Positions 1-46,870 of a stretch of DNA of 46,870 nucleotides are shown here, piece after piece. Source of the DNA: a virus; the IMG/VR virus record IMGVR_UViG_3300010370_000061, positions 1 to 46,870 of that record. One strand, given 5' to 3'. The position numbers and the translations under genes were made by a program. How positions within the stretch are numbered: the first letter of the stretch is position 1; each line of letters opens with the position of its first letter. The notes beneath the pieces are model-generated. The model saw only the letters and a list, made by a program, of their open reading frames with translations, was not told the origin of the DNA and searched no databases.

Positions 1-14
1 CCTCGGTGGCTCCC

Positions 15-32
15 TGCTTGCGCGCGCAAGCA
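15..32. repeat. 18-bp perfect palindrome
   Basis: TGCTTGCGCGCGCAAGCA reads the same on both strands, with a GC-rich centre. It lies just beyond the 3' end of the leftmost minus-strand gene. No T-run follows on either strand, so it is not a canonical terminator. A protein-binding site, or an RNA hairpin marking a transcript 3' end, are both possible. Confidence 0.6.
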
Positions 33-106
33 AAGGATTCTCTGGATGAAAGAAGGAGTTACCGTGAGAACAATCGAGCGCGTGTTCGGGTGCGGGTTAC
101 TGTAGT

Positions 107-406
107 TTATGTGGAGCCATGCCCACGACCAACACAGTAGTTGCCAACGCACTGAATGTCTGTAATGGCTCCGCTGAGAAGCAATCGACGATGTGGTGGG
201 CTATTCAGCCACCAGCGTCGTGCATCAGTCTCAGTGGCTACTCCGCTGCTGTAATAGATAACCTCAGCACCTCGCCATGAGGAGTCATGCCGGAAGATTC
301 GGCTGGAGTTCATTCGCTTGGCATAGTCATAAGCTGATGACTGGGCATAGCTTTCATTGGCGATGAACAGAGATAGAAGCACAAACAGAATCGAAACAGG
401 TTTCAT
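107..406 (-). CDS. Secreted small CAP/SCP-domain-like protein
   Basis: This is a 99-residue protein starting at the ATG preceded by GGAGGG. A longer reading upstream would run through a terminator and is rejected. Residues 1 to about 21 form a signal peptide (hydrophobic core, then ESYAQ). The rest fits a minimal CAP (cysteine-rich secretory protein) fold: an AxxYAKRM helix, an R/H and GAEV strand, T..DA..WW, then the hallmark WLNSPPHRRLLL and a final Cys pair. In CAP proteins a conserved His near the start (here RHDSSW) and a Glu (GAEV) line the cavity. Function in a phage is unknown; action on or in the host envelope is an inference from export. It stands alone after a strong terminator, so it may have its own promoter, which I could not place. 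Confidence 0.6.
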   Translation of the reverse strand: MKPVSILFVLLSLFIANESYAQSSAYDYAKRMNSSRIFRHDSSWRGAEVIYYSSGVATETDARRWWLNSPPHRRLLLSGAITDIQCVGNYCVGRGHGST

Positions 407-461
407 AAAACCCTCCATGTGGTGAAACAAAAACACTACTGGTTTTATAACCGATGCGCAT

Positions 462-498
462 AAAAAAACCCACCCCATCTGGCGAGTGAAGGGGTGGG
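462..498 (-). terminator. Rho-independent terminator, minus strand
   Basis: The perfect 8-bp stem CCCACCCC/GGGGTGGG (469-476 with 491-498) has a 14-nt loop. On the minus strand it is followed by seven Ts (462-468). It sits directly downstream of the virion-type gene at 573-1088 and upstream of the CAP-like gene, insulating the latter. Confidence 0.9.
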
Positions 499-572
499 TC
501 GGTCGAAAGGAGAGCGTGGGTTTTTCAAGTTCTTGGTTGCAAGTATTGTAACTAACAAGAACCAGTTGTCAA

Positions 573-1088
573 CTAGCTCGCGGTGGTGATGGTGATGGCG
601 TCATGGACTGTGCAGAATCCATAGGCAAACCAGTTGGTTCCATCACAGAAGAAATCAACACGATCACCGGCTACTGCCTTTGCGTCAACAAAAGTAATAG
701 TGTCAGCACCACTGGTTTCAAAGTCAGCGTCATTGGCAGCGTTGACATCCGATGTGTAGATGCTTCCCTTTATGATGTTGGCACTGGATGCTGTGACAAT
801 TGTGTAGCTGGCTCCTGATGGTGCGCCAGTAACGATAAACCGGAAGTGCAAGCCCAATGCTGGTGCTGGTAAAGTGCTTACAAACTCGGTTGCTGAATTG
901 AGAAAGAATGTTTTGCCATTCTCAGACGCAGCAATGACATTGGTTGCTGTGACATTCTCAGCATTGGTTAAATGAGCAACAGGCCCATTTGCTGGATTGA
1001 GAATGACCGTACCAGTGCTGTTTTGAATCTCAGCGCCGCTACGAAGACGGATGTAATCAGAGATGTTAGCACGACGAAACTTAGCCAT
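573..1088 (-). CDS. Virion-type beta-rich protein (decoration or tail-spike-like)
   Basis: This 171-residue, Ala/Thr/Asn-rich protein lacks a signal peptide. The N-terminus (MAKFRRANISDYIRLRSGAE) resembles a short attachment peptide. Residues about 60-165 form a predicted beta domain with the pattern FFLNS..., LGLHFRFIVTG, YTIVTASSANIIKGS, DTITFVD, then a final GDRVDFFCDGTNWFAYG strand. The same strand order appears at the C-terminus of the decoration protein at 36799-37590 (YYFNTGG, GIEFTFFS, ATITLTSGSSNIKV, RRIRGNGSLWLVE). That makes a surface-exposed virion role likely. This is a fold-level inference from pattern, not an identity match. It ends in its own strong terminator, as expected for a highly expressed structural gene. 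Confidence 0.55.
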   Translation of the reverse strand: MAKFRRANISDYIRLRSGAEIQNSTGTVILNPANGPVAHLTNAENVTATNVIAASENGKTFFLNSATEFVSTLPAPALGLHFRFIVTGAPSGASYTIVTASSANIIKGSIYTSDVNAANDADFETSGADTITFVDAKAVAGDRVDFFCDGTNWFAYGFCTVHDAITITTAS

Positions 1089-1133
1089 GATAGGAACCCT
1101 TGTGGAGTGAAAGAAACCCGGTTAAACATCGGG

Positions 1134-1174
1134 AGAAACACAATACAGGTCTTTGCGGGTTCCATTGTGTTTCT
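1134..1174. repeat. 11-bp inverted repeat, 19-nt spacer
   Basis: AGAAACACAAT (1134-1144) pairs perfectly with ATTGTGTTTCT (1164-1174). The 1089-1250 gap that holds it contains no gene on either strand. No T-run follows. It lies between the stop of the 54-residue gene and the start of the 573-1088 gene, so it is a possible leader hairpin for the latter. Confidence 0.5.
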
Positions 1175-1250
1175 GGAAGAAAACCATCAGCAGGGAGCCT
1201 GTCAGCCGCCCGAATACCAATCAGACTTCCCTGCCGATGGAAAGCGAACG

Positions 1251-1415
1251 CTACTTGCCTCGGGCTTTGGCAACAGCGCCTTTGCGGGCTATGGCAGAGC
1301 GTTCGCGTGGTGTCAAGGCTTTAGCTCGGGCTTTGCCTCCAGCCTTGTTTCCGAGTTTACCCAAAGCTACAGCATTGGGATTACGGTTAGCACCCTTTTT
1401 ACGATGATTGGTCAT
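1251..1415 (-). CDS. Small basic protein (54 aa)
   Basis: The protein is very basic, with about 16 Lys/Arg. It begins MTNHRKKGANRNP and ends with AKALTPRERSAIARKGAVAK. The start is an ATG preceded by AAAGGTGAT, and the stop is TAG at 1253-1251. The second half resembles the widespread short motif LTPxxRSxxARKAAxA, found in small phage and bacterial proteins of unknown function that are possibly nucleic-acid binding. It is co-oriented with the basic 107-residue gene just upstream. Identification as a real gene rests on the ribosome-binding site, the composition and that motif. Confidence 0.6.
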   Translation of the reverse strand: MTNHRKKGANRNPNAVALGKLGNKAGGKARAKALTPRERSAIARKGAVAKARGK

Positions 1416-1443
1416 GTATCACCTTTCGATTTGGTGTAATTGA

Positions 1444-1767
1444 TTAGCCACCAGAGAATCGTTCTCGGCGTGTATCACGAATGAGTTGTCTTCGCTTACC
1501 TTCTTTAGAACGGAGCATCCCCAGCTTAATGTTTGTTGCTCTTTCTTCTCGTTGGTTCTTGTATTTCTTGCTGCCCAACTTTCGGCGCAGTTTGATTTGA
1601 CTCTCCAGATGCTTTTCAAGGGCGCTGGATGCTTTTTCAGATAAAGCCTTTTGACCACGTTTGTTGATACGTTCTTTGGAAGTGGCAAGAGCTTTACGGG
1701 CTTCCTTGTACTTTCCTTCAGCAATCAGATTGTTGATCTTCTTACGATCACTATGGCCTTTACCCAT
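1444..1767 (-). CDS. Basic, helical small protein of unknown function
   Basis: This 107-residue protein has about 35 Lys/Arg and a predicted all-helical structure: a helix-turn-helix-like pair in residues 10-50 (NNLIAEGKYKEARKAL, then ERINKRGQKALSEKASSALEKH), then a basic tail ending RRERFSGG. The start ATG follows AGAGGACAAA at good spacing. No family is recognised. A nucleic-acid-binding or nucleoid-like role is suggested only by charge and by the basic 54-residue neighbour. Confidence 0.55.
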   Translation of the reverse strand: MGKGHSDRKKINNLIAEGKYKEARKALATSKERINKRGQKALSEKASSALEKHLESQIKLRRKLGSKKYKNQREERATNIKLGMLRSKEGKRRQLIRDTRRERFSGG

Positions 1768-1784
1768 TTTGTCCTCTTGTGTGA

Positions 1785-2036
1785 TTATTGCTCTTTAACT
1801 GGATAGGGGAACAGGTGCGGGTACTTCTTGTGGAAATATGAATCATACCAACCATCAAACCACATTTTCCTATCTGTAGGTTTGGTAGTTACAGGTTTCT
1901 GCGGGCCATAGTATTTACGATGGTGAGGGCAATCGCTTGCCGGTATTCCATCCTCATGGGCAAATGCACCTTCAATGTAGGCTTCATGCTGGATGGTATT
2001 ACAGGCCAATTGTCCCTTCTTGGCTGGCTTATCCAT
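1785..2036 (-). CDS. RMF/CrpP-like small protein
   Basis: An 83-residue protein. The start is the ATG after GAGGGTGTC, just inside the end of the preceding gene; longer readings would overlap that gene more. The core matches the ribosome modulation factor pattern: A...G.......SDCPH, a short insert, then R.MWFDGWYDSYF (RMF: A..G..G....CPY...R..W..GW). Bacterial RMF (about 55 residues) dimerises and hibernates 70S ribosomes. Many phages carry RMF-like domains whose role is not established; CrpP is one such plasmid- and phage-borne relative. The match is a short motif, so ribosome binding is inferred. Confidence 0.5.
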   Translation of the reverse strand: MDKPAKKGQLACNTIQHEAYIEGAFAHEDGIPASDCPHHRKYYGPQKPVTTKPTDRKMWFDGWYDSYFHKKYPHLFPYPVKEQ

Positions 2037-2043
2037 GACACCC

Positions 2044-3441
2044 TCATTTGCTCTTGCGGACATACTTTCCACGTTTGCTGATATAGGGCGTCAACCAGTG
2101 CAATGTTATACCATCAGGTACTAGGGTAACAAGATGTTTCTGGAATGAATCAGAACCATATACAATTACATCGGTTGTCCCAAGACTCTGCTGTATATGT
2201 TCCAGAGTCAATTTGATCATTCGCTTCTGCTGTTTGTCCATGGCTTTCTCACCACCCATTCGGACTTGCATCATGCAGATTGGCATGTGTTCCGGCAGGG
2301 TATCGAGAAGATAAGAACAATCGCGTTCTGTGTTTGCTGTTCTGAGATTGGGGATTACTTTGACTCCCAGTTCTTGCCAGTATCTTGCACACCAGCGGGA
2401 ACGATAAACAGCCCATAGTCGCTCTGCAAATGGATGATCTTGGTAGACGCTGAAGTCTGGTTCGACAACAGCCATCCATTGTTCTTCTACCAGTCTCTCG
2501 GCCTGTTCTGTTGGGCTGTCATAGAGTTTGTTGATAATCCAATCTTCAGTGAAGAAGCCTAAGAACCCATGACCATTTTCATTGTCGTCTGGCCTAAGTT
2601 CCTTGTCGTCTGTTTTGAAGTCACGGGATGACTCACAATAGTACAACTGAGGTTCATGCTTTTCTCTGGAGAAGGTATCGAGAGGAAGACACTTGGTGTC
2701 AGTGTAAAGCATCTCGGGGAGAAGGTCTGGGATACCCCATTCGTTGCTCGATGGGAACAGAACGTCAGACTGAAGAACAGGGACAACAGCCTCACCTACG
2801 GCTATCTCATCCTCTTCTTCCTGCTGGAATTGTTCCATCAACTCCTTGATGTCCTTGGCTGGTTTAACCTTGGTGATGGTGGTTTTATCCTTTTCACCAG
2901 CCATTACCTTCTCGGCAAAGGATGCCACATCCTTGAACATCCCAAACTTGTCTAGGACGTTCTTGGTCTTCTTGCCCTTCTTGTTCAAGGAGTCTAATGT
3001 GGCTTGTGTCAGAGATGCCAGCGCAGAAGCGTTGACGGAGGCCATGGACGAGGTAGCGTCGATTCCAACGAGGAGTTCCCTCTCCTGTTCCTCAGTCCAT
3101 GCCCCCACATCAACAGGGACGCTCTTATAGCCCTTCTCCAGAGCTAATTCAATCCGGCCATGTCCATTGACCAGTCGATTGGTTGTTGCGTTAAAAAGGA
3201 TTGTCTGAGCCCAGCCAGCACTGGTGATTAGGGCGTCAACGTAGTTCTTCTGCCTGTCAGAGTGTTCCCGCCAATTGAGAGGATTCTTTCGATCCTTCAA
3301 TTCGTGTGGGTCAACAGAATCAACCCTCACTGTCCTCGGCTGTCCGTCGATTACGGGCATACCGTTTTTTCTTAACTGTTCCACGACGATCTGGAACTGG
3401 CTCTTGGGCGTCTTGCTTGACTTCGATTGGGCGGAAGGCAT
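2044..3441 (-). CDS. ParB-like N-terminal domain fused to DUF4417
   Basis: A 465-residue protein. Residues about 25-120 form a ParB/Srx-like domain: VRVDSVDPHELKDRKNPLNWREHSDRQ, then LITSAGWAQTILFN..TNRLVNGHGRIELAL with the GHGR-type box II, and VPVDVGAWTEEQER. A charged linker (about 160-225) precedes a C-terminal DUF4417-type domain of about 180 residues: FFTEDWIINKLYDSP, VVEPDFSVYQDHP, YRSRWCARYWQELGVKVIPNLRT, VIVYG. ParB boxes bind CTP or act as nucleases in various phage proteins. DUF4417 is phage-associated and uncharacterised. Two ATGs lie six bases apart; the second fits AGGA spacing better. The first 122 bases overlap the preceding gene in another frame. Confidence 0.75.
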   Translation of the reverse strand: MPSAQSKSSKTPKSQFQIVVEQLRKNGMPVIDGQPRTVRVDSVDPHELKDRKNPLNWREHSDRQKNYVDALITSAGWAQTILFNATTNRLVNGHGRIELALEKGYKSVPVDVGAWTEEQERELLVGIDATSSMASVNASALASLTQATLDSLNKKGKKTKNVLDKFGMFKDVASFAEKVMAGEKDKTTITKVKPAKDIKELMEQFQQEEEDEIAVGEAVVPVLQSDVLFPSSNEWGIPDLLPEMLYTDTKCLPLDTFSREKHEPQLYYCESSRDFKTDDKELRPDDNENGHGFLGFFTEDWIINKLYDSPTEQAERLVEEQWMAVVEPDFSVYQDHPFAERLWAVYRSRWCARYWQELGVKVIPNLRTANTERDCSYLLDTLPEHMPICMMQVRMGGEKAMDKQQKRMIKLTLEHIQQSLGTTDVIVYGSDSFQKHLVTLVPDGITLHWLTPYISKRGKYVRKSK

Positions 3442-3856
3442 GGTCATCCTGATGGGCTACAGGTAACAAGTTGCTTCTACTTGCTTGATGATTGATGGAA
3501 TTGCTCATGGTCAGAAGAGATACAACCGTATCACTTAACTGAACAAACTTGGCTTTCAGTTCAACCATTTCCCGAAGGACTTGCTGGATGAATATAGTCT
3601 CAGGTGTCATGACCTTCATCCCTTCGTCATGGACACATTTGACCAGATTCATCTGCAAGTCTGGCGGAAGTGGAAGAACCTGAAAGCCTTGTTGTTTGGC
3701 TGGAACTGGAGGATCGACTGGAGCCTGCTGTTGGGGTTCAATCGTCTTGTCTGGTATCTGAGTGGCTGCGACAGAATGGTGTTTTTGCTTCAGATATTCC
3801 TGACGTACACGCATGAACTCTCTAAATTCATCCATGAAGTCGTTTCCAAGTTCCAT
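3320..3856 (-). CDS. Hypothetical protein, possible adaptor for the ParB/DUF4417 protein
   Basis: A 178-residue protein with no recognised family. It has an N-terminal amphipathic helix (MDEFREFMRVRQEYLKQK), a Pro/Gln-rich linker (about 35-58), a helical middle (VLREMVELKAKFVQLSDTVV, coiled-coil-like, about 95-115) and a basic tail (TVKKKRYARNRR). The start ATG follows AAAGGAACCCGCA. Its last 122 bases overlap the start of the ParB-like gene. An A6 run lies in the overlap, so a sequencing indel or +1 slippage could join the two into one long protein. Confidence 0.5.
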   Translation of the reverse strand: MELGNDFMDEFREFMRVRQEYLKQKHHSVAATQIPDKTIEPQQQAPVDPPVPAKQQGFQVLPLPPDLQMNLVKCVHDEGMKVMTPETIFIQQVLREMVELKAKFVQLSDTVVSLLTMSNSINHQASRSNLLPVAHQDDHAFRPIEVKQDAQEPVPDRRGTVKKKRYARNRRTAEDSEG

Positions 3857-3880
3857 TGCGGGTTCCTTTCACTAGAGGGA

Positions 3881-4198
3881 TTAACGACAGAGTAGTCGTC
3901 GGATAAATCCTTTGACCCGAGTTGTAACGGGCTTTAAGACTTTCTGGCGAACAACTGCAATTGGCTTTACAGCGCGGTTGGCAACAAACTGCTGAACGCT
4001 GTAAGTCACAGGTACGGGTGGCTGTTCAAAATTGGTTACGTTGTCAAGGACGCTGACAGTACGCTCAACTACAGACCGGACAGGCTGGAATTGAACATCG
4101 TAGCATCCATCAGGCCCACAGACTTGCTGCGCTTCAACTCTCTGGGAAAGAAGAAAGCCGAATAACAAAGCCAGCAGAACCAACGATAATCGTTTCAT
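3881..4198 (-). CDS. Secreted Cys/Arg-rich protein of planctomycete style
   Basis: A 105-residue protein with a clear signal peptide (MKRLSLVLLALLFGFLLSQRVEA, cleavage near residue 23). A short CGPDGC loop follows, then a Val/Arg-rich low-complexity stretch (PVRSVVERTV, RAVKPIAVVRQKVLKPV, RRLLCR). Proteins with a CxxGGC loop and repeated PVRxVV segments are frequent in planctomycete genomes, function unknown; this is family knowledge recalled, not searched. The start follows GGAGTAAACC. It directly follows the cysteine-peptidase gene, so co-export or envelope action is an inference from position. Confidence 0.5.
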   Translation of the reverse strand: MKRLSLVLLALLFGFLLSQRVEAQQVCGPDGCYDVQFQPVRSVVERTVSVLDNVTNFEQPPVPVTYSVQQFVANRAVKPIAVVRQKVLKPVTTRVKGFIRRLLCR

Positions 4199-4207
4199 GG
4201 TTTACTC

Positions 4208-5041
4208 CTATTGAAACGGGTTATTACCCTGACCATCAACAGTCGAACGGATCAGGTAAAAGACATGGTATGGGTTGGTATGGCGTAAATGCCTGTCCCA
4301 TGTAAGTAATGCTCGGCCTTTGTCGCCGTAGGTCAACCCCCATGAGTTATCCATGTCGAACATGAAATAACCAGACGGGTGAACAAGAACGTCATCGACG
4401 TTGACGCTGTGGTTGCCAGCACCGCGACCACCGTAAGCAATACCATCACCATCCAGGCGCATAAAAGCATTGTCAGCGTGGACAGCAACAATTGCTTGGA
4501 AACCAAGAGCAAGTCCGGTTGCCAATTCCATTTCTGCTGTATTTGAGTCACTGACCGCATAACACTCCAAGGCTCGATAGTTGACCATTGAATCCTTGGC
4601 TTGTTGACTCAATTGACGCATGTAGATTTGACCTCGTGGAACAAGGTCTAAAGGCGCTACGCCAGTTTTTTGAATGGCTTCCATGCCATCTTCAAGGATC
4701 GATCCTTGGTCTTTATTGAAGTTGATTTGGGCGTAAAGCGATTCACCGGAAAGTGCAACGTATGATAACCCGCGATCAACTCTTGTTTTCTCTACACCTT
4801 TCGACCCAGCCCAACCATTACAGGAACCGTATGAACCTTGGTTCCTGTTATATGTTTCGACTGGGTACTTTGAACGTGCTTTCAATCGGGTTGGGTTGCT
4901 GAGGATGCGAACAACTTCGTCTTTGCTGAGAAGACCAACAGCCTCGGTGAAATACCGCATGTTGGTTGTTCGTACTGGTGGAACTGTTGCGCCAGTGCCT
5001 ACTTCTGTTCCATCCGGGAGAATCATCATTTCATTTGACAT
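4208..5041 (-). CDS. Papain-like (C1) cysteine peptidase
   Basis: A 277-residue protein. Catalytic signatures are all present and in order: NQGSYGSCNGWA with the nucleophile Cys74 and oxyanion Gln68, AGNHSVNVDD with His211, and DNSWG with Asn232. This is the papain triad plus oxyanion Gln, with a Tyr replacing the first Cys of the usual CGSC. No signal peptide or membrane helix is seen, so it is either cytoplasmic until lysis or released with holin help. The gene follows the secreted thioredoxin-like gene by two bases and lies a few genes after the holin candidate. Likely roles, both inferred, are an endolysin-type or envelope-protein peptidase for a host with a proteinaceous envelope, or a virion-associated peptidase. 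Confidence 0.8.
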   Translation of the reverse strand: MSNEMMILPDGTEVGTGATVPPVRTTNMRYFTEAVGLLSKDEVVRILSNPTRLKARSKYPVETYNRNQGSYGSCNGWAGSKGVEKTRVDRGLSYVALSGESLYAQINFNKDQGSILEDGMEAIQKTGVAPLDLVPRGQIYMRQLSQQAKDSMVNYRALECYAVSDSNTAEMELATGLALGFQAIVAVHADNAFMRLDGDGIAYGGRGAGNHSVNVDDVLVHPSGYFMFDMDNSWGLTYGDKGRALLTWDRHLRHTNPYHVFYLIRSTVDGQGNNPFQ

Positions 5042-5043
5042 GG

Positions 5044-5760
5044 TTATTTCCCCGTACTTTCCTTGATGAATTTATTGAAGTCATCCTTGCTCTTGATGTC
5101 AGTGGCTTTCTTATGGCCGATAAGATTACCTGATTTGTCATAGACAAGGATTGACGGAAGACCTGTCTTGTCAGCATCTTTCTTGTATTTAGCGGCATCG
5201 GCAGAGTCATCATCATACCAGCGCCACTTGATACCTCGGTCACTGAGGCTTTGCCAAAGACTGGCGTCCTGCTGAATCAATAACCAATCAATATATTTTG
5301 ATCGGTCTTCTGTTTCTTCAACAAGAATAACCCACGCACCTTCAATGACAACAGGTGGTTTTACATCGTTGTCGTCTGGCTGTGGGTCTGGGCCGGGTTC
5401 TGGTTCTGGTGTTTCCTTACCCATGATTTGAAATTCAGTGACATACTCACTGATTTGTTTATCAGGGTCTTTGATCAAAACGCCTTCTTCAGTTTTGACA
5501 CCAACAATCAACTTGCAACGAATCGTGTATTTGCCCGGTGGCCCTGTGAATACCAAAGAACCATCAGCCATTTCTTTGCTGCTGATTCGCGGTGGGCTGA
5601 ATGACCATTGCTTCTTGATGTAACTGAACTCACCACTCACTTCTGGCTTGCAATCCATCTCTCCGAGGACATGCTCTGGATAAATGGTTTGGACAATGAT
5701 CTGGCTGTAGGCTGATTGAGTGAACAACAGCGACAGCAGAATGAGAATAAGATTCCTCAT
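5044..5760 (-). CDS. Secreted protein: beta-sandwich plus thioredoxin-like domain lacking CXXC
   Basis: A 238-residue protein. Residues 1 to about 19 are a signal peptide (MRNLILILLSLLFTQSAYS). Residues about 35-115 form a beta-sandwich with LVFTGPPGKYTIRCKLIVG, a pattern common in planctomycete secreted proteins. A Pro/Asp linker (PEPEPGPDPQPDDN) follows. Residues about 140-235 look like a thioredoxin fold (WVILVEE, IKWRWYDDD, cis-Pro loop GLPSILVYDKSGNLIG, final helix DDFNKFIKES). The CXXC redox pair is missing; the equivalent site reads TEDRSKYIDW. It is therefore probably a binding rather than redox module. It starts in a TAATG overlap with the upstream gene, indicating translational coupling inside the lysis-like cassette. 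Confidence 0.65.
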   Translation of the reverse strand: MRNLILILLSLLFTQSAYSQIIVQTIYPEHVLGEMDCKPEVSGEFSYIKKQWSFSPPRISSKEMADGSLVFTGPPGKYTIRCKLIVGVKTEEGVLIKDPDKQISEYVTEFQIMGKETPEPEPGPDPQPDDNDVKPPVVIEGAWVILVEETEDRSKYIDWLLIQQDASLWQSLSDRGIKWRWYDDDSADAAKYKKDADKTGLPSILVYDKSGNLIGHKKATDIKSKDDFNKFIKESTGK

Positions 5761-6086
5761 TACATGCCTCCGAATAAATTGATGATGAAAAGAATGAACT
5801 CTGGGTTTTCCTTGATCCAGTTAAGCAATTGAAGCATAGCGTCAAGGAATGAACCTGCGGTTTCCTCTGAGTTCTCTGGAAGAAAGATGCCGCTGGCTAC
5901 TTTGGCGCCGTCAAACAAGTCGTTGACGAAATGGCTGAACATGGATGGGTCATTGAGAATTGCGGATGCAATCTTGGATTGTTCCTCATTGGAACCTTCC
6001 CATCGTTGTCGCTCAACTTGTCTGAGCATCCTGCGGACAGCAAACCGTGACATCACGGTATTTTCAAGAACCTTGGATAGCGGCAT
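5760..6086 (-). CDS. Small protein with hydrophobic C-terminus, lysis-cassette member
   Basis: A 108-residue protein. The N-terminal half is charged and helical (SRFAVRRMLRQVERQRWEG). The C-terminal about 30 residues are strongly hydrophobic (FLDAMLQLLNWIKENPEFILFIINLFGG). No family is recognised. It lies two bases after the holin candidate and overlaps the next start by TAATG, so it is made together with holin-like and peptidase genes. A membrane-associated lysis accessory is possible but only by context. Confidence 0.5.
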   Translation of the reverse strand: MPLSKVLENTVMSRFAVRRMLRQVERQRWEGSNEEQSKIASAILNDPSMFSHFVNDLFDGAKVASGIFLPENSEETAGSFLDAMLQLLNWIKENPEFILFIINLFGGM

Positions 6087-6088
6087 GG

Positions 6089-6388
6089 TTAAACCTTATC
6101 GTTTGGGATGTAGGTTGGAATACGACCATTGAACGGGTTGAGAAGGCGTTCCATCCAATGCAGATTGGGGAACTTGTCAGACAGCTTTGCAATCAAGGCA
6201 TTTGCGGTAGCTGACAGGATGATAATTAGGATGGGCTCAGATGCCCTCATCCAAGCGATAACGGCTTGACCTGACTCACTGGCGGGGTCAATGCCAATCG
6301 TCGTTAAAACGAAAGCTAGGAGCGTTAAAAGCCATCCTAGGATACCGGACGCTAAAACCCGGATAAAACGGTTCTGGACATCAGACAT
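6089..6388 (-). CDS. Putative holin (two transmembrane segments)
   Basis: A 99-residue protein. A short charged N-terminus (MSDVQNRFIR) precedes TM1 (residues about 11-32, ASGILGWLLTLLAFVLTTIG). A short loop then leads to TM2 (about 52-68, PILIIILSATANALIAKL), and a soluble tail (DKFPNLHWMERLLNPFNG) follows. Size, topology and tail resemble class II-type phage holins. It heads the run of genes leading to the cysteine peptidase. Translation start control is unusual: the Shine-Dalgarno GGAGGG is the 3' arm of the terminator hairpin immediately upstream, and the T-run forms the spacer to the ATG. Its start codon is therefore accessible only if that hairpin is open. Confidence 0.6.
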   Translation of the reverse strand: MSDVQNRFIRVLASGILGWLLTLLAFVLTTIGIDPASESGQAVIAWMRASEPILIIILSATANALIAKLSDKFPNLHWMERLLNPFNGRIPTYIPNDKV

Positions 6389-6441
6389 AAAAAAACCCTC
6401 CTACACAGAGCCATGTGGACTATGGCATAAGTGTAAGAGGG
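6389..6441 (-). terminator. Strong minus-strand terminator overlapping the holin ribosome-binding site
   Basis: An 11-bp stem pairs 6431-6441 with 6396-6406 (CCCTCTTACAC/GTGTAGGAGGG, one G-U pair) and is followed on the minus strand by seven Ts (6395-6389). Inside the loop a second stem GCCAT/ATGGC (6422-6426 with 6410-6414) extends the structure. It ends the early operon after the MazG-like gene. The ATG of the holin candidate begins right after the T-run. Confidence 0.9.
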
Positions 6442-6469
6442 CTGTGACAGGATTGCAATAGAATCGTCT

Positions 6470-6964
6470 TTATTCAAAGTTGTCAACCAGTGATTCCAGT
6501 ATTTTCCTGATATTAGGTTCGGGATGGTCGTAGGGCTTTTTCAGTTTGCCATGGTCGTTGTAGTAATGACCTTTAGCGAACTTCATCAGATTATTGGTAT
6601 CAACCTCGGCTTGAAATGGTTCATCCGGGATGCCCATTACACAAAGGATTTTGGTAGCCACAAACCGGACATCGCATACACCGTCGATTACTTCAATTGG
6701 ATCAATCTCTTGATCTTCAAGAACCCTGATACCGAACTGCTGGTCATTGCCGTCACATTCAGGCGTGGCAACAACTTCAACCTTGAGCCCATCCATCAGA
6801 AGTTCCAATGTTTCTTCCAGAATCAACTTGGCAAGCAAGAGCCTAGTATTTTCTGAAAGACAATGAATCGGTTCCTCTGGTGGAACGTAGCCCATCTTGT
6901 AGGCAAACAGGGCAACTCGTTTTTGATGGTCTGATTGCAACGATTGCAATAGCTGGCTGAACAT
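6470..6964 (-). CDS. MazG/HisE-like nucleotide pyrophosphohydrolase
   Basis: A 164-residue all-alpha protein. It shows the metal-binding pattern of the MazG/PRA-PH superfamily: EETLELLMDGL (EExxE, about residues 50-54), an insert, then EVIDGVCDVRFVATK (ExxD..D) and the signature EVDTNNLMKF (E..xxNxxK, about 120-130). Members hydrolyse non-canonical or excess NTPs. Phage versions may clean nucleotide pools or lower alarmones; the exact substrate cannot be read from sequence. It is the last gene of the early replication operon, followed by a strong terminator. Confidence 0.75.
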   Translation of the reverse strand: MFSQLLQSLQSDHQKRVALFAYKMGYVPPEEPIHCLSENTRLLLAKLILEETLELLMDGLKVEVVATPECDGNDQQFGIRVLEDQEIDPIEVIDGVCDVRFVATKILCVMGIPDEPFQAEVDTNNLMKFAKGHYYNDHGKLKKPYDHPEPNIRKILESLVDNFE

Positions 6965-6966
6965 AA

Positions 6967-7290
6967 CTACTCCCTTCTAAGTGTAATTGTGATGCTGTCT
7001 GTATTTTCGTTCCGCTTGATCATCACAGACTCAAGGAGAACTGGTTGGGCAGATACTTTATGGTAAATGTCAAGAATCGCCAATGCCATTTTTTCCGGGT
7101 CATGAACAACTTCTGGAAGAGAACCCTCAGAACTCTTTGCGTAGTAATCAGCCATAAGCTGGATTGCTTTCGCGTGGATGACTTGAGAGTGTTCAAGTGG
7201 ATTCTCCCCGATCTCAAGTGGGAACATTACCCCGCATGATGGTTCTTTGCTGTTCATGAACACGCCCATTTGAATAAACACCTTAGCCAT
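6967..7290 (-). CDS. Hypothetical protein in replication operon
   Basis: A 107-residue protein starting at the ATG after GGAGAGGAAATC, overlapping the end of the primase gene by eight bases. The N-terminus is MAKVFIQMGVFMN, followed by GENPLEHSQVIHAKAIQLMADYYAK, then an amphipathic helix and a final strand DSITITLRRE. No family is recognised. Its position between primase-helicase and MazG-like genes suggests a replication or nucleotide-pool accessory. Confidence 0.45.
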   Translation of the reverse strand: MAKVFIQMGVFMNSKEPSCGVMFPLEIGENPLEHSQVIHAKAIQLMADYYAKSSEGSLPEVVHDPEKMALAILDIYHKVSAQPVLLESVMIKRNENTDSITITLRRE

Positions 7291-9412
7291 GATTTCCTCT
7301 CCTAGTCTTATTTGAATATGTGTCACTCACTTCAAGCACGTTAAAGTCAATCAGAGAATCGCGAAGTAGCTTTCTGACCATCGAGGATGGTCGATAGCAA
7401 TAGTTTGGTCGTTTGCCATCCTTCCTGATTTTCTTCATCACAACGATCTCAAGCTGCATACTGTCTTCAACAATCCTTCTGACTTGATTTGGATGAACCC
7501 GCATCTCAACAGCAAGTTCATCGACAGTCATCCAGTCATTTTGTTTGTACAGCGCCTCAACAAGTTCCAGTTGCCAGCCAACACAAGAATCAACTGCAAC
7601 CTTCTTTACAATCCGGTAACAGTCTTCACTGACTTCTTTCTGACCAAAGACAATGGCGAGAGACAGAGCCAGTTTCTTTAGCTGTGTTGCAATGCGGGAA
7701 CCAATCTCGGGTTCAGGACGAATGGTCATCGAATTGGGGCCGTTGCGAATTACTTGAGTGCGAATCAAGGCAACAAACATTGAGATAGCACTGATCTTGT
7801 TCTCGATGTCCTCATTGATGGTTGGCAGTTCTTTAACTTCCTTGAACATGTAGTTCATGAACCCAAGAACGGAACCTGACAGAAGGGCTTTCTGTTCGGG
7901 CTTCATACCAACATTCGACATGGCACGTTTGATGTGAAGCATCTCATCAAAGTTGTCATCCAGAAGGTTGATCTTCAGGAAGCGTTCACCGAGGTTTGTT
8001 CTACTCTCAGCATGAATAGCTTGAGTCACACCAGCCAAGATTGAGAAGTACAGATCGGTGTATTCGCGAGTTGTGCCGTTGCCGAATGTGCTGACAAACC
8101 TTCCGTCATACGCATCCCGTAACATACCAAACAAGTTTTCCTTGTCGTGGGATGTCATCGAGAGAACAGCGGTAAAGTCTTTAACACACAAGGTTCGATT
8201 CTTCAGTTTTGGTAATAGTGATGGGTCTTCACCTTCACCTCGCCATCCTGATACCAAAGAGGCTGGAGTCAGTTTGGAGAGATGTTCTGTGTATTCCTCA
8301 CATGATTCAAAGGCTTCAATGATTGTCGTTTTTCCACACGATGCAGGCCCAACAACGAACAACCATAATGGGTTACCTTCGATGCGAAGGCTGATCATGG
8401 TTGCAAAGCAGCAAGCCAATGTGTCGATGAATGATTGACCAAACTCCAACACTGACTGAAAGTCCTCAACCATCTCAAAGAAGTCTGTTCGTTTGATAGC
8501 CTTGACTGACTTCTTCTTTGGAGAAGAGTCATGGGGCTTGGTCATCTTGATTAGCTTTCGATAGCCAATCTGTTCCTTCTTGAGATTGGTGTATTTGATG
8601 CACCAGTCACGAACATCGTAGCCATCCGACAAGCTGTCATAATTCTTGTGCAGAGCCCAATCAATGATGTTGATGGATAGTTTCTTCTTTTGATCTGGCT
8701 TGAGAGTTTGCAGGATGATTGACACAGCGCGAGCCATGCCATCTTTACCCGGATTGAACTTCTTGCCGTTGTTTTCTTTGTCGTGGTCATTGTCGAAAAG
8801 GAAATAGATTTCCCTGTTCGCAAAGTACGAACACCAACTTTCCTTGAATGTGTTGGCGCCTGGGACTGCAACAACACTGTATGGTGTTGTTACATCGGAC
8901 AAAGTAATCAGGTTCAGAAGGGCAAGAGCATCCCATTCACCTTCGCAGATGTAGACCGGGCCTTCTTGTTCCCAACGAACAAAGAACAGACCATTGCAAC
9001 CCGGAGTGTTGTAACTGATCTTTTTGTCAGCAACCCACTTCTTCAAATTGACTATGTTGTCACTGTCGGGTTTGCGGTATGGAATTAGAATTTCACCCAT
9101 TGGTGACTTGCAGATGCCATGCTTCTTGAGGACAGAGATTGGAATCCCATCCCTAAGACCAGCAATCTCTTCCAAGTCTTTTCTGGTACAGAGCGATACA
9201 GCATCAGCATGAATCTTGGTCAGGAACGTGTAAAGGTTCCCTTCTTCGCTGCATCGTTTGCAACTGTATTGTCCAGTTTTGCTGTTGACATAGAAATGAC
9301 TCTCCTTGCCACAGAATGGACAATCGCCACATAGCTGTGACCCATTCTTTTTTAGCTCTGTTCCATGAAACTCAAACGCTGCTCCATAATCAATATCAGT
9401 TTCCGTTTTCAT
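7283..9412 (-). CDS. DNA primase-helicase (zinc finger, TOPRIM, P-loop ATPase, winged helix)
   Basis: A 709-residue protein. A zinc-binding region uses Cys28, 31, 34, 51 and 54 (CGDCPFCG...YSCKRC). The TOPRIM domain (about 150-235) has CEGEWDAL with Glu157 and the acidic motif FDNDHD (207-211). The ATPase part has Walker A GPASCGKT (355-362) and a downstream CVKDFTAV strand. It resembles AAA+/D5-type phage ATPases rather than DnaB. The C-terminal 80 residues form a winged-helix (WMTVDELAVEMRVHPNQVRRI). It probably primes and unwinds DNA at the fork with the adjacent PolA. The ATG at 9412 is chosen over a GTG at 9415 for better spacing to AGGTGA. It overlaps the polymerase stop by 17 bases. 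Confidence 0.85.
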   Translation of the reverse strand: MKTETDIDYGAAFEFHGTELKKNGSQLCGDCPFCGKESHFYVNSKTGQYSCKRCSEEGNLYTFLTKIHADAVSLCTRKDLEEIAGLRDGIPISVLKKHGICKSPMGEILIPYRKPDSDNIVNLKKWVADKKISYNTPGCNGLFFVRWEQEGPVYICEGEWDALALLNLITLSDVTTPYSVVAVPGANTFKESWCSYFANREIYFLFDNDHDKENNGKKFNPGKDGMARAVSIILQTLKPDQKKKLSINIIDWALHKNYDSLSDGYDVRDWCIKYTNLKKEQIGYRKLIKMTKPHDSSPKKKSVKAIKRTDFFEMVEDFQSVLEFGQSFIDTLACCFATMISLRIEGNPLWLFVVGPASCGKTTIIEAFESCEEYTEHLSKLTPASLVSGWRGEGEDPSLLPKLKNRTLCVKDFTAVLSMTSHDKENLFGMLRDAYDGRFVSTFGNGTTREYTDLYFSILAGVTQAIHAESRTNLGERFLKINLLDDNFDEMLHIKRAMSNVGMKPEQKALLSGSVLGFMNYMFKEVKELPTINEDIENKISAISMFVALIRTQVIRNGPNSMTIRPEPEIGSRIATQLKKLALSLAIVFGQKEVSEDCYRIVKKVAVDSCVGWQLELVEALYKQNDWMTVDELAVEMRVHPNQVRRIVEDSMQLEIVVMKKIRKDGKRPNYCYRPSSMVRKLLRDSLIDFNVLEVSDTYSNKTRRGNHG

Positions 9413-11369
9413 CACTCACCTCGTACTTCTGTGCTTCCGACCAATTAGTAACAGTCCACTTTGCGTCAACTGGTGTGACCATGTTGACATCCGTTCCCGG
9501 TTTCTCCATCAACTTCATCAAGTGACGAATGATCTTGTGTTCCTGCTTGTGACCATCGCGGCAAGCGAATACAAGCTCATCATGGACTTGCATGACAAGA
9601 TGGAAATTCTTCTTGGTGCGAAGATACTCTGAACAGAGAATCATCGCGTTCTTAACGATGTCACCTTCGCATCCTTGGACGATGTAATTAACACCAGCAT
9701 GGGCTTTGATCTTGCCATTCTCAAATGGAAGATACAGCCGGTATCCATGAGGTGTAACCACATACTTGTTCTTGTAGACTTGCTTCTTGATACGCTCCAT
9801 GTAGTCGTTGGCTGTTGGAAACAACCTTGCCAACATGGACGCGATGTCATCAGGAAATCTCTTGCCAAAGATAAAACCGAAGTTGACATTCTTTCCATAC
9901 TCTCGACGCTCGATGTCGGTGATGTCGCCAATCTTCCGACCAAGCAATGTTGAGGCAACGAACGTATGGAAATCGTAGCCCTTCTCAAACGCTCTAATCA
10001 TTGACTTCTCACCAGAGACAAATGCGAATATCCGCAACTGTAATTGTGAGTAGTCAACACAGTACCACTTCCATCCCGGTATTGGGCCAAACACCGAGCG
10101 CAAGTTGTATTCCGGCTTCTCACCATCATCCATCTCTTTACCCTTGGAAATGTTCTGAGGGTTTGGATCAGAGCCTGAGTAGCGGGTAGTACCAGTGCCA
10201 ACTTGATTCAGGGATGGATAGATACGATTGTTGACCAGAGCGTTGTGATAGCCATTGAGATACTTCACAGCGGTATTGCTGATTTGGTATCTGTCATAGC
10301 ACCAGACAACCTTGTGACCAACAGACATTGACCTGAGCATCATTGTCTGGATTTCAGCAGCACGTTCTGGATTGTAATCCTCGGTGTCCAGAAGTGCTTC
10401 TAATTTACTTTCCAGCTTTTGTTGCTTGTTGGTTTTGGTTGTCTTGAGGATTGCTTTTCTGCTGTTCTTATCCAGAGATGGTTGACCGTTAGTAGTCGTC
10501 CCAACAACAGGAAGTTTCAACTTGCCAAACACTAGCTTGCGCATGTGATCGCCAGAGTCGATATTGAACTCGTCCCAGTCAGCAATCTGTTCAACATAGG
10601 TTCTATAGACCTTTGAATCCTTGGTGAACTGCCTGAGTTCTCTTTTCAGTTCTTTGAGATTGACTGTCAGTCCGTGTTGCTCCATCTCGTATGTAACACG
10701 AATCAACTTGCACTCACGATGGAATTGATGGGCTGACCTATCCAATACTTCTGGAAGAAAGAATTGGTATAGATTCATCGTCCGTACAGCATCAATTGCG
10801 GCGTAGTTGCCAAGAACGGTTGCCCATTCATGGTCTTCGCCTAAATCGAAATGCTTCGCTACAGCCTTTGGTAGCCAATAATCGCGAGCGATGTGATCGC
10901 CTTTGCCGTCCTCAGAATTGGCGATTCCCCAGTCAAGCATTTTGACCTTCAATCGGCACTTGCTGACGGCAGTTCTCAAGTCTTGTTCGTCGTCATCAGG
11001 GATGTCGAGGTACTTCAAAGCAAGTGGTTTCAACTTACCGCGAAGTGTTGCGTGGGTGTAGCTGTTGTAGATATGCGACATGATGCCGGTATCAACAACC
11101 TTATCCCATGGAATTGTTACTCCAATTCTGGAGAACATCCTGATGTCAAATTTGGCGTTGTGGAACACAATCACATCATGGCTATCAATCAGACTTTGAA
11201 TCTCATTGATTTCATCCTGATCGTATTCAACAGTCCTATCAGCCGGTGAAACATCCCATTCCCAGTATTTGGCGTGTCCTTGGTCATCACAGGATGAAAC
11301 TGCAAACGGCAAGTCGCCAAAATGGGCATGGATGCCAGTAGTCTCGGTGTCGAGCGCAATTGCTTTCAT
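9396..11369 (-). CDS. polA: Family A DNA polymerase with 3'-5' exonuclease
   Basis: A 657-residue protein lacking the 5' nuclease domain, as usual in phages. Exonuclease motifs are ALDTETTG (Asp7/Glu9), HNAKFDIRMF, and NYAAIDAVRT. Polymerase motif A is VDYSQLQLR (438-446). Motif B has Arg489, Lys493, Phe497 and Phe501 at the Pol I spacing. Motif C is QVHDELVF (His596-Asp-Glu). Phe497 aligns with E. coli Phe762. Phe501 replaces the usual Tyr766. It is the replicative polymerase of this phage. The start ATG follows GGAGGGGAGT and overlaps the preceding stop as ATGA. Confidence 0.95.
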   Translation of the reverse strand: MKAIALDTETTGIHAHFGDLPFAVSSCDDQGHAKYWEWDVSPADRTVEYDQDEINEIQSLIDSHDVIVFHNAKFDIRMFSRIGVTIPWDKVVDTGIMSHIYNSYTHATLRGKLKPLALKYLDIPDDDEQDLRTAVSKCRLKVKMLDWGIANSEDGKGDHIARDYWLPKAVAKHFDLGEDHEWATVLGNYAAIDAVRTMNLYQFFLPEVLDRSAHQFHRECKLIRVTYEMEQHGLTVNLKELKRELRQFTKDSKVYRTYVEQIADWDEFNIDSGDHMRKLVFGKLKLPVVGTTTNGQPSLDKNSRKAILKTTKTNKQQKLESKLEALLDTEDYNPERAAEIQTMMLRSMSVGHKVVWCYDRYQISNTAVKYLNGYHNALVNNRIYPSLNQVGTGTTRYSGSDPNPQNISKGKEMDDGEKPEYNLRSVFGPIPGWKWYCVDYSQLQLRIFAFVSGEKSMIRAFEKGYDFHTFVASTLLGRKIGDITDIERREYGKNVNFGFIFGKRFPDDIASMLARLFPTANDYMERIKKQVYKNKYVVTPHGYRLYLPFENGKIKAHAGVNYIVQGCEGDIVKNAMILCSEYLRTKKNFHLVMQVHDELVFACRDGHKQEHKIIRHLMKLMEKPGTDVNMVTPVDAKWTVTNWSEAQKYEVSDENGN

Positions 11370-11806
11370 ATAAACTCCCCTCCACATTCGTCGCAGTACA
11401 GATGCCACACATTTATCCCCTCGGTGACTTTCTCAATCATCCGATTACCACACCTCGGGCATATCTTCTCTGGGGGAGAAGATGGTTCCTCGATGCCGGA
11501 AGGGATGCCGGGTGTCACAGACACAGTTGACGGCAGATTGATCTTCTTGAACTCTTTGACATACCGTTTGGTAGCTTGAGTCCAGTTGACCTGTCTGGTG
11601 TCAACTACTGATCTGTTCTGTCCTATCTGGACAAGAAGAAATGGTGGGCTTACAGCGACAACACGAAAAGGAACTCCCGTGTATTTAATCCGGGGAGCCA
11701 TCATCTGGAATGGAGTGTTCTTGGTTGCCTCCATGGTTTTTTCGTAGTCTTGATCATAGGTGATGATTAACCATTGACCGGGTTTTACATTCTCAATGCT
11801 GCTCAT
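11366..11806 (-). CDS. Zinc-ribbon protein of unknown function
   Basis: A 146-residue protein. The N-terminal half is a small beta domain (GQWLIITYDQDYEK, VPFRVVAVSPPFLLVQIG, RSVVDTRQVNWTQ). A Pro/Ser linker leads to a C-terminal zinc ribbon: ICPRCGNRM ... WHLYCDECGGEFI (CxxC...CxxC). It is linked by ATGA overlaps to both PolA and the small upstream gene, so all three are translationally coupled. The ribbon start (EKICPRCGNRMIEKV) resembles ERICKECMNEMIDKV in the neighbour, suggesting tandem relatives. Possibly a replication-associated DNA- or protein-binding factor. Confidence 0.6.
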   Translation of the reverse strand: MSSIENVKPGQWLIITYDQDYEKTMEATKNTPFQMMAPRIKYTGVPFRVVAVSPPFLLVQIGQNRSVVDTRQVNWTQATKRYVKEFKKINLPSTVSVTPGIPSGIEEPSSPPEKICPRCGNRMIEKVTEGINVWHLYCDECGGEFI

Positions 11807-12015
11807 GGTTTACTCCATTGTGTTGGGTCACACACCTTGTCAATCATCTCGTTCATGCACTCTTTGCAGATGCGTTCAGAACGATTGTCAGCCTTCAGCA
11901 GGCTAATGATGACAGCGGCTTGATATGGATGGTAAAGATAGCAGACTTGTTGGTTGGTTTCAGAACATTGTGTTCCAACCAGTAACACATCGTTGTCGGA
12001 TATGGGTGATGACAC
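11803..12015 (-). CDS. Small CxxC protein
   Basis: A 70-residue protein read from a GTG start placed six bases after a strong GGAGGT. Longer readings upstream run through a terminator hairpin and are rejected. Cysteines occur as Cys17, Cys25 and ICKECMN near residue 50. The segment ERICKECMNEMIDKV parallels the zinc-ribbon start of the next gene. No function is recognised. The ATGA overlap with the following gene implies coupling. Confidence 0.5.
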   Translation of the reverse strand: MSSPISDNDVLLVGTQCSETNQQVCYLYHPYQAAVIISLLKADNRSERICKECMNEMIDKVCDPTQWSKP

Positions 12016-12031
12016 GATGATACCTCCGTGG

Positions 12032-12064
12032 AAAAAAACAGGGAGCCGTTTTACCGACTCCCTG
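12032..12064 (-). terminator. Rho-independent terminator, minus strand
   Basis: A 10-bp stem (12055-12064 with 12039-12048, one G-U pair, CAGGGAG/CTCCCTG core) has a 6-nt loop and is followed by seven Ts (12038-12032). It follows the ssDNA-binding-like gene and precedes PolA genes, so it probably sets a higher level of the upstream recombination genes over polymerase by partial termination. Confidence 0.9.
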
Positions 12065-12093
12065 CTAGACAACTGAATCAGACTCCTGAACGA

Positions 12094-12909
12094 CTAATCA
12101 ATCACCTCCCATGAAACATTCTGGAAGACTTTCCCATCACGCTTGCGCTTGAGGGTACAGGTCTGAGCAGACTTGTTCACAGTTTGGACTTCGTACTTGT
12201 CAGCCTTCTGGGTTCCTTCGGGCGTAGCCGATACGGTTTCACCTTTAGCTGGTGGCAGAATGTCCGGGATCTCATCGTCATCATCTTCTTCATCGTCATC
12301 ACCCGATTCGTCAGATTCTTCCTCATCATCGTCATCGTCAGAGGAACTGGAAGCAGGTTCCTCATCTTCGTCTTCGTCATCCTCTTGGGAGCCGAGGATG
12401 TCTTCGACTGTTGGCAAATCGTCATCTTCAACAGGCTTGCCAATTCGCACGTTCAGGTAGCCGTTGCGATCCTTGACTTCAACACGACAAGCTGGCTGTG
12501 CTTCTGACAAGTCTTCAGCAACACTTGGCAAGTCTGCCAGTTCAAGGTCATCAGTTTCGACACTGAATCCCTTGAGGTCGCGGGCAATTTCTTCCAAGCA
12601 ATCCTGAATGGTTTGCTTCCAAGACTCACCCTTCCGTTCGCCCTGCTTGATCACGCCACCACGTTCTTCAATCCGAACGCGCTTGCGAATCATCTGTCCT
12701 TCGCACTCACCAGCAACGACAACCATGTCAAACTGGACATAAGGAATCTTGTCCTTGTCGTCAGTGACATCAACGTGCATCGCTTGCAAACGGACAGTGT
12801 ACTTTCCCGGTGGGGTTTCAACGAACCCACCACTTTGCTTTGCAGTCTTCGCCTCACTCCACGCCTCGGAATGTGACTTCAACTTCGCCAGAAATTCTTT
12901 GCTCGACAT
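12094..12909 (-). CDS. Single-stranded DNA-binding-like protein with acidic tract and C-terminal beta module
   Basis: A 271-residue protein starting at the ATG after AGGAGAG. Residues about 30-110 look like the DUF669-type OB fold: GKYTVRLQAMHVDVTDD, YVQFDMVVVAGECEGQMIRKRVRI. A second part (about 110-175) ends with RVEVKDRNGYLNVRIGKP. A long Asp/Glu/Ser tract (about 180-225) follows. The last about 35 residues (KYEVQTVNKSAQTCTLKRKR.GKVF..VSWEVID) look like a small SH3/KOW-like beta barrel. Acidic tails are typical of SSBs, but here the acidic stretch is internal and capped by a folded module. It lies next to the Sak4-like recombinase, its expected partner. Confidence 0.65.
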   Translation of the reverse strand: MSSKEFLAKLKSHSEAWSEAKTAKQSGGFVETPPGKYTVRLQAMHVDVTDDKDKIPYVQFDMVVVAGECEGQMIRKRVRIEERGGVIKQGERKGESWKQTIQDCLEEIARDLKGFSVETDDLELADLPSVAEDLSEAQPACRVEVKDRNGYLNVRIGKPVEDDDLPTVEDILGSQEDDEDEDEEPASSSSDDDDDEEESDESGDDDEEDDDDEIPDILPPAKGETVSATPEGTQKADKYEVQTVNKSAQTCTLKRKRDGKVFQNVSWEVID

Positions 12910-12984
12910 AAAAACTCTCCTAATGAAACGGGTGAAAAACAACTAAATAGCAATATAGCTATCGACTGTTCTGTGTCAACAGCA

Positions 12985-13878
12985 TCAACGAATTTTCTTC
13001 TTCTTGACAACTTTGTCCTCTGACACATGGTCAACGTCAAACAACTCGTTGTTGAACGAACTGATGATGTTTCCCCATGCTTCCTGCGGGCTATTGCCCA
13101 TTGGGATTCGACGAACTGGATTTCCATCCGGGTCGAAGAAGTGGGGAGTGCTGAGGTCAACTGAACACTTAGTCCAGATTTCCTTGGTGTTACGAACTGT
13201 GATCACTCGCTGGTCGTTGTAATACTGCAAGTAGAACGCATAGTTCGTACACTCCTTGATCCACTTGAACGCACCTTTCTGGACAGCAGGCTCAATCCGG
13301 TCGTAGGTTGAGTCATCAGCTTCCTTGACTTCCTTGGTTGCGTTGTGGCTGACCAAGACAAGTCCTTTGTCGTTGTACAGAACCTTGTTGAGCATATCGC
13401 TGAATTGATCAGCGATGTCTCGCCAAGTCTGACCAAAGTCATTCTGTTCGTTTGGGTCTTTGATTCCCAACTTCCAACAGACATGACGAAAACAGTGTTC
13501 GTACAGCAAACCGATGTTGTCGATTGCAATGCACTTCACAGAGTCATCTTGGAGCGCACGCTCGATGGTGGCGCAGGAAATTTGCCACGGTGAATGTTCT
13601 GGTCGTTCACGCTTCATCTCGGATAGAGACATATCCTTGATTGCTGATTGACGAACACGCAGAGACTTGCGATTGGGGTCACATTGAAGGATGTAGCATC
13701 CAGGAATCTGGCTGACCACACTGGTCTTACCGATTGCTGATTCGCCGTACAGCAACACACAGTAATCGAGGAAGTTTTCCGATGGTTCTTGGAATTGACC
13801 ATCTTCCATGTAATCAACTTCGATCTCTGCGGGTTCTTCCTTCCGAACCTTGTTCGCTCTAACTTTCGACACTTTCAT
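12985..13878 (-). CDS. Sak4-like RecA-fold recombination ATPase
   Basis: A 297-residue protein starting at the ATG after AAAGGAGCC. A P-loop NTPase: Walker A GESAIGKTS (45-53), strand GCYILQCDP, then Walker B-type KCIAIDNIG, a sensor strand KGLVLVSHNATKE, and a C-terminal CTNYAFYLQYYNDQRVITVRNTKE. This arrangement fits the AAA_24/Sak4 group of phage single-strand annealing/recombination ATPases, which act with SSB-like partners encoded nearby, as here. The N-terminal 35 residues are basic/acidic and disordered, and the C-terminus is KKKK-basic. Confidence 0.8.
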   Translation of the reverse strand: MKVSKVRANKVRKEEPAEIEVDYMEDGQFQEPSENFLDYCVLLYGESAIGKTSVVSQIPGCYILQCDPNRKSLRVRQSAIKDMSLSEMKRERPEHSPWQISCATIERALQDDSVKCIAIDNIGLLYEHCFRHVCWKLGIKDPNEQNDFGQTWRDIADQFSDMLNKVLYNDKGLVLVSHNATKEVKEADDSTYDRIEPAVQKGAFKWIKECTNYAFYLQYYNDQRVITVRNTKEIWTKCSVDLSTPHFFDPDGNPVRRIPMGNSPQEAWGNIISSFNNELFDVDHVSEDKVVKKKKIR

Positions 13879-13969
13879 TTCAGGCTCCTTTCGATTGAGC
13901 AGGGGGAACAAATGATACTGTTTGCGGGTTCAACTGCAACACACAAAATGTAGTGGCTGCTTCTGGTCT

Positions 13970-15154
13970 TTACTCAAGGTATTGGTCTAGTGCTGTCAGG
14001 TCAGAATCGAGTTCAGGAAACGCGAATTGACGCTGATGGAACTGGTGATAGTTGCCATTTGCGATGATTTCAAAGTAGTCACCGCGCTGATGGTGCATCA
14101 TCCCGTCATAACAACCAAACGGTCTTTCGTAGTGGTGCGGGTTAGGGCCGAGGGGGTTTCCATCGTCGTCGTGAAGCAGATGAGGGGCGAAAGGATTTTT
14201 TTTTACGCTGTCCCACCAAGTAATCATCTGGTAGAGAATCGGATTGAGCATCTTGTTCTGGAAGTCATCCAAGTCCTGCTTGGTAATTTCAACCTTCCAT
14301 CGCATGAAATACCATTCTGGTCGAGACTGGATGTCACCACGAACACGATCAGCAAACTGACTGGCTGACTCACTGACACGAGGTCGTAAGCCTGTGCGAC
14401 GAATCACGTTGTACAAGACACCATCAGGCATACGACCGTACTTCTTCCAGACGTTGAGCATGTAGAACCCGGTCTGAAGGTCTTTGTTCAGACCACCCTT
14501 GATTCCGTCAACGTCGATGTCACCTTTGGTCTTGTTCTCCATCACCCAGAGATTTGGTGACTTGTGATTGAGACGGAACACACCGTCAATCTTACCTCGG
14601 CAACGAACTTCTCTGGAAGAAAGAAGAACCGGTACTTTGTGGGTATTGTCGAATTGGTCTTCCTTGGCAACCCAGTCGAACTTGCCTTCAAAGTAGTCGG
14701 CGCCGCCATGAGACATCGACGGTACACGTTGCCAGTATTTTGTGTATTCATCGAATGTAACGAACGATACTGCAACCAGGCGCTGCATATCCGCGATGGT
14801 ATCAGCATCAGCCACATTGGCTAACCGCTTATCGGCGTACTTCATCCCGATGCGAATCATCTCACGTTCACTGAAGTTGTGTACCTGCGCCTCTGCGTAG
14901 AGATGAAACAGGTTGCCGAACTCAAGTGGCACAGAGACATTGTTAGATGACCAACCTTCGACTTGGCTCAACCGAAATCTCTCACGGCAATTGAGAAACT
15001 TGGACATCGAGGAGTAAGTGACCCCATCGCGTTCCATGTCCCAGAGAGGGTCAGTGTTGCGCTTTTTGGTTAGCTTTGTCTTGCGCAGACTCTTTGTGGA
15101 TTCTTTGAACCTCCGCAATGAGTTTGTAGTCTTCTTCGTTTGTTTCTTCGCCAC
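13970..15154 (-). CDS. PD-(D/E)XK nuclease, Cas4/RecB type
   Basis: A 394-residue protein. Motifs: SSMSKFLNCRERFRLSQ near the start of the fold, GNLFHLYAE (His-containing motif I), RGKIDGVFRLN, VMENKTKGDI (D...ExK catalytic core) and LQTGFYMLNV (QxxxY). Such phage exonucleases resect ends for the annealase. A GTG start at 15154 follows a strong AAAGGAG. An internal ATG at 15037 would avoid a 104-base overlap with the upstream gene but has a poor ribosome-binding site; the extra N-terminus is Lys/Arg-rich and may be disordered. No four-Cys Fe-S cluster of classic Cas4 is evident. Confidence 0.8.
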   Translation of the reverse strand: MAKKQTKKTTNSLRRFKESTKSLRKTKLTKKRNTDPLWDMERDGVTYSSMSKFLNCRERFRLSQVEGWSSNNVSVPLEFGNLFHLYAEAQVHNFSEREMIRIGMKYADKRLANVADADTIADMQRLVAVSFVTFDEYTKYWQRVPSMSHGGADYFEGKFDWVAKEDQFDNTHKVPVLLSSREVRCRGKIDGVFRLNHKSPNLWVMENKTKGDIDVDGIKGGLNKDLQTGFYMLNVWKKYGRMPDGVLYNVIRRTGLRPRVSESASQFADRVRGDIQSRPEWYFMRWKVEITKQDLDDFQNKMLNPILYQMITWWDSVKKNPFAPHLLHDDDGNPLGPNPHHYERPFGCYDGMMHHQRGDYFEIIANGNYHQFHQRQFAFPELDSDLTALDQYLE

Positions 15155-15335
15155 AGTCAACTCCTTTAATGATGACAGCCTGTAAATCAATCTCGCCTAA
15201 ATGTTTTAGAAGCTCGACAATGTTTGGGACGTAATAATCAGCCATTCCAGCAGTACCTTGGTCAGTCAAGTACACAACACGGTAACAGCGATTACTTCGG
15301 CTCAAGAATCTTTGGTCTGGATTTTCCATTGCCAT
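15051..15335 (-). CDS. Hypothetical protein in recombination operon
   Basis: A 94-residue protein with a plausible alpha/beta core (YRVVYLTDQGTAG, NIVELLKHLGEIDLQAVIIKG) followed by an acidic helix and a Lys/Gln tail. The start ATG follows GGAGAAGC; a second ATG lies two codons later. It overlaps the uracil-glycosylase gene by 44 bases and the nuclease gene by up to 104. No family is recognised. Confidence 0.45.
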   Translation of the reverse strand: MAMENPDQRFLSRSNRCYRVVYLTDQGTAGMADYYVPNIVELLKHLGEIDLQAVIIKGVDCGEETNEEDYKLIAEVQRIHKESAQDKANQKAQH

Positions 15336-15867
15336 GCTTCTCCAAGAACGCCAGTAGCTTGTGTTTGTTCCTTCGGTAAACCAAACAATCATGCCCACCG
15401 CTACGAAGGATAAACGATGGATGATCTAGCTCCAGATGATAAGTTACGCCGGTAGGTGGATTTTGTTTCGCTGTTTTACCCAGAGAAATGTACCAAGATG
15501 GTTTGACAATCTCGATTAACTCATCCAGACGTTCCCGGCAGTTCTTCATCTCATCATCGGATGGTGGACGGGACTTACCTCCTTTCTCTTTTGGGTAACA
15601 GATAATGGTGTTGGTAATGATGTAATTAACCATACCAACATCCTCGATCAATTGATCAAGCAATTGACCGGCAGCACCAACAAAAGGTTTTCCGATTACA
15701 GATTCAGATGGGCCGGGTGCTTCGCCAATCAGCATATAGTTGCAGTAGTCACCGACAATACGATGATGGGATCGCATCTTGCAAGCAATCTCACACCGTT
15801 GACACTTGTTCCACTTGTTCTTGTGGCCGGTGAGATGCCGAGTCCGAGCTAAGTTGAATGGGTTCAT
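15292..15867 (-). CDS. Family 4-type uracil-DNA glycosylase with Fe-S cysteines
   Basis: A 191-residue protein. Diagnostic motifs: Cys22-x2-Cys25, GEAPGPSE (48-55), GKPFVGAAGQLLD, ITNTIICYP, Cys90 and Cys110 (which with the CxxC make four cluster ligands), LGKTA and the C-terminal HPSFILR. Family 4 enzymes remove uracil from DNA and carry a 4Fe-4S cluster. In a phage this could repair deaminated cytosine during replication. Start is the ATG in an ATGA overlap with the resolvase stop. Confidence 0.85.
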   Translation of the reverse strand: MNPFNLARTRHLTGHKNKWNKCQRCEIACKMRSHHRIVGDYCNYMLIGEAPGPSESVIGKPFVGAAGQLLDQLIEDVGMVNYIITNTIICYPKEKGGKSRPPSDDEMKNCRERLDELIEIVKPSWYISLGKTAKQNPPTGVTYHLELDHPSFILRSGGHDCLVYRRNKHKLLAFLEKHGNGKSRPKILEPK

Positions 15868-16283
15868 AATACCTTTAACCATACGCCGGGGTTCTCACGG
15901 TCTAAGATATAAGGGCCGAATGATGGAACGATGATGTCACAGTTGTCGTCAGGAATCCATCCATGCTTGACCATTGCATCTTGAATCGTTTGTGCTGGAT
16001 TGATGTAGTCAAACTTCCTCTTACTGTCTCGGACAAAGGTGAACTCAATCTTGAGAGGATAATCCTTGTCCTCAATCATTTTGAAGAAAACATCTCGCAA
16101 TTGAATGAACTGCTCTTTTGTAGCTTTCTCCCAATTGCGAGTTGTCTTGCTTGAAACCAAGAACTTACCCGTCCATTGTTTGCTGTTCTTGCTGCTTGGC
16201 ACGTTTCCGCGCAAGAAGATACTTGTTGTCTCCCTTGAGCCAAGGGTTGTAATACTTGGCTTCGTGTTCCTTCTGTTGCTCAT
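15864..16283 (-). CDS. rusA: RusA-type Holliday junction resolvase
   Basis: A protein of about 139 residues. It shows a RusA-like N-terminal strand and helix (LRGNVPSSKNSKQWTGKFLVSSKTTRNWEKATKEQF) and the acidic catalytic region FDYINPAQTIQDAMVKHGWIPDDN, matching the D..N..K..DAL...G.I.DD pattern. It cuts four-way junctions from recombination or replication. The start is uncertain: the ATG at 16283 follows AAGG but makes a 119-base overlap with the upstream gene; the conserved region begins only around residue 25. Confidence 0.75.
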   Translation of the reverse strand: MSNRRNTKPSITTLGSRETTSIFLRGNVPSSKNSKQWTGKFLVSSKTTRNWEKATKEQFIQLRDVFFKMIEDKDYPLKIEFTFVRDSKRKFDYINPAQTIQDAMVKHGWIPDDNCDIIVPSFGPYILDRENPGVWLKVL

Positions 16284-16701
16284 CGATCTCATCCTTGGTC
16301 AGCTTCTTTGGAAATGCGTACCGAGGATTGATTGCGTCACCATCATCATCAAAGCAGAAACACTTGACTTTCGGTGGCCCCTTCTTCCTCAGCAACCTTC
16401 CGTAATTGTAATCGTTGCGAAGCAGATGGATCGTTAGCCGGTCAGGATTAGAGAACTTCTCTTTGTGCTTTTCGATGTGGCCGAACTCAATCAGGATTTG
16501 ACGGGCGATTTCACCGTCAGTCATTTTGCGACTACGAGGTAACTGAGTGCTGTTCAGGTAGAACAGGTTGTACACGAACTCACTGAAGTTCAATTTGAAC
16601 TTCTTACCTACGTTCTTTCGCCGGTACTTTGACCATTCCAGTGATGGGGTCTTCTCGACTTTGAGGGTATTGAGGTTCATCGGGGGTGCTTTTTTGGGCA
16701 T
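16165..16701 (-). CDS. Basic hypothetical protein, first gene of the early operon
   Basis: A 178-residue basic protein. The middle resembles a helix-turn-helix: MTDGEIARQILIEFGHIEKHKEKF, then TIHLLRNDYNYGRLL, a pattern seen in small regulatory proteins. A Lys/Gln-rich helical C-terminus follows. As the promoter-proximal gene it is a candidate early regulator, but that is position and motif only. The start ATG follows AGGAG about 120 bases from the divergent helicase promoter region. Confidence 0.5.
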   Translation of the reverse strand: MPKKAPPMNLNTLKVEKTPSLEWSKYRRKNVGKKFKLNFSEFVYNLFYLNSTQLPRSRKMTDGEIARQILIEFGHIEKHKEKFSNPDRLTIHLLRNDYNYGRLLRKKGPPKVKCFCFDDDGDAINPRYAFPKKLTKDEIDEQQKEHEAKYYNPWLKGDNKYLLARKRAKQQEQQTMDG

Positions 16702-16737
16702 GGTATTCTCCTAATGGGACACGTTTACGACTGGATT

Positions 16738-16766
16738 ATGGTAACAATCTGGGGTTTTTCTGTCAA
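16738..16766 (-). promoter_or_regulatory. Strong sigma70-like promoter for the early minus-strand operon
   Basis: On the minus strand a perfect -35 TTGACA (16766-16761) is followed by a 17-bp spacer and TACCAT (16743-16738, 4 of 6 to consensus). The predicted start is about 30 bases before the AGGAG of the first gene. It would drive the replication operon leftward. Confidence 0.75.
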
Positions 16767-16822
16767 CTCTTGGGAATTTCTGAACTTTTTCCGCGAATCT
16801 GTCCGATGTAGCTTGTGTGTAT

Positions 16823-16845
16823 ATCAATCTATAGTTAAGATTGAT
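16823..16845. promoter_or_regulatory. Operator-like inverted repeat in the divergent control region
   Basis: ATCAATCT (16823-16830) and AGATTGAT (16838-16845) are perfect 8-bp arms around a 7-bp spacer. The left arm ends at a TATAGT that could be the plus-strand -10 (16830-16835). A repressor bound here would cover the helicase promoter. The half-site AGATTGAT recurs in the plus-strand promoter region at 43266-43273. Confidence 0.5.
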
Positions 16846-16897
16846 TCCTGTAGCGGCGAGTGCCGCATATCGAGTTCCCTATTCAGGAGTTTTTGTC

Positions 16898-18457
16898 ATG
16901 GCCTATCGCATCAAGTCGAAGAACACTCTGCCACACATCGTTGTCGAAGCACGCGCAGGTACTGGTAAGACCAGCACCATGATCGCTGGGCTCAACCTGA
17001 TGTTTGGCAACGAACCAAAGTTTCCTCCAACTGAAGAACAGAAAGCAATCTGGGAAGCAATGTCTTCTGGAGGAAAGCCAAGCAGCATCATCTTCGTTGC
17101 GTTCAACAAGTCGATTCAAATTGAACTGCAAGAGAAGGTTCCTCAAGGCGTTGATGCCAAGACTCTGCATGGTCTTGGCTACAGCATCTTGGCTAAGAAT
17201 GGATACAAGATTCAAGCAACAGCAGAAGCAACCCGGTACATCGTGCGTGACCTTCTTGGATATGAGAAGGGCGCCCACATGAGCAAGGAAGACTATCGCG
17301 ACTCGATGGTCGTTGAGAAGATTGTTGGCATCTGCAAGAACAACCTGATTGGTTGGACTGACGAAGAACTGGAAGTTGTGATCGCTGAGAATGACGTTGA
17401 TGTCAACGGCAACAAGGCGCAAGTCTTCAACTTGGTCAAGCAAGTTATGGATAAGACATCCAAGTTGGTTCGCGGCAAGACAAATTGGATCAGCTTCGAT
17501 GACATGATTTGGCTTCCAAACGTCATGGAATTGAAGCAAGACAAGTTTGATTTGATGATTGTTGACGAGTGCCAAGACCTCAATGCTGCACAGCAACAGA
17601 TGGTTCTCAAGTTGGCTAACCGTCTGATTCTCATTGGCGATAGCTTTCAGAGCATCTACGGCTTTCGTGGTGCTGATGTTCGCTCCATGGAACGCATGAC
17701 TGAATATCTCGCCAACACCAAAGTTGGTGTGCAGACCTTGAGTCTGACTACCACATGGCGATGCCCAAAGTTGCATGTTCAGAATGTCAACAAGTACGTT
17801 GCTGACATCAAGGCTGCTGACAACGCAGTTGAAGGTAGCATCGAGAGTTCAAGCAAAGGTGACCTCATCAAGAACGCAAAGTCTGGTGACATGGTTATCA
17901 GCCGTATCAATGCCAACTTGTGTGAAGTGGCGTTCAAGTTGATTCGTCGTGGAACGCCATGCCGGATTCTTGGCCGCGACTATGGCGCTAACCTCATTAG
18001 CCTCATCAAGAAACTTGATACTGACAACAACATCGAGTCTCTGGTTAAAGCACTTGCAGATTGGCGAGCCGATGAGGAAGCCCGTATCAACAAAGCCTAC
18101 ACCTTCCCCGAGAAGCAATTGAATCTTCTGGCAGAGAAGTATCAATCTTTGCTGCACCTCGCTGGAGGGCTCAAGCAAGTCAATCAATTGATTGACCGTA
18201 TCGACAGCCTGTTCAGCAGCAAACTGACTGCAAGCCAGTCTGTAACGCTCTCAACAGTACATAAAGCCAAGGGTCTTGAATCAGAAGTTGTGTACATCCT
18301 CAATCGCGAAAAGATGCCACACCCAATGGCTAAGAAGGAATGGGAGCGACAACAAGAAACAAATCTGATCTACGTTGCTGAGACACGCAGCAAGGATCGT
18401 TTGGTGTATGTCAGCGATGACATGGATGATGAACCAGAATCTGGTTTTGCCAATTAG
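16898..18457 (+). CDS. UvrD/Rep-type superfamily 1A DNA helicase
   Basis: A 519-residue protein starting at the ATG after CAGGAG. SF1A motifs in order: I, EARAGTGKTST (near residue 18); Ia, IIFVAFNKSIQIEL; TLHGLGYS; II, MIVDECQDLN; III, LIGDSFQSIYGFRGAD; IV, TLSLTTTWRCP; V, STVHKAKGLESEVVYIL; VI, NLIYVAETRSKDRLVYV. At this length it lacks the large insertion domains of UvrD and is closer to compact phage helicases. It probably assists fork progression or recombination and is transcribed divergently from the replication operon. Confidence 0.9.
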   Translation: MAYRIKSKNTLPHIVVEARAGTGKTSTMIAGLNLMFGNEPKFPPTEEQKAIWEAMSSGGKPSSIIFVAFNKSIQIELQEKVPQGVDAKTLHGLGYSILAKNGYKIQATAEATRYIVRDLLGYEKGAHMSKEDYRDSMVVEKIVGICKNNLIGWTDEELEVVIAENDVDVNGNKAQVFNLVKQVMDKTSKLVRGKTNWISFDDMIWLPNVMELKQDKFDLMIVDECQDLNAAQQQMVLKLANRLILIGDSFQSIYGFRGADVRSMERMTEYLANTKVGVQTLSLTTTWRCPKLHVQNVNKYVADIKAADNAVEGSIESSSKGDLIKNAKSGDMVISRINANLCEVAFKLIRRGTPCRILGRDYGANLISLIKKLDTDNNIESLVKALADWRADEEARINKAYTFPEKQLNLLAEKYQSLLHLAGGLKQVNQLIDRIDSLFSSKLTASQSVTLSTVHKAKGLESEVVYILNREKMPHPMAKKEWERQQETNLIYVAETRSKDRLVYVSDDMDDEPESGFAN

Positions 18458-18502
18458 TGACGATTGACAGAACTTTTACCGACAGTCACAGGAGAATGTA
18501 TT

Positions 18503-18724
18503 ATGTGCGATGAACAAAACAAAGTCCTTCAAGAAGTAGCCCAAGAGTACCGGGTTGATTTTCTGGAGAAGAACAGCGACCGATGGAAGTCTGGTACTCT
18601 GACGTTTGATTCGCGGGAAGAAGCAACCCAACATGCAATTGATGTGGTCAATGCTGAGTTGACTATGTTTGTTGAATATCAGGTTGTTCTGGCAACGGAG
18701 CCTGTTGATCAACTCGTCTTTTGA
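18503..18724 (+). CDS. Hypothetical protein downstream of helicase
   Basis: A 73-residue acidic protein starting at the ATG after GGAGAATGTATT. An N-terminal helix (VLQEVAQEYRVDFLEKN) precedes WKSGTLTFDSREEATQHAIDVVNAEL, a strand-helix unit like small ferredoxin-like or RNA-binding folds, then a final strand. No family is recognised. It is the last gene of the plus-strand helicase unit and ends about 90 bases before a strong terminator. Confidence 0.5.
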   Translation: MCDEQNKVLQEVAQEYRVDFLEKNSDRWKSGTLTFDSREEATQHAIDVVNAELTMFVEYQVVLATEPVDQLVF

Positions 18725-18914
18725 AGCAACAGTTTGAGCAGAGCATAATCCGTTGATTTTCTTCGTAGGGAATCACGGTAGCTTCAACAAACTTCTCACA
18801 ATTGAAAACTGTAACGGCAGGCTGGAAACCACAACATCCAGCCTGCCTTCTTTTTGGCTCTCCACGAAAATCGCATGGAGCGCGTTCAAGAACAGTCAGT
18901 TCAATCATGTTCAT
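18663..18914 (-). CDS. Cys-rich small protein associated with glycosyltransferases
   Basis: An 83-residue protein. The start is the ATG overlapping the glycosyltransferase stop as ATGA, with no separate Shine-Dalgarno, so it depends on coupling. Cysteines lie in APCDFRGEPKRRQAGCCG, TVFNCEKF and IMLCSNCCFKRR, a C..RGE..R..CC....C....CxxCC layout that I recall for small zinc-binding-like proteins next to glycosyltransferases in planctomycetes. It converges with and overlaps the plus-strand gene by 62 bases, and a plus-strand terminator hairpin lies inside it. Function unknown. Confidence 0.5.
   Translation of the reverse strand: MNMIELTVLERAPCDFRGEPKRRQAGCCGFQPAVTVFNCEKFVEATVIPYEENQRIMLCSNCCFKRRVDQQAPLPEQPDIQQT
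18816..18855 (+). terminator. Rho-independent terminator of the helicase unit
   Basis: A perfect 11-bp stem GGCAGGCTGGA/TCCAGCCTGCC (18816-18826 with 18837-18847) has a 10-nt loop, then TTCTTTTT on the plus strand. It ends transcription of the helicase unit and lies within the coding sequence of the convergent Cys-rich gene. Confidence 0.9.
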
Positions 18915-19639
18915 AGGTTGGACGCTTTCAGAAACTCAATTGCCAGCTTGACGTAATTCTGTTGCCATCGAGGTTCAAGAACTACATCACCCGCGACGAT
19001 TGGTTTATCTCCAATTCTATTCCATTCATTCTTATTAAGAGATAAATGGTTGTGACTGATATTCCAACGATAAATGTAAAACATCATCCTTGGATTTATT
19101 ACTTCGCCATTCAATGGATAGCCAAGTCTAACAAGTGTTCTATTGAAAACTTGATCTTCATCTCCCATTGCATGTAAGTGCATCGGATAGCCGTTGCCAA
19201 ACTTACCAAGAACTTTCCTCGACCAGATACTCATGTTATGAGAGTTGCCGGGAAACTGAGTCATCTTGACAATTCTGTTCACGTTCCAGAAGTAATGATT
19301 CTCACATCGCCATTCATCCTTGTCAGCCATCCTCATCGCTGAGAATGACAATCGCCAAGGCATTGAGATGTCATCGTCATCCCATCGACAGAAAGCATCA
19401 CCTTCAGCGTGCGCGATCATGAATCGAAGTTTGTGAGTCAGCGATTCAAATCTGTCTGGCACGTTTAGAACTTTTACGCTCGGATGACTGAAGTGTAAGA
19501 ACTGACCCGGTGTGTCATTGCAGATGATAAGTTCTTTGTCTTCGTAGTTCTGAATCAGGAATGAATTAACAGCCTCATTTACCAGATGGATTTGTTCTGG
19601 ATAACGATTGTATGTCGGGAGTAGGCATGTAATTTTCAT
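18911..19639 (-). CDS. Glycosyltransferase family 2-like protein
   Basis: A 242-residue GT-A fold protein. It opens with ITCLLPTYNR, then SFLIQNYEDKELIICNDTPG, and the DXD-type metal site CRWDDDDISMPWRL. Later residues (NSHNMSIWSRKVLGKFG, GDEDQVFNRTL) match the acceptor part of GT2 enzymes. It transfers a sugar from a nucleotide-sugar donor; the acceptor is unknown. It overlaps the upstream fused glycosyltransferase gene by four bases (ATGA) and the Cys-rich gene downstream, so it belongs to one coupled operon headed by the mucin-like virion protein. Confidence 0.85.
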   Translation of the reverse strand: MKITCLLPTYNRYPEQIHLVNEAVNSFLIQNYEDKELIICNDTPGQFLHFSHPSVKVLNVPDRFESLTHKLRFMIAHAEGDAFCRWDDDDISMPWRLSFSAMRMADKDEWRCENHYFWNVNRIVKMTQFPGNSHNMSIWSRKVLGKFGNGYPMHLHAMGDEDQVFNRTLVRLGYPLNGEVINPRMMFYIYRWNISHNHLSLNKNEWNRIGDKPIVAGDVVLEPRWQQNYVKLAIEFLKASNL

Positions 19640-21636
19640 TGCTTCTGACTTTCCTCTGCTCTACGAATTGCTTCATCGACAAGAGAACCAAACAGGTCAG
19701 AGATTTTAATCTTTCCTGCAAATGAGCAGGTTGCTGACCTGATACCGGCAAACAAAAGTTCAGTCCATTTGTATTTGGTGGAATTGTCCTTCAAGCCCTG
19801 AACAATTCTTGATCTCTCTTGACGGCAACCATCTACGCCGAGGAAGTCCATTTCAGCGGCAAGACGATTACAAGAACAGTTCTCTGCTGGCTTGATGCCA
19901 AGTTCAGCGTTCATCGCCTTTAACTCTGTACCCGGCCCTTTGCCAATCTTCCAAGCCATTACATTTTGCTTTGGATGGTCTTCTTCTCGGCAACCAAGAA
20001 TTGTCAAACCATATTCATTGGATGTGTAGAAGATTGGTTTCCATTGAGGATTGTCATCACAGAACGCGCGGAGAACAAAATTCAACCCTTGGCTACCAGT
20101 TGAATCAACATCACCGTAGACAAACGTATCGTGAATTACGATGAATCGTTTGATTCGATTGTGATAATTCGTCAGGTGTTGCTGAAGGGTTGATGACTTT
20201 CCATCAGTATCAATAAATAGAGTGTCAAATTCATCTGGCACATTGTGATACGGTTCAGCATGATTCTGTACACGATTTAGTGTAAGTGTTACCGGCTTGT
20301 TGTAGGTAGTTCGTTCCAAGACGCTATTTAACGAATTGGTAACATCGTCCAGTTCTGATTGGTATGAAACCAGAAGTGATGGGCCACCAGCCAAGAAAGC
20401 AATTGTTGATTCACGACGATGCGTGAACTCGACAACACTATTGCTACGTTCAGCAACCATCTTTAGTGTTGGGAAGTGTTTATCCAAGTCGCGAGGAACA
20501 TTTGAATAGTAGTTGTAGAGGTCATGCACTACACAAGTGTTGAGATCGGGCATGGTAACAATTCTTTGTTCCGATTGCTTTTTCTCAAGCATCTCTTTTG
20601 GTGACGCTGTGTTTCTTGCTTTATAACCTACAGGGTCATCAACAATCTTTTGCCATTCTGTTTCTGGAAGTAGTTTGTTGGAAACAAAATGGTTGTAGAT
20701 TGAGTCAAGTGGAAGCCCAACTTCATTGAAAGCAAGAACATAGTTTCTGACCTTGTTACGACGATCAACTGAATAGTTGATGTCTTCAGGGCCATTGAAC
20801 TTATGATTCCATTTAAGAAATGGAAGACAGATACATCGCCTGCCAGCATTTCGGTATTTGGTGTGAATATAACCTTCTTCACCACCAAACCCTCTCATGT
20901 GTGGGTTGAACCCCAGCCATGACTCAGTTCGAGCCAGAAACAAACCAAGACCCATGGCTGGGATCTCAAACTCATAGCCACGATCAATTGCTGTTTGATA
21001 CCCAAGTTGTTCAAGAATTGATTGGTGGCCGTAGTACAAAACCTTCTTACCAAGGTTGTACTCAGTTATCTCTGGAGAAAGTTTGATGAACTTGCAACGA
21101 GCGTCTTCAATTGGGTGCTGAATGACTGAGAAGTATTCACCGTTCTCATGATCCCACCATGCAGTTCCCCATTTGCCCCACATCTCAGAATCCCAGATGA
21201 GATCAAAATGTGTTGATGCAGTAACAAGATCATCCATCATGATTGGGCCACTCATCAAATCATCGCGGTGAACCTCGCCTGTGTTACCTTGCAACTGGCG
21301 AACCAACTCTTGTAATGCGCCTGGTACAAGCAGAATGTGCGAATCAATGCACATCGTCCACTCTGTCTCTGATTTGTTAAACACCATTTGCCGGGGTTGT
21401 GTTGTCCCAAACAATTCTGGAGGACAAACAAAATATCGACATCGGATGTCACCAGAATGATTGGCTAAGAATGTTTGTGTCTTCTTGCCGTCAACAGTAT
21501 CTGGTGCGTTGTCAACAACGAGAATTTCTACCGGCAAATTGTATTTCACAATCTCCATCTTCAATGCTTGAACCGTAGCCCACAGCATTTTGAAGTCATT
21601 GTGAACCGCCATTCCAACAGTGAGGATGTTTTTCAT
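19636..21636 (-). CDS. Glycosyltransferase fused to a SAM-methyltransferase-like domain and Cys-rich tail
   Basis: A 666-residue protein in three parts. Residues 1 to about 330 are a GT-A domain (LTVGMAVHNDF, EILVVDNAPD, metal site CIDSHILLVPG with Asp-Ser-His, GFNPHMRGFGGEEGYI). Residues about 370-560 resemble a class I methyltransferase/cephalosporin-hydroxylase-like fold (VVHDLYNYYSNVPRDL, VVEFTHRRESTIAFLAGGPSLLVSYQ, FDTLFIDTDGKSST, RFIVIHDTFVYGD). The end contains AENCSCNRLAAEMDFLGVDGC, a CxC...C pattern typical of phage and planctomycete glycosylation proteins. Seven bases separate it from the mucin-like gene. It could modify that protein or host polysaccharide. Confidence 0.75.
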   Translation of the reverse strand: MKNILTVGMAVHNDFKMLWATVQALKMEIVKYNLPVEILVVDNAPDTVDGKKTQTFLANHSGDIRCRYFVCPPELFGTTQPRQMVFNKSETEWTMCIDSHILLVPGALQELVRQLQGNTGEVHRDDLMSGPIMMDDLVTASTHFDLIWDSEMWGKWGTAWWDHENGEYFSVIQHPIEDARCKFIKLSPEITEYNLGKKVLYYGHQSILEQLGYQTAIDRGYEFEIPAMGLGLFLARTESWLGFNPHMRGFGGEEGYIHTKYRNAGRRCICLPFLKWNHKFNGPEDINYSVDRRNKVRNYVLAFNEVGLPLDSIYNHFVSNKLLPETEWQKIVDDPVGYKARNTASPKEMLEKKQSEQRIVTMPDLNTCVVHDLYNYYSNVPRDLDKHFPTLKMVAERSNSVVEFTHRRESTIAFLAGGPSLLVSYQSELDDVTNSLNSVLERTTYNKPVTLTLNRVQNHAEPYHNVPDEFDTLFIDTDGKSSTLQQHLTNYHNRIKRFIVIHDTFVYGDVDSTGSQGLNFVLRAFCDDNPQWKPIFYTSNEYGLTILGCREEDHPKQNVMAWKIGKGPGTELKAMNAELGIKPAENCSCNRLAAEMDFLGVDGCRQERSRIVQGLKDNSTKYKWTELLFAGIRSATCSFAGKIKISDLFGSLVDEAIRRAEESQKQ

Positions 21637-21642
21637 CGGGCA

Positions 21643-24339
21643 TTATCCGGGGACAAGGGTTGTAGTTGTCGTTGTCGATGATGTTGTGGTGGTAGTTGTT
21701 GTAGTCGTAGTAGTGGTGGTTGTGGTCGTCGTTGTAGTAGTTGTGGTTGTGGTAGTTGTAGTAGTTGGAGAAGCACATGGGACTGTTGTTGGGTCATCAC
21801 AGTAAGTTCCAACAACATTGTCTGGACAACCACATTCAAGTAATGCGCCGCCACCACAATTCGATGAAATTAACACATAGGCATTGTTGACGCAACTGTA
21901 AACACAGCTACCTGTACATTCACCATAGCAGGCGTCACAAACTGTTCCAGCACCAAGCCAGTTGCCGACATTTGCATTGCACTCTGCTTCGGTTGTGATT
22001 GTGCAACTATCTTGTGGGTAGTCACAGCAAGCACCAGTTGGTGTGGCAGTTGTAGTCGTAGTTGTTGAAGAAGTGGTTGTGGTTGTTGTCGTTGATACCC
22101 TGTTACAACCAACCTTAATTGAATCACCAGCGCCTGTTGGGCTCCGGTAAGCAGGCCCGCAATAACAATCACCGTTGCACTTGTCTACCGGCAGTTCATC
22201 CCAGAATGTTCCTGTTGATGATCTTCGGATGCAGTAAGAACATTCAACTGATGGTGTTGTAGTAGTGGTGTAACACTCATCACAATTTCTACAGCCACGA
22301 TCACCTTCGCAGTCAGTGTAATAAAGTTTACAAGGATCTGGGTTTGTTATTGAAGGTGGTGTTAGACAACCACAAGTTCTTGGATCATCAAAATCACAAG
22401 TTAATGACTGGCATGTATTACAAATGTTAAACCAACATAAATCGTCATCTGCTGGTGGTTGCAAATCTAAACCTGAACATGGTGCGTACACCCATGTACA
22501 AACACCATTACAACAAATTGATGGATTTATACATTCGCCTTGACAACTAGAATGATATGTGTCACCACAATCAGGGTTTTGTGGCAAGTCAATCGGGTTT
22601 ATATCACTGCAATTGCAAGCGTTACAATCTTGCGTTCCAGAATACCCAACACAACACAAATCATAATCTGCTCCGCAATAATCTGGTGTTCTGTTATCTA
22701 CACCAACACCGCATTGCCAATTAGTTAAATACCATCTAATTATTGTTTCACCAGTACAATTTGTTGATATGTCTTGGTAAGCAATAAAATCACAACCCGG
22801 CCTGCTCGCACAGTTAGAATAAAATTTAGTTGTCGTTGTGTTGCAATTGCATGTGGTTGTAGAGCAGTATGGTGGGTCGTTGTCATCCACGTTGTCAGTG
22901 CAATATGTGATTGTCACATCACCATCTGCATCACCGCAGAAATCTGGATACTTACATTCACACGGAACAGTTGTAGTTGTTGTTGTTGAGCTATGCGTTG
23001 TATAGCAATCTTGGAAGTCAGGGTCTGGTGTTGTGCTTGTTGTTGTGCTGGATGTACTGGTAACAACATCTGCGCAATTATCATACGAGATTGACCAAGC
23101 CTTTGTTGGTGCATCCCACTCCCAAGTACAATAGCCAGTGCAATCAGCAGTAACTGGTGGTGGTACAGATGTTGATGATGTAGTACTGGATGTTGTAACT
23201 TCAGTATCCATAAAGATTTCGATCTCGCGATCAAACTCTGGAAACTGATAGTTCATCATGTCAAGTGATTTGACTTGAGTGAACATCCCGGACTGACCAT
23301 TGTAGATTCCGTGGAAGAACTCAATGTAATGGCAAGAAGCATCCGGCTTGAACGGGATGATGCCGAAGTAAGTTGCATCTTTTCTATTCAGCGGTGTAAA
23401 CGAATCGTAGTACAACGTGCTGAGGATACAGGCGAGAATTGTAAGTTCTTCAAAGTATGTCGATGCGCGTGCATGGTCTGGATCGTAAATGTTATAAACA
23501 TTCAAATCCTTCTTCATACCATCTTTGAATGTTTCTGTACCACCGTATGTATTTGGGCATACAACCGGGTCATTCCAGAATGTTGAATTGAATTGCCGGT
23601 ACTTCACCTGCAATTCTTCTGGGAGATAGGGAGCAAAGATGGTGCTATCAAATTTCTTGCTGACTAGCCTGCCAACATTGTCATCAAACAAATCCAAGTT
23701 TGTATTGTCGATATAAGAATTTCGTTTGATGCTGAATGTTGAACCAACACCATGATCTTTATAAACCTGATGACTGGCAAGCTGAAGAACATCATTCAGC
23801 ATGTTCCAATCAGAGTTGGTTGTTTGTGTGGCAACATCCCGCAGCATGATGGCAGGAAACTTGGCATTGGTCTTATCAACACCAGCCCAAGCTGAATTGA
23901 TGTTTGTGTTGTTCCAGTAAGTCTGTAATGCGGCTGACCAACTGGTTGCCCTTCCTGCTTGGCTGAATTTCTCATGCGGTGGGAACGGATCAAAATTCAA
24001 TCTCGTTTCATGGTGAAAAGCCACATGCCGCTGGTCTGCAATCTTGACCAAGAAAAGCTGATTCGTGCTATTGACCGGGTTAGAAGCATTAACCTCGGTG
24101 ATCATCAGATTGTTGATGGTAACAGTTTCGTTACCATCAGAGATTTTTAGCTGCAAGTCATCGCGGTTGATGAGGGCTGGTAAATCATCCTTGAGAAGCA
24201 GGACATGCCCGTAACCAGACATCCTGCCACCAACCAGACAGAAGCCAAACCGCACCCCATTTTTCTGGAAGAAAGAAAGGATTTCGTCGGTTGGATAGAC
24301 ACAAGCAACCCCGCCGAGGGATGTGTAGGCAGCGCCCAT
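21643..24339 (-). CDS. Mucin-like virion protein: structured N-terminus, Cys-rich modules, poly-threonine linkers
   Basis: An 898-residue protein starting at the ATG after AAGGATC. Residues 1 to about 410 look like a conventional virion or tail protein (GVRFGFCLVGGRMSGYGHVLLL, FHHETRLNFDPFP, YLPEELQVKYRQFNSTFW). The other half alternates Thr/Ser-rich linkers (TTSSTTSSTS, STTTSTT, STTTTTT) with short Cys-rich modules (ADCTGYCTWEW, PCECKYPDFCGD, TGACCDYPQDSC, ECTGSCVYSC). The C-terminus has 28 consecutive Thr, SS, six Thr and LVPG. Such architecture is that of mucin-like, O-glycosylated adhesins. Two glycosyltransferases follow immediately. A fibre or receptor-binding surface protein is likely; glycosylation is inferred. 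Confidence 0.6.
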   Translation of the reverse strand: MGAAYTSLGGVACVYPTDEILSFFQKNGVRFGFCLVGGRMSGYGHVLLLKDDLPALINRDDLQLKISDGNETVTINNLMITEVNASNPVNSTNQLFLVKIADQRHVAFHHETRLNFDPFPPHEKFSQAGRATSWSAALQTYWNNTNINSAWAGVDKTNAKFPAIMLRDVATQTTNSDWNMLNDVLQLASHQVYKDHGVGSTFSIKRNSYIDNTNLDLFDDNVGRLVSKKFDSTIFAPYLPEELQVKYRQFNSTFWNDPVVCPNTYGGTETFKDGMKKDLNVYNIYDPDHARASTYFEELTILACILSTLYYDSFTPLNRKDATYFGIIPFKPDASCHYIEFFHGIYNGQSGMFTQVKSLDMMNYQFPEFDREIEIFMDTEVTTSSTTSSTSVPPPVTADCTGYCTWEWDAPTKAWSISYDNCADVVTSTSSTTTSTTPDPDFQDCYTTHSSTTTTTTVPCECKYPDFCGDADGDVTITYCTDNVDDNDPPYCSTTTCNCNTTTTKFYSNCASRPGCDFIAYQDISTNCTGETIIRWYLTNWQCGVGVDNRTPDYCGADYDLCCVGYSGTQDCNACNCSDINPIDLPQNPDCGDTYHSSCQGECINPSICCNGVCTWVYAPCSGLDLQPPADDDLCWFNICNTCQSLTCDFDDPRTCGCLTPPSITNPDPCKLYYTDCEGDRGCRNCDECYTTTTTPSVECSYCIRRSSTGTFWDELPVDKCNGDCYCGPAYRSPTGAGDSIKVGCNRVSTTTTTTTSSTTTTTTATPTGACCDYPQDSCTITTEAECNANVGNWLGAGTVCDACYGECTGSCVYSCVNNAYVLISSNCGGGALLECGCPDNVVGTYCDDPTTVPCASPTTTTTTTTTTTTTTTTTTTTTTTTTTTTSSTTTTTTLVPG
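21658..21765 (-). repeat. Poly-threonine codon tract (36 codons)
   Basis: The tract consists of 36 codons encoding six Thr, two Ser and 28 Thr in genome order. All four ACN codons are mixed irregularly, so the DNA is a degenerate, not pure, trinucleotide repeat. This points to selection on the protein sequence rather than recent slippage. Confidence 0.9.
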
Positions 24340-24402
24340 GAGATGATCCTTGTACAAACCAGTAATTGGTTACATGGTACAGGGATACTTGATAATCATC
24401 TA

Positions 24403-24519
24403 CAAGGATCATACTTACGGTAGTATACCCTTTGTTCGTATTGTAATTGTTACTTCACTTCGTTCAGTAACAATTACACTACTCTCTACAGGGTATACAT
24501 ACCTCCAGTATGATCCTTG
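24403..24519. repeat. Triple-nested perfect inverted repeat (cruciform-capable)
   Basis: Three pairs of perfect arms are nested around one centre: 24403-24415 with 24507-24519 (13 bp, CAAGGATCATACT), 24423-24431 with 24490-24498 (9 bp, GTATACCCT), and 24442-24454 with 24466-24478 (13 bp, TGTAATTGTTACT) around an 11-nt loop. No T-run follows. In the predicted leader of the mucin-like gene it would form a long RNA hairpin 64 bases upstream of the start codon. Confidence 0.8.
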
Positions 24520-24571
24520 ATCCTGATCTACCAACCATACCCCACACCCCCCAAACCCTCGCTGCGCTCGG

Positions 24572-24601
24572 GTTTTACCCCCCAGTTCCCCATCCTGTCA
24601 A
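24572..24601 (-). promoter_or_regulatory. Candidate promoter for the mucin-like/glycosyltransferase operon
   Basis: On the minus strand TTGACA (24601-24596) is followed by 18 bp and TAAAAC (24577-24572, 4 of 6). It would start RNA about 225 bases before the mucin-like gene, giving a long leader that includes the nested hairpin. Confidence 0.45.
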
Positions 24602-24765
24602 CACCCAACCTCTGATTTTCCTCCAGAAAATTGGGGAGCCGGGGGTACTTTGGCTAGGAGCCTCAAATTTGACCTATAACGAACGATCTCAGTTTGGGGG
24701 TGCTGAGATACCACCTAGACCCAGAAAACGCTTCTACGGGGCTGCTAGAGGCCAAATTTGAGATA

Positions 24766-26043
24766 TTAAGCCACCAGACCAAGCTCAGTTTCACCTTCTG
24801 GTGGCATTTCCTCCCCTTCCGTGGGTTGTTCTGGAGGTTGACCGGGCTGGGGAGGCTGACCCGGCATGACTGGGGCTTGTTCGGTTGGGAATAGCTCACC
24901 TTCGGTTCCGGGCGTTCCGGGGGCTGAATTGAGGGGGAACGGCATCGCGTCGAAGGTGTCGTAGGGGAGTAGTCCTAGCCGGGCGTTAATTTGCACCAGA
25001 GGCTTGATAATCTGGTCTACAACGTCATTAAGAAGATTCAGCAGTAGTTCGTACAGGACACTGTAAAACGCATCCTCGGGGATACTACGACCGGAGGATG
25101 ACCCGAATCCTTGTGAACCGGATGACTCGATGACTTCTGGAGGGATGCCGAGGGCTTCTAGGATTTCCACACGAAGGGACTGACCGTATTCAAACAGACC
25201 TGATGGAATTGTATTTCCTCGGGCTGCTTCGTAGTCCCAGCGTTTGTTACCTCGCTGATCAGTGTCAGAGGGGAGAGTCATGACAGCCCCAGCCCGTTTC
25301 TTTTCAATCATCTCTTGCGCGATGTCTTGGTATGAACGGATTCGACCATCCGGGAGTTGAACGGTTCCTTGTGGGTGTCGCATGATGCCACCCTCAAATG
25401 CGTTCTTGTAGAACCACAGACGGCGTACATCGCGGTATCCACCTTCACTCCAGATTTCATTCCATGGGACATGCGCTGCATACAGACGGGATAGACCGTA
25501 GTGCTTGTTGTATTCCTTCCAGTGAACGTGATGGAAGGCTTTAGGGCCACCAAGGTAAACAGCTTTACCGGGGGCCATGTTGATGGTCTGGTAATTGGAT
25601 ACCAAGATGCCAACACGTTGACCTTTGTTGGTGACTACTTTGACTGACGGTGGTTCAAAGTCATTGAGCTTGCAGTAGACAACACGACCTGTCTTTTCAT
25701 CTTGTTCGTATTCCACTTCGCAACCACTGTACCCCCATTCGATTGCTTTGAGAGCTTGGGTGACTCCTTGCCGCCAGAATCGTTTGATTTGATCTTGGAC
25801 GAACTCTTGCACTTCAGGGGTATCTGATTCAACTTTGAATCGAGCCTTTGCCATCAAGTGACCTTTGATGATCCAGAGTCCAAACCGGACACGAGGGTCA
25901 ATTAGCATCTCCCTGATGGTGTAAGTGTTGAATAGCGGACGGTTGCGGGTGTACCCCCATTGAGCCCAATAAGTTCCGGGAACGTAGTCAGTGACTTGGG
26001 TGTTTAAGAGGTCATTGATGTTGACCAGCATTTCGCGTGGCAT
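24766..26043 (-). CDS. Portal protein, DUF935/Mu gp29-like
   Basis: A 425-residue protein. Portal hallmarks: a helical N-terminus with RVRFGLWIIKGHLMAKARFKV, AIEWGYSGCEVEYEQDE, then HWKEYNKHYGLSRLYAAHVPW, RLWFYKNAFEGGIMRHP and EILEALGIPPEVIES, a long stem/crown helix (YSVLYELLLNLLNDVVDQIIKPL), and a disordered Pro/Glu C-terminus (about 380-425). Twelve copies form the vertex ring through which the terminase packages DNA. It is encoded last in the tail cluster, far from the terminase gene. The start ATG follows GAGGAACG and lies inside the frameshifted gene end. Confidence 0.85.
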   Translation of the reverse strand: MPREMLVNINDLLNTQVTDYVPGTYWAQWGYTRNRPLFNTYTIREMLIDPRVRFGLWIIKGHLMAKARFKVESDTPEVQEFVQDQIKRFWRQGVTQALKAIEWGYSGCEVEYEQDEKTGRVVYCKLNDFEPPSVKVVTNKGQRVGILVSNYQTINMAPGKAVYLGGPKAFHHVHWKEYNKHYGLSRLYAAHVPWNEIWSEGGYRDVRRLWFYKNAFEGGIMRHPQGTVQLPDGRIRSYQDIAQEMIEKKRAGAVMTLPSDTDQRGNKRWDYEAARGNTIPSGLFEYGQSLRVEILEALGIPPEVIESSGSQGFGSSSGRSIPEDAFYSVLYELLLNLLNDVVDQIIKPLVQINARLGLLPYDTFDAMPFPLNSAPGTPGTEGELFPTEQAPVMPGQPPQPGQPPEQPTEGEEMPPEGETELGLVA

Positions 26044-26613
26044 TTTTTCGTTCCTCGTTGATGAACTTGGCTTTCATCAGTTCTGCTTGGTAATCGTCCC
26101 CGGTTGCCCTGAGAACGAGGTTGTAAATTCCATCTGCCGTCATGTGTGAAGAAGCCGATCTGACCCGCGCTTCTTTGTAAGCGTTGATCTTATCGGCTTC
26201 CAATCGAAGGATGTGCATAGCGTCATCAGTTAAGAGTCTGTCAGGGATGGATTCAACTCCAAACTGACAGGCGAACTCAACCAATGGCTCTAACTTTTTT
26301 TTTGCTCGACAAACAGTTCCGAGATTACACATGCAATCCGGTAAGCTGCTGGCTCAGAGACAAATGTTCCAAATCTTTCGCTCAAGTTCTTGGCGTAGTA
26401 CGGAACATAGTCTTCATCTTTCCGAACTGAATAGGCTTCGTGCTGTGAGATTAACATCATGCGATGTAGATCACAGACAGTTGATTCAATCTTTCCTTTG
26501 GTTTCACCATTGAAATGCAGATTGAATGAAACCTTTCGGTCATCGGACATGATGTCAAATGACTGATTTTCAGTTTGAGATTGCTCTTGTTTCTTTGCGG
26601 GTTTCTTAGCCAT
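26012..26613 (-). CDS. Predicted -1 frameshift fusion, tail-assembly-chaperone-like
   Basis: If ribosomes slip -1 on the A_AAA_AAA heptamer at 26302-26296, the 107-residue frame continues into the second frame after residue 106. This gives a 200-residue protein whose added part runs KLEPLVEFACQFGVESIPDRLL to the end at 26012. The second frame has no good ribosome-binding site of its own (its only upstream ATG, 26332, lacks a Shine-Dalgarno). A short protein plus a longer frameshifted version is the scheme of lambda G/GT tail chaperones. The sequence match to that family is not visible to me; the analogy is from gene architecture. A homopolymer sequencing error is the main alternative. Confidence 0.55.
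26290..26613 (-). CDS. Zero-frame product of the frameshift pair
   Basis: A 107-residue protein with a Lys/Gln-rich N-terminus (MAKKPAKKQEQSQTENQ). A beta strand pair (RKVSFNLHFNGETKGK) and helices follow (STVCDLHRMMLISQHEAY, EPAAYRIACVISELFVEQ). It ends with KKS just after the slippery run. It lies between the 652-residue baseplate-like gene and the portal gene. Alone it could be the short chaperone form. No family was recognised by eye. Confidence 0.6.
   Translation of the reverse strand: MAKKPAKKQEQSQTENQSFDIMSDDRKVSFNLHFNGETKGKIESTVCDLHRMMLISQHEAYSVRKDEDYVPYYAKNLSERFGTFVSEPAAYRIACVISELFVEQKKS
26296..26302 (-). promoter_or_regulatory. A_AAA_AAA slippery heptamer, -1 frameshift site
   Basis: The heptamer lies within a run of nine As on the minus strand. 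It is in phase with the zero frame (CAA AAA AAA AGT TAG) four bases before the stop. A -1 slip gives AAG TTA GAG, the downstream frame. A perfect 7-bp hairpin CTGTCAG/CTGACAG (26264-26270 with 26238-26244) lies about 25 bases downstream, somewhat far for a classic stimulator. Confidence 0.6.
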
Positions 26614-26631
26614 TGTTTCTTCCTAACAGAG

Positions 26632-28590
26632 TTACTCTTTGTGTTTTTTATCACCAGATTCTTTTTTTGCCCGTGACAAGTCGCCTTCTGGTTTTCCAAG
26701 AACTTTATATCTTCGTTCCCAAGTGGTAGCAACCATTGGGCAATCACCGGCAGATGAAATGACATGATGACTGATGATGTCTGCCTTGGCTATTGGTTTG
26801 ACTTTTTTTCCGCCAATTTCTGCCCATATAGGCGGGTCTGTTGGCCCTCCAAGTCTAATTGCATAACCACGTTCGACAATTTCAAACTCATCTCTTTTGT
26901 AGTCTTGAGTAAAATAAGATTCTTCCGGTGAATCTCGAAAATACTTTAACATTGTGAACTTATTATCAGTAGTTGGATCAGCATTTAATTCTGGTCGAGA
27001 ATATGTGTCATCTACGTTGTATCGTTGGTATGTTTTTTCACCAACATCGCCAACTACATAATACTTTCTTTGATAGTCAACCCAAGATGAACTTTCTGGC
27101 GGGCATTTAGCGCCAAACAAACTAAATACAAAGTCAGCAGGAAAGCCTCTTGTTGTTTCTAAATTTACATCGTAGTGCAAATTTATTTCGGATTGATTGC
27201 ACAAAGTTGTTTCGTAATAAGTGCCTCCGTGTTTACCCGGAACAAGAGGGTACGCACCATTGATTGAGTTGCTGGACAATCGCATGTCTGTTGTCCAGTC
27301 AAACCAGTTTGTTGACTGCAAAGGTTTTAGAAGTTGAGTTTTGTCAAAGAGGTCATCTTGAGCAAGATCAATGTTCATCATCCATGTGACTTTGAACTTG
27401 TATTCATGCGAGAATAGTTCTTCTTCAAGTTCAATCTCAAGGATCAATGGAACTTTTACACGAGTTATGTCTCCAAACGGAAACTCACGTTCAGTTTCGT
27501 ATTGAAGACGTTCATTTAGAATTTGTGTAAATATGTACCATGCTTTGATTGGGTTTACGTTTGGCCGCAACGTAATTGTTGCTGACATTGAGTTAAGCCA
27601 TTTGAAATAACCAACAGTTGCGGCTGGGTTTTTTGATTCACCAAATAGTGATGACCTCAGGTTGTGTGAACATCTAATTGATGTGACACCATTTGGAAAC
27701 GCATTTGGTGATTCAATTTCTGTGTAAAGTATGCTAAAGTTGCATACTCGGTGATCAGGTGAAAAGTTAAGCTCATGCTCAACTTTATAACCTTGCATAT
27801 TTACGCCAATCAGCTTTTGAATAATTTCTTTGTGCTGTTCTTCAATACGTTGTGTATTGCTGTAGTTGGCGATCGCGTCTTTGCCAGACATCAATGCCGA
27901 TTGACTAGATTGAACTCTTGGTAGAGATACTTCTAAGTAACCATTTCGTTGGATTACTTTATAACCGTTTGAGTTTGTTTTGATATTTGTTGTTACGTTA
28001 AAATCAACAATACCAAGTGTTTCTCCAAGACCTCTTTGACAATACTTTGTTCTGACAAGAATTTGATAGACAATTCTTGCTGCCCTATTACCACCAATTG
28101 GTTCAAACGAAAGCATCTTCGGCATTGGGCCAAAGATTATGTCTTGCCTTCTTTTACTATCTTCTGTGCTGCTGTCAAAAATTAAATCTTCACCAGCGCC
28201 TTTAAGTGAGTAGACAAATCTTCCACCCGGTTGCATCAGATGTCTTCGTATGACGCGAATTGCTTGATCTGCTGTGTAGTTATTTTGAAGCGATGTGTTC
28301 ATTGGTGCATATAATGTTTCTTTTGCGTACCCTCCTCCAGTAGTGGCTGAATTAGATGTATCTGGGTTTATATTTAACGCGTTTCCACCAGTATCATTTT
28401 GTGTAATGATTGCTTCGATGGTAAACAAGTATTCTTCGTACTTAATACCTGTGCCAGCATGATTTGGTACTGCGCTGATTTCAAGTTTGGTTTTTACCAT
28501 TTCATTGAACACATAGCCGTTGTATTCAATGTAACCAACTGGTGTGATTGCTGCTTTTATTTGACTTCGTGTATATGCTGCACCAGCCAT
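26632..28590 (-). CDS. Large tail-tip or baseplate-like structural protein
   Basis: A 652-residue protein without signal peptide or strong family match. It is beta-rich with aromatic strands (VGYIEYNGYVFNEMVKTKLE, YEEYLFTIEAIIT, GRFVYSLKGAG) and a motif series with internal similarity between residues about 1-190 and 270-430 (strand, AIRVIRRHL helix; strand, AWYIFTQILNERL helix), followed by a basic tail. Immediately following the tape-measure gene, it is in the usual place of distal tail or tail-hub genes. The assignment is by position. Confidence 0.5.
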   Translation of the reverse strand: MAGAAYTRSQIKAAITPVGYIEYNGYVFNEMVKTKLEISAVPNHAGTGIKYEEYLFTIEAIITQNDTGGNALNINPDTSNSATTGGGYAKETLYAPMNTSLQNNYTADQAIRVIRRHLMQPGGRFVYSLKGAGEDLIFDSSTEDSKRRQDIIFGPMPKMLSFEPIGGNRAARIVYQILVRTKYCQRGLGETLGIVDFNVTTNIKTNSNGYKVIQRNGYLEVSLPRVQSSQSALMSGKDAIANYSNTQRIEEQHKEIIQKLIGVNMQGYKVEHELNFSPDHRVCNFSILYTEIESPNAFPNGVTSIRCSHNLRSSLFGESKNPAATVGYFKWLNSMSATITLRPNVNPIKAWYIFTQILNERLQYETEREFPFGDITRVKVPLILEIELEEELFSHEYKFKVTWMMNIDLAQDDLFDKTQLLKPLQSTNWFDWTTDMRLSSNSINGAYPLVPGKHGGTYYETTLCNQSEINLHYDVNLETTRGFPADFVFSLFGAKCPPESSSWVDYQRKYYVVGDVGEKTYQRYNVDDTYSRPELNADPTTDNKFTMLKYFRDSPEESYFTQDYKRDEFEIVERGYAIRLGGPTDPPIWAEIGGKKVKPIAKADIISHHVISSAGDCPMVATTWERRYKVLGKPEGDLSRAKKESGDKKHKE

Positions 28591-28601
28591 GTGTTGTCCT
28601 C

Positions 28602-30206
28602 TTATAAATTAAACGAGAAGATTGGCTTCTTGTCGTTTGGATCTGAGTTGTCATTTCCAATTGATGCTGGTTGCATATTCAAAAATCTTGCTAAATTTGT
28701 AGCAATTGTATTTTCGCCAGTTGTGATTTTGTCCTTATTGTTTCTCAAAAATTCTTTTAAGTCTGGCATGACCAGAACACCAGTAGCAAAAAAGTTCATA
28801 ATGTTTTTAATTTCATCTTGTGTGAAATTAAAGTTTCCACTGAGCAGTTTTCCAATGATGTCAGCTATTGAACTGAGTTCATCAACGGCAACAGTTAAAC
28901 CATTGTTAATTGATGTTAGAAGAGGCGCAAATGCCATTGTTAATGAATCACCAAATTTAGTCATTGCTATATCAAGTGATGTTTGAGATTGCTCAAATGA
29001 GGCGAGTCTTTCTCCAAACTTTCCTGCTCTCTCGATATTGAACCGCATCATTCTCATTTGAGTTGTGATGCCAGATGCAATTAAAGCACCAGACCAATTT
29101 CTAATCGAATCAATTGCATTATTGAATCTATTTGTTAGTAATCGTGATGCAAGAATAAGACCGCCAAACACACCAGCAGTAATTCCAGCGGCGACACCAA
29201 TTGAAAGTAAATTTCCTGATATAAGCCTCATGGCGCCTGCCATTAAGCCGCCACCTCCACCACCACCTGCGCCGCCTGCTGCACCAGCGGGTGAACCACC
29301 AACAGGAGGTAAACCACCAATACCACCAATTCCTCCAGCAGCACCACCCGGCTGAACGGGAACAGCCATTTTGATATTGGCTGGTTGCAACGCCGGTACA
29401 TTACTTCTAATTCCTAGTGGTTTGTATTCACCAGAAATCATTTGAGCCATAGACTTTAATCTATCTCGTTCAGTTGGCTTAAATCCTTTTGGTTTATAGC
29501 CCCACCACCAAGGCATATCTTCTTCTGGAGGGGAAACAGATGTGATTGTTTCTTTCGCCATCCCGGCGGCAGCAGTTGTAGCCGGTGATGTTGTTATGAC
29601 TTGTGACGCCATGCTTTTTGCTTGTGCGCCACGAAAGAAAGAACCTGTCTGACCAAATAAGGTTTTTAGCCCATCAGACAAAGATTGAAGGATTCCACCA
29701 ACTCGCTGTTGAACTCCTTCACCTTCACCCGGAACACGGGATACATCACGCTGTGATGTGATACCGGCAGTATTGAGCAAGCCATAGATGCTGCTCATCC
29801 GATATTGGAATGTGGAATTTGGATTTATCGCACCGAGAACATGCCGAAGCATCATTTCCCGATGTCGATCTTGTTTATTGATGTCGGCTTCTCGTGCGCG
29901 TTGCTGTTGTCTTATTACAACATCAAGTTGCCGTTTAGCTTTCATTTCCTGAACAGTCAGGCGAGTTTCCTCAATCTCCTTTTTCTTGACAGACTTCTCT
30001 TCATCAAAGGTCATCTTTTGATCTTTGAGAAGTTGTCTACGACCTTTTAATTCTTGGTTCTCTTCAAATTCTTTTGCCCGCGCAGCAGCCTTCAATCTGG
30101 CAAGAGCTTTATTGAACTCTCGTACAGATGCAAAATCATCCGGGGATAGAGCAGAAGCGCTTCCATCCCCAGAGTCGATGATTTCAACTTCCAGTTTTTC
30201 TGACAT
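28602..30206 (-). CDS. Tape measure protein
   Basis: A 534-residue protein. The N-terminal third is coiled coil (REFNKALARLKAAARAKEFEENQ, EEKSVKKKEIEETRLTVQEM). A Gly/Ala/Pro-rich stretch (about 275-315) follows, then a hydrophobic membrane-like segment (LISGNLLSIGVAAGITAGVF) and long helices to the end. This is the composition of tape-measure proteins, which set tail length and help DNA entry. At about 0.15 nm per residue (general rule) the tail would be roughly 80 nm. It follows the tail-tube gene with no room for the usual chaperone pair between them. Confidence 0.75.
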   Translation of the reverse strand: MSEKLEVEIIDSGDGSASALSPDDFASVREFNKALARLKAAARAKEFEENQELKGRRQLLKDQKMTFDEEKSVKKKEIEETRLTVQEMKAKRQLDVVIRQQQRAREADINKQDRHREMMLRHVLGAINPNSTFQYRMSSIYGLLNTAGITSQRDVSRVPGEGEGVQQRVGGILQSLSDGLKTLFGQTGSFFRGAQAKSMASQVITTSPATTAAAGMAKETITSVSPPEEDMPWWWGYKPKGFKPTERDRLKSMAQMISGEYKPLGIRSNVPALQPANIKMAVPVQPGGAAGGIGGIGGLPPVGGSPAGAAGGAGGGGGGGLMAGAMRLISGNLLSIGVAAGITAGVFGGLILASRLLTNRFNNAIDSIRNWSGALIASGITTQMRMMRFNIERAGKFGERLASFEQSQTSLDIAMTKFGDSLTMAFAPLLTSINNGLTVAVDELSSIADIIGKLLSGNFNFTQDEIKNIMNFFATGVLVMPDLKEFLRNNKDKITTGENTIATNLARFLNMQPASIGNDNSDPNDKKPIFSFNL

Positions 30207-30209
30207 GAA

Positions 30210-30836
30210 TTAGGCTGATACAGTGAAGAATCGGTAAGCAGCAGAACCGGTTGAATCAACAAAGAAGATCATAAATTCAACTGGAACAACGCGAGGCTTG
30301 TTGTTGAGGTTGATCTTGGATACTGAGTCTGGAGTCAGAATAGCGCGATGGAAGGTGATGGTGTTCATCGCAACATCAGCAGGGCCGGTGGTTGACCATG
30401 ACGGTGTTCCAATGTTGTTATTCCAACCGTGATTGAAACCTTCGCCTTGAACGCTGCCAGCATTGAAATGGCAACCAGCCTTTACCAATACAAGTGGTTT
30501 GGCTCGGGTGTTACCTTGAGCGTCAACTGCACGAACTGCTGATTGACCAATACAAAGCATCTCACCAAAGGTATCAACACCTGTGCTAAAGGCTGGGGCG
30601 CCCCATAGTGCTGACATCAACCCAGGCGCATCCCATTCCTTGATAATGCCGCGAACACGAATCTGGGCTCCACGACCAATCATGTCTACTTCATTGTCAC
30701 CGGATTCTTCAACAGAAACCATCATGCCTTTGTGGATGATGTCGATTTCCCAACCGTCTTCTGTTGCGCCAAGATACAGTCCGTTGTAATAGGCGTTGTA
30801 ATGACCTGACATTACATTTACTACAGGTGTTGCCAT
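30210..30836 (-). CDS. Major tail tube protein
   Basis: A 208-residue protein. The opening YNAYYNGLYLGATEDGWEI, then the segments SVEESGDNEVDMIGRGAQ and RVRGIIKEWDAPGLMSALWG, match the strand layout of phage tail-tube subunits, which stack as hexameric rings. The C-terminal part (VPVEFMIFFVDSTGSAAYRFF) supplies further strands. The position between connector genes and tape measure supports it. Confidence 0.7.
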   Translation of the reverse strand: MATPVVNVMSGHYNAYYNGLYLGATEDGWEIDIIHKGMMVSVEESGDNEVDMIGRGAQIRVRGIIKEWDAPGLMSALWGAPAFSTGVDTFGEMLCIGQSAVRAVDAQGNTRAKPLVLVKAGCHFNAGSVQGEGFNHGWNNNIGTPSWSTTGPADVAMNTITFHRAILTPDSVSKINLNNKPRVVPVEFMIFFVDSTGSAAYRFFTVSA

Positions 30837-30878
30837 GTTATGTTTCTCCGATTGATGGAATTATCTTCTGGGGATTAG

Positions 30879-31232
30879 TCAGGTTGCGGGTTGTTGCTTG
30901 CCATCAATGACAATGATTCTTTCACCAAGACCAAGTGCCATGAGGGAATGATAGTCAGTCACTGCTTCGGGGTCAGTGGTTGTTGATACATTTCTTCCTG
31001 TTTCAAGGATTTCGTTCCAGACTTCCTCGGAGGTGTATTTCCAGCGAGTTCTGCGACCAAATGGAGGTCTGGTTTCAAAATGATATTTGTCATCAGGGCT
31101 GGTTACAACATTGATGTGAACCAGACGGTAGACAGGAATGAAATCGCTGGTTGGCTTGGCGCCATTGATGAAAGCATAGAAACGGTTGGTTGCGATGTCC
31201 TCGCGGGACTTGTACAGGGGTATGTTGGGCAT
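30879..31232 (-). CDS. Hypothetical head-tail or tail protein
   Basis: A 117-residue protein without recognised family. Mixed fold: EDIATNRFYAFINGAKP, FIPVYRLVHINVVTSPDD, RTRWKYTSEEVWNEILETGRN, then a C-terminal GLGERIIVIDGK strand. It is encoded between the tail-tube and the 193-residue gene; a tail-terminator-neighbour role is suggested only by place. Confidence 0.5.
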   Translation of the reverse strand: MPNIPLYKSREDIATNRFYAFINGAKPTSDFIPVYRLVHINVVTSPDDKYHFETRPPFGRRTRWKYTSEEVWNEILETGRNVSTTTDPEAVTDYHSLMALGLGERIIVIDGKQQPAT

Positions 31233-31233
31233 A

Positions 31234-31815
31234 CTAACAATCCTTTTGCTTAGTGATCTTGGTTACACGAAACCGGCATGTTTTAGTCATACCAATGTAA
31301 CCAAAAGGTTCAATTCTTGTATTGCGGGTATTGTATGTTCCGTGGAACCATTCCTCATTTCTGAGTTCAGGGATGGCTGTAGTGCCAATCCATGTGGGAA
31401 CATTGATAAACTTCTCACCAGCTACAACAGATAGATAATCTGCATCATCCTCTGCCGTAAGTAGTGTATTTGCTGTGATGATTGGTGCTGATCTGTGGTG
31501 GATTGCAGCGACTACAAACCGGCATATCTTACCAAGACCAGATGCGGCATTGATGTAAACTGCTTCAGGGAATCTGTCTTCGGGGACTGCTTTGATTCGC
31601 TTGGTGATTGTAATTCCAAAAGTATAAATTTCCTCGATTAAACCACCGTCATCAAATTTACCTGTGCTGATGTCAATCATGTGAATGGTGGCATGGTAGT
31701 CACCAGTCATTGGTGGTGGATTAGCATTTACTTGCGCACCACAATTCTTCTCATCGAACATATTGAATGTTCGGAGGTATGTTTGCAGGCCAAATAAAAG
31801 AGCGTGTTCACTCAC
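31234..31815 (-). CDS. Putative tail completion/terminator-region protein
   Basis: A 193-residue protein with an N-terminal helix (ALLFGLQTYLRTFNMFDE) followed by beta strands (YHATIHMIDI, YTFGITITKRIKA, KICRFVVAAIHHRSAP) and CRFRVTKITKQ at the end. This helix-then-strands order fits tail-completion proteins found between connectors and tail tube. It overlaps the upstream connector gene by ATGA. Confidence 0.45.
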   Translation of the reverse strand: MSEHALLFGLQTYLRTFNMFDEKNCGAQVNANPPPMTGDYHATIHMIDISTGKFDDGGLIEEIYTFGITITKRIKAVPEDRFPEAVYINAASGLGKICRFVVAAIHHRSAPIITANTLLTAEDDADYLSVVAGEKFINVPTWIGTTAIPELRNEEWFHGTYNTRNTRIEPFGYIGMTKTCRFRVTKITKQKDC

Positions 31816-32405
31816 CGAATTGCCTCAATCAATCGTTTCTTGGCTTGTCCTACTGCTTCTTGAATTGCCTCTGTAACCCATTCACCAGCGTTATCCGGGA
31901 TGACGGGTCTGGTGTTATTGTGGTACTTGGCGTATTCAACATTTGTACCAATCGTAAACTTACCTGTTGTCTGGTAGACAACTTGATCTTCACGAGGAGA
32001 ATAATACCCCATACCGCGAATGATAGATGGTCTTAGGCTTTTGATAAGCCTATCTGTTTCACGCATAATCAACCTACGTTGATCGCGAACAGAACGTAGC
32101 CCACCAAGAGACTTACGTTCTCTGGCACGAAATGAACGTAATGCCGATGTGGGTCGTTGTTTCAGATCAATGGTTGACTCAGCCAATGGTTCCCATGTGT
32201 TACCAAGTTCATCAGAACCGCCATAAGACTTGATGACATAGGCTTCGTATATTTTCTGGAATAGATAAGAGGTTAGTGTGTTCCAGAAGACACGACCGAT
32301 CCCATAGTCATCTGTCTTTCTTCCAGAAATATATCCGCCAATGCTCCGTGTAATGTTTTTGATACGGGCTATGTCAGATCGCTTGACTTGGATTCTGGTT
32401 GCCAT
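31812..32405 (-). CDS. Head-tail connector, HK97 gp10/Mu gpG-like
   Basis: A 197-residue basic protein. The segments NTWEPLAESTIDLKQRP, IMRETDRLIKSLRPSI, GKFTIGTNVEYAKYHNNT and RPVIPDNAGEWVTEAI match the 'W.PL...T...K / L..SL / tnv.YA.yHn.gt.P.iP' pattern of virion-morphogenesis/neck proteins. The start is the ATG in a TAATG overlap with the upstream adaptor stop; an ATG three codons earlier has no spacing from GGGG. Confidence 0.7.
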   Translation of the reverse strand: MATRIQVKRSDIARIKNITRSIGGYISGRKTDDYGIGRVFWNTLTSYLFQKIYEAYVIKSYGGSDELGNTWEPLAESTIDLKQRPTSALRSFRARERKSLGGLRSVRDQRRLIMRETDRLIKSLRPSIIRGMGYYSPREDQVVYQTTGKFTIGTNVEYAKYHNNTRPVIPDNAGEWVTEAIQEAVGQAKKRLIEAIR

Positions 32406-32914
32406 TAGAGCCATCCCCAGAAATAGCCAAATGAGATGTCTTGACCATCATAGGAACCGCCAGTGCTAATGTTTTGTCGCACACGAATCTTAGCCGAGAT
32501 AAACATCTCATCCACATACACATTTGACATGGATGGGATGATGGTATCTCTGGTTGGGATGTCTACCAGAGGATTGATCTCACCAGATGCAATTCCATCC
32601 AGTTCACGGAGAGCATCTTCATACAGGTCAGCGAAGTAATGTTCGTTACCTCTGCGCTTTGACAGAAGATGTGCTGCAATCCATGTGGCTCTGCTCTTAA
32701 CCCAATTACTGTTGGCTAACGCAGCGTTGGTGTGAAATTTGTTTAACCTGACAATGATGGTCTGTTCAGCATCAAAGATGATCTGAGACATGATTTCATC
32801 AATATCACCCGCTGCTAGGTCATCAAGAATGTTGGTGTAGCCTGTAGCACCATACAATGCTTTCACATTGTCAACATTGGTAAAACCGTTGGTTGTAAAT
32901 GTGTTGTACGGCAT
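32405..32914 (-). CDS. Head-tail adaptor (gp6/DUF1320-like)
   Basis: A 169-residue protein with an N-terminal helical bundle: NVKALYGATGYTNILDDL, IMSQIIFDAEQTIIVRL, WVKSRATWIAAHLLSKRRG, FADLYEDALRELDGIASGEINPL. This is the usual signature of the small helical adaptors that dock on the portal. The C-terminus (FISAKIRVRQN, aromatic tail) is probably extended. The gene follows the GC-rich adsorption genes and is coupled to the connector gene. Confidence 0.65.
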   Translation of the reverse strand: MPYNTFTTNGFTNVDNVKALYGATGYTNILDDLAAGDIDEIMSQIIFDAEQTIIVRLNKFHTNAALANSNWVKSRATWIAAHLLSKRRGNEHYFADLYEDALRELDGIASGEINPLVDIPTRDTIIPSMSNVYVDEMFISAKIRVRQNISTGGSYDGQDISFGYFWGWL

Positions 32915-32988
32915 TGCTACACCTCAGTTTCTATTACTACGACCCGCTTTAGATTCTTCTCGCCAATCACCCGCATGAGACACTGCCT

Positions 32989-33399
32989 CTAGTTCAGTTC
33001 CGGTTGTGGAATATAGCCCTGCTCAATCGCCTGCTTTCGTGTCAGCACGTACGGTTGCCAGCTTGGCGGAATCATGCTGCTTGGTGCAAACCGCTGACCA
33101 GCCAGCATCTGAACTGCTGCAACGATGCCGTCTAGTTCCGCCTGTGTGATTTGCTGCTGTGCGACAAACGGTTCAAGCACCGCGACCAGCCCAGACGGGT
33201 CGGCGGCAAGGTGAATCGGAATCGTATCCTCTTCCGGCAGTTCCAGCACCGTGAACGGAATCTGTGGGTGGACGTACATGCCGCAGTAGAACTCGCTAAC
33301 GTTGCGAGGGTCACGAACGTCATCAGGCTGGGTCAGCTTGTAAAGCTGGCGGTTCAGTTCCGCCGCTGAATCGTTGTGGACTGGCACGTAGATTGCCAT
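32989..33399 (-). CDS. Small virion-associated protein in GC-rich island
   Basis: A 136-residue protein without known family. It contains LNRQLYKLTQPDDVRDPRNVSEFYCGMYVHP, a Pro-rich middle and a helical segment (ITQAELDGIVAAVQMLAG). It starts right after the lectin-like gene stop (TAA-ATG). Base composition is visibly richer in G+C than flanking genes, as in the next two genes, so it probably arrived with them. Perhaps a chaperone or fibre accessory. Confidence 0.45.
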   Translation of the reverse strand: MAIYVPVHNDSAAELNRQLYKLTQPDDVRDPRNVSEFYCGMYVHPQIPFTVLELPEEDTIPIHLAADPSGLVAVLEPFVAQQQITQAELDGIVAAVQMLAGQRFAPSSMIPPSWQPYVLTRKQAIEQGYIPQPELN

Positions 33400-34323
33400 T
33401 TACGGTGTCCCCCAAAATGTCTTCGCATTGGCTTCCCATGTCGTGCGGCTGGCTGTGCGGTCGCCTGACCAAATAACCAGCTCGCAGAACGTGCCATCAA
33501 AAGGCAATGCCCCACTTGGATACGCCAGAATCGTGAGATTGCCAGCAGCATTTTCAACGAACGGAACACCAGTTGCGGCGTTTGCTGTTGCTGACGCTGT
33601 GCCGTCCTGCCACACAAATACACGATTCGCAGCCGTTCCGTTGTCTGGGTCTATTGCAACAGAATTCAATCGCATGTTGGTGGTACTTGTTCCAGCTGCT
33701 GAAATTACGACAGAATTTCCAGTGGTGGATACTCCCCCGCTGTCAATTTTGCTAGCCCTGACGTCAAAACTTTCTGTTGTTCCAGACATTAAAGTGAACC
33801 CAGCTTCGGCTGATAGGCTGCTCGCTGTTCCAATCAATACTTTTCTGACCGCTGTGTCGGCTGACGCATGAACAGCGTACAAAGTCCCGCCAGTTGTGTG
33901 CAAAAAATTGTACGTGCTTGTTGAGCTGGCAACACTCATTCGCCTTGCCGCTGCCGTCGTCGTCGAACAGGCGAGAAATCCGTTTTGCGTCACAGCCACG
34001 CCGGAAGATACGCAAATGGGCTGAAGCGTTGTGGTCGATTGTGTCAGATTGCGAGACAGTCCCGACTGCCCGTAGATCGTCGTCAGGAACCCATCGCCCG
34101 CGCCGCAAAAAGCCGCAACCGCTGCCGCACTCACCGCACCATTGGCACCGCTGCCACTAAAATCCTGTTCCGCATTGTCGCTTGACCGGCGAACGCGAAT
34201 GACTGGCCCGCTGTAACCAGCCCGTAAACGCCGACCGACCGACCACGCAGATTCAAGACCAGAACCGAGCGTGTCCAAGGAACCACGAAAGCCAGCATTT
34301 CCCATCAACAGCAGCAATCCCAT
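33400..34323 (-). CDS. Adsorption/spike protein with arabinofuranosidase-like and lectin-like domains
   Basis: A 307-residue protein. Residues about 25-95 (AWSVGRRLRAGYSGPVIRVR, SSDN.EQDF, AAVAAFCGAGDGFLTTIYGQSG, QPICVSSG) match the beta module found in GH54 arabinofuranosidase-B-like phage adsorption proteins. Residues about 120-305 form a concanavalin-like jelly-roll (SFDVRA, NRVFVWQDG, GTFCELVIWSGDRTASRTTWEANAKTFWG). It probably binds host glycans; catalysis is not claimed. The ATG at 34323 follows GGAGGGCGTG and overlaps the preceding stop. Confidence 0.65.
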   Translation of the reverse strand: MGLLLLMGNAGFRGSLDTLGSGLESAWSVGRRLRAGYSGPVIRVRRSSDNAEQDFSGSGANGAVSAAAVAAFCGAGDGFLTTIYGQSGLSRNLTQSTTTLQPICVSSGVAVTQNGFLACSTTTAAARRMSVASSTSTYNFLHTTGGTLYAVHASADTAVRKVLIGTASSLSAEAGFTLMSGTTESFDVRASKIDSGGVSTTGNSVVISAAGTSTTNMRLNSVAIDPDNGTAANRVFVWQDGTASATANAATGVPFVENAAGNLTILAYPSGALPFDGTFCELVIWSGDRTASRTTWEANAKTFWGTP

Positions 34324-34670
34324 CACGCCCTCCAGTAGCGGCTGCGAAGCCAGTTAAGAAAATGCGGACCGAACTCAGGACCACCGCCAGCGGCGTGATA
34401 GATTTCTCTGGCGATCCGGCTGTGGTGAAACTTGTCAGCGGGTGGTGAAGCACGATAACCAAGGAAGTGCATGGTTTCATGAATCAACCAAATACAGGCA
34501 ATCTTGGCTGTTACCCCAGCACGACTGCATGGTGTCACGCCGTTACTGTCTTGGTAGAGCGTCGATATCTGCGACGGGTCCAGCCACAGGCCCTGCTCGT
34601 TGTTACTAAATAATTCTTGTCGTGGATTAAATGACCTTTTTCCACCAAGAGGGCCAAGTAGTAATGACAT
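34323..34670 (-). CDS. Composite virion peptide with HEXXH motif
   Basis: A 115-residue protein in two parts. Residues 1 to about 52 (SFNPRQELFSNNEQGLWLDPSQ, STLYQDSNGVTP) are the 'NGEQGxWYDPSDLSTLFQDxxGTTP' leader common at the start of phage spike proteins. Residues about 55-115 contain HETMH, a zincin-type HEXXH, within IWLIHETMHFLGYRASPPADKFHHSRIAREI. It may be a small peptidase-like domain or a spike remnant joined to a foreign sequence. The gene overlaps the lectin-like gene by one codon. Confidence 0.5.
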   Translation of the reverse strand: MSLLLGPLGGKRSFNPRQELFSNNEQGLWLDPSQISTLYQDSNGVTPCSRAGVTAKIACIWLIHETMHFLGYRASPPADKFHHSRIAREIYHAAGGGPEFGPHFLNWLRSRYWRA

Positions 34671-34724
34671 AATGTTCTATCCCAGAAGGAAACAAGAATC
34701 GGGCGTAATCTTCTCTGGATGAAA

Positions 34725-35069
34725 CTAACGAACAATTCGCAAATGATAACGGAAGGTTCTAGCACCACCTTCATTACCAGATGCTTTCAACCGTACATAT
34801 CGCATACAGTTGGTGCTGAAATAATCCAAGTTAATGAACCTAGCTTGACTGGCTGAAACAGTAATCGTGTATTGAGTTCCATCATCTTTGAACACAGGAA
34901 CCCAAGTTGAGTTATCTTCACTCATCTCCAAAGTCCATGATGTGTTAGTTAGTGCTGCCGGTGTTGTAATTGCACCAAGATTTCTGTTCTTGGTGTCAAT
35001 GCTGCTACTGACAGCGGCGCCGTTGGCAACAGTAAACGAACCAGAGAAGGTCTTGATAGGTCGAGTCAT
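34725..35069 (-). CDS. Virion beta-sandwich protein
   Basis: A 114-residue protein with a jelly-roll-like strand series: IKTFSGSFTVANGAAV, ALTNTSWTLEMSEDNSTWVPVF, QYTITVSASQARFINLDYF, MRYVRLKASGNEG, FRYHLRIVR. The 'W.lemS.Dns.W..v' and 'rYvRLka' motifs occur in discoidin-like and phage tail decoration domains. It is likely a glycan-binding or capsid/tail surface protein. Confidence 0.5.
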   Translation of the reverse strand: MTRPIKTFSGSFTVANGAAVSSSIDTKNRNLGAITTPAALTNTSWTLEMSEDNSTWVPVFKDDGTQYTITVSASQARFINLDYFSTNCMRYVRLKASGNEGGARTFRYHLRIVR

Positions 35070-35086
35070 TTTCAGTTCCTGCTTTG

Positions 35087-35461
35087 TTAGTTGCTGTTGC
35101 CATTGTTTAGCTTTTGTTCAATGGCTTCCAATGTTTTGTTTTGCTTGTCAGAAGCATTATTCAATTTGTCGATACCAGAATTGAGAGATTCCAATTCTCT
35201 GGCAATTACACCATTGTTCTTTTGGTGTTCTTCGACAATGTATGTGATTCGTTCGACTGACTTTTCAACCTGATTGATGAACTCAATCTGTCGTTCAGTC
35301 AAAGGCTTGAGAATGTTTGACCCTAGCCATGTGGAAGAATTATAGATACCAATTCCAACCAGAATCAAAAGAACCGTTGGTAGCCCAAGTTGCTTGGTAG
35401 CGACAACCCACCATGGTTCCTTCTCGATAAACACTTGCTTTGTTTCCATCTCTACCGACAT
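35087..35461 (-). CDS. Membrane-anchored coiled-coil protein
   Basis: A 124-residue protein with a single TM segment (about 24-42, LGLPTVLLILVGIGIY) and a long coiled-coil (TERQIEFINQVEKSVERIT, ELESLNSGIDKLNNASDKQNKTLEAIEQ). The layout resembles BhlA-like holin/tail accessory proteins. It could be a second lysis factor or part of virion assembly. It lies just after the terminator that ends the capsid unit. Confidence 0.5.
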   Translation of the reverse strand: MSVEMETKQVFIEKEPWWVVATKQLGLPTVLLILVGIGIYNSSTWLGSNILKPLTERQIEFINQVEKSVERITYIVEEHQKNNGVIARELESLNSGIDKLNNASDKQNKTLEAIEQKLNNGNSN

Positions 35462-35486
35462 CTTGTTACCTGAAAGATAAGGTTAC

Positions 35487-35526
35487 AAAAAAAGCCGATG
35501 CCGATCTTACAACCGACACCGGCTTT
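35487..35526 (-). terminator. Terminator after the major capsid gene
   Basis: A 10-bp stem with one mismatch (AAAGCCGgTG/CAtCGGCTTT on the minus strand, 35526-35517 with 35500-35491) is followed by a T-run (35493-35487). It marks the end of the protease-decoration-capsid unit. Confidence 0.8.
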
Positions 35527-35562
35527 CGCAAAAGGAACCCGCAAAGGAACCTGATTCAGTTG

Positions 35563-36747
35563 TTACGTTCCAACGTAGCCGTAGCCGATGCAGTTAGGAA
35601 CGTACAGGACAGGGAGGTAGTTGTCCAAGAACTTGAGTTCATACCCCGGCGGGTCGATCACTCGGGTTGCCCAGTTGGTAAACCCTGTCGCAATACGACC
35701 TTGACTCATCAGGTTCTCAGCAATTGGTTCGCTGCCGAGAGTCATACCAATCCATTCGTCCGAAGGATCAGGCATGGTGATGATGTAGTCATCGGGGATG
35801 AGGTATTCCACACCAGTCGCACCAAGGCTGGTAACAGAATCTCGGGTGTCACCAGTGGCGCTGAGAACACCGTCATAGATGTGGAAAGTGAACAAAGGCA
35901 ATGCTCGGAACTTGACATCGAAGCCAGTGTCCGGGATACCTTCTCGGCTGGTAACCGTTCGTCCCGAGAGACTTTCAAACACAGTTACCGATTGACCACC
36001 AAGTTCATGGAGTCCATCGTTGTTCAAGCACTTGTTATAAGTGTTGGTGTTCATCCAGATGTGCCGCAGAGGACGACCTTGGATTCGGCTATAGGCGGCA
36101 TTGATCTTGTTCAATTGGCCTACAACGTCTGCCGATGGGTCACCCCAATCACTCAAGATGTCAGAACCAGTTCCAAGCTGCAAACGGGTCTTGTTGTCAG
36201 CAGGGATCTGGTAGTCAACGATGATCTCGTCGGTAGCTGCACCGTTGTAGTTCTTCAAGGAATAGGATTCACCATCCCGTTCCATGTTGAAACCACCACG
36301 AAGCAAACGAGACAGCATCCACTCACGTTGGTTGCGGAACCGGTCAGTGAGGAATCGAACTTGACGGGCTACTTTCTTCTGACCGCGAACATCAACAATG
36401 TTCCCGAGTTGCCCACCGAGGTCACGCTGATTGAAAATCTCTTCGTCCAGAATCAGAACTGATTCATGGGCTCGGAAGAGGTGAGCCGATGCGTAACCAA
36501 TCGGCTTCTTGCGTACCCGTACTGGGCCTGCGGTTGGAGCGCGTCCAGTGGCAAACTGACGGGTTGAATCGAAGATGTCCCAGCCGAAGTCACGGCCAGT
36601 TACAGTGTCGGTGGCAGAATCATTGTCGCCCGACATGAAACCAAAGAACTTCTGAAACAGGCTGAGAGGCGTCGAGATCCGGTTTACGATCTTCGTGATA
36701 ACCGGAGCCGACAACATCTCGTTGACGGTAATACCTTGAGTGGTCAT
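35563..36747 (-). CDS. Major capsid protein, lambda gpE-like (HK97 fold)
   Basis: A 394-residue protein. Family features: PLSLFQKFFG start, FDSTRQFATGRAPTAGPVRV, a helix with QKKVARQVRFLTDRFRNQREWMLSRLL and GGF, DWGDPSADVVGQLNKI, HIWMNTNTYNKCL, YLIPDDYIITMPDP, and a C-terminal ELKFLDNYLPVLYVPN strand typical of gpE-type capsids. It is the shell subunit. Upstream neighbours (decoration protein, protease) and the downstream terminator define a high-expression unit. Confidence 0.85.
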   Translation of the reverse strand: MTTQGITVNEMLSAPVITKIVNRISTPLSLFQKFFGFMSGDNDSATDTVTGRDFGWDIFDSTRQFATGRAPTAGPVRVRKKPIGYASAHLFRAHESVLILDEEIFNQRDLGGQLGNIVDVRGQKKVARQVRFLTDRFRNQREWMLSRLLRGGFNMERDGESYSLKNYNGAATDEIIVDYQIPADNKTRLQLGTGSDILSDWGDPSADVVGQLNKINAAYSRIQGRPLRHIWMNTNTYNKCLNNDGLHELGGQSVTVFESLSGRTVTSREGIPDTGFDVKFRALPLFTFHIYDGVLSATGDTRDSVTSLGATGVEYLIPDDYIITMPDPSDEWIGMTLGSEPIAENLMSQGRIATGFTNWATRVIDPPGYELKFLDNYLPVLYVPNCIGYGYVGT

Positions 36748-36798
36748 GAAAAAATCTCCTGAATGATTGGTTGAAAATCAACGGTGGCTGTCTCTGGA

Positions 36799-37590
36799 TT
36801 ACAGAGATTCAACCAACCACAAAGAACCGTTACCACGAATACGACGAACAGTACCATCAATCGACAACGAACTTGCTGCCGATGAGTTAGCGACCTTGAT
36901 GTTCGACGAACCCGAGGTCAGGGTGATGGTTGCAGAAGTTGCGGTGTTGCTGAAGAAAGTGAACTCAATTCCCTTGTAAGCAACCAAAGAACCGAGGGCA
37001 ATGGTAACAGTTCCACCAGTGTTGAAGTAATACTTGTGGCTGTCATCATAGTCGAGGGTGATACCACCAGATTGCTGTGCAGCAGACACGTTTACCACGT
37101 TGTATGCTGGGCGACCTTTGTCGAAATCATCATCGAACATGAACCGCGAACGCATCATAGCGCGAGCCAGATGGTTGTTGGCAGCAGAGGATGACAGTCC
37201 GAGAGCAGTAGTTCCTGGAACAATCAGGCGAGAAGCACGAACACCGCCAGTCAGAACAATGGCGCCAGTGAGACGATCAGTGCTGGTGTTGTTCATCAGC
37301 ATCGAACGGCTTTCCTTCAGAACACCAAAGATGTATTCCGAACCATCAGTTGCCGTTGGATCCCAAACCTTGAGCTTGTCAGTCGATTCGACTTTGCCCA
37401 TCAAGAGGCCAGCACGAAGGATGTGGGTGTAACTGGTGTTACCAGTGTCTCGGGTAGTTCCATCAATCAGCATCCCGCCGACTTCATGGTTCTCCCATTT
37501 ACCCCAAGTAAATTCATTTTCAAAAGTTTCAATTGCAGCGGAAATGCCCGGTACACGGTCACGACCACCATAAACCATTTGCATTGACAT
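36799..37590 (-). CDS. Capsid decoration protein, gpD-like N-terminus with extra beta domain
   Basis: A 263-residue protein. Residues about 25-150 show a lambda gpD-like region (ILRAGLLMGKVESTDKLKVWDPTATDG, YIFGVLKES), followed by GAIVLTGGVRASRLIVPG. The C-terminal 90 residues form a beta domain (KYYFNTGG, IEFTFFSNTATSATITL, RRIRGNGSLWLVE) shared in pattern with the protein at 573-1088. It should stabilise the expanded capsid. It is encoded between the protease and the major capsid gene, as in lambda-like head modules. Confidence 0.75.
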   Translation of the reverse strand: MSMQMVYGGRDRVPGISAAIETFENEFTWGKWENHEVGGMLIDGTTRDTGNTSYTHILRAGLLMGKVESTDKLKVWDPTATDGSEYIFGVLKESRSMLMNNTSTDRLTGAIVLTGGVRASRLIVPGTTALGLSSSAANNHLARAMMRSRFMFDDDFDKGRPAYNVVNVSAAQQSGGITLDYDDSHKYYFNTGGTVTIALGSLVAYKGIEFTFFSNTATSATITLTSGSSNIKVANSSAASSLSIDGTVRRIRGNGSLWLVESL

Positions 37591-37638
37591 ATCTATTACT
37601 CCAAGATTGTTCTTTGATCGAAAGAGAGGTGGTCAGGA

Positions 37639-38877
37639 CTACAGCTTGCCGAGCAAACTGTTGACGATTTCATCAGCACGACCATCATCCACCAGACCAG
37701 CATTGAGCGTCTTGTTGTTCTCAATCTGGAGTTGACCGTTGGATTCGTTAGCCATTGCGATAACTGGATTGACATTCAGATTGGGAATGACAACGCTTTC
37801 CAGCGCTTCAATCTTGCTCTGAACCAGCGGATTGACAGGCGAACCATTGTTGTCAAACGACATCTGGATGGATTCGATTTCACTCTCGTATCCAACCTTG
37901 GTTTCATCGTTGATCACGTTTCGTTGACGGAGCTTGGCAACTCGGCTTTTCAGATCAGCCTTCAGGTTGTTGGCAAGCAGAGACAACATGCCTTGGTTTT
38001 GGGATTGAATGGACTTGAAAGCTGGATGGCTCATCACAGTTTCAACGTCAACCAAGTTCTGCTGAACCTGTGCGCCACCATTTTGCTGATTAACTGACAT
38101 GACTACCGGAACCTCACTGATTTCGGATTTAGGAGGTGGTTTAAGAACAGTTCCACCAACACTGTTGTTGCCTTCAGACAACTGTTTCTGGAGTAAAGCA
38201 GCAACAAGGGCTTCTCGGAAGTCCTCGTCTGATGTGTTCGGTGGCAGTTTTACTTTTGCAACCTTCTCCAGAAGCATGAACACATCGGTTGTATTGATCA
38301 TTTGAGGACTGTTATTGCCCTCATCATCATTGTCTTCCAAGTCATTGACATTTCCAGTCAACGTAGAAGCGAAGTCTTCAACACCCATGCTGATAATCCT
38401 GTGACTCATGGCAATTGCCAATTCGTTGTTAGCTGGCTTGAAGTTGTTTTGACCCGGTTCAATTGGTTGAGTGCAACAGGCAATGTGAGTAATCACGTTG
38501 TTCCATTCACGACCCAATCCATCAACAAACTTTGGTACAGCAAAGATTGATGTTTCCTTGACGGTCTTACCAATCTTTTCTGCATCAGATTCAAGAGGAA
38601 CATCAAGCACACCAACCAGTTTGCCTGATTCGTCTTGCTTGAGTTCTTCCCAGAAGCCAAAGTTCTCTTTCGATGACGATGGTTTGTTTTCCGGGACAGC
38701 CTGTTTGTCATGATATGCCGGCGCTGGTATGTTCAAACCAGACTTTCGCATTTCATTATGCTGCTTGACCCAATGACTGATCATCTCTTTCGTGATCAGC
38801 TTTGCATGACGATTGCCCTTCGCATCAGATACTGCGTACAGGCCGGGTGTCAGAATCTCTTTCTCGAACTTTGGCAT
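37639..38877 (-). CDS. Prohead protease/scaffold, Mu gpI-like
   Basis: A 412-residue protein. Residues 1 to about 160 resemble Mu I-type prohead proteases: LTPGLYAVSDAKGNRHAKLITKEMI, GLNIPAPAYHDK with a conserved His, GFWEELKQDESGKLVGVLDVP, SIFAVPKFVDGLGREWNNVITHIACCTQPIEPG. The rest is charged and Gln/Asn-rich with helices (QGMLSLLANNLKADLKSRVAKLRQ), as expected for an attached scaffold. It cleaves itself and head proteins during capsid maturation. The gene starts downstream of a TTGACA promoter facing leftward. Confidence 0.75.
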   Translation of the reverse strand: MPKFEKEILTPGLYAVSDAKGNRHAKLITKEMISHWVKQHNEMRKSGLNIPAPAYHDKQAVPENKPSSSKENFGFWEELKQDESGKLVGVLDVPLESDAEKIGKTVKETSIFAVPKFVDGLGREWNNVITHIACCTQPIEPGQNNFKPANNELAIAMSHRIISMGVEDFASTLTGNVNDLEDNDDEGNNSPQMINTTDVFMLLEKVAKVKLPPNTSDEDFREALVAALLQKQLSEGNNSVGGTVLKPPPKSEISEVPVVMSVNQQNGGAQVQQNLVDVETVMSHPAFKSIQSQNQGMLSLLANNLKADLKSRVAKLRQRNVINDETKVGYESEIESIQMSFDNNGSPVNPLVQSKIEALESVVIPNLNVNPVIAMANESNGQLQIENNKTLNAGLVDDGRADEIVNSLLGKL

Positions 38878-38915
38878 TATCTGTTCCAGAAAAAACTATC
38901 GTCACAATCATGACA

Positions 38916-38943
38916 AGCATATAATCGCCCAAACACCTGTCAA
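38916..38943 (-). promoter_or_regulatory. Late-type promoter for protease-decoration-capsid unit
   Basis: On the minus strand TTGACA (38943-38938), 16 bp, TATGCT (38921-38916, 4 of 6). It points at the protease gene start at 38877. It overlaps the plus-strand TATAAT by two bases, so the two promoters should exclude each other. Confidence 0.6.
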
Positions 38944-38966
38944 ATACATTTTCTCTGGGAGAAAAC
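38920..38966 (+). promoter_or_regulatory. Plus-strand promoter and hairpin leader of the inverted virion gene
   Basis: A perfect TATAAT (38920-38925) without a clear -35 is followed 26 bases later by the 16-mer TTCTCTGGGAGAAAAC (38951-38966), which ends five bases before the ATG and contains GGGAG as Shine-Dalgarno. With the preceding TT it forms a TTTTCTC/GAGAAAA stem. The identical 16-mer and TATAAT occur at 46208-46250. Confidence 0.6.
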
Positions 38967-38971
38967 GGTCG

Positions 38972-40240
38972 ATGGCTATTAACTACGCAAATCTTTTTGG
39001 TGACTTAGGTGATATTTATAACACCATAGAAGATATAGAAACATTTGGCGCAACGATGCTTTCTAATAAAGCAACAGTTATCGCGCAACTTACTGCATCA
39101 GGTGAAACTGATCTCATCACACAAGCCAATTCAACCTTTGATACCGCGATCTCTTCTATCAACACCATGCTTTCAAACATGGTCAACTTATCGCGTCGAA
39201 GACTGGTCAGCAAAGCCAGCATTTTGGAGCAACTGCCATCACTTACATCAAACGACTACAACAACGTGATGTACGAACTAATTGATGACATGGTTGCAAA
39301 CTCACAGACGATAAAAAAATCTACAGTTACTATTGGCGCAATTACAAAGACAGCGACAAATGCTAACTCTGGTAGCCTAATTGTGACGAAAAAACTTCCC
39401 GGTAACACTTCTCCCGGTGAAGGAATGTATGCGCATCCTGATATGACAGGTCAAGATTCTCAACTTACTTTGACTGATAGTTTTGTTGTAACTGTTTCCA
39501 ATGACAATCAGGCAAGTGGTGGTGGTGGTGAAACATTTCAGATCACCAGTTTGCCTGCTGCTGCTGGGCCATTTACTGTGCAAGGTGGTGGTAACAGGGG
39601 TGTTAGCACCTTTTCACCAACCAAACAGCGAAGCATTATCAGCAACTTCTTCTCATCTTTTAGTGGAACTGTTCCATCGGGATGGACTGCGCTGGATGCA
39701 AATGACTATGCAGTAGAAACATCTGTCGTTATGTTCGCCGGTACAAATTGTTTGAAGATTATTTCAGCCGGTACTCTCAGCTACGACTTCAGCACAGCAG
39801 TAAGACCGGGACAAATGTTGTGCTTATCCTTCTATCTCAGAAAAGTTGTTGGTGAGACTGGTAGTATAAACGTCAAGGTCTACATCAATGGTTCAGCAGT
39901 TGTAAACCAGACAATTGTTACTGGCTCAGTATCTAGTTCAGCGTGGACTCTATTCAACTATGATGTCGCTGTCACCAAGGAGACTGGAACCTGTTATATC
40001 GAGATCATCTCAACATCAATTACAAACGGTTACTACATCGACAACGGCGCCTTGAGTCCTTATCACCATCATGCTGGGCTTGGGTTCGCAGTTACAAGAG
40101 GAACCGAAGTCTTTGTCAAAGGCGACGATTTCAGGTTCACAACAACAAACGACAACGCTGGTAAGCAGCAACGATTGTTATCCAGAATTGTTGGTTTCCA
40201 GCCACCAACAGCCAATACTGGTACTATCGCAGAACCCTAG
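38972..40240 (+). CDS. Virion protein with carbohydrate-binding-like domain, inverted
   Basis: A 422-residue protein. The N-terminal about 130 residues are helical (GDLGDIYNTIEDIETFGATML, FDTAISSINTMLSNMVNLSRR). A middle part includes LTLTDSFVVTVSNDN. Residues about 230-385 form a CBM/galactose-binding-like jelly-roll (WTALDANDYAVET, NCLKIISAGTLSYDF, LCLSFYLRKVVG, CYIEIISTSI..GYYIDNGALSP). The family is unnamed but typical of phage structural proteins. It is the only plus-strand gene within the structural block and converges on the terminase gene, with stop codons sharing CTAG. Confidence 0.6.
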   Translation: MAINYANLFGDLGDIYNTIEDIETFGATMLSNKATVIAQLTASGETDLITQANSTFDTAISSINTMLSNMVNLSRRRLVSKASILEQLPSLTSNDYNNVMYELIDDMVANSQTIKKSTVTIGAITKTATNANSGSLIVTKKLPGNTSPGEGMYAHPDMTGQDSQLTLTDSFVVTVSNDNQASGGGGETFQITSLPAAAGPFTVQGGGNRGVSTFSPTKQRSIISNFFSSFSGTVPSGWTALDANDYAVETSVVMFAGTNCLKIISAGTLSYDFSTAVRPGQMLCLSFYLRKVVGETGSINVKVYINGSAVVNQTIVTGSVSSSAWTLFNYDVAVTKETGTCYIEIISTSITNGYYIDNGALSPYHHHAGLGFAVTRGTEVFVKGDDFRFTTTNDNAGKQQRLLSRIVGFQPPTANTGTIAEP

Positions 40241-41778
40241 TAGAGGGGGTGTGATGGTTTATATGTACCGGGCAAGTCATGGTAATCAACAGATACCGTG
40301 TTGCTATAGCTCTCAGGCTTAGTAAGTACATTATGCCATTTCACATAGTTGCAAGCTCTGGATAGCGTATCCACGATGTCATCCGTTTCATTCGGATAAC
40401 CTTGCCATGTAAATATCTCATTCTCGGCTGTCTTGCCCCAGTCCGAGTATTGAGGAAACCAGATTCTGCCATTTTTCATTTGGATGATCGCTACAGTTGC
40501 GTCACGTAACTTATCTGTATCCTTGAATACACCTTCTACAACCATACCCAAACGATTGGCATATTGGACTACACCTTTACCAATGCCATTTTCTTCAATG
40601 ATGACTTTACTTGGCCTCCAGCGGTAATACTGCTCCCACATCCTATCAATCACTTCAGGGATCTCTTCCCTGAACCGTTCCATGTGTAGCCAGAGCAGGT
40701 TGTAACATTTTGTAATTGCCCATGTACTAATTACAGTCCACGATGGGTTGTACCTTGGGTTGAAGTCAGTATCACCCGGCCCTTCTGTAAGACTGGATGC
40801 GCTATCAATCGTCTGGAACACTTCAGCAATATCACGTTGCCAGTTTAAGTGTGTGCCAGTTCTGTTTGGGCCTAAGAATAGCAAGTCACCAGATTCACTA
40901 AAGAACCTTTGATACTTCTGCTGGAATCTGGCATTAGCGACAAACCCCCAGTCACCATCTTGTAACTGCGCACGGTGTTCTTCTGTCAGATTGGAAAGTG
41001 ACTCGCTGTACTCTTCCTGATTCAAGAATGGGTTGTCGTTCAGAAATGATGGTATGAATGGTCTGGTTTTATCTTTACCAACCCATCTAACAACCTCTCT
41101 GTCATTGATAGTTTGTTTTTCAGGCTGAATCTTGAATCTGGCTTGAACCCATCTATGACCTACACCGCCGGGGTTAGTGGTGGCTCTCATTCTGATTGGG
41201 AGCGATGCCATCATCCGGCAAACATTACAATCAGGGTCATAATCCTGTTTGTGATCAGGACAATTACACTTACGCAAACGGGAAAACAAATAAGTGTAGT
41301 CAGCTTCACTATGCTGAGTCACTTCATCAAACCCAACCATTTGCAATTCAATACCCTGATAACGCGAATAAGCATTGGTATCGCCAATGTAACCAAATGT
41401 CAGAGATGAATCCTGTAGTCGTTTACCTTTTGAATCAAAGGTCTTGAAATAGAACGCATGATCAGACGCAGAGTAACGAACTTCTTTGGTTCGTAAATGT
41501 GGTGTCAGCCATTCTGTAGCGCGAGAGAGAAGCGCATTGGGCAATTTAAGATCAGCCAGCGTCTTTCTCATCAGCATACATGCGTAACCCGGAACATCGG
41601 AATACTGCAATGCTGCCATCAAGAGAGCATCTGATTTACCACCACCAGCCGCACCACCAAACAATGCCTCCTTCTGGGGGACAAGGAGAAACGCGGTTTG
41701 TTTGATGGTGGGCTTATGTGGAATGAACTTAGTCAACCGTGGTTTAAGGAACCCGGCGATCTTGTTCAAATCTGTCAT
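40237..41778 (-). CDS. terL: Terminase large subunit
   Basis: A 513-residue protein. ATPase: Walker A FGGAAGGGKSD (41-50), arginine-type MLMRKTLADL, Walker B MVGFDEVTQ, coupling ATTNPGG. An unusual Cys cluster CNCPDHKQDYDPDCNVC (about 170-187) suggests a bound zinc inserted in the ATPase. Nuclease: QTIDSASS, IIEENGIGKG and TDDIVDTLSRA provide the RNase H-like acidic residues. It packages DNA into the prohead. Its start overlaps the small upstream gene as ATGA. Confidence 0.9.
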   Translation of the reverse strand: MTDLNKIAGFLKPRLTKFIPHKPTIKQTAFLLVPQKEALFGGAAGGGKSDALLMAALQYSDVPGYACMLMRKTLADLKLPNALLSRATEWLTPHLRTKEVRYSASDHAFYFKTFDSKGKRLQDSSLTFGYIGDTNAYSRYQGIELQMVGFDEVTQHSEADYTYLFSRLRKCNCPDHKQDYDPDCNVCRMMASLPIRMRATTNPGGVGHRWVQARFKIQPEKQTINDREVVRWVGKDKTRPFIPSFLNDNPFLNQEEYSESLSNLTEEHRAQLQDGDWGFVANARFQQKYQRFFSESGDLLFLGPNRTGTHLNWQRDIAEVFQTIDSASSLTEGPGDTDFNPRYNPSWTVISTWAITKCYNLLWLHMERFREEIPEVIDRMWEQYYRWRPSKVIIEENGIGKGVVQYANRLGMVVEGVFKDTDKLRDATVAIIQMKNGRIWFPQYSDWGKTAENEIFTWQGYPNETDDIVDTLSRACNYVKWHNVLTKPESYSNTVSVDYHDLPGTYKPSHPLY

Positions 41779-42134
41779 TTCTTGGCTGCTTTGCTGGCGA
41801 ATGAATTACAAATTTCTTCGTGGAGTACGGTTGCAAAATCAATGATAGCTTTTGCATCTCGTCTCACATAATTTGTATTGTCAGCAGCCTTCCTGACAAT
41901 GTTTGGATTGGTTCGGATGTGATTCAGCATCGCAATTTCCAAACACTTCTCAAACTGAATTTGCAAGTCCAAACCAGCCACACCAGTTGGTTGTTTGAAC
42001 TCTTGAATCTTCTTGACCTTGGAATCAAGCTCGTTGAACAGGTCAGTCATGAACTGAACCCTAGCTTCCAACTCACTGATCTTCTCAAACAAATCTTGTT
42101 CTTCCAGAGTTGCGGATTCCTTGCTTTTAGCCAT
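41775..42134 (-). CDS. Candidate terminase small subunit
   Basis: A 119-residue protein starting at the ATG after AAAGGAAC. Longer readings upstream run through a terminator. It is entirely helical with a coiled-coil (LFEKISELEARVQFMTDLFNELDSKVKKIQEF) and a C-terminal helical region ending in a Lys tail. The size, the coiled coil and the ATGA coupling to the terminase large subunit suggest the small subunit. No DNA-binding motif is clear, so confidence is moderate. Confidence 0.5.
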   Translation of the reverse strand: MAKSKESATLEEQDLFEKISELEARVQFMTDLFNELDSKVKKIQEFKQPTGVAGLDLQIQFEKCLEIAMLNHIRTNPNIVRKAADNTNYVRRDAKAIIDFATVLHEEICNSFASKAAKK

Positions 42135-42198
42135 AGATGTTCCTTTTGATTGAGGATGAGATTTCTTGAAGTGTACCAATATACATCTTACCGTCAAT

Positions 42199-42235
42199 AA
42201 AAAACCCCCATCCAGACCGGAGCCTGAATGAGGGT
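42199..42235 (-). terminator. Terminator upstream of the packaging genes
   Basis: A 12-bp stem with two G-U pairs (ACCCTCATTCAG/CTGGATGGGGGT on the minus strand; 42235-42224 with 42215-42204) has an 8-nt loop and a run of six Ts. It separates the methyltransferase unit from the terminase unit. Confidence 0.85.
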
Positions 42236-42261
42236 GACAGAAAGGAGCTTCCAGAATGATC

Positions 42262-42480
42262 CTACTTATCCTTTTGATGCTCGTCAATTGCTTTCAACAT
42301 ATCCTTGACTGTTGCATCAGCCAAATCACGCACTTCACCATGATCTGCAATTTCGTGTAAATATCTGTATGCACTCAATTTCTGGATATTCTCTGTGTGT
42401 CGTTCCTTCCAAGCCTTCGATCCAACCTTGGTTCGATAATCAATCTCATCCAAGTGGCCCCATTTGGGTTCTTTAGGCAT
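42262..42480 (-). CDS. Small hypothetical protein next to methyltransferase
   Basis: A 72-residue protein, charged and mostly helical (GSKAWKERHTENIQKLSAYRYLHEI, TVKDMLKAIDEHQKDK). The start ATG follows GGAGGAAATAG and overlaps the methyltransferase stop by eight bases. No family is recognised. Confidence 0.45.
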   Translation of the reverse strand: MPKEPKWGHLDEIDYRTKVGSKAWKERHTENIQKLSAYRYLHEIADHGEVRDLADATVKDMLKAIDEHQKDK

Positions 42481-43231
42481 CTATTTCCTCCAATCTCTGT
42501 TTGATCGATTCACAATAAGCCTCACTTACATCGCAAGTAATGCTATTCCTACCAAGTTTCTTGGCAACTGCGCTGGTAGTTCCAGAGCCGCCAAATGGGT
42601 CAAATACAGTGTCATCTGCATTGGAATAGGCTCTGATAATCCTTTCCAGATACTTTTCCGGCAATTGGTTGTCATGCAACTTCCTTCTTTCCTTGTTATT
42701 CCCTTGAATACGACCCCAACCAGAACCATCAATCTCAGGAATACCCCAGACAGTACCCGGTAATCTCATTCCACCTCGTTCTGTTTCGTGAACCCGCTTG
42801 TCCTTGTACTTGGTTGCCCTAAGCGATGGAACAAGTACATCATCTGGGTTCCATGTTGGGCTAGAACCTTCTCTGGAAGCAACCAACAGGTGGGTTCTCG
42901 CGTCAACCCAATTGGTTCTGCGGCATTGACCAAACCCGTAGTACAGGTTCACCCAACTTCTCAGCTTCCATCCAGAAACATCCAACCATTTCAGGTAAAT
43001 CCGGCAAAGTTTATCCGGGCCATGCAAGCAGAGCGTTCCATTCCTTCTTGCATACCGCGAAACATGGCTGATTCTCTCCAATAACCACTGTTCAAACCGT
43101 GTTTCTTCCATTTTATCGTCATGTGTGTCGTACTTCCTGCCGATGTTAAACGGTGGATCCATGAACCCAAGATGGTACTTCCCATGCCGGTAATCCAAAC
43201 AATCTTCGCAATAAACCCGATGTTCTGTCAT
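42473..43231 (-). CDS. DNA methyltransferase, beta class (N4/N6 type)
   Basis: A 252-residue protein starting at the ATG after TGGAGGGAAAA. Catalytic motif IV DPPF (25-28) comes first and the SAM-binding FDPFGGSGTT (motif I) near residue 220, which is the beta-class order. Between them lie a target-recognition region with VNLYYGFGQCRRTNWVDARTHLLVASR and LPGTVWGIPEIDG, and HDNQLPEKYLERII as motif X. It could methylate phage DNA against host restriction. It is probably read from the divergent region shared with the plus-strand gene at 43320. Confidence 0.85.
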   Translation of the reverse strand: MTEHRVYCEDCLDYRHGKYHLGFMDPPFNIGRKYDTHDDKMEETRFEQWLLERISHVSRYARRNGTLCLHGPDKLCRIYLKWLDVSGWKLRSWVNLYYGFGQCRRTNWVDARTHLLVASREGSSPTWNPDDVLVPSLRATKYKDKRVHETERGGMRLPGTVWGIPEIDGSGWGRIQGNNKERRKLHDNQLPEKYLERIIRAYSNADDTVFDPFGGSGTTSAVAKKLGRNSITCDVSEAYCESIKQRLEEIDA

Positions 43232-43251
43232 TTTTCCCTCCAGAAACCTTG

Positions 43252-43288
43252 TTGACATTGACGATAGATTGATGTTAGTATATCTATC
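43252..43288 (+). promoter_or_regulatory. Plus-strand promoter with 7-bp inverted repeat
   Basis: Two overlapping -35 elements, TTGACA (43252-43257) and TTGACG (43258-43263). The second is 17 bp from TATCTA (43281-43286). GATAGAT (43263-43269) and ATCTATC (43282-43288) are inverted and cover the second promoter. The octamer AGATTGAT (43266-43273) also forms half of the operator-like repeat at 16823-16845. Confidence 0.6.
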
Positions 43289-43319
43289 TACGTTTCACAA
43301 CCATCATCAGGAGGTCATT

Positions 43320-43520
43320 ATGACTGTTCAACGAACCAAGCGCAACTGGAAACTTCTCACCAACGGCAAAGAACACAAGTTGGTCAAGGGCAAGGACTTC
43401 AATTCCTTCCTTTCCATGCGTACTGCCATCTACAACAAAGCCCGAGACATCGGACTGCAAGTTACCACCCGTGTTGAAGGCAACAACCTGTTCATTCGCT
43501 TTACCAAGAAGGGAGCCTAG
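43320..43520 (+). CDS. Small basic protein, first gene of the right-hand plus operon
   Basis: A 66-residue basic protein (MTVQRTKRNWKLL, HKLVKGKDF, MRTAIYNKARDIGLQVTTRVEGNNLFIRF), start ATG after AGGAGGT. Helix then strands resembles small phage DNA-binding proteins, but no family is recognised. It is driven by the strong promoter just upstream. Confidence 0.55.
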   Translation: MTVQRTKRNWKLLTNGKEHKLVKGKDFNSFLSMRTAIYNKARDIGLQVTTRVEGNNLFIRFTKKGA

Positions 43521-43522
43521 TA

Positions 43523-43927
43523 ATGCAAACTTTCCTACCGCACCCTGATTACTATCAATCCATGCTCAGTCTGGACAAATCACGACTTGGCAACCAAGTC
43601 TGGAGAGAGGGTTTAACCCTCATTCGTGGTGGCTGGCCTAATCACCCAGCATCCAAGATGTGGAAGGGCTACGAATACCACCTCGGTCTGTACCTGTTAG
43701 CTGGTATTGCTGCTCTCAAAGTACAGCGCAACAAGCATTATGTTGAGGTGGAGAAGAAGATTCGTGCTGAGATGGAAAAGCATCCAAACAATGGGCCTCC
43801 ACCGTGGCTTGGTAACGAGCAATTCCATGCCAGCCATAGAAGCAACCTGATTCGCAAGAACCCAGATTACTATCGTTCGTTTGGCTGGACAGAACCTGAC
43901 AATCTTCCCTACGTTTGGCCGGTATAG
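43523..43927 (+). CDS. Pyrimidine-dimer-glycosylase-like/Pyr_excise-style phage protein
   Basis: A 134-residue protein. The conserved residues QTFLPHPDY, SLDKSRLGNQVWREGLTLI, GWPNHPASKMWKGYEYHLGLY, PPWLGNEQFHASHRSNLIRK and YVWPV recall a widespread phage and bacterial group whose 'LD..RL.kQ / W.nHPA..MW.gy..L..Y' core I associate with pyrimidine dimer glycosylase-like proteins. Enzyme activity is not established and the match to T4 endonuclease V is weak. It lies two bases after the small basic gene. Confidence 0.45.
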   Translation: MQTFLPHPDYYQSMLSLDKSRLGNQVWREGLTLIRGGWPNHPASKMWKGYEYHLGLYLLAGIAALKVQRNKHYVEVEKKIRAEMEKHPNNGPPPWLGNEQFHASHRSNLIRKNPDYYRSFGWTEPDNLPYVWPV

Positions 43928-43938
43928 GAGACAATCAC

Positions 43939-44037
43939 ATGACAGCGGAGTTCATAAACATCATGGCGCATCTAATTCTGGTCGTAATCATGCTGACATG
44001 GACAAGAATTATTTTGTTCAATCGACGGGAGAACTAA
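43939..44037 (+). CDS. Single-TM mini-protein (32 aa)
   Basis: A 32-residue protein, MTAEFINIMAHLILVVIMLT then WTRIILFNRREN. Start ATG after AGGAG, stop TAA at 44035-44037. One hydrophobic helix with a positively charged end, like small phage membrane proteins. It sits between well-supported genes with tight spacing; that and the Shine-Dalgarno are the evidence. Confidence 0.55.
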   Translation: MTAEFINIMAHLILVVIMLTWTRIILFNRREN

Positions 44038-44039
44038 CG

Positions 44040-44657
44040 ATGAACGTGGATGAGGCGATGCTGGTGGCAGCGAAGCAGGGCGGATTGCCAGAAACAGATG
44101 AATGGCACGACGAAGTGATTGATGCACTGGATGTTTTATCCTCCGAAGTCGAGCGACTGCGGGCCGAATTAGAGAAAGAAAGAATTAGGCTTGCAGCTTG
44201 TGGCGTAGTAGCTATGTCAAACACAGAAGATAGTCTCAACAAGATTTTTTCTGACATACATCCAGACTATCTTTGCGCTTCTCTTCAAGACGTTAAAACA
44301 GCAGTTTGGCGAGAGATTAAACTCCGTCTCGAAGTCAAGCGGCTACGTTCCGAACTGGCCGCTTGCCAAAATCTGTTAGACGAAACCAGAACGGAATTGT
44401 CTATTTGCGGAGCGTTCCATTCTCTTGTAAAAGAAGGATGGCAGTTGGAAGTGGAAAAGGTAAACAGGCTTGAAGCCGAACTGGCCGCAGCGAAAGCGGC
44501 GAGCGTTTGTCCTGTGAGCTGGAAATCGGCAGAGCAATTTTTCCAAAGCGGTGCAGACCGTGGCAACCAGTGGGGCGTTGAGTTGTGGTTTGAAAACAAA
44601 GAGCAGCGTGAGCAGTTTTATAAGTGGTTGGCAGACAACACCCCACCCACAACCTAA
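44040..44657 (+). CDS. Coiled-coil hypothetical protein
   Basis: A 205-residue protein starting at the ATG after GGGAG; longer readings overlap the preceding genes. Long coiled-coil helices (ALDVLSSEVERLRAELEKERIRL, EVKRLRSELAACQNLLDETRTEL, EVEKVNRLEAELAAAKAA) and a C-terminal globular part (SWKSAEQFFQSGADRGNQWGVELWF). Its composition is slightly more GC-rich than its neighbours. Function unknown. Confidence 0.5.
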   Translation: MNVDEAMLVAAKQGGLPETDEWHDEVIDALDVLSSEVERLRAELEKERIRLAACGVVAMSNTEDSLNKIFSDIHPDYLCASLQDVKTAVWREIKLRLEVKRLRSELAACQNLLDETRTELSICGAFHSLVKEGWQLEVEKVNRLEAELAAAKAASVCPVSWKSAEQFFQSGADRGNQWGVELWFENKEQREQFYKWLADNTPPTT

Positions 44658-44674
44658 ACCGGGAGGTAACTTGA

Positions 44675-45130
44675 ATGAGCAAACTTGATGTCCATTTCAG
44701 TAGCCAGAAGATGGACTGGGAAACACCAGATGACTTGTTCCAGCAATGGAACAACATTTATAACTTTGACTTGGATGTATGCGCTACCAAGCACAACGCC
44801 AAATGCAAGAAGTTCTACTCACCTAAGACCAATGGATTGAAACAACGCTGGCGAGGTAACTGCTGGATGAATCCACCATACGGCAGAGAACTAAAGAAGT
44901 GGGTGGAGAAAGCACATCGATCATCCATGACCGGCAAGTGCTGTGTAGTCTGTCTCATACCAGCGAGAACAGATACCAAGATGTTCCATGATTACATCTG
45001 GGACAAAGAACTAGGTAGACCGTATCCCGGCATACAAGTTCATTTTCTGAAGGGAAGAGTGAAGTTCAAAGGTGCTGAAGCATCTGCGCCATTCCCATCC
45101 ATGATTGTCGTATTTGGAGAGAAGCAATGA
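44675..45130 (+). CDS. Phage-type DNA N6-adenine methyltransferase (Dam-like)
   Basis: A 151-residue protein. Family features in order: DWETPDDLFQQWNNIYNFDLDVCA, NAKCKKFY, catalytic NPPYGR (66-71), CVVCLIPARTDTKMFH, HFLKGRVKF, APFPSMIVVF. This matches the short phage N-6-adenine-methyltransferase family, which methylates adenine in short sites and may confer resistance to restriction. Together with the beta-class enzyme, the phage has two methyltransferases. Confidence 0.85.
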   Translation: MSKLDVHFSSQKMDWETPDDLFQQWNNIYNFDLDVCATKHNAKCKKFYSPKTNGLKQRWRGNCWMNPPYGRELKKWVEKAHRSSMTGKCCVVCLIPARTDTKMFHDYIWDKELGRPYPGIQVHFLKGRVKFKGAEASAPFPSMIVVFGEKQ

Positions 45131-45393
45131 CAACACCAACAACAGAAATGCGATTCTTGCCCAGAGGCTTGTCAGTTAGCATGTCACTTTTCCAATCTCT
45201 GGATATTATCCAGCATGATGAGAATGACACATTCTTTGATAACGTATGGAACATGCTAAAACCGGGTGGGATATATGCTGCTCCCAACGGTTCAACACCA
45301 ATGATGATCAAGAATGAAACGGACAATGGTTGGGTGCTGGTATATGACAGTAACCATCCAAAATCACATTTCTGGTCACAAATTGGCAATTAA
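45127..45393 (+). CDS. Hypothetical protein coupled to the Dam-like gene
   Basis: An 88-residue protein starting by ATGA overlap. It has LFQSLDIIQHDENDTFFDNVWNML, then GGIYAAPNGSTPMMIKN and WVLVYDSNHPKSHFW. No family is recognised. It may assist the methyltransferase or be an independent early protein. Confidence 0.45.
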   Translation: MTTPTTEMRFLPRGLSVSMSLFQSLDIIQHDENDTFFDNVWNMLKPGGIYAAPNGSTPMMIKNETDNGWVLVYDSNHPKSHFWSQIGN

Positions 45394-45403
45394 GGACGAT
45401 ACA

Positions 45404-45538
45404 ATGGATGACATCACCGTAGGATTTATTCTCGGAGTGATCGCAACCAGCGCAATCTGGTTGTGGAATGGATTGGTAAATCTCATTGATCGATCACTTC
45501 GCGAATACGATGATAAACATGACAAGACGGGTTCTTAA
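45404..45538 (+). CDS. Single-TM mini-protein (44 aa)
   Basis: A 44-residue protein with one membrane helix ([21 protein letters not shown]) and a charged tail ([13 protein letters not shown]). Start ATG after AAGGA. Longer upstream readings overlap the preceding gene. Function unknown. Confidence 0.5.
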
Positions 45539-45593
45539 TCAGCATGTGCTGATAACCGTCAAGTTGAATAAGCATGACAATGGAGAAACTATC

Positions 45594-45740
45594 ATGCCGA
45601 TGAAGAAGGGTTCCAGCCAAAAAGCAATTTCCTCTAACATCAAGACGGAGATGAAAAAGGGCAAGCCTCAGAAGCAAGCCGTTGCAATTGCCATGTCCAA
45701 GGCTGGCAAGAGCAAACCATCCATGAAGAAAGGTAAGTGA
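45594..45740 (+). CDS. Lys-rich phage protein (DUF6496-like)
   Basis: A 48-residue, very basic protein. It matches the common phage pattern [33 protein letters not shown], here [17 protein letters not shown] and [16 protein letters not shown]. The start ATG follows GGAG. It is the first of three short Lys-rich genes that often occur together in environmental phages. Role unknown; virion or DNA association is an inference from charge. Confidence 0.65.
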
Positions 45741-45741
45741 C

Positions 45742-45861
45742 ATGGCTAAAGACAACGGTCGTTGTTGGACTGGTTATGAACCTGTAAAGGGCAAGAAGCC
45801 ATACAGCAAGGGAAGTTGCAAGAAATCCACCAAGTCATCCGGCAGCAAGAAAGGCAAATGA
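45742..45861 (+). CDS. Cys/Lys-rich mini-protein (39 aa)
   Basis: A 39-residue protein: MAKDNGRCWTGYEPVKGKKP, then YSKGSCKKST and a basic tail. The CWxGYExxxGKKPYxxGSCKK layout is a known small phage pattern without assigned function. It follows the preceding gene by one base and precedes the next by one base, so the trio is tightly packed. Confidence 0.6.
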   Translation: MAKDNGRCWTGYEPVKGKKPYSKGSCKKSTKSSGSKKGK

Positions 45862-45862
45862 C

Positions 45863-46138
45863 ATGGCTAAATCAGCAGCATGGCAGCGCAGCGAAGGTAA
45901 GAACCCCAAGGGTGGTTTGAACGAGAAAGGACGAAAGTCTTATGAACGAGAGAACCCGGGTTCCGATCTCAAGCCACCTGTCAAGAAAGAGCAAGCAGCC
46001 AAGTCACCAAAGTCTGCTGCTCGCCGCAAATCATTCTGTGCAAGGATGAAAGGGATGAAGGCCAAGAACACCAGCAGCAAGACTGCCAAAGATCCTAACT
46101 CACGGATTAACAAATCCCTCAGAGCATGGGACTGCTAG
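45863..46138 (+). CDS. DUF6321-like phage protein
   Basis: A 91-residue basic protein. The signature parts SAAWQRSEGKNPKGGLNEKG, RRKSFCARMKGMKAKNTSSK, TAKDPNSRINKSLRAWDC are those of the DUF6321 family, widespread in marine and freshwater phages, function unknown. It ends the right-hand unit, followed by a terminator. Confidence 0.7.
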   Translation: MAKSAAWQRSEGKNPKGGLNEKGRKSYERENPGSDLKPPVKKEQAAKSPKSAARRKSFCARMKGMKAKNTSSKTAKDPNSRINKSLRAWDC

Positions 46139-46165
46139 CTAGCTGTTAGAAGCCTAGATTTCACC

Positions 46166-46197
46166 AAGGGGCCATGGAAACATGAGTCCCTTTTTTT
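46166..46197 (+). terminator. Plus-strand terminator after the Lys-rich trio
   Basis: AAGGG pairs with CCCTT and CATG with CATG (46166-46176 with 46181-46192, small internal loop), followed by seven Ts (46191-46197). It ends the operon beginning at 43320. Confidence 0.75.
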
Positions 46198-46207
46198 GTT
46201 TAATCGT

Positions 46208-46250
46208 TATAATTTCCCCATGCCGCCCGGCATCTTCTCTGGGAGAAAAC
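46208..46250 (+). promoter_or_regulatory. Plus-strand promoter with the shared 16-mer leader
   Basis: TATAAT (46208-46213) just after the terminator, then the 16-mer TTCTCTGGGAGAAAAC (46235-46250), one base before the ATG. It is the same arrangement as upstream of the inverted virion gene at 38972. Confidence 0.6.
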
Positions 46251-46251
46251 C

Positions 46252-46497
46252 ATGTCCAAGAAGGCCGATAATGACCTTCTGTCTTTAACCAAGCAACGTG
46301 CCGTCAACAGGAAGACAACAACATCTTGGTTTGATCAGCTACCACAATCAGATCAAGATCAGATCATGGCATCCCTTGACCAAGTTCTCAAGCAGAACCT
46401 TCCAATTATCTGCCTAGCCGAGGTTATCAAAGAGAAATACAAGATTGGTTTCACGCCCGAATCCGTAGCAAGAACAATTACACGGAGGCGTAAATGA
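46252..46497 (+). CDS. Small HTH-like protein
   Basis: An 81-residue protein with a predicted helical region FDQLPQSDQDQIMASLDQVLKQN, then EVIKEKYKIGFTPESVARTITRRRK. The latter resembles a helix-turn-helix that would fit DNA in a packaging or regulatory role. The stop overlaps the next start as ATGA. Confidence 0.5.
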   Translation: MSKKADNDLLSLTKQRAVNRKTTTSWFDQLPQSDQDQIMASLDQVLKQNLPIICLAEVIKEKYKIGFTPESVARTITRRRK

Positions 46498-46870
46498 CTA
46501 ATGACCTGATAACCAAAGCGCAGGAACTGTTAGACCGCAAACTGGATGACAAACTAAGAGCATCCCAATCTGTCATTCGCGATCTGCGCGGTCAGATTAA
46601 ATCCAAGGAGCTAAAGATCGATGAACTAGAGAAGACCATCGATCTAATCTGCCTCCTTCAGAACTCAACAGACAAACCTAAGCCAATCATCACCGCCAAA
46701 TCAGGGCGCAATCAACTACTGCCTATCATCCAATGGTCAGACTGGCATGTTGAAGAACTGGTTGATTCCCGCAAGACACAAGGGAAAAACAAATACAACT
46801 TGGACATCGCCAAACAGCGGGCTGAGAAATGTGTTCAATCAACCATCAAGATGATCCGTCATGCGGGAAC
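46494..46870 (+). CDS. Metallophosphoesterase-like protein, cut by the window end
   Basis: The first 125 residues are visible. An N-terminal coiled-coil (AQELLDRKLDDKLRASQSVI, LRGQIKSKELKIDELEK) precedes PIIQWSDWHVEELVDSRKT, where S-D-x-H is motif I of calcineurin-like phosphoesterases (metal ligands Asp and His), followed by NKYNLDIAKQRAEKCVQSTI. Phage relatives of this layout are often called DNA repair exonuclease-like or virion-maturation phosphoesterases. The rest lies beyond the window. Confidence 0.65.
   Translation, partial: MTNDLITKAQELLDRKLDDKLRASQSVIRDLRGQIKSKELKIDELEKTIDLICLLQNSTDKPKPIITAKSGRNQLLPIIQWSDWHVEELVDSRKTQGKNKYNLDIAKQRAEKCVQSTIKMIRHAG

Follow-up and report, generated by a model that had tools for sequence, protein, structure and literature searches.

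The window analysed here is a virus record of 46,870 bases, and four genes on its minus strand form a compact cassette at positions 18663-24339, the interval already given in the first-pass annotation. The first gene (21643..24339, with its ATG start at 24339 and its stop at 21643) encodes a Thr/Cys-rich, virion-type protein of 898 residues. It is followed by the gene of a 666-residue fusion enzyme (19636..21636) with a polypeptide-GalNAc-transferase-like GT-A domain and a class I methyltransferase-like domain, by a second glycosyltransferase gene of the GT2 type (18911..19639, 242 residues), and by the gene of a small Cys-rich protein of 83 residues (18663..18914). A gap of 6 bp separates the 898-residue gene from the fusion gene, and the stop and start codons overlap by 4 bp thereafter. 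The coupled order of fusion, GT2 and small Cys-rich protein had thus been described correctly, and the spacing is consistent with one transcript for the four genes. Upstream of the cassette lies a structural gene, that of a Mu-type portal protein (24766..26043, minus strand; PF06074 and phrog_113). A near-identical IMG/VR contig of 34 kb (99.98%) spans the region and carries the same genes. Hydropathy analysis detected no membrane-like segment in the cassette proteins, both enzymes included, which is consistent with cytoplasmic virion assembly.

The gene call and the amino acid composition confirmed the earlier description of the 898-residue protein as one with Thr/Ser linkers, Cys-rich modules and 28 Thr. 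An N-terminal domain that extends to about residue 380 (23200..24339, minus strand) precedes Thr/Ser linkers that alternate with Cys-rich modules. From about residue 400 on, Thr and Cys make up 21% and 11.7% of the protein, as compared to 8% and 1.3% in residues 1-400. The T/S runs are 10, 11, 8, 5, 16, and 36 residues long. The 36-residue run belongs to the C-terminal linker and contains 28 consecutive Thr codons (ACN, 21682..21765, minus strand), which are a mixture of synonymous codons. Pfam and PHROG scans of the 898-residue protein gave no match. Its N-terminal domain is identical at 277 of 380 positions in L152, a relative from another sample, and at 155 of 372 positions in L153. Judged by its position only, this domain is probably the virion anchor.

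The Thr codons in the runs are ACA (31), ACT (17), ACC (11) and ACG (6). Their entropy is 1.77 bits; the remainder of the gene has 1.65 bits and the window 1.87 bits. Because all four Thr codons are used approximately as in the rest of the gene, the Thr runs are maintained at the protein level. A DNA microsatellite or a frameshift artefact as the source of the poly-Thr was ruled out by the mixed codons and by the conservation of T and S in relatives. Between the window protein and L152, T or S is retained at 79 of 86 run positions, compared to just 70 of 121 T/S positions outside the runs. Of the 24 changes in the runs, 17 are exchanges between T and S. Low-complexity alignment may inflate these conservation figures for the linkers. 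That T and S replace each other in the linkers suggests selection to keep a hydroxyl acceptor.

The GT-A domain comprises residues 1-330 of the fusion (20647..21636, minus strand). Pfam assigned residues 6-117 of the 666-residue protein to a generic GT2 family. A PDB profile search with seven sequences matched GalNAc-T10 over positions 9-239 (E = 6.7e-6) and likewise GalNAc-T4 and T7, and bacterial GT2 structures covered the N-terminal half. With a 56-sequence profile, the match to GalNAc-T10 covered just a short segment and its E-value weakened to 1.3e-3. The AlphaFold model of the domain, built from 56 sequences, has a pLDDT of 95.1, and the top 44 PDB matches to this model in Foldseek are all ppGalNAc-T structures (best E 1.3e-12). 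The TM-scores to ppGalNAc-T, normalised by query length, are 0.50-0.62, with an identity of only about 15%. A model of the whole fusion (pLDDT 68) gave a similar result, its top 46 Foldseek matches being ppGalNAc-T.

The domain carries the invariant motifs D98-x-H100, F250-G-G-E253-E254 and H278-x-F280. D98, H100, G251-G252-E253-E254 and H278 are shared by 56 of 56 phage and bacterial sequences, which were collected with a search pattern that required part of the FGGE segment and none of D98, H100 and H278. In the alignment with GalNAc-T10, the DxH of the fusion falls on DSH, and H278 falls on the His of PCSRVGH. Replacement of DxD by DxH is described as confined to GT27 and GT60, two families that are said to share the O-glycosylation of Ser/Thr in polypeptides, and the C-terminal His of GT27 is a metal ligand (PMC7185993). 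The catalytic Mn of a GT27 enzyme is bound by Asp, His, and a distal His (PMC11074326). Because a ppGalNAc-T fold is predicted and both the DxH and the distal His are in place, the most likely mode of action of the GT-A domain is that of a polypeptide O-glycosyltransferase. The enzyme resembles GT27 in its GT-A fold, its DxH, its distal metal-binding His and its GGE motif. However, no ricin-type lectin domain of the GT27 kind was found in the fusion, whose C-terminal half is instead methyltransferase-like; the identity is low, no membrane anchor is present, and GGEE replaces GGEN. Membership in GT27 is therefore not claimed, and the donor and the acceptor of the phage enzyme are putative.

The methyltransferase-like domain (about residues 372-560; 19957..20523, minus strand) is conserved in 24 viral clusters. 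This half of the window fusion gave no Pfam match; among five aligned fusion proteins, three matched Methyltransf_24 and two matched RMNT_CmcI. The 242-residue GT2 contains a WDDDD motif, belongs to PF00535 and is SpsA-like by PDB search. In relatives, the variable gene between the fusion and the GT2 encodes a sulfotransferase (Sulfotransfer_2) in L170 and L179, a second methyltransferase (Methyltransf_24) in L155, and a GT2-like protein in L177. The L206 record has a Sulfotransfer_2 gene as well. By these predicted functions, the cassette reads as a glycan-decorating locus. The 83-residue protein, which gave no Pfam or PHROG match, is peripheral to it. Its earlier listing as a member of the unit is right for the window, but a comparable small Cys-rich protein downstream of the GT2 is limited to L152 and L153, the two closest relatives.

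The first-pass annotation had proposed a gene-neighbourhood search across metagenomic phages. An IMG/VR scan with the GT domain alone yielded 386 relatives, and the best 80 loci formed 47 clusters, 24 of which have the methyltransferase fusion. Among these best 80 of 386, a Thr/Cys-rich gene is present at 24 of 24 fusion loci; the clusters (<85% identity) lie in several tail modules and, through shared ancestry, are less independent than the counts imply. The Thr/Cys gene is directly upstream of the fusion in 21 loci and separated from it by one gene in the other 3. The script count for the directly upstream position was 20 and became 21 upon inspection of L160, in which a start had been mis-called. 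Each fusion locus has about one gene of the Thr/Cys type (24 of the 218 other genes that encode 150 residues or more). A GT2 of the window's second kind is found near the fusion in 21 of the 24 clusters. In the 22 clusters without the fusion, again from the best 80 of 386, a Thr-run gene is directly upstream in 13 and a Thr/Cys gene directly downstream in 2 further clusters. A preponderance of glycosyltransferases without such proteins in related phages had been named as evidence against the unit, and the opposite was found.

The linkage was also seen from the side of the Thr-rich proteins. A pattern of 21 Thr codons matched at least 120 stretches in IMG/VR contigs; among the matches listed, most are Thr-rich without Cys and about a dozen have the Thr-plus-Cys architecture. 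A GT2-family domain lies at most 2 kb downstream in 7 of 12 Thr-plus-Cys records versus 6 of 50 Thr-only records among these listed matches (Fisher p = 0.0016, from a tally made by hand in which 1 of the 7 domains scored below the cut-off). Some contigs, L026 for example, carry a Thr/Cys protein and are without a GT2 domain. IMG/VR scans with single proteins returned only the near-identical contig; further relatives were reached with the poly-Thr pattern and with the scan based on an alignment. In 50,697 phage records, tblastn with the window Thr/Cys protein and fusion gave no match. With two other fusions, the same search of phage records gave either nothing or a match of 73 residues, and the whole enzyme was not found.

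The cassette typically closes the tail operon in the fusion-bearing relatives, and their Thr/Cys proteins are placed likewise at tail-operon ends. In many of them, the tape-measure gene is followed by two genes, of about 300 and then about 160 residues, and next come those of the Thr/Cys protein, the fusion, a variable protein and the GT2. The tape-measure genes of the relatives match PHROG models. Elsewhere, other genes precede the cassette: L158, L169 and L231 make up one such group, L177 and L161 a second, and the window, L152 and L153 a third. Thus, the putative acceptor stands among structural genes, after PHROG tape measures in the relatives and after the portal gene in the window. We infer that the Thr/Cys protein is a tail-tip or tail-fibre protein anchored by its N-terminal domain.

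Taken together, we consider it likely that these genes form a dedicated virion O-glycosylation cassette acting on the linkers of the Thr/Cys-rich protein, with a phage mucin as the product. The Thr/Cys protein would be made alongside the tail proteins and would enter the virion via its N-terminal domain, with the tail tip as its probable location. A first sugar, taken from a host nucleotide sugar, would be added to Thr/Ser of the linkers by the fusion's GT-A domain. The second glycosyltransferase may then lengthen the sugar chain, and the fused methyltransferase, joined in relatives by a sulfotransferase or a second methyltransferase, may cap or decorate it. The product would be a phage mucin in which stiff glycosylated strings carry Cys-rich beads, and it could serve as an extended adhesin or a shield. 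Action of the enzymes on the Thr linkers had been proposed before; the conserved linkage and the likeness to polypeptide O-glycosyltransferases argue strongly for it, but about 67 of 72 bacterial loci with a relative of the GT-A domain have no Thr/Cys neighbour. The GT domain alone is therefore no predictor of the acceptor.

Those bacterial loci bear on another explanation, in which the enzymes modify the host surface for superinfection exclusion or seroconversion, as gtr clusters do, and the Thr/Cys gene is a neighbour through a shared late variable region. Serotype-converting genes are common on prophages, and bacterial genomes often encode a relative of the GT-A domain with no Thr/Cys gene beside it. 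We find this explanation improbable because neither enzyme has a membrane-like segment, the cassette closes the tail operon, and the link to the Thr/Cys gene holds in 24 of 24 clusters (best 80 of 386 relatives) across differing tail modules. It is equally improbable that the cassette glycosylates another virion protein, such as the capsid or the tail tube, with the Thr/Cys protein being an unmodified fibre of the spacer type: the linkage is specific to the Thr/Cys gene and the linkers retain hydroxyl residues while T and S swap, even though glycosylation of capsid and tail-tube proteins by phage enzymes is documented for mycobacteriophages (PMC12363180). Hypermodification of phage DNA by the glycosyltransferases is very improbable, since the enzymes adjoin tail genes and resemble polypeptide glycosyltransferases and since PF00303, the thymidylate-synthase family that includes base hydroxymethylases, is present in 1 of 24 cassette records, many of them fragments; the window itself and 22 further records lack it. 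DNA glycosyltransferases encoded by viruses have nonetheless been described (Pyle 2024, as cited in PMC12619734).

The proposed virion O-glycosylation cassette can be compared with three known systems. Phage-encoded glycosylation of virion capsid and tail-tube proteins has been described for mycobacteriophages Che8, Corndog and Myrna (PMC12363180). The likeness to these phages is a phage-encoded glycosyltransferase for the phage's own virion proteins, which is predicted here from the genes; the difference is that the acceptors there are capsid and tail tube, whereas here the enzymes are encoded next to a dedicated Thr/Cys-rich protein. In Gram-positive bacteria, dedicated glycosyltransferases are found beside a hydroxyl-rich adhesin (PMC5207161). 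Serine-rich repeat adhesins of the Fap1 type resemble the cassette in that a low-complexity, hydroxyl-rich protein adjoins several dedicated glycosyltransferases. Unlike the cassette, they are secreted cell-wall proteins of bacteria, not of viruses, the first step of their glycosylation is carried out by Gtf12 (GtfAB), a complex of two proteins, and they have no architecture of Thr and Cys modules. Neither a GtfA/GtfB pair nor an accessory Sec system was noticed among the genes listed for the window and its relatives. The third likeness is with the polypeptide GalNAc-transferases (CAZy GT27), the enzymes that initiate mucin sugar chains in animals, and with animal mucins themselves, because Thr/Ser-rich strings alternate with Cys-rich modules in the putative acceptor.

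Literature searches on poly-Thr phage proteins and on phage polypeptide GalNAc-transferases returned nothing relevant. Neither the phage collection nor the literature searched yielded a GT27-like/methyltransferase fusion in linkage with a mucin-like protein of a phage. The first-pass annotation had regarded a self-contained unit of this kind as new for phages. Since glycosylation of phage virions is already known from mycobacteriophages (PMC12363180), the novelty is limited to the particular cassette.

More tentatively, and with somewhat less confidence than an even chance would warrant, we suggest that phages of planctomycetes and of other bacteria make true mucins by means of a viral enzyme of the GT27/GT60 mechanistic class, which would start glycans on the Thr/Ser linkers of a mucin-like tail protein, with glycans that are extended, methylated and sometimes sulfated by the products of adjacent genes. 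If so, mucin-type O-glycosylation would not be restricted to eukaryotes but would also occur in bacterial viruses. Should the chemistry be borne out, many uncultured phages would have a dedicated enzyme set for glycosylated, mucin-like tail proteins. Prokaryotes would then have a counterpart of mucin-type O-glycosylation, and this compact, soluble set could be of use for glycoprotein production in bacteria. It would also give a lead on how planctomycete phages meet their hosts.

A scan of bacterial genomes with the GT domain points to planctomycetes as the hosts of the cassette-bearing phages, because the cassette is carried by a prophage in a Pirellulales MAG and by a Gemmata isolate. In the Pirellulales prophage (L231), a phage integrase gene accompanies those of the Thr/Cys protein and the fusion. 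By analogy, the host of the window phage may be a planctomycete too. In Gemmata sp. IIL30, one locus (L281) contains a PHROG tape measure, a 385-residue gene, the Thr/Cys protein and a glycosyltransferase, in the same order as in the relatives, and a second, less clear locus (L287) is present in this genome. Because the genome of an isolate holds the cassette, the proposed glycosylation is directly testable.

Alignment A6, which joins the Cys-rich modules of the window's Thr/Cys protein (21643-23170) with those of its relatives, gave the consensus CxxxCxW...W...CxxxCxCxxP...C. Six cysteines are nearly invariant in each module and a seventh is frequent, so that the number of cysteines per module often seems to be odd. 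Metal binding, disulfides between modules and cysteine modification are all possible for these units. No Pfam family matched the Cys-module proteins of the window or its relatives.

Glycosyltransferases of the same family as the window's fusion were also found at other viral and bacterial loci (each in its own coordinates). On a Thermomicrobiales chromosome (L232:4487-8900), the enzyme is preceded directly by a 1108-residue Cys/Thr-rich protein with a twin-arginine-like leader at its N-terminus, and a second Cys/Thr-rich protein lies at 11153-13171. Here a cell may encode a secreted equivalent of the phage cassette. In Rhizocola hellebori (L298:6242-8831), a poly-Thr/Pro protein, which carries hydrophobic segments at its C-terminus, terminates one base ahead of the ORF holding the glycosyltransferase. 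Two phage loci (L178:7992-10143 and L207:8001-10270) encode a shorter form lacking the methyltransferase, with a Thr/Cys gene directly downstream. The viral contig L026 (31.9 kb) has no detectable GT2 domain; its Thr/Cys protein (6754-8541), with modules of the window type, adjoins another Cys-rich protein of 718 residues.

Elsewhere, the window encodes a DUF4417 protein (2044-3447), a uracil-DNA-glycosylase family member (15292-15882), a UvrD-like helicase on the opposite strand (16898-18457), an N6/N4 DNA methylase (42473-43258) and a Dam-like methylase (44675-45130).

Follow-up and report, generated by a model that had tools for sequence, protein, structure and literature searches.

The DNA analyzed here, referred to as the window, is a stretch of 46,870 nucleotides of viral origin. 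Its morphogenesis genes form an operon on the minus strand, in the order terminase, a scaffold/protease-like gene, capsid genes, connectors, tail tube, a tape-measure-like gene, a gene for a 652-aa protein, two small overlapping frames that we call P1 and P2, and the portal. The features around P1 and P2 are as follows; G002 and L020 are two related contigs.

24766 to 26043, minus strand: portal protein of the Mu/DUF935 type (PF06074, PHROG 113)
26012 to 26296, minus strand: P2, the -1-frame extension, 94 codons past the slip site; every relative keeps this frame
26224 to 26286, minus strand: RNA hairpin 3' of the slip site, with weaker outer pairs reaching 26219-26289
26295 to 26303, minus strand: A9 run holding the slippery heptamer A_AAA_AAA (26302-26296); kept in G002 and L020
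26290 to 26613, minus strand: P1, the zero-frame ORF, with an ATG start and a short, G-like product of 107 aa; homologous in 11 other loci
26621 to 26624, minus strand: ribosome-binding site (RBS) of P1, AGGA, read from the sequence
26632 to 28590, minus strand: 652-aa protein, presumed from its position to be a tail tip or distal tail protein; conserved in the clade
28602 to 30206, minus strand: tape-measure-like protein of 534 aa, from its position and its coiled-coil, Gly-rich and hydrophobic pattern
30210 to 30836, minus strand: tail tube-like protein, from its position and sequence character

The portal protein scores 34 bits against PF06074 (Portal_Mu; cut-off 23.9) and also matches PHROG 113, and the connector and neck genes match PHROGs 195 and 26. 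The tube, tape-measure and tip assignments were made from position and sequence character only, and family searches with the 652-aa protein gave no match. The tape-measure-like gene is the fastest-evolving of the genes compared. A gap of just three bases separates it from the tail tube gene (30206 versus 30210), as a preliminary description of this DNA had stated, leaving room for no chaperone pair. The portal gene is preceded by its own RBS (GAGGA, about 26052-26056).

The portal closes the tail module and lies some 14 kb from the large terminase (24766-26043 versus 40237-41778). In the phages that carry the nearest known portals the order is terminase then portal; the clade of the window instead keeps a tail-then-portal order. 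After the portal comes a gene for a 904-aa protein with Cys-rich stretches and long poly-Thr and Ser-Thr linkers (21643-24357), and genes that share a similar N-terminal part follow the portals of relatives as well, including, by eye, that of L037. Two neighboring GT2-type glycosyltransferase-like genes (18911-21636), 3' of the portal and fibre-like genes, are kept in G002 and partly in L025.

The 3' end of P1 reads GAG CAA AAA AAA AGT TAG. The preliminary description placed A_AAA_AAA in the zero frame, four bases before the stop and leading by -1 into the next frame. Re-reading the sequence bore out the frame and the shift, and also the closeness to the stop, except that a single codon (AGT, three bases) separates the heptamer from TAG. 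Past the heptamer the -1 frame is open for 94 codons, to a stop at 26012. The predicted product of a -1 slip is a 200-aa P1-P2 fusion (...VEQKK-KLEPLVEF...), whose junction-spanning peptide would be VEQKKKLEPLVEF. P2 had also been described as lacking its own RBS, and this holds: the sole P2-frame ATG upstream of the slip, at 26332, lies within P1 and no RBS precedes it, and in the nearest relative no codon in this stretch could serve as a start. About 24 in-frame heptamers occur in the genes of the window, and that of P1 alone adjoins the end of its ORF and opens a long -1 frame. By-eye inspection revealed no upstream Shine-Dalgarno-like stimulator near the slip site. A second A9 run (14196-14204, minus strand) places an in-frame A_AAA_AAA in a 406-aa nuclease-like gene (13970-15190), 76 codons ahead of the stop, where the -1 frame is open for just 18 codons. 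It is retained in G002 within a nearly identical block of about 50 nt and is possibly a second slip site that yields a truncated product.

Relatives of the locus came from several searches. Early scans of viral contigs with single proteins returned G001 and G002 only, L020 came from a tail-tube profile, and the wider family came from a three-sequence portal profile, which added viral contigs whose portals are 39-48% identical, along with a contig from a Planctomycetaceae metagenome-assembled genome (MAG) at 31%. The DNA of the region had no match among phage records, and nothing significant came up when P1-P2, the 652-aa protein and the tail tube were each compared with cultured phages by tblastn. 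The MAG contig (L037; JADZEF010000231.1, 2153-12366) carries P1/P2 and the portal together with the conserved gene that follows. Its homologue of the tip gene lies on the opposite strand, and P1/P2 is still found with the portal; L037 may be a rearranged provirus or another phage-derived cluster. It hints at the host phylum, and the phage group is apparently planctomycete-associated, the host being deduced from this one MAG relative. A search of 392 genomes of that phylum found, besides the MAG itself, three distant portals only.

The same two-frame pair lies directly upstream of a Mu-type portal in 11 distinct relatives, and in near-duplicates of them, down to a portal identity of about 30%. 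In every one of the 12 tabulated loci, window included, the overlap of the two ORFs contains an in-frame X_XXY_YYZ heptamer at the same alignment position, and in all relatives it leads into a homologous -1 extension. The heptamer is A_AAA_AAA in the clade of the window, L027-L032 and L034-L036, G_GGA_AAC in L026, A_AAT_TTT in L033 and T_TTT_TTC in L037. These four types fall on separate deep branches of the portal tree, which does not settle the deep branching order. From measured heptamer rates, the chance of finding a heptamer in each overlap of 11 loci has a product of about 2e-16, a figure overstated by shared ancestry. A mechanical scan for heptamers near an ORF end that open a long -1 frame found the P1/P2 site in every locus, and its other matches were scattered and did not recur. 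Moreover, the fusion proteins align across the junction, and a leave-one-out profile recovers each of them (hhalign E 1e-8 to 1e-43), while the P1 codons past the slip site, from 0 to about 26 in number, are not conserved. What this comparison of sequences shows is a two-frame gene with a conserved slip heptamer and a fixed place before the portal. The slip site proposed from the window alone is thus real, with four versions of the heptamer kept across an uncultured phage group.

Homopolymer runs are error-prone and the window is an IMG/VR virus contig, so a miscounted A9 could in principle have split a single continuous gene. The A9 is present, however, in separate assemblies. G001 is the same virus assembled separately (99.99% identity over 34 kb). 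G002 is 67% identical to the window in P1, 86% in P2 and about 90% in the portal protein, and its A9 is intact even though the synonymous sites of P1 are near saturation (ps 0.76). The portal of L020 is only 57% identical to that of the window, and it too has the A9. Three different stop codons follow the run in these contigs, counting the window-type stop: TAG in G001, TGA in G002 and TAA in L020. The alternative raised at the outset, that an A8 or A10 run would restore one continuous gene, fails on these grounds, and relatives that lack homopolymers are split as well. We therefore regard a sequencing or assembly error as a negligible prospect.

P1 and P2 might instead be two ordinary overlapping genes, with P2 translated from a weak start of its own or by reinitiation. 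The ATG at 26332 could serve in the window, and some relatives have TTG codons after the slip. Yet the ATG is missing from relatives, the P2 frame of G002 opens only a few bases ahead of the A9, and in eight of the 12 tabulated loci, again with the window included, the -1 frame has no ATG, GTG or TTG between the previous stop and the slip. Conservation of P2 begins at the junction, ahead of any ATG, and heptamers recur in every lineage. In the alignment of homologues the two frames are split in all relatives, and in none could a pair of independent starts account for P2. This makes separate translation highly improbable. That every relative joins its frames at an in-frame heptamer effectively excludes sequencing error, a single unbroken gene and a separate start for P2.

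A better rival is slippage of RNA polymerase on the A9, where A10 transcripts would encode the same fusion protein. Runs of nine A or T suffice for efficient slippage by bacterial RNA polymerase, and dnaX of Thermus uses such a run (PMC5009743). For the window alone this is a fair rival, and it may add to ribosomal slippage where the A9 is present. At the homologous place, however, L026, L033 and L037 have heptamers without long homopolymers, which polymerase slippage cannot account for and which argue for ribosomal -1 frameshifting instead. Furthermore, the hairpin of the window lies 3' of the A9 and would not yet have formed while the run was being transcribed. As the sole source of the long form, we consider polymerase slippage very unlikely.

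The strong pairs of that hairpin start 9 nt after the heptamer. Its minimum free energy is -27.9, and no shuffle out of 200 was as stable (z -4.3); the hairpin of G002 gave a z of -3.0. Random synonymous recoding of P2 matched the stability in 0.3% of trials (p ~0.003) for the window and G002 each, and the two RNAs have a nearly identical structure despite a one-base change of register in part of the stem. The hairpin of the window ranks in about the top 1% of the genome's 70-nt windows without being its most stable stretch. The 70-nt version in G002 is unremarkable in stability, and the support for the hairpin comes from the shuffles and the synonymous recoding. Structure 3' of the slip site is significant for some fold lengths in L020 and L033, and no significant hairpin was seen in L027, L030-L032, L034, L035 and L037. 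Therefore, only some of the lineages seem to have a 3' stimulator. Some tailed-phage frameshift sites seem to need no stimulator at all (PMC5009743).

Taken together, these comparisons make it very likely, as far as sequence can tell, that P1/P2 is decoded as one gene by programmed -1 ribosomal frameshifting. We infer from them that slippage occurs and with what frequency, and that both proteins accumulate. Most ribosomes would end at the P1 stop and release the short protein of about 107 aa, and a minority would slip back one base on A_AAA_AAA and make the long P1-P2 form of about 200 aa, helped in the sub-clade of the window by the downstream hairpin. By analogy with the G/GT chaperones, many short copies and few long ones would cover the tape-measure protein and bring in tail-tube subunits. 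On balance, a -1 frameshifted gene put to the use of a G/GT chaperone is the account of the whole that we favor.

As to function, the preliminary description proposed a relocated chaperone pair. No frameshift pair of the morphogenesis module other than P1/P2 is shared by all members, and wherever the module of a relative could be read, the slot that separates the tail tube from the tape measure contains no such pair; P1/P2 follows the tip gene in every relative whose tail module is readable. The sequence architecture, with short and long forms that would share an N-terminus through a frameshift, is that of the chaperones, and the long forms of 169-205 aa resemble in size E/E' of phage P2 and gp13/14 of HK97. 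On the other side stand the non-canonical position and a profile match that amounts to a weak motif in P2. P1/P2 had no match among Pfam, PHROG and PDB profiles, and profile comparison of P1 with known G proteins found no similarity. When the P2 profile was compared with eight known T domains, it beat all 200 column shuffles (hhalign P 0.0067), with one unrelated control protein scoring higher; the motif is in register, aligned just after the junction, and individual P2 sequences score near the controls. The comparison is no more than suggestive. Weak hits of P1 to Pfam YpoC and phrog_19982 (E ~0.005-0.08) did not recur with other members and were set aside. Since position was tested and the pair lies outside the tube/tape-measure slot, we do not file P1/P2 as a member of the chaperone family; we nevertheless think it probably works like a relocated G/GT tail-assembly chaperone. 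L027 (4284-4511), L031 (4239-4550) and L032 (4395-4646) have a small gene of 75-103 aa between tube and tape measure that is not frameshifted; it is confined to one sub-clade and absent from the window.

The pair might alternatively be a portal-linked assembly factor, such as a portal chaperone, a portal-scaffold adaptor or a neck factor, whose long form would be made at a low level and whose translation would be coupled to that of the portal. P1/P2 immediately precedes the portal in every case. In the window, the last 32 nt of P2 overlap the portal gene, which starts at 26043, and across all members the P2 stop and the portal start either overlap by 1-32 nt or are no more than about 45 nt apart. 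In L037, the pair stays with the portal despite the tip gene being on the other strand, so that it tracks the portal and not the tail. Between the window and G002, P2 evolves at a portal-like rate (dN 0.08 versus 0.06) and P1 at a rate like that of the tail genes (dN 0.26). However, synonymous divergence from G002 falls sharply at the junction (~26290), with P1 saturated and a dS of about 0.9-1.3 in P2 and the portal, a pattern which suggests that the slip site marks a recombination boundary, and the low dS of P2 and the portal could come from such a boundary instead. Coupling alone is also no proof, given that the GT frames of lambda, phage P2 and N15 also run into the start of the low-copy gene that follows them, the tape measure. 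We know of no portal factor with short and long forms made by frameshifting, which counts against a role at the portal, and we consider such a role rather unlikely. Translational coupling of the portal to P2 is possible, the portal having its own GAGGA. Since the P1 stop lies about 250 nt ahead of the portal start, the ribosomes that reach that start would be those that slip, and the frameshift might even gate the portal, with slipping ribosomes alone traveling on to the overlapping start. This is a doubtful proposition, and to our knowledge such gating has no description in phage morphogenesis. If it were true, the efficiency of frameshifting would set both the level of the long form and the supply of portal subunits, linking the assembly of the head vertex to that of the tail.

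Tail chaperones are usually found by the gene order tube, chaperone, tape measure. Annotation based on position would miss P1/P2 and name two unrelated hypothetical genes. In addition, the exchange of A_AAA_AAA, G_GGA_AAC, A_AAT_TTT and T_TTT_TTC at one homologous site is a natural series for the evolution of slip sites, and at this locus a link from frameshifting to portal supply could be tested, in a phage group for which the searches brought up no close kin in culture.

Among known systems, P1/P2 can first be set beside dnaX of Thermus thermophilus, where a run of nine A/T gives two products, as at the A9 of the window; there the polymerase slips, and relatives of P1/P2 instead use non-homopolymer ribosomal heptamers. 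The Gordonia phages Orchid and Gmala1 and the Rhodococcus phage Mbo2, distant relatives by their portals, share a DUF935-like portal and a similar order of capsid, connector and tail genes, and they too have a frameshifted gene, annotated as a chaperone. Unlike P1/P2, it occupies the canonical slot that separates tube from tape measure, and their portal lies ahead of the head genes. A further likeness is to the chaperones of lambda (G/GT), HK97 (gp13/gp14) and phage P2 (E/E'). As in those systems, the predicted -1 shift lies near the end of the first ORF, the products would share an N-terminus and are similar in size, and the fast-diverging pair sits in the morphogenesis module with its -1 frame overlapping or abutting the next low-copy structural gene. 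P1/P2 differs from them in lying between the tail-tip gene and the portal and not between tube and tape measure, in the absence of detectable similarity in P1, and in having only a weak motif in P2.
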